NCBI GenBank assembly: GCA_947381965.1
Contig: CANCXX010000046.1
Span: 1 to 33,632 of the forward strand
Length of the DNA: 33,632 nucleotides
From: an uncultured bacterium
GTDB taxonomy: Bacteria > Bacillota > Clostridia > Lachnospirales > Lachnospiraceae
Direction of reading: 5' to 3'
Made by a program: the position numbers and the translations under genes. The notes beneath the pieces are model-generated. The model was not told the DNA's origin, ran no database searches, and was given only the letters and a program-made list of their open reading frames with translations. This document shows positions 1 through 33,632 of this stretch, one piece after another. Numbering within the stretch: position 1 is the stretch's first letter; the number at the start of each line of letters is the position of its first letter.

Positions 1-59
1 GTAATTTATTAACTCTATAGCTCTTGAGGCTATATCATTATTATACTAGGAGGAATATA

Positions 60-1577
60 ATGAGGAAGGTAATGCTTGTGGAGGATGAGGAATTTATCCT
101 GCAGGGACTTGAAAATATTATTGAGTGGGAAGATTTGGGGCTTTCTATTGTTCATAAGGCACATAACGGTGTGGAAGCTTTGGAGATGCTAAAAGAGGAA
201 AGTGTGGAAATTATAGTGACGGATGTGCGTATGCCGCTGATGGACGGACTCCAGCTTCTTGAGAATGTCAGGCGCACGAATACGGATATGCGTTTTGTGA
301 TTCTCACCGGTTTTAGCGAGTTTGAGTACGCAAGATCCGCTCTCCGTCTGGATGTGGAGGATTATATTTTAAAGCCCATTAATGAACAGGAGCTGATAAA
401 AGCCCTGGAAAACTGTATCGCAAGGTTAAAGCAGCTGGAGGAAGAAAAAAATTTCCATATAGATCAGAAGGTTGAGTTTCTTAAGTTTCTGGAAGGCGGT
501 ATGAATGACGGAGAAAGGCACAGATATCTGGAAGAAAAGGAAAGGCAGCCGGAAGAAGGTTTTTTTTATGCAGCCATTATGAAGATTGATATGGCAACGC
601 TGGGGAAGAATAAGATTACGGATGTAATAAGGTTTGTTTTTGAAAAGAAAATGGATGGGTCGCTGAAGCTCCGTCATTTATGGGGAGGAAATATTCTGCT
701 CCTTGCCGTCAGAACCCAGAGGCTTTCCGCTCCCGGCGAATGGTTTGCCAATCTGCAGAATGAAATGGAAATAGAAATGGGGGTATATAGCTTCCTGATA
801 GTTTCCGACTGCTTTACGGACTTAAAGAAACTGCCGGAGGTGTACCGGAACATTGAAAAATTGCAGAAGTATCTGCTGATTGACGGTTATGGAAGCTGTG
901 TGGATGAGGTAAGTCTTCAAAACCGCACCAGCACAGATGTGGCCATTGATAAGGAAAAGTTTTCAAGGATGATTTTGCAGAAGGATGTAACCGGCGCTTC
1001 CAGTTATGTGGAAGATCTGTTTGTCAATAACATGAAAAAGGACGCTTCAGTTGATGTGCTTTACCAGATTGCGGTGCGCATTGCCCTTATTTTGCAGGAA
1101 ATACGTGCGGAATACAACCTTACCGGAGAGGGCAGACAGCTTTCGGACATTATAGAAGGCATCTGGCAGGCAGAAGATATTTTTTCCATAAAGGCCATGT
1201 TTTTGTCTGAAATCACGGATATAATTTCATGGCTGAACATGGAAAATCTGCAGTATACGCCGGTGGTGCGCCAGATTATGGCGGAGGTTAAGAATAACTA
1301 TCAAAATGACATGAACTTAAAGACGCTTGCCTATAAGTATCATATGAACACTTCTTATTTGGGACAAATTTTCCAAAAGGAGGTGGGCTGCCCTTTTTCC
1401 CAGTATCTGAATAATGTCAGAAACAGTGTGGCGAAAAAGTTAATTCTCACAACCAACATGCGCATAAACGATATTGCCAAGGAAACGGGATATTCGGATA
1501 CCAGTTATTTTTACAGGAAATTTAAGCAAAGCTATGGCGTATCCCCGGCAGCCCTGCGCGATATGAAAAATTACTGA
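60..1577 (+). CDS. YesN-like response regulator (receiver + AraC HTH)
   Basis: This 505-residue protein is a two-component transcription factor. Residues 1-120 form a receiver domain, with acidic residues in LVEDEEF, the phospho-acceptor Asp in VTDVRMP, and the Lys in YILKP. The last ~100 residues form an AraC-type double helix-turn-helix ending in the usual ETGYSDTSYFYRKFK signature. The middle is the variable linker typical of YesN proteins. I chose the ATG at 60 because AGGAGG (48-53) sits 6 nt upstream; the same frame is open back to 24 without a ribosome binding site. YesN regulators normally pair with a YesM-type membrane histidine kinase, not seen here and presumably just upstream of the window. 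The adjacent sugar-transport operon is the likely target. Family assignment is firm; ligand and target are inferred. Confidence 0.95.
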   Translation: MRKVMLVEDEEFILQGLENIIEWEDLGLSIVHKAHNGVEALEMLKEESVEIIVTDVRMPLMDGLQLLENVRRTNTDMRFVILTGFSEFEYARSALRLDVEDYILKPINEQELIKALENCIARLKQLEEEKNFHIDQKVEFLKFLEGGMNDGERHRYLEEKERQPEEGFFYAAIMKIDMATLGKNKITDVIRFVFEKKMDGSLKLRHLWGGNILLLAVRTQRLSAPGEWFANLQNEMEIEMGVYSFLIVSDCFTDLKKLPEVYRNIEKLQKYLLIDGYGSCVDEVSLQNRTSTDVAIDKEKFSRMILQKDVTGASSYVEDLFVNNMKKDASVDVLYQIAVRIALILQEIRAEYNLTGEGRQLSDIIEGIWQAEDIFSIKAMFLSEITDIISWLNMENLQYTPVVRQIMAEVKNNYQNDMNLKTLAYKYHMNTSYLGQIFQKEVGCPFSQYLNNVRNSVAKKLILTTNMRINDIAKETGYSDTSYFYRKFKQSYGVSPAALRDMKNY

Positions 1578-1691
1578 TGTTTCTGTCAGAAGGCAGATTT
1601 TCGCGGTGAAATGTAATAGGAAAAGTTTTTTCCAGGTACATAATGGAAAGAGGGATTTAAATTACCGCAAAGTGACGAACTGCACAAAAAA

Positions 1692-1752
1692 TATAAAGTT
1701 TTTCTATACAACTATAAAAAGTTCATAAAACATATAAATTTTAAACTATATT
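1692..1752 (+). promoter_or_regulatory. Phased TATAAA repeats and probable promoter of transport operon 1
   Basis: The 304-bp gap between the regulator and the first binding-protein gene holds three TATAAA-rich repeats starting at 1692, 1713 and 1733, i.e. 20-21 bp apart or two helical turns. AraC-family proteins commonly bind direct repeats spaced this way. A TATATT (1747-1752) could be the -10 element, with only a poor -35 (TTCATA, 1722-1727), as expected for an activator-dependent promoter. Nothing else convincing was seen in this gap; no strong terminator follows the regulator. Confidence 0.4.
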
Positions 1753-1881
1753 GCAAGTACCCGGTTTGTTAAAATATTAGTATCCATTAAGGCGTTGGTA
1801 GTGATATTGCACAAAAGGAGCTTTTAATTTTCTGTTTAAGCAGTATTGCAGGGATATCCTGCGGTATGCGTGGGGATTAAG

Positions 1882-3366
1882 ATGAAAAACAAAAAAAGGC
1901 TGTGGCTTGGAGCTTTTGCGCTGGCGGGGCTGATGGCTTTTTCCGCTGGCTGCGGCAAGGAGATTGAGGAAGCGGACGTTTCGGGGGAACCGGTGCATTT
2001 AATCTGGTATCAGATTGGAACTGTGCAGCAGGACGGAAAAATCGTGGAAAAACAGGTAAACGATTACATATCGGAAAAAATTGGAGTGACCGTGGAGATC
2101 ATTCCGGTTAACTGGAACGATTATAATGCGAAAATGCGCAGTGTAATAAGCACAGGCGCGCGCTGGGATATGGCATTTTCCAGTTCCTGGGCCAACGATT
2201 ATCTGGAAATTGCCCAAAAGGGCACGCTGCTTGAGCTGGATGAGCTTTTAAAGGTGTACGGAAAAGACTTGCTCTCCGATATTGACAGCCGTTTCTGGAG
2301 TGCAGCCACCATCAATGGGAAAATTTATGGCGTTCCAAGTCAGAAGGAAATTGGCAATATGCCTATGTGGGTTTTTACAAAGGAATATGTGGATAAGTAT
2401 GATATTCCTTATGAAGAAATTCACTCTCTGGAAGACCTGGAGCCATGGCTTTTTACGATAAAGGAAGAAGAACCGGATGTGGTTCCCCTTTATCTGACCA
2501 GTGAATTTACTGCCCCAACCTATATGGATAAAATTACTGATCCTGTCGGTATTGAATATGGAGACGAGACACTCACCGTAAAAAATGTATTTGAGACAAA
2601 ACGCATGATGGAAACGTTAAAGACCATGCACAGATATTATGAGGCTGGATACATAAATAATGATGCGGCAGTGGCAAGAGATGACAGGAATGTAAAACGG
2701 TTTGTCACAAAGGGAGACGGGCAGCCCTTTGCGGAATCAACATGGAGTCAGACATTGGGATATGAAGTGGTGGCGTCTCCGATTATGGAGACACAAATTA
2801 CCAACGCTTCGGCACGGGGAGCGCTTACCGTAATCTCAAAAGACTGTGAGAATCCGCAAAAAGCTGTGGCGTTTCTGAATCTGATCAACACAGATATGTA
2901 TTTAAGGAACTTGCTGAACTATGGGATTGAGGATGTGCATTACACAAAAGTGCCTGTAGATGAGGACGAATTAGAAGCAGCTTCAGGAAAACGTTATATT
3001 TATGACTATAAGGTTCATGTGCTGGAAAACAGCGGATACTCTGTGCCGTACTATGTGCAGGGCGGACTGTATAACACCTGGGTACTGGATACCGATCCGG
3101 TAGACAAGTGGGACACCTTTGTTTCATATAACGAAAATTCAGTGGAAGCGCCTACCTTTGGCTTTGATTTTAACGGAAGCAGGGTATCCGGGCAGCTTTT
3201 TAATTTCCGCATTATTCTGGACCAGTATGGCCCGGCGCTTTACACAGGCAGCGTTGACCCGGAAGTTTATGTTCCCATGCTTAACCAGAAGCTAAATGAG
3301 TATGGGATGCAGGAAGTGATTGATGAGATGCAAAGACAGATTGATTCCTGGAAACAGTCTTCGTAA
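1882..3366 (+). CDS. Sugar ABC transporter solute-binding lipoprotein (paralog A)
   Basis: This 494-residue protein is an extracellular substrate-binding lipoprotein of the LplA-like group of carbohydrate ABC importers. Residues 1-24 are a lipoprotein signal: KNKKRLW positive start, hydrophobic core, lipobox FSAGC with Cys24 as the lipidated residue. The mature part has typical binding-protein features, including a NGKIYGVPS segment and the C-terminal QIDSWKQ. I prefer the ATG at 1882 because the signal peptide starts there; the frame opens earlier at a TTG (1846) with no ribosome binding site. It is clearly paralogous to the binding protein at 5354 in the same operon (shared EKIG-V-VEI, NGKIY-VP and QID-WK elements). 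The substrate is unknown; an oligosaccharide is likely. Confidence 0.92.
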   Translation: MKNKKRLWLGAFALAGLMAFSAGCGKEIEEADVSGEPVHLIWYQIGTVQQDGKIVEKQVNDYISEKIGVTVEIIPVNWNDYNAKMRSVISTGARWDMAFSSSWANDYLEIAQKGTLLELDELLKVYGKDLLSDIDSRFWSAATINGKIYGVPSQKEIGNMPMWVFTKEYVDKYDIPYEEIHSLEDLEPWLFTIKEEEPDVVPLYLTSEFTAPTYMDKITDPVGIEYGDETLTVKNVFETKRMMETLKTMHRYYEAGYINNDAAVARDDRNVKRFVTKGDGQPFAESTWSQTLGYEVVASPIMETQITNASARGALTVISKDCENPQKAVAFLNLINTDMYLRNLLNYGIEDVHYTKVPVDEDELEAASGKRYIYDYKVHVLENSGYSVPYYVQGGLYNTWVLDTDPVDKWDTFVSYNENSVEAPTFGFDFNGSRVSGQLFNFRIILDQYGPALYTGSVDPEVYVPMLNQKLNEYGMQEVIDEMQRQIDSWKQSS

Positions 3367-3386
3367 AGAAGAAAGAGAGGGAGAAA

Positions 3387-4346
3387 ATGAGTAAAGAAAA
3401 ATTAGCAGGCGGGAAGAAAAAGGACAGATGGTCAAAACGGGATACAGAGCTTACAGTTTTGACTGTACCAACAGTAATATGGTATATTTGCTTCTGCTAT
3501 TTTCCCATGTTTGGTATTTTGATGGCGTTTAAGGATTTTAAAATCATTGACGGCACAAAGAGTTTCTTTTACAACCTGCTGAAAAGTGAATGGACGGGGT
3601 TCAAGAATTTTGAATTCCTTTTTACCTCCGGTTCCGGTGCGCTGGTGGTAAAACTGACTTTGTTGTATAACATTGTGTTTATCATTCTGGGTATAGTGAT
3701 TCCGGTTTGTCTGTCCCTGATGATGAGCCAGCTTTACAGCAAGCGGTTTGGAAAAGTGGCACAGACTTTTATGTTTTTGCCTTATTTTATGTCCTGGGTT
3801 GTAGTTACCTATTTTGTATTTGCCTTCTTAAGTCCTGACAAAGGCTTGATCAATGCTATGCTGGTTAATTCAGGAAAGGAAGCAATAAGGTGGTATCAGG
3901 AGCCCAAATACTGGCCTGTGATTTTGATCTTCTTAAGCCAGTGGAAGGGCATGGGCTACGGCATGGTAGTGTACTTAGCCTCCATTACAGGTATTGACGG
4001 CACCCTTTATGAAGCGGCCATGATTGACGGCGCTACCAAGTTCCAGCAGGCCGTAAAGATTACGCTGCCTCTTATGAAGCCTGTCATTATTATGATGTTT
4101 ATTCTTGCTATGGGCGGTCTGGTGAGAAGTGACTTCGGTCTGTTCTATCAGGTGACGAAAGCATCCGATTCCCTGTACACAGTGACAGAGACGATTGACG
4201 TATTTATTTACAAGATGATTAAGACACAGCCCAATCCCAATATGGGTTCCGCTGCAGCCTTTTTACAGTCTGTAGTAGGATGCGGACTGATTTTGCTTAG
4301 TAATTGGATTGTGAAAAAAGTCGATAACGACAGTGCGATTATTTAA
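3387..4346 (+). CDS. LplB-type sugar ABC transporter permease
   Basis: This 319-residue integral membrane protein is one of two permease subunits of a CUT1 carbohydrate importer. It has about six hydrophobic segments and the EAA loop that contacts the ATPase (YEAAMIDGATKFQQAVKI, roughly residues 209-226). The N-terminal basic stretch and the FPMFGILMAFKDFK segment are typical of LplB. A purine-rich AGAGAGGGAGA ribosome binding site precedes the ATG. It lies 20 nt after the binding-protein gene and its stop codon overlaps the Shine-Dalgarno of the next permease, so the genes are co-transcribed. No ATPase gene is present; such transporters usually share an MsmX-type ATPase encoded elsewhere. 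Confidence 0.93.
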   Translation: MSKEKLAGGKKKDRWSKRDTELTVLTVPTVIWYICFCYFPMFGILMAFKDFKIIDGTKSFFYNLLKSEWTGFKNFEFLFTSGSGALVVKLTLLYNIVFIILGIVIPVCLSLMMSQLYSKRFGKVAQTFMFLPYFMSWVVVTYFVFAFLSPDKGLINAMLVNSGKEAIRWYQEPKYWPVILIFLSQWKGMGYGMVVYLASITGIDGTLYEAAMIDGATKFQQAVKITLPLMKPVIIMMFILAMGGLVRSDFGLFYQVTKASDSLYTVTETIDVFIYKMIKTQPNPNMGSAAAFLQSVVGCGLILLSNWIVKKVDNDSAII

Positions 4347-4360
4347 GGAGGTGAAGAAAA

Positions 4361-5302
4361 ATGGCAAAAACCAAAAGAAAAATGGAAGAAGATCCGGAAG
4401 TATTATCAAAAATCAACCGGGTAAAACCAGTGACAAATATTATTTTCAGTGCAATATTTGTGATACTTGCACTGACCTGTATCATACCGGCAATTTTTAT
4501 TGTAGTAATTTCTTTTTCAAGTATGGACAGTATCAATAAAATTGGCTATTCCTTCTTCCCCACCTCCTTTGCGCTGGATGCGTATGCTTATCTGTGGAAT
4601 AACAGGGTAATGATAGGAACGGCATTTCTGGTTTCCGTATTTGTAACTATTGCAGGGACGGTTATTGGTCTGTTCCTGACAGCGGCTATGGGATATGCCT
4701 TATCCAGAAGCAGCTTTAAACTGAAAGGTCTGTATACGGTTATCGTGTTTATTCCTATGGTATTTGGCGGTGGTCTGGTTTCCACTTATAATGTGTACAG
4801 TTCCGTTTTGAATATTAAGGATACAATCTGGGTATTGATTCTGCCACTGGCGGTTTCTTCCTTTAATGTTATTATCTGTAAGACCTTTTTTAAATCAACA
4901 ATTCCACAGTCTATACTGGAATCGGCCGAGATTGACGGGGCATCCCAGATGCGCACATATTTTACCATTGTGCTGCCTATTTCCAAGCCCCTGCTTGCCA
5001 CAATTGGAATTTTGCTTAGCTTTTCCTATTGGAACGACTGGTTTTTATCCCTGATGTATATATCCAATACAAAGCTCTATTCCCTTCAGGCAGTGCTTAT
5101 GAGCGTGGAAAAAAATATTGAGTTTCTGGCACAGAATGCGGACACCATGGGAGCTTCCATTGCGGCTTATGCAACCAATATGCCCAAAGAGCCTATGAGA
5201 ATGGCTATGGCGGTGGTGATTGTGCTGCCCATTGCCTGTGTGTATCCGTTCTTCCAACAGTATTTTGTATCCGGCCTTACAATTGGGTCAGTAAAAGAGT
5301 AA
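4361..5302 (+). CDS. LplC-type sugar ABC transporter permease
   Basis: This 313-residue membrane protein is the second CUT1 permease subunit and partner of the LplB-type gene just upstream. The EAA loop (LESAEIDGASQMRTYF, about residues 185-200) and the terminal VSGLTIGSVKE are typical of the LplC/YtcP group. A perfect AAGGAGGTGA Shine-Dalgarno (4345-4354) overlaps the stop of the preceding gene, indicating tight translational linkage. A stable stem-loop follows the stop codon before the second binding-protein gene. Confidence 0.93.
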   Translation: MAKTKRKMEEDPEVLSKINRVKPVTNIIFSAIFVILALTCIIPAIFIVVISFSSMDSINKIGYSFFPTSFALDAYAYLWNNRVMIGTAFLVSVFVTIAGTVIGLFLTAAMGYALSRSSFKLKGLYTVIVFIPMVFGGGLVSTYNVYSSVLNIKDTIWVLILPLAVSSFNVIICKTFFKSTIPQSILESAEIDGASQMRTYFTIVLPISKPLLATIGILLSFSYWNDWFLSLMYISNTKLYSLQAVLMSVEKNIEFLAQNADTMGASIAAYATNMPKEPMRMAMAVVIVLPIACVYPFFQQYFVSGLTIGSVKE

Positions 5303-5327
5303 ACTGCTGCAGCCTGTGGCTGCAGTT
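5302..5327 (+). promoter_or_regulatory. Intercistronic stem-loop before binding-protein gene
   Basis: CTGCAGCC (5307-5314) and GGCTGCAG (5318-5325) form a perfect 8-bp stem with a 3-nt loop. It follows the permease stop and lacks a U-tract, so it is probably not a terminator. It may act as an mRNA processing or stabilising element that raises binding-protein expression relative to the permeases. Confidence 0.5.
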
Positions 5328-5353
5328 AATAAGATAAAGAAAGGGGTTTTAAT

Positions 5354-6862
5354 ATGAAAAAGTTATTTTCAAGGATTTTAGCTTCCATGCTTGTAGTAGT
5401 GATGGCAGCCATGGTACTTGCCGGGTGCGGCGGCTCCGGCGGTGATACTTCCAACAGCGGAAGCAGTTCAGGCGATACGTCCGCAGCGGGAGACAGCGCT
5501 TCCGGAAGTGCAGGCAGCGGAGAAACCGTTATGCTTAAGTGGATTCAAATTGGTGGTATTCCCCAGAACAACGATGCGGTAGTTGCAGCCATGAATGAGT
5601 ATTCCATCGAAAAGATTGGTATTGGCGTGGAAATCTCTTATCTGGACTGGGGCGTTTGGAGCGATAAGGTAACAGCTATGATTAACTCAGGTGAATACTG
5701 GGATATTATGTTTACCAACGGTGACAAATACACATCCGGTATTGCTCTTGGCGCATTTGCAGATCTGACAGATATGCTGGCTGAAACACCAGGACTGACA
5801 GAGCTGATTCCTGATAAGGTATGGGAAGGCGTAAAAGTAAATGGTAAGATTTATTCTGTACCTACTTATAAAGATTCTTCACAGACACAGTATTGGGTAT
5901 GGGATAAAGAAGTAGCAGACAAATACAATATTGACTGGGAAAACATTCATAGTGTTGATGACCTTGACCCGGTTCTTTATACCATCCAGGATGGCATAAA
6001 GTCAGGGGATATCCAGAATACACAGTATGCGCTGTCTATCGCGTCTGACGGTATTAACGGATTTCTTATGAACTATGAATCACCCATTCCTGCAATTGGC
6101 GTGCGTTATGACGACGAAAGCGCAAAGGTAGTAAATGTGTTTGAGCAGGATGATATTATGAACACCTTAAAGCATATGCACAAATGGTACAATGACGGTC
6201 TGATCAATCCTGATGCTGCTACCACAGATCAGGGACCTCAGTGGTGTGTGGTTTCTTCCGGACAGGGATTCCCTGGTGCGGAAGTATCCTGGGCAACAGG
6301 GCGTGGAAAAGACGTTTATGCAGAACCTTTTGCAGGACCGATTTACTCCACAACTTCAATTTTAGGTTCCGTGAACGCCATTTCTGTTTCTTCTAAATAC
6401 AAAGCAGAAGCGTTGAAATATCTGGAATTTGTTAACACAGATGAAACCATGAGAAATATGTTTGCTTATGGAATCGAAGGCACAGACTTTACAAAGAATG
6501 ATGACGGCACCATTACAAGAACTGAAAACTGCTACAGCCCGGCAACTTATTCCCAGGCAACCTATTTTAATTTGTATCCGGTAGCGCCTAACCCTGCTGA
6601 CCAGTGGAAGAAAGTGGAGGAATGGAACGATACGGCAGCTTCTTCCGTATTGCTTGGATTTAATTTTGACCGTTCCAATGTTGAGACAGAAATCGCAAAC
6701 TGCTCACTGGTTATGGACCGCTATAAGAAAGAGCTTTACACTGGTACAAGAAATCCCGAAGAAGCTGTTCCCGCTTTGTATGAAGAGCTGGAAAAAGCCG
6801 GACTTGAGACAATCCGTGCGGAATATCAGAAACAGATTGATGAGTGGAAAGCTTCCAAATAA
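5354..6862 (+). CDS. Sugar ABC transporter solute-binding lipoprotein (paralog B)
   Basis: This 502-residue lipoprotein is the second solute-binding protein of the operon. Residues 1-25 are a lipoprotein signal with lipobox VLAGC and lipidated Cys25, followed by a Gly/Ser-rich linker (about residues 26-55) that tethers the domain to the membrane. The body matches the upstream paralog in length and motifs (EKIGIGVEI, NGKIYSVPT, LGFNFDRS, QIDEWKAS). AAAGGGG upstream provides the ribosome binding site. It is the last gene before a strong terminator. Two paralogous binding proteins sharing one permease pair suggests that the transporter takes two related ligands, or that one protein has a sensory role; this is inference. 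Confidence 0.93.
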   Translation: MKKLFSRILASMLVVVMAAMVLAGCGGSGGDTSNSGSSSGDTSAAGDSASGSAGSGETVMLKWIQIGGIPQNNDAVVAAMNEYSIEKIGIGVEISYLDWGVWSDKVTAMINSGEYWDIMFTNGDKYTSGIALGAFADLTDMLAETPGLTELIPDKVWEGVKVNGKIYSVPTYKDSSQTQYWVWDKEVADKYNIDWENIHSVDDLDPVLYTIQDGIKSGDIQNTQYALSIASDGINGFLMNYESPIPAIGVRYDDESAKVVNVFEQDDIMNTLKHMHKWYNDGLINPDAATTDQGPQWCVVSSGQGFPGAEVSWATGRGKDVYAEPFAGPIYSTTSILGSVNAISVSSKYKAEALKYLEFVNTDETMRNMFAYGIEGTDFTKNDDGTITRTENCYSPATYSQATYFNLYPVAPNPADQWKKVEEWNDTAASSVLLGFNFDRSNVETEIANCSLVMDRYKKELYTGTRNPEEAVPALYEELEKAGLETIRAEYQKQIDEWKASK

Positions 6863-6897
6863 TTCTTTGACCTGGTATCTGTAATCCTGAAAAACAA

Positions 6898-6940
6898 AAG
6901 TCCTGCCCTCCGTATTTAGCGGAGGATGCAGGGCTTTTTT
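6898..6940 (+). terminator. Intrinsic terminator of transport operon 1
   Basis: A GC-rich hairpin pairs AGTCCTGCCCTCCG with CGGAGGATGCAGGGCT (one bulge) around the loop TATTTAG and is followed by a run of six T. It sits 35 nt after the last gene of the operon. Confidence 0.9.
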
Positions 6941-6950
6941 GTGGTGCGCT

Positions 6951-7050
6951 TAGAGCGTGTTTGAAAAATGCTTCCCAGCAGATGTACGTCACAAATCTCC
7001 CGCAAAGTGGGGCGTGCAGATGTTGGAAATGATTTTTCAAACACGCTCTA
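6951..7050. mobile_element. 100-bp MITE-like element with 19-bp terminal inverted repeats
   Basis: Perfect 19-bp inverted repeats, TAGAGCGTGTTTGAAAAAT (6951-6969) and its complement (7032-7050), bound a 100-bp element with further imperfect internal pairing, so the whole unit can fold into a hairpin. It has no coding capacity of its own. The TA at each end could be the duplicated target of an IS630/Tc1-mariner-type transposase, which would make this a non-autonomous derivative; that class assignment is inference. It lies immediately after the transport operon terminator and just before gene debris. Confidence 0.65.
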
Positions 7051-7166
7051 GGCAGCTATCTGTTAATAGACGAACTAATCAGAGAGTCTTGGAGGTGTTA
7101 AAGAGTAGAGGTAAGATCGAGCGTAAGGGTGGTAAACGATACGGTTATTGGGAAGTTTATGAATAG
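7051..7166 (+). pseudogene. Winged-helix C-terminal domain fragment
   Basis: The frame directly after the MITE-like element encodes about 38 residues resembling the end of a winged-helix domain (NRRTNQRVLEVLKSRGKIER, then KGGKRYGYWEVYE and a stop). Such tails occur at the C-terminus of Fic-family and AlbA_2/RecG-like proteins. No start codon or upstream body remains; the MITE abuts it, so the gene was probably truncated there. Family assignment is from pattern memory only. Confidence 0.5.
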
Positions 7167-7170
7167 TTTT

Positions 7171-7236
7171 CAAATTCCCATAGTACCATTCCCAGATGGG
7201 AATGGGCGTACCAGCAGAATGCTGATGAAATTTTAT
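7171..7236 (+). pseudogene. Fic-domain active-site fragment
   Basis: A short frame, +1 relative to the winged-helix fragment, encodes IPIVPFPDGNGRTSRMLMKF. This is the signature of Fic AMP-transferases (HPFxDGNGRTxR), but the catalytic His is replaced by Val. No other part of a Fic protein is present around it, so it is gene debris. In intact Fic proteins the winged helix usually follows the Fic domain; here the order is reversed, implying rearrangement or two separate remnants. Confidence 0.6.
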
Positions 7237-7237
7237 A

Positions 7238-7292
7238 GTTTTTGTATCATTTGTGATGTCCAAAAGCGCAACATCACAGATGATACAAAAAA
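7238..7292. repeat. 23-bp-arm near-perfect palindrome
   Basis: The arms 7238-7260 and 7270-7292 (right arm AACATCACAGATGATACAAA plus three A) are complementary at all but about two or three positions, around a 9-nt centre. On either strand an A-tract, not a U-tract, follows the stem, so it is not a standard terminator. It lies between the Fic debris and the 3' end of the specificity-subunit gene. Confidence 0.7.
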
Positions 7293-7305
7293 ACTTATAA
7301 GCGTA

Positions 7306-8289
7306 TTAAATCCTGTCACTATAGGGTAAAGATTTTATATAATTTTCCATGTATGTAAAATCCGGACTTCCATCTATAAGGCCCGGCAGTCTTATTGTAG
7401 TTTCTTTCATTTTTTCCATTGTCCACTTTCTTCCATATCCAAAGCGGTAGCGCTCCGCTTTGATTATGGTTATAAGAAACATAGCAATATATTTATTCAT
7501 TTTCCAAAAGTTTTTAGCATATAAAACATTAACGTCATCAGATGCCCAAAATGGTTCTGATTGATAAAATGCTTCTCCTACGCTGCCATTATAGTTGACG
7601 GTTATGCAGTTCGGCTCCCAATAATATTCGGTTTCGATTTTTTCTCTCACTCCATTATTTTCACTGACTGCACCTAAAAAATTAATATTTCCCGGAATAA
7701 TATCTTCTTTTGTTAAGCGCCTGCCCTTAGAAAAATTAAAAAGATAATCCAGTTTGTACTCTTTCCAGGAGTCAGTATTTAAATTTAAGGGGCTGCCTTT
7801 TATCTTTGTGGTAATTCGCTTATACCTTAGGGAGCTTATATATTCCTCCATGAACTGCCAGTCGGGACAGCCGTCACTATTTACCGGCAGTTCAATTTTG
7901 AAGTCGGTCTTTATATGTTTGTTAAGTTCTCTGCCAAATGCTCTGAATTTATTTTTCACTTCAAATTTTATAATCTGGCACAAATATAATTTGGCCAGAT
8001 AGGAAATATTTTCCTTAAACTGAATGACTGCAATATTCTGGGCAGTGTAAAAAGGTTTGTCCTGATAAAATGTAGCGCCAATACTGCCCCCCAATGCAAT
8101 TGTCAGACACCCTTCAGAATAAGGGCTGATATTGTTTATTCTGTCAACTTTTGCGGATACGCCGTTATTGAAGGCGGTTCTGGAAATAAAATTAACTTCC
8201 GGGGCATCAAAAGTCATATTTTGCAAGTCAAACTTATTTCCATAAGATATATTTGTGATGCTATTTAGTAAAAAGAGCTCAGTCTTCAT
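7306..8289 (-). CDS. BcgI-like Type IIB specificity subunit (B subunit)
   Basis: This ~327-residue protein is the target-recognition subunit of the adjacent restriction-modification enzyme. It contains two similar halves (roughly residues 1-165 and 166-327), each carrying a target-recognition domain with related motifs: GGSIGATFYQDKPFY versus NGSVGEAFYQSEPFW, and LPVNSDGCPDWQFMEEYI versus LPGLIDGSPDFTYMENYI. Length and layout match BcgI subunit B (about 340 residues). I place the start at the ATG ending at 8289, because AAGGCGGTGAT (nearly a perfect Shine-Dalgarno) is 8 nt upstream; other start codons lie at 8295 and 8298. It overlaps the end of the upstream methylase/nuclease gene by about 11 bp, a translational-coupling arrangement. 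The recognised DNA sequence cannot be read from the protein. Confidence 0.88.
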   Translation of the reverse strand: MKTELFLLNSITNISYGNKFDLQNMTFDAPEVNFISRTAFNNGVSAKVDRINNISPYSEGCLTIALGGSIGATFYQDKPFYTAQNIAVIQFKENISYLAKLYLCQIIKFEVKNKFRAFGRELNKHIKTDFKIELPVNSDGCPDWQFMEEYISSLRYKRITTKIKGSPLNLNTDSWKEYKLDYLFNFSKGRRLTKEDIIPGNINFLGAVSENNGVREKIETEYYWEPNCITVNYNGSVGEAFYQSEPFWASDDVNVLYAKNFWKMNKYIAMFLITIIKAERYRFGYGRKWTMEKMKETTIRLPGLIDGSPDFTYMENYIKSLPYSDRI

Positions 8290-10144
8290 AAACATCACCG
8301 CCTTTTACCAGATAAGCAAGGTAGTCATTCACAGTCTGCTGGAAATCATCTTGTGTAAGCTTTGTATAATCGGTTTTCATGTATGCTTCGCACAGCCATT
8401 CATCCTCGTACCCGACACAGTGCCGGGCAGACAAACCATCAGCCACATCATTATTTCTATATAATTTAAGCCATTCTTCTTTAATTTTTGACCACTTCCC
8501 GTAAGCGTCAACTCTTCCCAGCTTCTTTCTTTTTACAAATCCATCATCCCTGCAATATCCAAAGAAGGTTTCCTGTGTACTGTCATGTGGGGTATGCGCT
8601 GTCCAGACCATTACGCATACATTCGTTCCGGTTGGGTAAAAAATATCATCCGGCATTGAAAAAACAGCCTTTAGTGTATTTTTTTTCATTAAACGTTCTC
8701 TGACATCTCTATATTTTGTACCAATTGCGCAGCTCATTGGTACAACAACAACGCCTGTTCCTCCAACGGTCAGGATATCTAATAGATGCTCTGTAAATTC
8801 CAGCTCAACAACATCTTTTTGGGAATAGGGCGGATTAATCAGCCCTATATTGATATTCTTGCTTTTAAGTTCACTGGTAATTTTTTTATTAAAACAATCT
8901 CCTTTATAAATATTAGATTTGCCATCTTTACGGATAATCATATTTGCAATGGCTAATGTGTAGAGCCCATCGTCAAATTCAACGCCATATAATCCATCTT
9001 TGCGAATATGTTCAATTTCTTCCGGATTTGCATTCTGGAACATTTTACTCATGGCAGTTACCAGAAAAGAACCGGACCCACAGCATATGTCCACTACCCG
9101 GCTGTTTTTATTGACATTGGCAAGGTCACACATAAACTCTGTCAGGTGCTGTGGTGTCAAAACAATTCCCAGGCCGCTGCCATCGCCGCCGGAATATTTA
9201 ATAAACTCGTGATAAAATACTCCCAGAGCATCAATTGTACTGTCAGCATAATCCATCATTGGTTTAATCTTCATCTCCAGCTGTTCAATATACCAGGTAA
9301 TGGATTTAGAATGCCCCAGTGGAATTTCTGCAAACTTTGTATTATCCAAAAGGGTGCTGAAAACCTGCTTTATGTAGCCGACTCTGCTGCTCTTAATATC
9401 ACTGTCTTTAAGGATATTTTCTATGGCGTTCTGGATATTTTGCATGACCAGTTTATAGGATGTCAACATAGAATAACTTTTTGAAAAATCCTCATCATTT
9501 AATGCAATTAATATCCCTGCAATGAAAACAGGCTTATGTGCTTCTGTTACCTTGATTTCTCTCAAAGAGTTGTGCATATCAATGGCGGTATTTCGGATTT
9601 CATCCAGAGAATACGCTTTTGTTAATTTATTTCCCTTTATTAAATCAATGTAATTCTGGGGCTCTAAAATAATATCTTTTGCTTTCTCCAGTATTGTATA
9701 ATGGTTTTGACCGTGGGCCCAATAGAAGGTGTCCGCTTTGATATTCTGCTTGGTGGTTCCGCTTATGGCAATGGCAATCACATTGTATTCGTTTTTTAAA
9801 AATTTGGCATAATATAAAACGCCGTCTACCGCAAACATATTAGGTTTATTGATGCCTTTGCTGGAATGTTTTTTAACACTGTTTTTGCATTCAACAACCA
9901 TAATCGTATGAATATCATCATCAAAAGTTATGATATATTCCGGCCTGGCCTTTCCCTTTCCTCCCTGAGAGTAATCCTCCAGCTCACATTCTTTTGGCTT
10001 TCCTCCTGCCTGTTTAAGTAGTTTGCCAATCTTATCTATGCCTGGAACATCACCCTGAGGAAAAACATAGCCAAATGAATTTCTGCCAATTGTACAATTC
10101 ATTTCTTTTAATGTCAGACTTTCTGTATACTGCTCAATTGCCAC
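8279..10144 (-). CDS. BcgI-like Type IIB restriction-methylation subunit (A subunit)
   Basis: This 621-residue protein combines nuclease and N6-adenine methyltransferase. An N-terminal PD-(D/E)xK-type nuclease is indicated by RPEYIITF (about 67-74) and VVECK (83-87). A helical linker follows, then the methyltransferase: GIVLTPQHLTEFM (about 326-338), SAM-binding motif DICCGSGSF (352-360) and catalytic NPPY (437-440). Fusion of nuclease and methylase with a separate two-TRD specificity subunit matches BcgI subunit A (about 637 residues), which cuts on both sides of its site. It differs from classical Type I, where a large HsdR with helicase motifs is separate; none is present here. The start is GTG at 10144 with AAAGGAG upstream. 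The block is visibly AT-rich against the flanking sugar genes, consistent with transfer. Confidence 0.9.
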   Translation of the reverse strand: MAIEQYTESLTLKEMNCTIGRNSFGYVFPQGDVPGIDKIGKLLKQAGGKPKECELEDYSQGGKGKARPEYIITFDDDIHTIMVVECKNSVKKHSSKGINKPNMFAVDGVLYYAKFLKNEYNVIAIAISGTTKQNIKADTFYWAHGQNHYTILEKAKDIILEPQNYIDLIKGNKLTKAYSLDEIRNTAIDMHNSLREIKVTEAHKPVFIAGILIALNDEDFSKSYSMLTSYKLVMQNIQNAIENILKDSDIKSSRVGYIKQVFSTLLDNTKFAEIPLGHSKSITWYIEQLEMKIKPMMDYADSTIDALGVFYHEFIKYSGGDGSGLGIVLTPQHLTEFMCDLANVNKNSRVVDICCGSGSFLVTAMSKMFQNANPEEIEHIRKDGLYGVEFDDGLYTLAIANMIIRKDGKSNIYKGDCFNKKITSELKSKNINIGLINPPYSQKDVVELEFTEHLLDILTVGGTGVVVVPMSCAIGTKYRDVRERLMKKNTLKAVFSMPDDIFYPTGTNVCVMVWTAHTPHDSTQETFFGYCRDDGFVKRKKLGRVDAYGKWSKIKEEWLKLYRNNDVADGLSARHCVGYEDEWLCEAYMKTDYTKLTQDDFQQTVNDYLAYLVKGGDVYED

Positions 10145-10259
10145 TTTGAACCACTCCTTTTATGTAATATTCCTCTGTTTATAATATTAAAAAAATGTTC
10201 CATAGAAAAGAATAAATATAGAATGAATTTATATCTGTTATTTATTGTAACATAAGTAG

Positions 10260-10330
10260 ATGCGGAAATCTAGAAAAACGAATATTTGTTCGAGAAAATA
10301 TTTCTTAATTTTGCTGCACGATTTCCGCAT
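10260..10330. repeat. Inverted repeat enclosing an SOS-box-like palindrome
   Basis: The 478-bp gap between the divergent methylase and ABC genes (10145-10622) is AT-rich and carries no convincing gene. It contains perfect 11-bp arms ATGCGGAAATC (10260-10270) and GATTTCCGCAT (10320-10330). Between them is CGAATATTTGTTCG (10279-10292), which resembles the Gram-positive LexA box (CGAAC-N4-GTTCG type) with two mismatches. This could be a cruciform or a regulatory site for the restriction genes. No clear promoter could be assigned on either strand. Confidence 0.4.
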
Positions 10331-10622
10331 GGATACTTTATATTTGAAGTATATCTGTTTTTATTTTAAAAAGCAATAAACAGTCAGGAACAGGCTTGAA
10401 CAAAATTCGGAAAAGTAAAAAGGATATTGCCGGTATGGGAAAACCATAGAACCAAAGGCTGCTTTTCTTTTTTACGTCTAATATAGTATATTGGGGGCAA
10501 GATTCAAGGAGCTTTTGTTTTCTCATTCTAATATATGTTTACTCATGGAAAGGAAAAATAAACTATGATATTATTAACTTAGTAATGCAAAATTTATATT
10601 AAACCAAAGATGCGGGGGCGGA

Positions 10623-12380
10623 ATGAAACTGTTTAAAAGAAATAAGGCAAATTTTTTTATCTGTATTATATGTGCTGCTGGGATTGGAGTTTTACCTGTT
10701 ATTTCTCTGAGATTCCTTCAGGCTATTTTGGATTTGGTGGAGGGAAAAAATGGTATAACAAAATACGTCGTAATATACATATTATTTCTTGGACTCACAA
10801 AGATTACACAAAATGTTCTGTGCTTTATACGGGAAAAGGCATATCAGGCAATACGGCATGATACGGAAAAAACACAGATGCAGGAGTTCCTTGGTCTTTG
10901 CATGAAGATAAGCCTGCTTTCTTTCGAACAGCCTGATATCCATGACAGGATCGGCCGGCTAAGGAATGGACTGGGAGATCTTTATGTAAACATGATGAAT
11001 GGGATACTTACCCTTTGCGCCAGCGTGATAACTGTGGCAGGAGTTTTTCAGATTATGGCGGAGGCCGGATGGCAGACTATGCTGATCAGTATGTTGATAC
11101 TCCTGCCGGTCTGGATGGTAAACATCCGCCTGACCTTTAAGGAAAATAAAGGGTGGACAGATAACTTTTGGAGAGTCAGACGCCAGCAGTATTATTCTGA
11201 TGTGATAAGTACCAGGGGCTATATCAGGGAAACAAGGGTTTTTGACAGCTTTGGCTTTTTTGGGCGGAAATGGGAGGAGAGCTATGATGATTATAACCGG
11301 AAGCTGATCAGGCTTACCTTAACCACCCGCCTTGCCAGCGCAGGTCTGTTTTTCCTGATGGGGGCGGGAACAGGAATTGTCGTTTACCTTCTGCTGCCCA
11401 AACTGGAACAGGGGATGATTACCATAGGACTTTTGGTTGCCGTGGTGGAAGGGCTGCGGGGATTCTCCAATGACTTTATATGGGAGATAAACGGAGCGGT
11501 TTGGGGAATCCTTTACGGGAAAACGCTTCTTGGAGATAAAAAAGCGCTGATGGAACTTGCAAAAGAAGCCAACCGTAGGGAGGCGGCTTTTGAGAAAATG
11601 GACTGGGAGACGAAACAGGCAGGCACTGTGCCGGGGATTATGGAGATTGACCATGTCTGGTTCCGGTACCCGAACAGCAAGACTTATATTCTCAAAGGGG
11701 TTACATTCACAATAAATGCAGGGGAACAGATCGCGCTTGTAGGAGAAAACGGTTCCGGGAAATCAACGCTTGCGAAACTGGTGCTGGGCTTATATGAACC
11801 GGAAAAGGGGACGATACGGTATAATGGGATGGATGTGTCTGCCATGACCAGGGAGCAAAGGAAAAAGATCTATGGCGTGGTTTTTCAGGATTATGCCAGG
11901 TATGAAATTACTTTGCGGGAAAACATGGCTTTTGATAATCTGGAAGATCAGATGGACGAGGAAGGGTATACAAAGAAGTTGCATGCAGCAGGCGGGGATA
12001 AAATATTGTCTGACTGCAAAGGACTGGATACGGTTTTGGGGAAAAAGATTGACGGTGGGGTTGACTTGTCTAATGGGCAGTGGCAGAAGCTGGCCATTGC
12101 AAGGGCACTTTACCATAATGCGGAATTTACGGTGCTGGATGAACCATCTTCAGCGGCGGACCCTTTGGCAGAGGTGGAGATCTATCGGCAGTATGCGGAA
12201 ATGACGAGGCACACCAGCGGTATTCTGATTACACACAGGCTGGGCTCGGTCCAGTTCTGTGACCGTATCCTGTTACTGAAAGATGGGGAAATAGCTGAAG
12301 AGGGAACACATGATATTCTGATCGCAGAGGGCGGAGCCTATGCGCAGATGTATCAGATGCAGAAGGAGTGGTATATATAA
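10623..12380 (+). CDS. ABC exporter, fused membrane and ATPase domains (subunit 1)
   Basis: This 585-residue protein is an exporter half-transporter: transmembrane domain (about residues 1-300, five to six hydrophobic segments) followed by an ATPase domain. Walker A is GENGSGKST (374-382), the Q-loop is VVFQDY (419-424), Walker B is FTVLDE (502-507) and the H-loop is ITHRL. The signature reads LSNGQWQKL instead of LSGGQ. There is no C39 peptidase domain, so it would not cleave a leader itself. Its stop overlaps the start of a second exporter by one base (TAATG), so the two likely form a heterodimer. The small peptide gene that follows makes peptide export or self-immunity a plausible role; the substrate is inferred. 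Confidence 0.9.
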   Translation: MKLFKRNKANFFICIICAAGIGVLPVISLRFLQAILDLVEGKNGITKYVVIYILFLGLTKITQNVLCFIREKAYQAIRHDTEKTQMQEFLGLCMKISLLSFEQPDIHDRIGRLRNGLGDLYVNMMNGILTLCASVITVAGVFQIMAEAGWQTMLISMLILLPVWMVNIRLTFKENKGWTDNFWRVRRQQYYSDVISTRGYIRETRVFDSFGFFGRKWEESYDDYNRKLIRLTLTTRLASAGLFFLMGAGTGIVVYLLLPKLEQGMITIGLLVAVVEGLRGFSNDFIWEINGAVWGILYGKTLLGDKKALMELAKEANRREAAFEKMDWETKQAGTVPGIMEIDHVWFRYPNSKTYILKGVTFTINAGEQIALVGENGSGKSTLAKLVLGLYEPEKGTIRYNGMDVSAMTREQRKKIYGVVFQDYARYEITLRENMAFDNLEDQMDEEGYTKKLHAAGGDKILSDCKGLDTVLGKKIDGGVDLSNGQWQKLAIARALYHNAEFTVLDEPSSAADPLAEVEIYRQYAEMTRHTSGILITHRLGSVQFCDRILLLKDGEIAEEGTHDILIAEGGAYAQMYQMQKEWYI

Positions 12381-14164
12381 TGGACAAGCGTGTGGAACAG
12401 TGTAACAAGATTCCGTATTTTGGAACGATCAAGCGTATATTCCGGTTCTCGGCGGAATGTGCTCCCAGGGAAATTTTTTTCTGCGTAGGCATATATCTGG
12501 TACTGGGGGCGCTGCCTGTTGGGGCGGTATATGTGTGGAACCTTTTTTTGGAGAGACTGACGGCTTTTATGGATTTTTCAGGTTCCGTGCAGCGCAGAGA
12601 GGACCTATTGGCGTTGATACTTCTTTTTGCCTTAAGCCTTGGCGCTGCCAGTGCTCTGCCTGTCCTGACAGAAACCCCGGATACCATGCTTCGGAACCAG
12701 GTAAAGAAAGCGGCATATAAAAAACTGCATGGCAAGGCGCAGCGGCTTCCCCTTGCATATTATGATGATCCACATATCAATGACTTTATAGGGAATGCTT
12801 CCAACGCCCTGCATGACGGGGCATTTATGTACTTCATCGTAAGCGCTGCCTCTGCTGTTTCAAAATGTGTTACAGTGGCGATGATGGCCGGCCTGCTCTG
12901 GTCGTACTATCCGCCGCTTGCAGCGCTGGCCTTAATTATTTTTATCCCGGCATCGTTGCGCAATGTATTAAGCAGGAAAGTTATGCAGCTTCGTTACCAG
13001 CAGAGAGAAAAACGCAGGGAGATTAATACTTATACTGACTTTATTGTGGGCAGGGAGTATGTGAAGGAAACACGGTTTTGGGACACAACAGGCTATTTTT
13101 TAAGAAAGAGGGGAAATCTTTTAAAGGGGCTTCTGACCCATGAAAAAGAGGTATACCAAAAAATACATTTACTGGAATTGTGCCTGGACGTATTTGACAG
13201 CCTTGTATACACTTGCTGTATTGCAGCCTGTGTATTGTTGTGTGCAAGGGGGAACCTTCTGGCAGCGCAGCTTGGAGCGTTGTTTGCGGCAGTCAATGCT
13301 GCATTTTCAGCCAACAAGGGGCTGGTGGACGATATAGTGGAGATGCGGGAACTGGTGCATGAAGTATATGAGGGGTTCAGGCTGTTTGACCTGGAAGAGG
13401 AAGAGAGGGAGAGACAGGAGGCACCCTGGGGGGAGATTGACGCGAAGGAGGTATTTTTCCAGTATCCCGGAACAGACAAGGCCCAGGTGAGAGGGCTGGA
13501 CTGCCAGATCAGACCAGGGGAAGTGGTAGCTCTGGTGGGGGCAAATGGTGCAGGAAAATCAACAATAGCCAAGCTGCTGTTGGGGCTGTATACGCCACAG
13601 AAGGGAACGATGGAGTATGGAGGATGGGATATATCCCATATTGACTACCGCTGTCTTGCAGGGAATATCACGGCTGTTTTTGAGGATTTTAACCAGTATA
13701 AAGTAAGTATCCTGGAAAATGTTGCGTTGAATGAAGGGGCCGATGAAGAGACGGTACGGAAGGTTTTAAAGGAAGTGGAGTTTCATGCTGAAAAGTACCC
13801 GGAAGGTCTGCAAACTGTCTTGGGGGCAGAGTTTGGAGGGATGGATCTTTCACGCGGCGAATGGCAGAAGCTGGCAATGGCAAGGGGCTATTATAAAGAG
13901 GGAAAGCTTGTTGTGCTTGACGAGCCTACTGCAGCCCTGGATGCGAAGAGCGAATACCATATTTATGAGGACTTCCGCAGGATTTGTAAGGGGAAAACAG
14001 GGATTATGGTAACACACCGTCTGGGGGCGGCCAGGCTGGCAGATCGTATCTTCTATGTGGAAGACGGCAGGATCACTGAAAACGGCACACATGACGAGCT
14101 GATGGAATTGGATGGCAGGTATGCTGAGATGTTCCGGGCACAAAGGGGGCTTTATATAGACTGA
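12380..14164 (+). CDS. ABC exporter, fused membrane and ATPase domains (subunit 2)
   Basis: This 594-residue protein is the second half-exporter. The N-terminal ~320 residues are hydrophobic membrane segments; the C-terminal ATPase has Walker A GANGAGKST, Walker B LVVLDE, H-loop VTHRL and a divergent signature LSRGEWQKL. The catalytic Glu after Walker B is kept in both subunits. I use the ATG at 12380, overlapping the previous stop, with AAGGAG 11 nt upstream; the frame also has a GTG at 12368. Both proteins share a degenerate third signature position (Asn or Arg for Gly), which may mark a dedicated lineage. It is followed after 100 bp by the small peptide gene. Confidence 0.9.
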   Translation: MDKRVEQCNKIPYFGTIKRIFRFSAECAPREIFFCVGIYLVLGALPVGAVYVWNLFLERLTAFMDFSGSVQRREDLLALILLFALSLGAASALPVLTETPDTMLRNQVKKAAYKKLHGKAQRLPLAYYDDPHINDFIGNASNALHDGAFMYFIVSAASAVSKCVTVAMMAGLLWSYYPPLAALALIIFIPASLRNVLSRKVMQLRYQQREKRREINTYTDFIVGREYVKETRFWDTTGYFLRKRGNLLKGLLTHEKEVYQKIHLLELCLDVFDSLVYTCCIAACVLLCARGNLLAAQLGALFAAVNAAFSANKGLVDDIVEMRELVHEVYEGFRLFDLEEEERERQEAPWGEIDAKEVFFQYPGTDKAQVRGLDCQIRPGEVVALVGANGAGKSTIAKLLLGLYTPQKGTMEYGGWDISHIDYRCLAGNITAVFEDFNQYKVSILENVALNEGADEETVRKVLKEVEFHAEKYPEGLQTVLGAEFGGMDLSRGEWQKLAMARGYYKEGKLVVLDEPTAALDAKSEYHIYEDFRRICKGKTGIMVTHRLGAARLADRIFYVEDGRITENGTHDELMELDGRYAEMFRAQRGLYID

Positions 14165-14264
14165 TTGCAGTGAAAGTGGCTGTTGATTTATAAACATATC
14201 TGTATGTGAAATAAGGACAAACGTATATTGTATGTAAGAGCGTTCAGGATAGGAAGTGAATAAT

Positions 14265-14471
14265 ATGGCATTTAGTGATGCGGATATGTGCTTGCCTAAT
14301 GAACTATCAGGAGAACTTGAATTTAATTTTGCTACTTTAGATGATATAGAGTTTGGATGGTGTTCAAACTGTAATAATCATAATGGTAATAATGGTACTG
14401 GATTCCGGCACAGACGCAGCGGATATGTATTATGGGACATTGGCAGACAGGGTGAGATTTCAAACAACTGA
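14265..14471 (+). CDS. Small RiPP- or bacteriocin-precursor-like peptide
   Basis: This 68-residue ORF has a good ribosome binding site (AGGAAGTGA, 8 nt from the ATG). Residues 1-32 are acidic with hydrophobic spacing (ELSGELEFNFATLDDIEFG), like a leader peptide. Residues 33-46 are WCSNCNNHNGNNGT: two Cys, one His and many Asn/Gly, like a small modified core. The last ~22 residues (from FRHRRSG) are basic and different in character. It follows two ABC exporter genes and precedes a terminator, an arrangement common for exported peptides. I do not recognise the family, and no radical SAM, lanthionine, YcaO or protease gene is present in the window. The gene is likely real; its function is inferred from context only. 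Confidence 0.55.
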   Translation: MAFSDADMCLPNELSGELEFNFATLDDIEFGWCSNCNNHNGNNGTGFRHRRSGYVLWDIGRQGEISNN

Positions 14472-14500
14472 AAGCTGATAGAAGCGCTTAGGCGTAAGTT

Positions 14501-14543
14501 ATAGAGCCGGGAATCTTAAAAACAGGTTCCAGGCTCTATTTTA
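14501..14543 (+). terminator. Terminator after exporter/peptide genes
   Basis: A hairpin pairs ATAGAGCC and GGAA (14501-14512) with GTTCC and GGCTCTAT (14526-14539), followed by TTTTAT. It lies 30 nt after the peptide gene. Confidence 0.75.
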
Positions 14544-14592
14544 TCGCTCTATCCTAATTTTACCGGCTCGTTGTGCGTACGCCCTGTTATTT

Positions 14593-15657
14593 TCACAAAT
14601 CCGATGCAGGAGCTTTCTGAGTGGAAGACCGGAAAACCACCTTTGACCGGATGTAAATAATCTGGTAATCGGTATCCGGGTGGCTTAGTCGGCGTAAAAT
14701 TTGTTCGGCCAGCAGAATGCCCGTATTTTTATTTTGCACATGTACAGTGGTGATATGGCGTGTGTGGGTAAATTCAAAGTTGTCGTCAAATCCGCTTACC
14801 ATAATATTATCCGGAATACGGTACCCCAAAAGCACAAGCTGCTGTGTGGTAAGCTGGGCGATATAGTCGCTGGCGCAGACAATCATATCAGGCATTTCCT
14901 TAAAGGAATCCAGAAAAGCATTGATTTCCATCTGATAGGAGTCCGACTCTATGGGACCGGTGAGACAATATTGGGGCAGGAGCGGAATACCAGCCTTCTC
15001 CAGACCGGAGCAATAACCAATATATCGTTCATAGTTGGTTTGCGCATAGGAGATATCGCCGATAAATGCAATTTTTTTATACCCCTGCTCCGTCACATGA
15101 CGCACAATGCTTTCTGTGGTGGAACGCCCTTCAAAAAGCACCAGGTCGCCGTTGATATCGTTAAAATGTACCCCAGGTATACAATCCAGAAATACTTTAG
15201 GAAGGGGCAGCTGGTTCAGGGCACGGAACAGAAGGCTGGAATAAACGTTCATAATAATCAGTCCATGAAGAGAGCCATTGGTAAAGGCATCCGGAAGAAC
15301 ATAATCTGTATCCGTTGTGTGGGGGAGACAGATGACGGACAGGTTTGTGTTGGTGTGCGACAGCTCTTCGGAAAGGCTGGTAATGATTCTTCCCCAAAAT
15401 ATGCTTGTTTCCGGCCGGGATACAACCAGGGCAATATGAAAGGGCATATGAGGGGAATGTCCCTTAAGAGAAAGTAATGGCGCAGGGGTCTGATCAATGA
15501 TTTCAGGATTTAAGGGATATCCAAGGCTTAAGGCGGTATGGATGATTTTGGTCCGGAGGGCGTCAGATACGCTCTCCGGTTTGTTAAATGCCTTCCATAT
15601 GGTAACACGGGATACGCCGGAAGCATTGGCAATATCCTGCAAGGTAATTTTTTTCAT
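14593..15657 (-). CDS. LacI-family transcriptional regulator
   Basis: This 354-residue protein has an N-terminal LacI-type helix-turn-helix (residues 4-25, ITLQDIANASGVSRVTIWKA) and hinge region (ALSLGYPLNPE), followed by a periplasmic-binding-protein-like effector domain (about 70-340) typical of sugar sensing. The recognition helix has Trp-Lys where Ser-Arg or Ser-His is usual, so its operator may be non-standard. It is the second gene of a minus-strand pair, 15 nt after the CBM9-like gene, and divergent from the glycan hydrolase operon. Palindromes at 16844 and 28318 are candidate operators. The effector is probably a sugar released by the pathway; this is inference. Confidence 0.93.
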   Translation of the reverse strand: MKKITLQDIANASGVSRVTIWKAFNKPESVSDALRTKIIHTALSLGYPLNPEIIDQTPAPLLSLKGHSPHMPFHIALVVSRPETSIFWGRIITSLSEELSHTNTNLSVICLPHTTDTDYVLPDAFTNGSLHGLIIMNVYSSLLFRALNQLPLPKVFLDCIPGVHFNDINGDLVLFEGRSTTESIVRHVTEQGYKKIAFIGDISYAQTNYERYIGYCSGLEKAGIPLLPQYCLTGPIESDSYQMEINAFLDSFKEMPDMIVCASDYIAQLTTQQLVLLGYRIPDNIMVSGFDDNFEFTHTRHITTVHVQNKNTGILLAEQILRRLSHPDTDYQIIYIRSKVVFRSSTQKAPASDL

Positions 15658-15672
15658 TAAGGATCATTCCTT

Positions 15673-16719
15673 TCAAGTGGCATCTTCTCCGGGAAGAAAA
15701 ACGGTATTGCCATCTGCAAGAAGGTATAATATCCCGCTTCCGTCGGCTGCCTGACATGAAATTTCAAAGGAATGGCGCGTAGTCTCTATGCAGACCGGGA
15801 AAGGCAGCGGCTGCGAGGTTAATTCTTCCAGGTTATCTGTAAATTTCTGATTTTCGTCCCAGTAGCGGTGTTGTTCATAGTAAAGAGTGCGGAGTACCCA
15901 TTTTTGTCTTTCGATCTCCGGGATGGAATATTGCGCTGCTGGCGAATCTGCAAAAAATACGAATCCCCATAATTCCGGGTAATGAATGTTGATAACTCCG
16001 GTAGGCGCCCAGACCCAGTTATCTTCAGGCAGAGGCGTCTGACCGTCGCTTCCGGTTCTTTTCTGGAAACGGCCGTCTTTCACATCTACCAGCCATTGAA
16101 CACGGGAAAAATTCATGCGCCAGTAATCGCCGGGAACCGGGCGTTTTTTGTCCCCAAGGCATTCCATAAAGGAGGTGAAAGGGAAAACAACTTCCACGGA
16201 CCAGCTTATGTTCTGGGGACCAGGTTCATTTAAGGAGCCGTTTATATGCACTGCGGTCCTAAGCCCCTTGATGTCAAAGGAGTTTATGGGCGAGCCGTTG
16301 TCACGGTAAGCTTTGGTAAGCATAAGATCCCATACGGTGTTCAGGGCATTCATTTCAAACTCATAATACTTCTGGGTATCAGAGTCAGGGTCCACAAAAA
16401 TTTCAAAGTCATTGTCCCGGAAGATAACATCATCATGTTCTGTTACAGAGGCCCAGATTTCGTCACCCTCCAGAAGGGCAGCGATATAAAGGTTATCCTG
16501 ATCCCAGCACATTTTTGCACGTGTGCGGAAGCGGGGAACCGGAAAGTCCGGGCCGGATATATCTGCAAAGTCGCAGGTGTATGGGATATCCTTCCAGAAG
16601 TCTTTTTCAATATTTCCATCCAGATGGAAGGGACCGGGAGCCGGAAGGCAGTGGTAAATGGGAGGTGAAAAGGTAATTCGTGGTTTGGGAATGTGGTAGT
16701 TTACTTCTTTGTTTGACAT
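15673..16719 (-). CDS. CBM9-like carbohydrate-binding protein, cytoplasmic
   Basis: This 348-residue protein resembles the 'carbohydrate-binding family 9-like' group. The fold is suggested by FHLDGNIEKDFWKDI near the N-terminus, the strand ARTKMCW-like segment (RAKMCWDQDNLYIAALLEG), DNDFEIFVDPDSD, YYEFEMNALNTVWDL and YWRMNFSRVQW. It has no signal peptide or transmembrane segment, so it should be intracellular, unlike most carbohydrate-binding modules attached to secreted enzymes. No catalytic motif was recognised. It is first in an operon with the LacI regulator and has a strong ribosome binding site (AGAGAGGTG). A sugar-binding accessory role in the locus is likely but unproven. Confidence 0.85.
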   Translation of the reverse strand: MSNKEVNYHIPKPRITFSPPIYHCLPAPGPFHLDGNIEKDFWKDIPYTCDFADISGPDFPVPRFRTRAKMCWDQDNLYIAALLEGDEIWASVTEHDDVIFRDNDFEIFVDPDSDTQKYYEFEMNALNTVWDLMLTKAYRDNGSPINSFDIKGLRTAVHINGSLNEPGPQNISWSVEVVFPFTSFMECLGDKKRPVPGDYWRMNFSRVQWLVDVKDGRFQKRTGSDGQTPLPEDNWVWAPTGVINIHYPELWGFVFFADSPAAQYSIPEIERQKWVLRTLYYEQHRYWDENQKFTDNLEELTSQPLPFPVCIETTRHSFEISCQAADGSGILYLLADGNTVFLPGEDAT

Positions 16720-16759
16720 GGAAGCACCTCTCTTTTCTTTAATATATATATTATTATTA

Positions 16760-16788
16760 ATTATAACAAAGCAGTTCTTTCTTTACAA
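16760..16788 (-). promoter_or_regulatory. Sigma-A promoter of the CBM9-like/LacI pair
   Basis: On the minus strand, TTGTAA (16783-16788) and TATAAT (16760-16765) are separated by exactly 17 bp, and lie about 40 bp upstream of the CBM9-like start. Confidence 0.7.
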
Positions 16789-16843
16789 GAAATAAAGGAC
16801 AAAATATACAAAAAATAAACAAAACAATAAATAGATAGCATAT

Positions 16844-16864
16844 TTTGTTAACAAATGGTATAAT
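16844..16864 (+). promoter_or_regulatory. Palindromic operator inside promoter of the hydrolase operon
   Basis: The perfect 12-bp palindrome TTTGTTAACAAA (16844-16855) is followed 3 bp later by TATAAT (16859-16864). The palindrome therefore sits in the spacer between a weak -35 and the -10, an ideal place for a repressor. The related sequence at 28325-28334 precedes the second transport operon. The divergently encoded LacI-family protein is the obvious candidate binder. Confidence 0.55.
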
Positions 16865-16970
16865 AATACTGCAAAATAAACATATTGATAACCAGTGTGC
16901 TGATTAGTATATTTGTATATAAACGGGTAGAGAATGGTCAGCAGACGAAACATAGAAAGGGGGAGATCAA

Positions 16971-19361
16971 TTGGAAAGTTTGCAGGAAAAAATACTGGCC
17001 TATTATAAGGAAGGAATGCCTTTTAGCGACTGCGGGGATGTGGAGGAGTCCGTGCTGGAAAAGTTCGCGGAACATGCCGTATTTTTAAGGGAAAATGTAA
17101 AGTGGTGCAAAGCGTTGCCAGAAGATATTTTTATGGAAAATGTGGCTGCTTACCGGATTAACAATGAAAGGATTGAAGATTGCCGAAAATGGTTTTTTGG
17201 GATGGTATGGCCGGAAATCATGTATATGGAAGCAAAGGAAGCCATAGGCGTGGTAAACATGTGGTGTGCCCGGCAGGTAACATATCATCAGGCAAGCGCC
17301 CGGACAGCGAATGCGGTTACTGCCTATAAAAGCGGGCTGGGCAGATGCGGGGAAGAGTCTGTTTTTACAGTAACAGTTCTAAGAAGCGTGGGACTTCCGG
17401 CAAGGCAGGTATACGCCCCCTGGTGGTCCCACTGTGATGACAATCATGCCTGGGTGGAGGTATGGTGCGATGGAAAGTGGCATTATCTGGGCGCCTGTGA
17501 GCCGGAACCGGTTTTGGACAGGGGCTGGTTTTCCAATGCGGCTTCAAGGGCAATGCTGGTACATGCCCGGTGCTTTGGAGCGCCAAAAGGGGAGCAGACG
17601 GTAATTTCCAGGCGAGGGTGCGCTACCTTTTTAAATGTTACGGACCATTACGCAGATACTGTGCAGATGACCCTGGAGATTGTGGATGAGCAGGAAAATC
17701 CGGTAAGAGATGCCAGAGTACATTTGGAGGTGCCTAACTATGGCGTTTACCAGAAGGTGGCAACCCTTATCACAGACGGGGAAGGGAAGATAAGTATCCG
17801 TATGGGAAAAGGAGAAGCTATGGCTGCCTGCAGCTATCAGGGAGAGTATCATTTTTGCCGTTTTCTGACAGAAGAGGGACACAAAAGGCTTCGCCTTGCA
17901 AAGGCCCGGCCGGGGGAAGCAATGGAGTATGAGTTTATTGCACCTGACGGAAGGGGTATTGGAGAGCCGGATCCGGATCCTGTCTGGGAGGAAAAGTTAG
18001 CCCAGGCAAAACAGAGCCGGCAGAAACGTCTTTTAGGTTATTTTGATGAAAAGAGAGCCGCAGCTTTCCCCGAAGCAGAGGATATGCTGAAAAAGGCAGC
18101 GGGAAACTTTGATCAGGTGATTGCTTTTCTGGAAACGGATGAGAATCCTTACCGGATGGCCATGCTTAAAGAGCTGGAAGAAAAGGATTTGTATGACTTA
18201 AGGGCGGAAATTCTGGAGGAACATTTACAGGAGGCGGCGCCTTTTGCAGAAAAGTATTCCAAAGACATTTTTACCCGGTATCTGTTAAATCCCCGTGTGG
18301 AAAATGAGGAGCTTAGCGCTTACCGGAAGGGAATAAAAGAATATCTGGGGGATAAAAAAGAAGAATTTTGGGAAAATCCGGCCCATATATGGACCGGACT
18401 GTGCAGACAGATGGCGGACGCCGGAGAGATGGATTACCGGACCTTGCAGATTACGCCTCTTAGCGCGCTAAAGATGCAGGTGGTAAACGAGGAAAGCAGA
18501 AAGCTGCTGTTTGTGGCCGTCTGCAGAAGTCTTGGAGTTCCTGCGAGAGTGAATCCGGTCTGCGGCCTGCCGGAGTATTACAGGGAAGGCGCCTTCCATA
18601 TGGTGGAGGAAAAGGAGGAGCCTTCTGTCCTGGGGAAACTGCTTCTTGTTTTTAAGGAGAAGAGAGACTGGAAGTATTTCAGTACCTGGACTTTGTCTTT
18701 GTGGACCGGAGATGACTGGAAGGTGCTGGGGCTGATGGATACCCCGGTTTGTGAAAACAGATTAAGTCTTGATGTGGCGCCGGGGCTGTACCGGCTGCTT
18801 ACCATTGTGCGGGAAAGCTCCGGAAACCAGTTAGTCAGGGAAATGTTTTTCCAGGTAACAGGACAGGAAGAGACGCAGGTGGAAGTAAGGCAGCATGCAA
18901 TGGCGGCAGGCCTTAAGGAGAAAAAAGTTCCGCTGCCCGATATTATGGTAAGGACAGATAAGGGTGAGGAATCTCTTGGAGAGCACTGTCAGGGGCAGAA
19001 GAGTATCTGCATCTGGCTGGAAGAGGGAAGAGAACCTTCAGAGCATATTTTAAACGAACTGCTGGAGAGCGGCAGCGAGATTGCGCATCTGCAGGGCAGG
19101 ATATTCCTGCTTAAGAGGGAACCTGTAAAGAAGGACGGCACGTTGGAGAAAGTAATAAACACTTTGCCGGAAATTCAGGTTTGGGATGCGACCCGATGGG
19201 AAGACTCTGTTCATGTGGCCGGAGAGATGGAAATGGAGAAGAACAAGTATCCATTAGCAGTGGCACGGGACGAAGAAGGAAACGGATTGTATGCAACAGC
19301 AGGATACAATGTAGGCTCCGTACAGCTTTTAATCGAAAGCATAGAGGCGGAACAGGATTAA
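16971..19361 (+). CDS. Transglutaminase-fold multidomain protein (PNGase-like core)
   Basis: This 796-residue protein starts at TTG, supported by AAGGGGGAGAT 8 nt upstream. Residues ~90-200 form a transglutaminase/PNGase-type cysteine core: Cys126 in GRCGEESVF, His159 in NHAWVEVW, and LGACEPEPVLDRGWF (173-187), which aligns with the third catalytic region although the exact Asp is shifted or replaced. A beta-sandwich-like part follows (about 215-300), then a helical region, a second degenerate transglutaminase-like segment (SRKLLFVAVCRSLGVPARVN) and a C-terminal thioredoxin-like portion. There is no signal peptide. PNGase (NGLY1/Png1) belongs to this superfamily and also shows GRCGE and a CE motif after the His. 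Beside fucosidase, mannosidase, GH18 and aminopeptidase, release of glycan from Asn or peptide is an attractive role; it is inferred. Confidence 0.8.
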   Translation: MESLQEKILAYYKEGMPFSDCGDVEESVLEKFAEHAVFLRENVKWCKALPEDIFMENVAAYRINNERIEDCRKWFFGMVWPEIMYMEAKEAIGVVNMWCARQVTYHQASARTANAVTAYKSGLGRCGEESVFTVTVLRSVGLPARQVYAPWWSHCDDNHAWVEVWCDGKWHYLGACEPEPVLDRGWFSNAASRAMLVHARCFGAPKGEQTVISRRGCATFLNVTDHYADTVQMTLEIVDEQENPVRDARVHLEVPNYGVYQKVATLITDGEGKISIRMGKGEAMAACSYQGEYHFCRFLTEEGHKRLRLAKARPGEAMEYEFIAPDGRGIGEPDPDPVWEEKLAQAKQSRQKRLLGYFDEKRAAAFPEAEDMLKKAAGNFDQVIAFLETDENPYRMAMLKELEEKDLYDLRAEILEEHLQEAAPFAEKYSKDIFTRYLLNPRVENEELSAYRKGIKEYLGDKKEEFWENPAHIWTGLCRQMADAGEMDYRTLQITPLSALKMQVVNEESRKLLFVAVCRSLGVPARVNPVCGLPEYYREGAFHMVEEKEEPSVLGKLLLVFKEKRDWKYFSTWTLSLWTGDDWKVLGLMDTPVCENRLSLDVAPGLYRLLTIVRESSGNQLVREMFFQVTGQEETQVEVRQHAMAAGLKEKKVPLPDIMVRTDKGEESLGEHCQGQKSICIWLEEGREPSEHILNELLESGSEIAHLQGRIFLLKREPVKKDGTLEKVINTLPEIQVWDATRWEDSVHVAGEMEMEKNKYPLAVARDEEGNGLYATAGYNVGSVQLLIESIEAEQD

Positions 19362-19397
19362 AATCAATAATAATTAATATCAGAGGTGCATAAGGAA

Positions 19398-20819
19398 ATG
19401 GAGTATAAGAAATCCAGAATGAATGCGGTTACAATTACCCTGCAGCAGCCGGTATGGGGCGATAAGGTAAGCTTTTACAGGCAGGGAGAACAAGAAACAA
19501 AGGTTTTTGGCGGCAAGTATCTTGAAAAATGGGGAATGTTGCAGGAAAATGGCGATTTTCACCTGATGGTGGGAATGGGCGACGGGAAGGAACCGGAAAG
19601 CGGTATGGTCAGGGAAATCTGCGCCACAGCCGCAAAGGAAATGAAAGAGCGGAAAATACAAAACTTTTCCTGTGATTTAAAACCCATTCTTGCCCTTTTT
19701 GGAGAGGAAGCTTTGCAGGAAGCGGCGGAAGGCCTTGTTCTGGGGCTTTATGCCATGGAGAAATTTTCAGGCGGGGAAGAAAAAAACTGGCAGGTGACAC
19801 TTACGAATGTGCCTGAAAATGAAAAAAATCTACGTCTTGTGGAGGAAGGAAGGACTCTTGCCGGAGCGGTTATTTTTGCGCGTGATATGGTGAACCGCCC
19901 TGCAAATTATCTGCGTCCTCTGGACTTTGCAGGTACGGCAAAAGCTTTAATGGAAGGTTTGCCGGTGGAAGTGGAAATTCTGGATATTGCACAGATTAGA
20001 GAACAGAAAATGGGAGCTTTTTTAGCAGTTGGGGAGAGCAGTCTCTATCCTCCCTGCATGCTTGTTTTGCGCTATCTGCCTGATAAAGAGGGAGCAATTA
20101 CAGCGTTTGTAGGCAAGGGGGTTATGTGTGATACCGGAGGGTACTGTTTAAAAAACAGTAAATTTATGGAAGGAATTAAGGGAGACATGGCAGGCGGCGC
20201 TGCGGTTGTAGGGGCTGTTTATGCAATGGCCCAAAATGGCGCTGGCAGTAATGTAGTGGGTATTGTTCCCATGTGTGAAAACCGGATTTCTCCGGGAAGC
20301 ATGATTCCGGGAGATGTGGTTACTGCAGGAAATGGCATGACCATTGAAATTTTAAATACGGATGCGGAAGGCAGACTGATTCTGGCGGATGCCGTAAGTT
20401 ATGCGGTCAGAAAAGAAGGGGCGGAACGTGTGGTGGATATTGCAACATTAACTGGCGCCATGGGACAGATGCTGGGGAACAGCATTACCGGACTTTTGAC
20501 AGATAACGATGAGTTTTGCCAGGCGTTTATGAGCGCGGCGGGAAGCGTTGGCGAGCGGTATCACAGACTGCCCTGGTACAAGGAACACGAAGAAATGATA
20601 AACAGCGACGTGGCGGATATTAAAAACAGCGGCGCGCCTTTTTGTCCAAGTATTACGGCAGGGTTGTTTATCCGGCGGTTTGCGGAAGGAAAGCCATGGA
20701 TACACCTTGACATTGCAGGAAGCGCCTGTGCAGGGAAACCGGTGTTTGCCTATCAGGAAGGGGGCGCTACCGGAGTCGGGGTAATGACTTTGTATGCTTT
20801 AGGTAAGGGACAGAAATAG
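19398..20819 (+). CDS. M17 leucyl aminopeptidase-family protein
   Basis: This 473-residue protein belongs to the M17 cytosol aminopeptidases, two-metal enzymes that remove N-terminal residues from peptides. The hallmark NTDAEGRL is present, along with the metal and substrate region VGKGVMCDTGGYCLK and KGDMAGGAA. Length is normal for the family. I chose the ATG at 19398 because AGAGGTG lies 9 nt upstream; an in-frame GTG at 19386 is less likely. It is 36 nt after the transglutaminase-fold gene and 41 nt before GH18, so all are probably co-transcribed. In this setting it could trim the peptide part of imported glycopeptides or glycoasparagine, which is inference. The divergence around CDTGGYCLK versus the usual FDSGG suggests a specialised member. 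Confidence 0.9.
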   Translation: MEYKKSRMNAVTITLQQPVWGDKVSFYRQGEQETKVFGGKYLEKWGMLQENGDFHLMVGMGDGKEPESGMVREICATAAKEMKERKIQNFSCDLKPILALFGEEALQEAAEGLVLGLYAMEKFSGGEEKNWQVTLTNVPENEKNLRLVEEGRTLAGAVIFARDMVNRPANYLRPLDFAGTAKALMEGLPVEVEILDIAQIREQKMGAFLAVGESSLYPPCMLVLRYLPDKEGAITAFVGKGVMCDTGGYCLKNSKFMEGIKGDMAGGAAVVGAVYAMAQNGAGSNVVGIVPMCENRISPGSMIPGDVVTAGNGMTIEILNTDAEGRLILADAVSYAVRKEGAERVVDIATLTGAMGQMLGNSITGLLTDNDEFCQAFMSAAGSVGERYHRLPWYKEHEEMINSDVADIKNSGAPFCPSITAGLFIRRFAEGKPWIHLDIAGSACAGKPVFAYQEGGATGVGVMTLYALGKGQK

Positions 20820-20860
20820 CTGTTATATGAAAAGAAGCGGACGGGAAAGGAAGGAAAAAG

Positions 20861-21880
20861 ATGGCATTATTAATTGAATATGTATCAGAAAGAGCAATTG
20901 GAGATGTAAAGGAAGAAGAGGCCCGCTGTATGGATGTGGTTAACATTGCATTTGGACATGTGGAGAATGGAAGGGTAGTCTGGAACCATCCGGAGTGCAA
21001 GGAGGGACTTAGGCGGCTGCGCAGCATTCATCCGGGAATGAAGATTCTTTTATCTGTTGGGGGATGGAGTGCAGGAGGATTTTCTGAGATTGCCTTTACA
21101 AAGGAAGGACGGCAGCAGTTTGCAAAGGACAGCCTTGCCCTGGTGGAAGAATATGAGCTGGATGGGATTGATATTGACTGGGAGTATCCTGGCATTGCGG
21201 CAGCAGGCATAGGGGCTGATAAGGCGGATAAGGAGAATTTTACCCTGCTTCTTAAAACTCTGCGGGAGGTCTTTGAGGACAGGCAGGCAGGACGTTATAT
21301 GCTTACCATTGCCGCAGGAGGGGACAGTTATTATGTGCGCAATACCCAGATGGACGAAGCTGTGAAATACCTGGATTATGTGCAGATTATGACTTATGAT
21401 TTAAGAGGTGGCTTCCAGACCCTTACCGGACATCACACCAGCCTTTACGCCAACCAGTTTGACCTTTTTGACGCCTGCACGGACAAGGCGGTGAAGGTTT
21501 ATATGGAAGCAGGCGTTCCTGCGGAAAAGCTTGTTATTGGCGGGGCCTTTTACAGCAGAAAGTGGGAGCAGGTACCGGATGTGGATCATGGACTTTGCCA
21601 GATGGCCCAGACAGTGGGCGGCTATGGAAAAGAGTACGGTGAGCTGGTGGAGAGCTATATTAACAAAAATGGTTTTGTAAGGTATTGGGACGAAGAGGCA
21701 AAGGCTCCCTGGCTTTTTGATGGAAGTACTTTTATCAGCTATGATGACGAACAGTCTCTTGGATGTAAGATTGAGTATTTGAAGGAAAAAGGACTTGCAG
21801 GAATCATGTGCTGGGAGTATATTGGGGACACGACCCATACGCTGACAACCTTTATGAGAAAAGAGCTGGATCGTGCCTGA
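20861..21880 (+). CDS. GH18 glycosidase (chitinase/ENGase-like), first copy
   Basis: This 339-residue single-domain GH18 enzyme carries the DxxDxDxE motif as DGIDIDWE, with catalytic Glu108. Other GH18 elements are LLSVGGWSAGG (about 63-73), the MTYD strand and a C-terminal GIMCWEYIGD. The enzymes use the substrate N-acetyl group to cleave beta-1,4 bonds after GlcNAc, either in chitin or between the two core GlcNAc residues of N-glycans. There is no signal peptide, so the substrate must be imported. A good AAGGAAGG ribosome binding site precedes the ATG. It is followed by the GH29 gene in the same operon and has a diverged paralog at 23681. Endo-N-acetylglucosaminidase versus chitobiosidase activity cannot be decided here. 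Confidence 0.93.
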   Translation: MALLIEYVSERAIGDVKEEEARCMDVVNIAFGHVENGRVVWNHPECKEGLRRLRSIHPGMKILLSVGGWSAGGFSEIAFTKEGRQQFAKDSLALVEEYELDGIDIDWEYPGIAAAGIGADKADKENFTLLLKTLREVFEDRQAGRYMLTIAAGGDSYYVRNTQMDEAVKYLDYVQIMTYDLRGGFQTLTGHHTSLYANQFDLFDACTDKAVKVYMEAGVPAEKLVIGGAFYSRKWEQVPDVDHGLCQMAQTVGGYGKEYGELVESYINKNGFVRYWDEEAKAPWLFDGSTFISYDDEQSLGCKIEYLKEKGLAGIMCWEYIGDTTHTLTTFMRKELDRA

Positions 21881-21931
21881 GAGGAAAAATTAATTTTCAG
21901 CATAGGGGCCGGAGCGGGATAGGATAGCATA

Positions 21932-21961
21932 GCTATGGAATAGCAATGGCAAAGCCATAGC
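21932..21961 (+). repeat. Short hairpin-forming repeats between GH18 and GH29
   Basis: GCTATGG (21932-21938) pairs with CCATAGC (21955-21961), and the inner ATGGC-aaa-GCCAT (21946-21958) forms an alternative stem. ATAGC/ATAGCAATG units repeat around it. No U-tract follows, so this is more likely an mRNA element than a terminator. Confidence 0.4.
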
Positions 21962-21987
21962 AATAATCCGGCGGAAAGGATAAGAAA

Positions 21988-23415
21988 ATGGAAGAGGAAT
22001 TAATCACAGAAGGCAGTGGGGAAGAAACTGCCGCGAAAGGGGCTTTGGAGGAAGCGTCGGAAGAGGAAATGGTGCAGGAGGGCGTTCATAATTACAGCAC
22101 CGCTGACCGGTATGTGTGGCCCACAGATCCCAAAGTGTTAAAAAAGCTGGAATGGTTTCAGGATCAGAAGCTTGGGCTTATGATGCACTGGGGACATTAC
22201 AGCCAGCTTGGAATTGTGGAATCCTGGGCCTTGTCAGATGAGGATTCCTGCTGGTCAAGAACAGGAATTGACTGGGAAATAACAGGAGAAGATTTCAAAA
22301 AGCAGTATTTTGATTTAAACAAGACCTTTAATCCGGTGCGCTTTGAGCCGGAAAAATGGGCGGACATTGCTAAGGAAGCGGGAACGAAATACCTGCTTTT
22401 TACCACCAAGCATCATGATGGATTTTGTATGTGGGACAGCAAATATTCCGATTACAAGGTAACAGCGCCTGACTGTCCTTTTCATACCAACCGGTATGCG
22501 GATATCTGCGCCCATTTGTTTGAAGCCTTCCGAAAACGGGAGCTGGGTATAATCACTTATTTTTCCAAGGCGGACTGGCATGTGGACAGCTATTGGAGTG
22601 ACAAGTATGACAGGGGAAGCTACCAGCACAGAGGACCCTCCTATGATCCTAAGGAATATCCCCAAGAGTGGGAGCGGTTTGTGGAATTTACCCAGAACCA
22701 GATTGTGGAGTTGGGAAGCAGGTATGGCAGACTGGACGGTATGTGGTTTGACGCAGGGTGGGTTTGCGCCCATAACGGTCAGGATATCCGTCTTGGGGAG
22801 GTAATAGAACGGGTAAGAAAATTCCAGCCCGGAATGCTGTGTGCGGACAGAACGGTTGGGGGACCTTATGAAAATTATGTGACGCCGGAACAGTGCGTAC
22901 CGGATGAACCTTTAGGGATACCTTGGGAGAGCTGTATTACGCTGGGAACTTCTTTTTCCTTTGCGTACGAAGATACGTACAAAAGTCCCCGTGAGGTCAT
23001 CTGCCTGTTGGTAGATATTGTGGCAAAGGGAGGCAACCTGGCCATCAATGTAGGACCCCAGCCCAACGGATGTCTGCCGAAAGGCGCGGTAAAAAGCTTA
23101 AAAGGAATGGGAGAATGGCTGAAGATTTATGGGGAGGCAATTTACGGCACAAGAGTGTGCGCGCCTTACAAAAAAGACGGCATTGCCTTTACCCGGAAAG
23201 GAAAAACTGTTTATGCTATCCAAACATTTGCCGACGCTGGGGCGCCGGTACCGGAAGAAGTGTGGATTCCTTATGAAGGCAAGGTCGTAGAAGTGACAGA
23301 ACTGTCAGGAGGCAGAAGCCTGTCCTTTGAACAGAAAGACAAAGGCCTGCTTATAAAGGATGGGCCTTATGAAGGAAAAGAAGCGCCTATTGGAAGGGTA
23401 TACTGCCTCAAATAG
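21988..23415 (+). CDS. GH29 alpha-L-fucosidase
   Basis: This 475-residue protein is a GH29 alpha-L-fucosidase, a retaining enzyme that removes alpha-linked fucose. Family motifs include LGLMMHWGHYS (62-72), KHHDGFCMWDSKYSDY (141-156), ITYFSKADWH (189-198) and WFDAGW with the predicted nucleophile Asp255 (253-258). Residues 1-36 are an unusually acidic, low-complexity extension without a counterpart in the core family; the protein lacks a signal peptide. AAAGG precedes the ATG. The gene is the last of the operon starting at 16971 and is followed by a strong terminator. In an N-glycan setting it would take off core or antennal fucose before chitobiose cleavage; linkage specificity is not readable from sequence. 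Confidence 0.94.
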   Translation: MEEELITEGSGEETAAKGALEEASEEEMVQEGVHNYSTADRYVWPTDPKVLKKLEWFQDQKLGLMMHWGHYSQLGIVESWALSDEDSCWSRTGIDWEITGEDFKKQYFDLNKTFNPVRFEPEKWADIAKEAGTKYLLFTTKHHDGFCMWDSKYSDYKVTAPDCPFHTNRYADICAHLFEAFRKRELGIITYFSKADWHVDSYWSDKYDRGSYQHRGPSYDPKEYPQEWERFVEFTQNQIVELGSRYGRLDGMWFDAGWVCAHNGQDIRLGEVIERVRKFQPGMLCADRTVGGPYENYVTPEQCVPDEPLGIPWESCITLGTSFSFAYEDTYKSPREVICLLVDIVAKGGNLAINVGPQPNGCLPKGAVKSLKGMGEWLKIYGEAIYGTRVCAPYKKDGIAFTRKGKTVYAIQTFADAGAPVPEEVWIPYEGKVVEVTELSGGRSLSFEQKDKGLLIKDGPYEGKEAPIGRVYCLK

Positions 23416-23433
23416 ATTTTAAACAGAACAGGG

Positions 23434-23481
23434 AAAAGCCTTGGGATTCCGTGGAAAATAACGGAGTCACAGGGCTTTTTT
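23434..23481 (+). terminator. Terminator of the hydrolase operon
   Basis: AAAAGCCTTG-GATTCCGT pairs with ACGGAGTC-CAGGGCTTTT across an 8-nt loop and is followed by six T. It lies 19 nt after the fucosidase stop. Confidence 0.9.
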
Positions 23482-23509
23482 CAAAGGGGAGTTAAAATAT
23501 TTATGACAT

Positions 23510-23573
23510 CCTCTAAAATTGTATATTTATCCCTCAAAATTACATTTAGGGCGCAAAGGGGATGTAGTATAAT
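23510..23573 (+). promoter_or_regulatory. Direct repeats and promoter of second GH18 gene
   Basis: CCTCTAAAATT (23510-23520) and CCTCAAAATT (23532-23541) are direct repeats 22 bp apart, extended by similar TATTTA/CATTTA tails. They end next to a weak -35 region and a TATAAT at 23568-23573. Direct repeats two turns apart beside a poor -35 are typical of AraC-family activation, and an AraC-family gene lies just downstream of this GH18. Confidence 0.5.
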
Positions 23574-23680
23574 GAAGCCGTTCCAGACAATAAAGCCAAA
23601 GACTTTGGGCGGTATATGAAGCAGGCTTATGAAGGCTGCAACTAAGTTAACTGATTTTTGTAAGGAGGGTAAGCTGGGGA

Positions 23681-24700
23681 ATGAAAAAAATATTGGCATA
23701 TGTGGGAGAAGATTCAATCGTAACTGAAGAACAGGCAAAGATTCTTACACACATTCATGTGGCTTTTGGACATCTGACTGTGGATGGAAAGCTTTTAAGC
23801 AGAAATCATCCCTTTTTAAGCCAGGTAAAACAAATCCGGGAGCAGAATCCGGATATCAGGGTTATTTTGTCAATTATACCAAAAGAGCCGGATGCTTTTA
23901 CTGTTGTAAGCGCATCCGGGGAGCTGCGTGACGTTGTAACGCAGGAATGCAGACGGCTGGTGGAAGAAGAGGGATTTGACGGCATTGATTTTGACTGGGA
24001 ATATCCCTGTGTACCCTCAAACGGCATGAACTGCTCTCCGGAGGATAAGCACAATTTTACCCTCCTCTGTCAGGCGGCCAGGAAAGGACTGGATATGGCC
24101 GGAGGCGGCAGTCTTTCCATTGCGGCAGGGGCGGATGTTTATTACATAGAGAGCGTGGAGGCAAAGGAGCTTGCAAAGGTTTTGGATTATGTGTGCCTGA
24201 TGACATATGACTTAAAGTGCGGGTTCCATGCACTGACGGGACACCACACAGCGCTTTATTCGTCCACCGGGGATATTTTCAGGAACAGCTGCGACCAGGC
24301 CCTGGGGCTTTTTGAAAGCGCAGGATTTCCCAGGCAAAAACTGCTGATGGGAGCCGCTTTTTATTCAAGAATATGGGAAGAGGTGACGGATCGCTATCAT
24401 GGATTTTTGCAGTATACCAAAAGCGGCGGCGGCTATGGTCCAAATTATGACAAGCTGGCGGCGGAATATATTGATAAAAACGGCTATGTCCGTTATTGGG
24501 ATGATGAGGCAAAGGCGCCGTTTTTGTTTAACGGTTCCAGTTTTATCAGCTATGATGATGAAGAATCCCTGTATCATAAATGTGCTTATGTCAAAAGAGA
24601 GGGAATCGGCGGGATTTTTTACTGGTGCCACAGCGGTGATACCAGCGGCGTCCTTTTACGGAAAATCGGGCAGGAAATCCGGCAGCCTGACAGGGACTAA
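23681..24700 (+). CDS. GH18 glycosidase, second copy
   Basis: This 339-residue GH18 paralog has the catalytic motif DGIDFDWE with Glu107, an MTYD strand, GAAFYSRIWEEV and a YVRYWDDEAKAPFLF stretch almost shared with the first copy. The usual SVGGW loop is replaced by LSIIPKEPDAF (about 63-73), a region that borders the substrate cleft, so specificity may differ from the first copy. There is no signal peptide. It has its own promoter after the terminator at 23481 and ends convergently with the AraC gene: the two stop codons overlap in CTAA at 24697-24700. The ribosome binding site is AAGGAGGGTAAGC, with slightly long spacing. Two GH18 genes in one locus may act on differently decorated chitobiose cores; this is inference. 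Confidence 0.92.
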   Translation: MKKILAYVGEDSIVTEEQAKILTHIHVAFGHLTVDGKLLSRNHPFLSQVKQIREQNPDIRVILSIIPKEPDAFTVVSASGELRDVVTQECRRLVEEEGFDGIDFDWEYPCVPSNGMNCSPEDKHNFTLLCQAARKGLDMAGGGSLSIAAGADVYYIESVEAKELAKVLDYVCLMTYDLKCGFHALTGHHTALYSSTGDIFRNSCDQALGLFESAGFPRQKLLMGAAFYSRIWEEVTDRYHGFLQYTKSGGGYGPNYDKLAAEYIDKNGYVRYWDDEAKAPFLFNGSSFISYDDEESLYHKCAYVKREGIGGIFYWCHSGDTSGVLLRKIGQEIRQPDRD

Positions 24701-25530
24701 TCCCCCCAGGAGTATACCTTCCGGTATTCCGATGGGGTGAGGCCGGTGTGCTTTTTAAAAAAGTTGCAAAAATAAAACTGGCTGGAAAAGCCAAGGGCAT
24801 CTGCAATTTCGGATATGGGACATGTGGTGGTGGTCAGTTGTCTGATGGCATATTCTGTTTTTTTGCGTACAAGAAACTGGGCTGGGGTAAGGCCAAGTTG
24901 TTTTTGAAATAATTTTGTAAAGTGGCTGGGGTGGTAGCCGGCAATCCGGGCCATTTCCTGTACGGTAATCATCTGGTGGAGGTTTGCCTCCGCGTAGGAG
25001 ACAGCTTGGTTTAATGGGGAATCAAAGTCCGACTTTATCAGGGATAGCTGGCTGGAAGGGCAGCAGTCCAGAAAATATACCAGAAGATTTAACATATACT
25101 GCTGCATCTTTATGGCGCCTGTCAGGTTTTTGTCTGTCAAAGCCCCAATCATTTTTTCAAACAGGCAGGCGGCGGTTTCCGGGTTTCTGGCGTTTACACA
25201 TAATGGAGTATGGATAAGGTCAAAGAGCTCTGTTCCATGGCAGCTGATGTTGAAATGGCAGTAATATTTTTTATAGGGATGGCAGGCGTCTGTGAAAAAA
25301 GTCTGGGTAGTGCGGGCAGGAAGCAGATACAGCTGGCCTTTGGAGGGATGCAGCGTGGTGCCGTCAACAATGATAGTGCCGGTCCCTTCCAGTATCAGGC
25401 CAATGCTGCTAAAGGGCGGAAAGGTGTGGTCCCCTCTCCAGTTTCCGTCACAGGTAAGAAGATGGGCGCGTTCTAAGCGGACAGAAAGACCGTGTAATTG
25501 ATTTTGCAGGATAAAGGATGTTTCGTTCAT
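24697..25530 (-). CDS. AraC-family regulator with cupin sensor domain
   Basis: This ~277-residue regulator has an N-terminal cupin-type sensing domain (about residues 10-140, including GTGTIIVDGTTLHPSKGQLY and LLPARTTQTFF) and a C-terminal AraC double helix-turn-helix (about 175-275) with IAGYHPSHFTKLFQ and ALGFSSQFYFCNFFKK. It lacks a receiver domain, so it probably binds a sugar directly. I start at the ATG ending at 25530, preceded by GGAGG at good distance, rather than at 25548. It is divergent from the GH38 gene and convergent with GH18, and the phased repeats at 23510 are a candidate binding site. The target set is inferred from position. Confidence 0.92.
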   Translation of the reverse strand: MNETSFILQNQLHGLSVRLERAHLLTCDGNWRGDHTFPPFSSIGLILEGTGTIIVDGTTLHPSKGQLYLLPARTTQTFFTDACHPYKKYYCHFNISCHGTELFDLIHTPLCVNARNPETAACLFEKMIGALTDKNLTGAIKMQQYMLNLLVYFLDCCPSSQLSLIKSDFDSPLNQAVSYAEANLHQMITVQEMARIAGYHPSHFTKLFQKQLGLTPAQFLVRKKTEYAIRQLTTTTCPISEIADALGFSSQFYFCNFFKKHTGLTPSEYRKVYSWGD

Positions 25531-25656
25531 GGGATCCTCCGTTGGCATAGATTAGGATTGGGTATGCAGGCATTATAACATGGAGCCATCCGGAAGTCCA
25601 ATGGGCAAAAAACAAGGATACAAAAAATAATTTTTAGATTTTTTGAGGAGCTTAAA

Positions 25657-28047
25657 ATGGGAAAAAAAATAAAAACAGTTTACATTGTGCATCATTCTCA
25701 CACAGATGTGGGATACACAGATTTGCAGGAACAGGTGGTTTACAATCAGGTTAACAACATCAGGAATGTCATTTCCATTATAAAGAAAGGATATGAGGAA
25801 AACAGACCGGAGAAGGATTTTAAGTGGAACTGTGAAACCTATTACTGTGTGGAACAGTTTTTAAGGTCTGCTTCAGAGAAAGAAAAAGAAGATTTTTTTG
25901 ATTTGGTAAAAAAGGGGAACATTGGCATTTCCGCCACATGGCTGAATTTTAATGATCTGGCAGATGTCGGGATGCTTGCGCAAAAGACGAAAGAGATGCA
26001 AGAGCTTTTTACCGGAAAAGACTGCCCGGTAAAAACTGCCATGAATGCGGATATCAATGGGATTTCCCTGGGAGCGCGGGATGTGCTGATTGAAAACGGA
26101 ATTGAGTTTTTATTTACCAATATCCATACCCATCATGGGATGTATCCTCTTTACCAGAATCAGAAGCCGTACTTTTGGGAAAATGAAAAAGGAGAGAGGC
26201 TTCTGGTATGGAACGGAGAACATTACAATCTGGGAAACGCTCTGGGGATTGTGTTTAACCGTAACCTGAACTTTATGACGGAAAACTATTTTGGGAAGGG
26301 TGGGGCTAAAGCTCCTTTGGAGACTTTGCATAAAAATCTGGGAGAGAGTATTGAAGAGTATGAAAAAAGCGGCTATCCATATGATTTTTATATTACCAGC
26401 GTCAGCGGCGTCTTTTCAGACAATGCGCCTGCCAATCCGGGAATTGTTGCGACGGTCAATGCTTTTAACAGGGAATACGGGGAAGAAGTGACTTTGCGGA
26501 TGGTAACGCTTAAGGAGCTTTATGAGGAGATAAAGGAAAAAACAGCGGACGCCCCCGCCTGCCGCGGCGCAATGAACGACTGGTGGGGAAACGGCGTAGG
26601 TTCCACACCTTATGCGGTAAAGCATTACAAGGAGGCGCTACGGCTTTCCCATATCTGTGACCGCCTGGAAGAAAAAACAGGGGTCCGCAATCAGCCGCTT
26701 GCGCAGGACGCATGTGAAAATGCGCTTTTGTATGCGGAACATACCTGGGGACATTCCTCCACCATTACCAATCCCTATGACACACTGGTGACAAATCTGG
26801 ACATCCGTAAAACCGGCTATGCTTCCAAGGCCCATGAAGCAGGGGCAATGCGGAAAAGTGAGCAGTGCCATCTTCTGGGGGATATTCTGCGGTATTACAA
26901 TTCCCAGGGGCAGGTAAAAGCGGTTTCCTTAAGCAGGCAAAAAAGAACGCTTCCGGTGGAGTTTTATGTGGAAACTCTAAAACTGCCCAATGTCAGGATT
27001 ATAGATTTGAAAGACCGGAAAGAGCTTCCCGTCCAGCTTTCCAGCCATCCAAGAGGAGTGATGGTAAGCTTCCAGACAGAATTTGAAGCCGGGGAGGAAA
27101 AGCTTTTTTCCTATGAGGAGATACCGGCGCCGGATCAAAAGCTATATACCCGGACGGCCTGGGTGGGTGCGGAACGAGTACGGGATATTGTAAATGATTA
27201 TGACACGGAATCTTATAAGCTGCCTTATGGGATGGAAAATGAATGGTTTCGCATTGGTTATAAAATTGGGGAGGGCATAACCACCTTTTACCATAAAAAG
27301 AAGGAAAAAGAGCTGTTAAGGGATGGGCTGGAGCGGTTTTTCACACCCATATACGAATGCACCCAAATCCGTAAGGGCGTTTATGAAGAGAGAAGGCTTC
27401 TTGGGCGCAATGTCAGGGGGCTTCACGGAAAGCAGTATCAGGGAGATTTGAAAGCAATTCATATTCTGGATCATGGGCCGGTTTTTGACAGGGTGGAGCT
27501 GGAATTTGCGCTGGAAGGAACTTATCACTGCAGTGTAATTATCCGAATGTTCAGGAAGCTGCCTAAAATAGATTTTACCTGTCGGATTGCAAAGACTTTA
27601 AGCGAGGATATCGAAAGCGTATATCTTCCCCTGGCGCTGGATTTACCGGAGGATTCCGTTTATATTCAAAATGGCGGCGTTTCCATGCGGCCTGGCGTTG
27701 ACCAGCTTCCAGGCAGCAATATGGAGTACTATATTGCGGATCAGGGGCTTTTATATCAGGGAGAAAAAGAAGGGATTCTAATTAATACTTTTGATACGCC
27801 GCTGCTTTATATGGGGCAGATGGAGCATCACCCGATTAAGCTTTGCGACAATAAGGAAGAAAACAATCACCGGCCAGTATACAGCTGGATTATGAATAAT
27901 ACCTGGGAAACCAACTTTAAGATGGACTTGTCGGGATTCGGGGAATTTGTTTATTCGCTGGAGCTTTCAGACGGAAACCGGGCGAAGGAAAATCTGGACC
28001 GTCTGTCAGATAATGATTTGGGGACAGTAGCGTTTATTGTGAAATAA
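25657..28047 (+). CDS. GH38-type alpha-mannosidase (DUF5054-like)
   Basis: This 796-residue protein looks like a GH38 alpha-mannosidase of the bacterial DUF5054-like branch. Near the N-terminus VHHSHTDVGYTD carries the zinc-binding His15 and Asp17 (equivalent to the HxD of PHSHNDPGW in GH38). Asp132 in MNADINGIS is the likely nucleophile and metal ligand, and FTNIHTHHG follows. The remaining ~500 residues are the helical and beta domains usual in GH38. There is no signal peptide, so it should act on imported mannosides. GAGGAG precedes the ATG. The gene has its own upstream region, divergent from the AraC regulator, and ends at a terminator. Removal of mannose from trimmed N-glycan cores would fit the neighbours; exact linkage specificity is not deducible. 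Confidence 0.85.
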   Translation: MGKKIKTVYIVHHSHTDVGYTDLQEQVVYNQVNNIRNVISIIKKGYEENRPEKDFKWNCETYYCVEQFLRSASEKEKEDFFDLVKKGNIGISATWLNFNDLADVGMLAQKTKEMQELFTGKDCPVKTAMNADINGISLGARDVLIENGIEFLFTNIHTHHGMYPLYQNQKPYFWENEKGERLLVWNGEHYNLGNALGIVFNRNLNFMTENYFGKGGAKAPLETLHKNLGESIEEYEKSGYPYDFYITSVSGVFSDNAPANPGIVATVNAFNREYGEEVTLRMVTLKELYEEIKEKTADAPACRGAMNDWWGNGVGSTPYAVKHYKEALRLSHICDRLEEKTGVRNQPLAQDACENALLYAEHTWGHSSTITNPYDTLVTNLDIRKTGYASKAHEAGAMRKSEQCHLLGDILRYYNSQGQVKAVSLSRQKRTLPVEFYVETLKLPNVRIIDLKDRKELPVQLSSHPRGVMVSFQTEFEAGEEKLFSYEEIPAPDQKLYTRTAWVGAERVRDIVNDYDTESYKLPYGMENEWFRIGYKIGEGITTFYHKKKEKELLRDGLERFFTPIYECTQIRKGVYEERRLLGRNVRGLHGKQYQGDLKAIHILDHGPVFDRVELEFALEGTYHCSVIIRMFRKLPKIDFTCRIAKTLSEDIESVYLPLALDLPEDSVYIQNGGVSMRPGVDQLPGSNMEYYIADQGLLYQGEKEGILINTFDTPLLYMGQMEHHPIKLCDNKEENNHRPVYSWIMNNTWETNFKMDLSGFGEFVYSLELSDGNRAKENLDRLSDNDLGTVAFIVK

Positions 28048-28060
28048 TTTATGCACATAA

Positions 28061-28103
28061 GGCGGACATTTGCAGCAAATATGCGGAATGTCCGCTGTTT
28101 TTA
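28061..28103 (+). terminator. Terminator after mannosidase gene
   Basis: GCGGACATT (28062-28070) pairs with AATGTCCGC (28087-28095), followed by TGTTTTTA, 14 nt after the mannosidase stop. Confidence 0.88.
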
Positions 28104-28276
28104 TGGGTGAAAATATATTTACGGAAATTTTAAAGTTAACAAAATTTAACATAATATACAGTACCTAAAGGTGATATAGCTCATAAAAACGGGGAACCTT
28201 TGGACAAATTGCTAAAGAGTTATGGCGCGTTTCATAAAAAAGAATAAAAAATGATAAAAATTCTCGAAAAAGACTC

Positions 28277-28334
28277 TTTCAAATTTAGAGAAATGTAGTA
28301 TGCTAATTAACATAAGGCAAACGTTTGTTAACAA
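28277..28334 (+). promoter_or_regulatory. Promoter and LacI-type operator of transport operon 2
   Basis: The 339-bp gap after the mannosidase holds the terminator, an AT-rich stretch, then a possible promoter (TTTCAA 28277-28282, 16 bp, TATGCT 28299-28304). Just downstream is GCAAACGTTTG, containing the perfect palindrome CAAACGTTTG (28318-28327), a classic LacI/PurR-type core with central CG, overlapping TTGTTAACAA (28325-28334), which matches the palindrome upstream of the hydrolase operon. Joint control by the LacI-family regulator is likely. The promoter hexamers are weak; the palindromes are clear. Confidence 0.5.
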
Positions 28335-28386
28335 CTATTAACTCAATGCAGAAATGCAGACACAAAATGAAAAGAGGGGTGAAAAC

Positions 28387-29331
28387 ATGGCAACAAAAGT
28401 TAACAAGGGAGGGAGTGCCAAGAAAAAGGGTAATTTCCTGCTAACGCTGAAAAAAGACTGGTCGTTATGGATGTTTTGCATTCCGGGAATCATACTGACG
28501 TTTATCTTCAGTTATATTCCTATGTATGGCGTGCAAATTGCATTCAGGAGGTTTAATGCCAAGGACGGTATCTGGGGCAGTAAATGGGTCGGCCTGCAGT
28601 ATTTTGAGCGTTTCATCAATTCCCCGTATTTCGGACGGACCATCAGCAATACGCTGATCCTTAGTTTATACGGGTTAATTGTATCTTTCCCAATCCCGAT
28701 TATCCTGGCGCTTATGCTTAATTCCTTCCGGCACAAAAGGTACAGGAAGGTAATTCAGACAGTTACCTATGCACCAAACTTCATTTCCACCATCGTTATG
28801 TGTGGTATGCTGCTCCTGTTCCTGTCTCCTACCGTAGGTATTATCAACACGGTAATTAAAATGTTTGGCGGAGAAGCAGTCAACTTTATGGCGAAGAAAG
28901 AATATTGGCGGCATCTGTATGTATGGTCTGGTGTATGGCAGGGAATGGGCTGGAGTTCCGTTATTTATTTCGCGGCATTATCCGGTATCAGTCCGGAGCT
29001 TCATGAGGCGGCCAAGTGCGACGGCGCTACCAAGTTCCAGTTGATTAAGTACATAGACTTTCCTTCCATCCTTCCGACAGCTACAATCCTGCTGATTATG
29101 AACTGCGGTAGTATTCTCTCTATCGGATTTGAAAAGGCATTTGCGCTGCAGAACAACCTGAACCTTTCCGTTTCAGAAATCATTTCTACCTATGTGTACA
29201 AGGTTGGTCTGATTGACAACAATATGTCCTACTCTGCAGCCATCGGCTTGTTCAACACGATAGTCAACATGATCATGCTGATTACCGTTAACAAGATTTC
29301 GGATAAGATGTCCGGAAACAGCTTATTCTAG
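28387..29331 (+). CDS. LplB-type sugar ABC transporter permease (operon 2)
   Basis: This 314-residue membrane protein is the first permease of a second CUT1 importer. It has about six membrane segments, an LplB-like start (DWSLWMFCIPGIILTFIFSY), FSYIPMYGVQIAFRRF, and the EAA loop LHEAAKCDGATKFQLIKYI. I use the ATG at 28387 because AGGGGTGA is just upstream; the frame opens earlier at 28354 without a binding site. It precedes the second permease by 17 nt. It resembles the LplB of operon 1 in family but not closely in sequence, so the two importers probably have different substrates. No ATPase gene is linked. Confidence 0.94.
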   Translation: MATKVNKGGSAKKKGNFLLTLKKDWSLWMFCIPGIILTFIFSYIPMYGVQIAFRRFNAKDGIWGSKWVGLQYFERFINSPYFGRTISNTLILSLYGLIVSFPIPIILALMLNSFRHKRYRKVIQTVTYAPNFISTIVMCGMLLLFLSPTVGIINTVIKMFGGEAVNFMAKKEYWRHLYVWSGVWQGMGWSSVIYFAALSGISPELHEAAKCDGATKFQLIKYIDFPSILPTATILLIMNCGSILSIGFEKAFALQNNLNLSVSEIISTYVYKVGLIDNNMSYSAAIGLFNTIVNMIMLITVNKISDKMSGNSLF

Positions 29332-29348
29332 GACAGGGGGGATAGAAC

Positions 29349-30278
29349 ATGAAAAAAAATAATGAAGTTGAAGAGAGAACAAGTATCAAACGCTGTAAAG
29401 AGGACGTGATATTTGATACGATTCTGTTCGTTGTCCTGACCATAATTTTGCTGATTGTAGCATATCCGCTGTGGTGGGTTATCATATCCTCCATCAGTGA
29501 TCCCAAAGCCGTATCCAGCGGTCTGGTTATCTGGCATCCTATCGGATTTAACTTAAGGGGATATTCAGAAGTTTTTGAAGATGACTCTATCGTGCGAAGC
29601 TTCTTAAACTCCATTTTGTATACGGTATGCGGTGTTTTGGTAAACTTGGCGGTTACGCTTCCTACCGCTTATGCGCTTTCCAGGGATAAGTTTTCCGGAA
29701 AGAAGATTGTTACACTGTTTTATGTGGTAACTATGTTCTTCAGCGGCGGTCTGATTCCTACCTATTTGGTTGTCAGGGATGTAGGCCTTCTGGATTCCAT
29801 GTGGGCGTTAATCCTTCCCGGATGTTTAAGCGTTTATAACATGATTGTTGCAAGGACATTCTTTAAGTCCAATATCTCTGAAGAATTATATGAAGCGGCA
29901 GAAATTGACGGCTGTACCCAGGGAAGATTTTTCTTCCAGATTGCACTGCCCTTATCAGGCGCTATTACAGCAATCATGGTACTGTATTATGGTGTAGGCC
30001 ACTGGAATTCCTACTTCTCCGCATTGATTTATTTGTCTGACAAGGATAAATATCCTCTGCAGCTTGTACTTAGAAGTATCCTGATTTCCAATGAGGCAGC
30101 CCTGCAGCAGGCGGCAACTACGGCAGAGGCAAGGGCGGCCCTTAACGCAAAGAAGGAATTAATAGAACTTATGAAGTACTCCCTGATTATTATCAGTAGT
30201 ATTCCGGTTCTGGTTCTGTACCCTTTTATCCAGAAGCATTTTGTAAAGGGTGTAATGATTGGTTCCGTAAAGGGATGA
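29349..30278 (+). CDS. LplC-type sugar ABC transporter permease (operon 2)
   Basis: This 309-residue protein is the second permease, with six predicted membrane segments, AYPLWWVIISSISDP near the N-terminus, the EAA loop (LYEAAEIDGCTQGRFFFQI) and the LplC-type tail KGVMIGSVKG. A CAGGGGGGAT ribosome binding site lies between the permease genes. It is followed by a 109-bp gap containing a hairpin, then the binding-protein gene, the same order as in other LplBCA-type operons. Confidence 0.94.
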   Translation: MKKNNEVEERTSIKRCKEDVIFDTILFVVLTIILLIVAYPLWWVIISSISDPKAVSSGLVIWHPIGFNLRGYSEVFEDDSIVRSFLNSILYTVCGVLVNLAVTLPTAYALSRDKFSGKKIVTLFYVVTMFFSGGLIPTYLVVRDVGLLDSMWALILPGCLSVYNMIVARTFFKSNISEELYEAAEIDGCTQGRFFFQIALPLSGAITAIMVLYYGVGHWNSYFSALIYLSDKDKYPLQLVLRSILISNEAALQQAATTAEARAALNAKKELIELMKYSLIIISSIPVLVLYPFIQKHFVKGVMIGSVKG

Positions 30279-30297
30279 TTTATTCCCACGGCGGCTT

Positions 30298-30317
30298 TTG
30301 TCAGCTTACGCTGACAA
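30298..30317 (+). promoter_or_regulatory. Intercistronic stem-loop before binding-protein gene (operon 2)
   Basis: TTGTCAGC (30298-30305) and GCTGACAA (30310-30317) form a perfect 8-bp stem with a 4-nt loop, followed by another GC-rich pairing region around 30335-30358. No U-tract follows. Position and form parallel the stem-loop at 5302 in operon 1. Confidence 0.5.
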
Positions 30318-30387
30318 GGCAAACTGCAATGGTATCGCTGCGGCGGACGGGCGCCGCTTGATATAAAAAATTAAAGGAGATGAATGT

Positions 30388-32043
30388 ATGAAAAAGAGAT
30401 TAGTAGCAATGCTTTTGGCAACTGTTATGGTCTGCTCAGCACTGACAGGCTGCGGTTCAAAAGATGGCGGCGGATCTTCAACATCAGCGGAAGATCTGGA
30501 CAACAAAGAGGAATATGTTCCGGCAGAAGTAGACGCTGACGGAAAAGTGGACGGCATTATGTATAAAGAAGGACTGCCTTTGGTAGATGAAGGCGCATAC
30601 ACCTTCTCTATTTTCTGCGACGATTCCACCTCAACCGGTGAGTTTTATATGCTCAATGAGTTTGAGAAGCAGACCAATGTAAAAGTAGATTTAAGATACT
30701 TCCCTTATGAAAATGCAACAGAAAGAATGAACCTTGACTTAAACTCCGGCGACTATGCGGATGTTATCGGCGGATGGATTTTAAGTGACAGTATGATTTT
30801 GACTTATGGTGTGGAACAGGGGGTATTCATTCCTCTTGAGGATATTTTTGCAGAGTATTGTCCGAATATTTCCGCAATTTTGGATCTGCCTGATGTAAGA
30901 GAAAAAATGACGGCTCCTGACGGACATATCTATACGATCCCTTATGTATGTGATGATGTTACCGTGAATTACAGCCCCTGGATTAACACACGCTGGCTGG
31001 AAAATGTAAATATGGAAATCCCTAAAACCACAGAAGAGTTTGAAGCGGTACTGAAAGCCTTCAAAGAGCAGGATGCAAATGGAAATGGGGATCCTAATGA
31101 TGAGATTCCATTCTCCACAGACCCTAACAATAAGTATCTGCAGGCAATGACAGGTTACTTTGGGGTTCCCATGGATAAGTATGGTTTTGCCCTTGTAGAT
31201 GAAAAGCCGGTATTTGCTGCAACCAGTGCAAAGTACAGAGAATTCTTAAGCTGGTTTAACAAGCTGTATGAGCAGGGATTGGTTGACCCTGAAATCTTTA
31301 CACAGGACAGCGCAACTTGGGAAGGAAAAGGAAACAGAGATATGTACGGCGTATCTATCGCTTATGGTTCCAATGAGTTTTCAGGAATTGAACAGACAAC
31401 CACAAAGCCTGAATTTGATCCCCTTCCGGTATTAAATGCTGACAACGGCGGTATCTGGCTTAGAGCTACACCAGGTAACTCTGTGTACAGAGCACAGGCA
31501 GTTATTACAGATAATGCAGAACATCCTGAAATTATTGCACGCTGGTTTGACAATGCGTTTGAACTTGAGAACGGTATTGGCTGTAACAGAGGTCCTGTAG
31601 GCGTAGTGGTATTCCCTGAAGACAATGATATGTACCGTGTAATTGATACCAAAACACTGGACAGCGAAACTCAGGAGAAATTAAGCTGGAGCAACTTATG
31701 GCCTCAGTCTCTTCCTAAGTTCCTGCCTATGAAGTTTGGTAAAGAGCATTTTATTGAAGACAATCCGCTTTACGATGAGAAGAAGAATCTGGAAGAAACT
31801 TATGAACCGTATCTGACCAAGGATGTAATTCCTTCTTTCTGGGTTGAGCCTGATATGGTGGAAGAATATTCTGAAATTGCACAGTCTATTAATGACTACT
31901 TCAATGAACAGCAGGCATTGTTTATTTCCGGCGAACAGGATGTAGATGATGATTCTGTTTGGGAAACATATTGCAGCGGTCTTGAAGCAATGGGACTTTC
32001 CACATATCTTGAAGTACGTGGTGTAACAGAGGTTCTTGAGTAA
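30388..32043 (+). CDS. LplA-type sugar ABC transporter solute-binding lipoprotein
   Basis: This 551-residue lipoprotein is the substrate-binding subunit of the second importer. Residues 1-22 are a lipoprotein signal with lipobox ALTGC and lipidated Cys22, then a short Gly/Ser linker. The domain includes a calcium-loop-like motif (DANGNGDPNDEIPF, about residues 229-242) seen in LplA-type binding proteins, and many aromatic residues suited to oligosaccharide stacking. AAAGGAGATG upstream is a strong ribosome binding site. It is followed by a terminator. Its placement after the mannosidase and behind a LacI-like operator suggests that it brings in the oligosaccharide or glycopeptide that the cytoplasmic hydrolases degrade; the ligand is inferred. 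Confidence 0.94.
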   Translation: MKKRLVAMLLATVMVCSALTGCGSKDGGGSSTSAEDLDNKEEYVPAEVDADGKVDGIMYKEGLPLVDEGAYTFSIFCDDSTSTGEFYMLNEFEKQTNVKVDLRYFPYENATERMNLDLNSGDYADVIGGWILSDSMILTYGVEQGVFIPLEDIFAEYCPNISAILDLPDVREKMTAPDGHIYTIPYVCDDVTVNYSPWINTRWLENVNMEIPKTTEEFEAVLKAFKEQDANGNGDPNDEIPFSTDPNNKYLQAMTGYFGVPMDKYGFALVDEKPVFAATSAKYREFLSWFNKLYEQGLVDPEIFTQDSATWEGKGNRDMYGVSIAYGSNEFSGIEQTTTKPEFDPLPVLNADNGGIWLRATPGNSVYRAQAVITDNAEHPEIIARWFDNAFELENGIGCNRGPVGVVVFPEDNDMYRVIDTKTLDSETQEKLSWSNLWPQSLPKFLPMKFGKEHFIEDNPLYDEKKNLEETYEPYLTKDVIPSFWVEPDMVEEYSEIAQSINDYFNEQQALFISGEQDVDDDSVWETYCSGLEAMGLSTYLEVRGVTEVLE

Positions 32044-32150
32044 GTAAAACAGAAGAGGAAGTCTATGCCATTGCATATGCAAGTCGGTTTAGAGAAAAAC
32101 TCTTCACATATAAAAAGCATGGTTTCATGCTACATAAAGAAATGAACGTA

Positions 32151-32190
32151 AAAAGCAGACTGTAGCGAATATGTTGCAGTCTGCTTTTTA
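32151..32190 (+). terminator. Terminator of transport operon 2
   Basis: AAAAGCAGACTG (32151-32162) pairs with CAGTCTGCTTTT (32177-32188), with T-rich sequence at the 3' end. A smaller stem, AGCATG-gttt-CATGCT (32116-32131), precedes it. Confidence 0.85.
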
Positions 32191-32208
32191 AGATAAAGGG
32201 GAATGCGT

Positions 32209-32667
32209 ATGGTTTACATTGCGGTCTGTGATGATGACGGAAAATTAAGAGAAGACATTGGTAATATCGTAAACAAGAGTTGTGACAGGGCGGGGGTATT
32301 GTGGAAGACAGAATATTTTGAGGGAAGCGTGCAGCTTAGAGACGAACTGCAGGGAGGAGCATACTTTGATATTCTGCTGCTGGATATTGAAATGCCGGGA
32401 ATGGACGGAATAACATTTGCGCTGGACATCAAAGCCTTTTTGACGAATGTAATGATTATTTTTGTATCATTTTATGATAAGTATGTATTTAAGTGTTTTA
32501 GTGTACAACCCTATTATTTTGTACGGAAAATGGAGCTGGAAACGGAGCTGCCTAAGGTTATGGATGCTGCCCTGCAGACTGCAGGACGCAGAGAAGAAAA
32601 ATGTTTTATAGTGGAAAATCAGAGGGTATTAGAACACAAAAACGGAACGAATTACGTAGATAGATAA
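32209..32667 (+). pseudogene. Truncated LytTR-type response regulator
   Basis: About 152 residues remain of an AgrA/LytTR-type response regulator. The receiver domain is essentially complete: acidic pair in AVCDDDGK, phospho-acceptor Asp in LLLDIEMPGMDG, and a PYYFVRK segment at the position of the conserved Lys. The LytTR DNA-binding domain, normally another ~100 residues, breaks off after about 20 (EKCFIVENQRVLEHKNG) with a stop. AAAGGGG sits 7 nt before the ATG at 32209; an ATG at 32203 is also in frame. Without its DNA-binding domain it cannot act as a normal regulator. The IS remnant just downstream may be linked to the loss. Confidence 0.75.
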
Positions 32668-32838
32668 AGCCGCTTAATTTCTAAAAAGCGTAAAACAAGA
32701 GTAAATAAATACTTATCCGTCTCCATAATAATAGAATTTTATGATATAAATATCGGTTTTTGGTACAATTTCTGAAATTTAGCGTGACAAATCTTCCTTT
32801 TTAGTAAGTTGCGTATATATAACATGGAGGAAGATGAA

Positions 32839-33632
32839 ATGGCTATCCCAGATAAGATAAAAGTACATAAGCCTGATATAAACCAATATGGAGCAACAGA
32901 AATAAGATGCATCAAGAACCATTTTTATGTTTACGAAATTTCTTCAAAATGGGATGCGTAGAAGCACAGGTCCCAAAAAGTTACCGGAAAATGTATTGGA
33001 AAGATTACGGAAAAAGATGGATTTATCCCAAATGCAAACTATTTCAGAATGTACGAAACCATAAATCCGGTCATACGTACTTATGGTGTGTTTGAAATGT
33101 TTGAGCAGCTTGGAAAGGATGCCTCAGACAGGTTAAAGGAAGTATTTCCTGATATTTATAGAGAGGCCAGGACAGCTGCCCTGCTGAGGCCGGTATATGG
33201 CTGTACCCCCAGGCTGATGAAGCGCTGTTTTGAGGATTCTTATCTTGCAGATCTTTATCCGGATATCGGGACCTGCGATAAAACAGTCCGTAACCTGGTG
33301 TCCATGCTTGGCACAGACCGGGAGGCAGAGATGGAGCGTTGCATGAAGATGTTTGTTTCGGGCCAGTCAACGGTATTGATGGACGGGACTTCCCTTTTTA
33401 CAAGGAATTCAGATTCTTATGCAAGAAAAGGGTATAATCCTGAGTACAGCCAGGAAAAACAAATAAGACTGCTGTATTTATTCGATTCGGGAAGCCATGC
33501 GCCGGTCTTCTGCCGGATGGTGCCGGGAAACATAGCCGATAAAGCCGCAATGACAGACACGATAAAGCTCTCCGGGAAAAAAGCTGCACGATTATAGGTG
33601 ACAAGGGATTTTACTCAAAGAAAAATGTTTCC
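32839..33632 (+). pseudogene. Broken IS1634/IS4-like transposase, partial at window end
   Basis: A DDE transposase reading frame starts at ATG 32839 (GGAGG 8 nt upstream) but has an in-frame TAG at 32959-32961, codon 41, inside a typical N-terminal segment (VYEISSKWDA, stop, KHRSQKVTGKCIGKIT). The frame continues to 33597 with catalytic-type motifs (VLMDGTSLF). It then shifts: after an A6 run (33577-33582), the -1 frame continues as TIIGDKGFYSKKN, which includes the next expected catalytic Asp. The window ends before the C-terminus. Two lesions make it a pseudogene, unless the A6 run permits programmed slippage, which would not cure the TAG. The family is judged from motif style. Terminal inverted repeats were not identified in the 171-bp gap upstream. 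Confidence 0.75.

Follow-up and report, generated by a model that had tools for sequence, protein, structure and literature searches.

Gene content of the locus

The window (the whole stretch of 33,632 nucleotides analysed, from an uncultured member of the Lachnospiraceae) contained a gene cluster that was annotated with Pfam. Its upstream end was formed by two genes on the minus strand, encoding a LacI-family regulator (14593..15657; LacI and Peripla_BP_3) and a leaderless CBM9-like protein (15673..16719; CBM9_1, 2.7e-8). The latter gene was absent from the gene list of an earlier sequence-only reading of this DNA and turned out to be informative. Divergently from it, on the plus strand, lay the genes of a transglutaminase-fold (TGase) protein, a putative GlcNAc-Asn (peptide:N-glycanase-like) amidase (16971..19361; Transglut_core, 2.3e-18), an M17 leucyl-type aminopeptidase (19386..20819; Peptidase_M17, 2.1e-104), a leaderless GH18 protein, GH18 a (20861..21880; GH18, 7.4e-68, with the motif DGIDIDWE in its translation), a leaderless GH29 alpha-L-fucosidase (21988..23415; Alpha_L_fucos, 6.2e-84) and a second leaderless GH18 protein, GH18 b (23681..24700; GH18, 7.1e-54). 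An AraC regulator with a cupin-type sensor was encoded on the minus strand (24697..25548; HTH_AraC, HTH_18 and AraC_binding), followed on the plus strand by a divergent GH38-type alpha-mannosidase with a weak domain match (25657..28047; Glyco_hydro_38N, 2.5e-9), two CUT1-type permeases (permease 1, 28354..29331; permease 2, 29349..30278; both BPD_transp_1) and a lipoprotein solute-binding protein (SBP; 30388..32043; SBP_bac_8) with a hydrophobic N-terminus and a lipobox in its translation.

All families, regulators and importer components named in the sequence-only reading were recovered in this way, and its GH38 assignment was strengthened by the profile comparisons described below. Judged by family, the locus encoded an importer along with enzymes acting on alpha-mannose, on fucose and on the GlcNAc-GlcNAc linkage. 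No importer ATPase gene was found in the cluster and no enzyme for the beta-mannoside step in the locus. GH130 genes were located on other contigs of the same genome, which had no GH125.

Export signals

None of seven proteins (the enzymes and the CBM9-like protein) had a hydrophobic N-terminus, the maximum 15-residue Kyte-Doolittle values ranging from −0.27 to 0.98, in agreement, by this measure, with the earlier claim that the enzymes lack signal peptides. The corresponding value of the SBP was 2.53, and it looks to be the sole exported soluble protein of the locus. By the same hydrophobicity criterion, proteins encoded in the neighbourhoods of relatives were leaderless throughout for TGase (57/57), GH29 (26/26), GH38 (10/10), GH125 (11/11) and GH20 (11/11), and in most cases for GH18 (8/9) and GH3 (7/8).

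The description of the system as all-intracellular holds for this locus alone, since the organism also encodes a GH85 protein with a lipoprotein-type N-terminus, adjoining a canonical GH38 gene on contig C27. Release outside the cell may thus coexist with an intracellular route. The GH85 lipoprotein would yield glycans with one GlcNAc, which counts against the import of intact cores.

The transglutaminase-fold and CBM9-like proteins

Pfam detected no domain besides Transglut_core in the TGase-fold protein. In PDB comparisons, the best match of a TGase-domain profile was 3isr, labelled as a putative cysteine protease (3e-5). The peptide:N-glycanases (PNGases) 2f4m, 3esw and 1x3w ranked after it with E-values of 1.1e-4 to 4.9e-4, and true transglutaminases scored 0.6 or worse. 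The PNGase matches were significant with the domain profile, whereas a full-length profile reached them only at E 0.38–0.53. The significant profile similarity suggests that the domain is homologous to Png1. Cys126 and His159 were invariant across 42 TGase sequences, but the Cys-His-Asp triad was incomplete: the PNGase Asp that we take to be the catalytic triad residue aligned with an invariant Gly174. The protein is a candidate for a cytosolic, NGLY1-like GlcNAc-Asn amidase.

The CBM9-like protein was present in 12/397 family genomes, the window's own included, and all 12 were TGase-positive (p 2e-12). In genome G039, the CBM9-like module was fused to TGase. Its profile matched the PDB xylanase chains 7nwn (9e-4) and 1i82 (0.015), and we regard the protein as a putative cytosolic glycan-binding partner of the TGase-fold protein.

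It could also be that the locus does act on N-glycans or glycopeptides inside the cell, with the TGase-fold protein working alongside M17 on the peptide part, either as a cysteine peptidase or as some other peptide amidase, and that a different enzyme cuts GlcNAc-Asn. The top-ranking 3isr would fit such a role, as would the peptidase genes found within 8 kb of TGase at 57 loci of other genomes (M17 in 13/57, M28 in 6/57) and the apparent peptide-type importers that, on reading of the sequences, precede TGase in six loci. The significant scores of three PNGases, which true transglutaminases did not share, speak against it, as do the linkage of TGase to GH29 and to the CBM9-like module, fusion included, and the genome's lack of a PF01112 glycosylasparaginase, the family to which AsnA2 of the Lactobacillus casei alf-2 pathway presumably belongs. 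We consider a peptidase role rather unlikely.

The absence of a PF01112 match refers to a genome that was 97% complete. Glycosylasparaginase was also tried as the missing amidase across the family and rejected: PF01112 occurred in 10/397 genomes, 1/47 TGase-positive and 9/350 TGase-negative ones, so there was no anticorrelation with TGase and the counts show only the rarity of this enzyme here. The PNGase F C-domain (PF09113) gave 0/54 matches, but no control scored either, so this count does not demonstrate its absence.

Glycoside hydrolases

For both GH18 proteins, the nearest PDB structures were those of a chitinase and of a GH18 N-acetylglucosaminidase (5gzu and 6inx, respectively, for GH18 a). 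Pfam matches to endoglycosidase models stayed below the cut-offs (TIM-barrel_EndoS, 2.2e-4; Endoglyc_H, 7.5e-9 and 4.4e-4). The cleavage between the two GlcNAc residues assigned to them earlier may therefore take place after trimming of the glycan. The PDB neighbours would also suit a locus for the uptake of chitin or chitooligosaccharides, made up of the CUT1 importer and the two cytosolic GH18 proteins, to which the fucosidase and mannosidase are unrelated. We hold this to be very improbable because relatives of the importer, GH18 and CBM9-like proteins were placed among mannosidases and other glycosidases (GH38, GH125, beta-mannosidase-type GH2, GH130 and GH20), and the linkage between GH29 and TGase was recurrent. 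In genome G072 (L028), a single regulator gene stood between TGase and a 63% relative of GH18 b.

For the GH38-type protein, a profile of six sequences matched eight PDB chains up to E 1, and 8/8 were named GH38-type alpha-mannosidases, none being significant singly (E 0.046–0.65). In a profile-profile comparison with canonical GH38 proteins of relatives, 576 columns were aligned (97%, E 2.8e-11). The conserved H-x-D, Asp and His positions of the GH38 catalytic domain, which we assume to form the metal site, were retained.

Importer, regulators and candidate operator

Relatives of permease 1 shared 64–65% identity in G463 and G167 and 77% in G192; for permease 2, the values were 65–66% and 73%. 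LacI relatives of 43–46% adjoined CBM9 in L026, L096 and L097. The palindrome TTTGTTAACAAA (16844..16855), in the divergent CBM9/TGase intergenic region, is a weak candidate for a regulator site. A one-mismatch copy preceded the importer (28324–28335). With up to two mismatches, 7 matches were found vs 3.4 expected, and 4/100 shuffles reached 7; none of the 15 relative or own loci scanned held an exact copy. These data provide a weak indication that TTTGTTAACAAA is a shared operator. A second pattern, CAAACGTTTG, was rejected as an operator, its 11 matches being below the 18 expected.

Neighbourhoods in related genomes

The sequence-only reading had proposed a search for co-occurrence, and in this search the families recurred together in relatives. 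Within 8 kb of the 57 TGase loci, 23 GH29 genes were found vs 0.91 expected under an even spread. CutC, an orphan family also present in animals, was within this distance at 28/57 loci and occurred in 5/42 sampled TGase-negative genomes. GH125 was found in 13/47 TGase-positive vs 25/350 TGase-negative genomes (p 1e-4). An association with the N-glycan families GH125, GH38 and GH130 was found in relatives, and N-glycan contexts were scattered over the TGase tree. No scanned glycosidase was within 8 kb at 29/57 TGase loci, and none of the twelve scanned families at 10/57; at least four of these ten were on short contigs or contig ends.

Several relatives preserved larger parts of the locus. Runs in G167 and G463 held relatives of the permeases, SBP (45%), GH18 a (58–59%) and CBM9-like protein (53–59%), together with GH20, GH125 and beta-mannosidase-type GH2 (mannosidase Ig domains were scanned in the G167 GH2 only); in G463, GH38 was upstream of the run. 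G192 encoded CBM9, LacI, both permeases, SBP (69%), GH29, GH18 a (54%), TGase, GH38, GH130 and GH20. In G418, a first part with CutC, GH29 (74%), SBP (50%) and permeases (74/69%) was followed, past integrase genes, by TGase, CBM9, GH18 a (62%), GH20, GH3 and GH38. These relatives tie the genes of the locus to N-glycan cores. The intracellular N-glycan or glycopeptide route proposed earlier is partly supported: the co-occurrence, the N-glycan-core enzymes near relatives and their mostly leaderless nature are favourable, whereas half of the TGase loci lacked a scanned glycosidase nearby.

The intergenic gaps could also delimit independent neighbouring units (TGase-M17-GH18-GH29, GH18 b, the GH38-like gene and the importer) with no single shared substrate. 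Window-type GH38 genes stood apart from TGase in G006, G039 and G052, while G028 and G001 had a relative and no TGase match; those in G052, G028 and G001 adjoined ROK kinase genes. This arrangement is improbable in our view, as the three closest carriers of the window-type GH38 (74, 69 and 54%) were all TGase-positive and the importer, GH18, GH29, CBM9 and TGase recurred together in several relatives.

Proposed pathway

We propose, with a probability of roughly 0.58, that the locus serves to import and degrade N-glycans in which the chitobiose core is retained, most likely glyco-asparagine or short glycopeptides. Importers of the CUT1 type are as a rule known to transport sugars and not peptides, which counts against glycopeptide import. 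The lipoprotein SBP and the two permeases would, judging by orthology, import the substrate with an ATPase from elsewhere. Inside the cell, following family chemistry, the GH38-type enzyme would remove alpha-mannose and GH29 fucose, the beta-mannoside step being supplied from elsewhere, possibly by GH130. A GH18 enzyme would cleave GlcNAc-GlcNAc, and the TGase-fold protein would hydrolyse the GlcNAc-Asn amide to an Asp-peptide and 1-amino-GlcNAc, which would decay to GlcNAc. M17 would break down the peptide, the CBM9-like protein would act as a cytosolic glycan-binding helper, and LacI and AraC would control the units.

An order-wide cytosolic de-N-glycosylation paralleling that of eukaryotes, with an altered-triad TGase-fold PNGase, a CBM9-type subunit for PAW, GH38 and the recurrent partner CutC, is a tentative extension that we deem possible yet doubtful. 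In this extension, the glycosylamine set free, or else GlcNAc-Asn, could be what CutC acts on.

If correct, the proposed pathway would explain how the glycan-peptide stub that remains on glycoproteins from diet and host is finally degraded by bacteria, connect the harvest of sugars with that of peptides and give the CutC family a testable role. It would also provide a cytosolic TGase-fold counterpart to bacterial PNGases, which are commonly extracellular (PMC10154615), and a bacterial comparison for NGLY1.

Comparison with known systems

In prokaryotes, an extracellular location is common for PNGases and for enzymes of families GH18 and GH85 (PMC10154615). The bacterial N-glycan breakdown reviewed there resembles the present locus and its relatives in the use of GH18/GH85, GH29, GH38, GH125 and GH2/GH130 on the N-glycan core; the words "transglutaminase" and "cytoplasm" had 0 occurrences in the review text. 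Among the matches listed in the open-licence literature, no paper pointed, by title or abstract opening, to an N-glycan locus of bacteria that encodes a TGase-fold protein. Streptococcus pneumoniae likewise combines N-glycan degradation and transport in a Gram-positive bacterium (PMC5215778), but trimming and release occur first at its surface (PMC10154615).

The alf-2 pathway of L. casei performs intracellular catabolism of Fuc-alpha-1,6-GlcNAc-Asn (PMC6960285). It resembles the proposed pathway in its substrate, an Asn-linked N-glycan core stub, and in its sequence of import, fucosidase, amidase and spontaneous breakdown of 1-amino-GlcNAc. Whereas alf-2 uses an MFS permease, AlfC and the glycosylasparaginase AsnA2 on a glycoamino acid (PMC6960285), the present locus combines a CUT1 importer with GH18s, a GH38 and the TGase-fold protein, and PF01112 had no match in the genome.

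NGLY1/Png1, of which NGLY1 is deficient in a human disorder, shares the TGase-fold domain with significant profile similarity and has a glycan-binding beta-sandwich partner, PAW (PMC9102325), where the bacterial protein has its putative partner, the CBM9-like module, fused in G039. The window protein differs in having no other Pfam domain, a triad Asp replaced by Gly and a putative activity. The nearest known relatives of this protein from a gut-type bacterium include the eukaryotic cytosolic de-N-glycosylating enzyme, which serves protein quality control (PMC9102325), in contrast to the probable nutritional role of the present locus.

Gene content of the locus

The contig under study makes up the whole of C46 in a 4.3 Mb draft genome (96.7% complete, 7.3% contamination). 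Open reading frames and Pfam searches matched the gene list and coordinates of the sequence-only reading, and we counted as part of the locus a LacI regulator (14593-15657) and a CBM9-like protein (15673-16719), both on the strand opposite to and upstream of the main cluster. Its enzymes had been described as lacking signal peptides, and indeed no hydrophobic N-termini were found among them, unlike the binding protein, which has one. Another CUT1-type system, with a pair of DUF3502 binding proteins and an AraC-domain response regulator, occupies positions 24-6862. Near the right contig end (32203-33597) lie a response regulator of just 154 aa and an ORF resembling a transposase, whose match to DDE_Tnp_1 (E 3.4e-4) falls short of the cut-off.

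Pfam alone gave a weak GH38 assignment for the mannosidase (25657-28047; 2.5e-9). When a profile was built from six relatives, all 8 PDB hits up to E 1 were alpha-mannosidases, the best at 0.046 and each short of significance by itself; this profile also aligned over 576 columns with six canonical GH38 proteins from relatives and the window's own genome (E 2.8e-11). ROK kinase genes adjoin its relatives in three genomes (G052, G028, G001), and these neighbourhoods also gave a single weak, sub-threshold match to phosphomannose isomerase; neither neighbour was seen in G006 and G039. The ROK kinase neighbourhoods thus fit the release of free mannose.

Conservation among relatives

The transglutaminase-fold protein (TGase; 16971-19361, + strand) was found in 16 of 98 relatives (E up to 1e-3) and in 47 of 397 genomes of the family (E up to 1e-40), its own genome included in both. 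We mapped twelve families within 8 kb of TGase in 57 loci from 54 genomes, leaving the window out; 47 loci had at least one. CutC, an orphan family, was present in 28 loci, GH29 in 21 (23 genes), M17 in 13, GH18 in 7, CBM9, GH20, GH3 and M28 in 6 each, GH38 in 5, alpha/beta-hydrolase in 4, and GH125 and GH2 in 2 each. The co-occurrence on which the sequence-only reading depends held in part: 23 GH29 genes stood near TGase against 0.91 expected under even spread (203 GH29 genes, 54 genomes), and 28 of 57 loci had a glycosidase (GH29, 18, 20, 38, 3, 125 or 2), but the other 29 had none of those scanned within 8 kb, which counts against linkage. So do an apparently exported GH18 (locus L032) and GH3 (L041). 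The order M17-CutC-TGase occurs in L004 and L005; both neighbours are absent in L002 and L003. A related protein lies near TGase in four N-glycan-type loci (L062, 7635-8801, - strand; L065, L075, L076); Pfam matched nothing in the L062 copy, which by eye resembles an alpha/beta-hydrolase.

N-glycan contexts were found in several genomes. G167 and G463 combine relatives of the permeases, binding protein, GH18a (20861-21880) and CBM9 with GH20, GH125 and GH2 in one run; the GH2 of G167 carries mannosidase Ig domains, and in G463 a GH38 lies upstream of the importer-GH18a-CBM9-GH125 run. G192 has a run of GH3, permeases, binding protein, GH29, GH18a and TGase, and beyond its GH3 end come CBM9, LacI, GH38, GH130 and GH20; other versions occur in G418 and G072. 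GH125 was present in 13 of 47 TGase-positive versus 25 of 350 TGase-negative genomes. The CBM9-like protein is encoded by 12 genomes out of 397, the window's own among them, and each of the 12 is TGase-positive. Its gene is within 10 kb of TGase in nine, among them G039, where the two are fused; in the other three it is near GH125 (G167, G463) or GH20, GH3 and GH38 (G310). In a quick TGase tree with some long branches, and with context labels assigned by hand from mapped neighbourhoods, eight tips with both N-glycan-core genes and GH29 required seven changes (shuffled mean 7.6). The contexts are thus dispersed over the tree, not one inherited block. The locus is real and conserved in parts.

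Among the 54 TGase-positive genomes, CutC was found in 33 or more: 28 were counted from neighbourhoods, and 5 came from a genome-wide search of 6 others, with 20 lying outside that search. The same search covered 42 TGase-negative genomes, picked by taking every eighth handle and passing over any carrier of TGase, and found CutC in 5 of them. The window's genome has it on another contig (C38). Six loci (L045, L052, L053, L058, L066, L071) show an apparent peptide-type ABC importer upstream of TGase, a name based on our reading of the sequences and not on a family search. The order there is importer-(GH29)-(DeoR)-CutC-TGase, followed in four of the six by an M28-type peptidase (one copy scanned); this is a second arrangement, perhaps specific to glycopeptides. 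A sulfatase lies near the CutC-TGase-GH29-M28 set of L038 (10279-11790, + strand).

Predicted substrates

Import of substrates with two GlcNAc residues would be the most sensible reason for a cytosolic GH18 beside an importer. Since TGase and M17 accompany it, glyco-asparagine or glycopeptide with an intact chitobiose core is favoured. Elsewhere in the genome, C27 (L091, 2107-8466) encodes a GH85 with a lipoprotein-type N-terminus next to a canonical GH38, so the organism may also cut glycans at its surface, using this locus for material still bearing the stub. Contigs C43 and C4 together carry three GH130 matches, of which two are strong; GH125 and PF01112 had no match in the 96.7% complete draft. 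As a broad claim, intracellular N-glycan or N-glycopeptide catabolism is the best reading, at a probability of about 0.75.

Comparison of TGase with known enzymes

Whether TGase is the GlcNAc-Asn amidase is close to a coin-toss, and the locus possibly contains a new bacterial enzyme class. PNGase (peptide:N-glycanase) has a Cys-His-Asp triad according to PMC9102325. A TGase domain profile built from 42 relatives matched in the PDB a putative cysteine protease best (3isr, 3e-5), followed by mouse and yeast PNGase (2f4m, 1.1e-4; 3esw, 4.8e-4; 1x3w, 4.9e-4), arylamine N-acetyltransferase (0.013) and transglutaminases (0.6 or worse). Letters common to TGase and the PNGases include GRCGE, H.W.E and a CE pair, and Cys126, His159 and Glu177 are invariant in the 42 sequences. 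Gly174 occupies the position of what we take to be the catalytic Asp of PNGase. The PNGase matches and the kept Cys and His, but with Gly for Asp, point to a PNGase-like member of the superfamily, a putative PNGase only.
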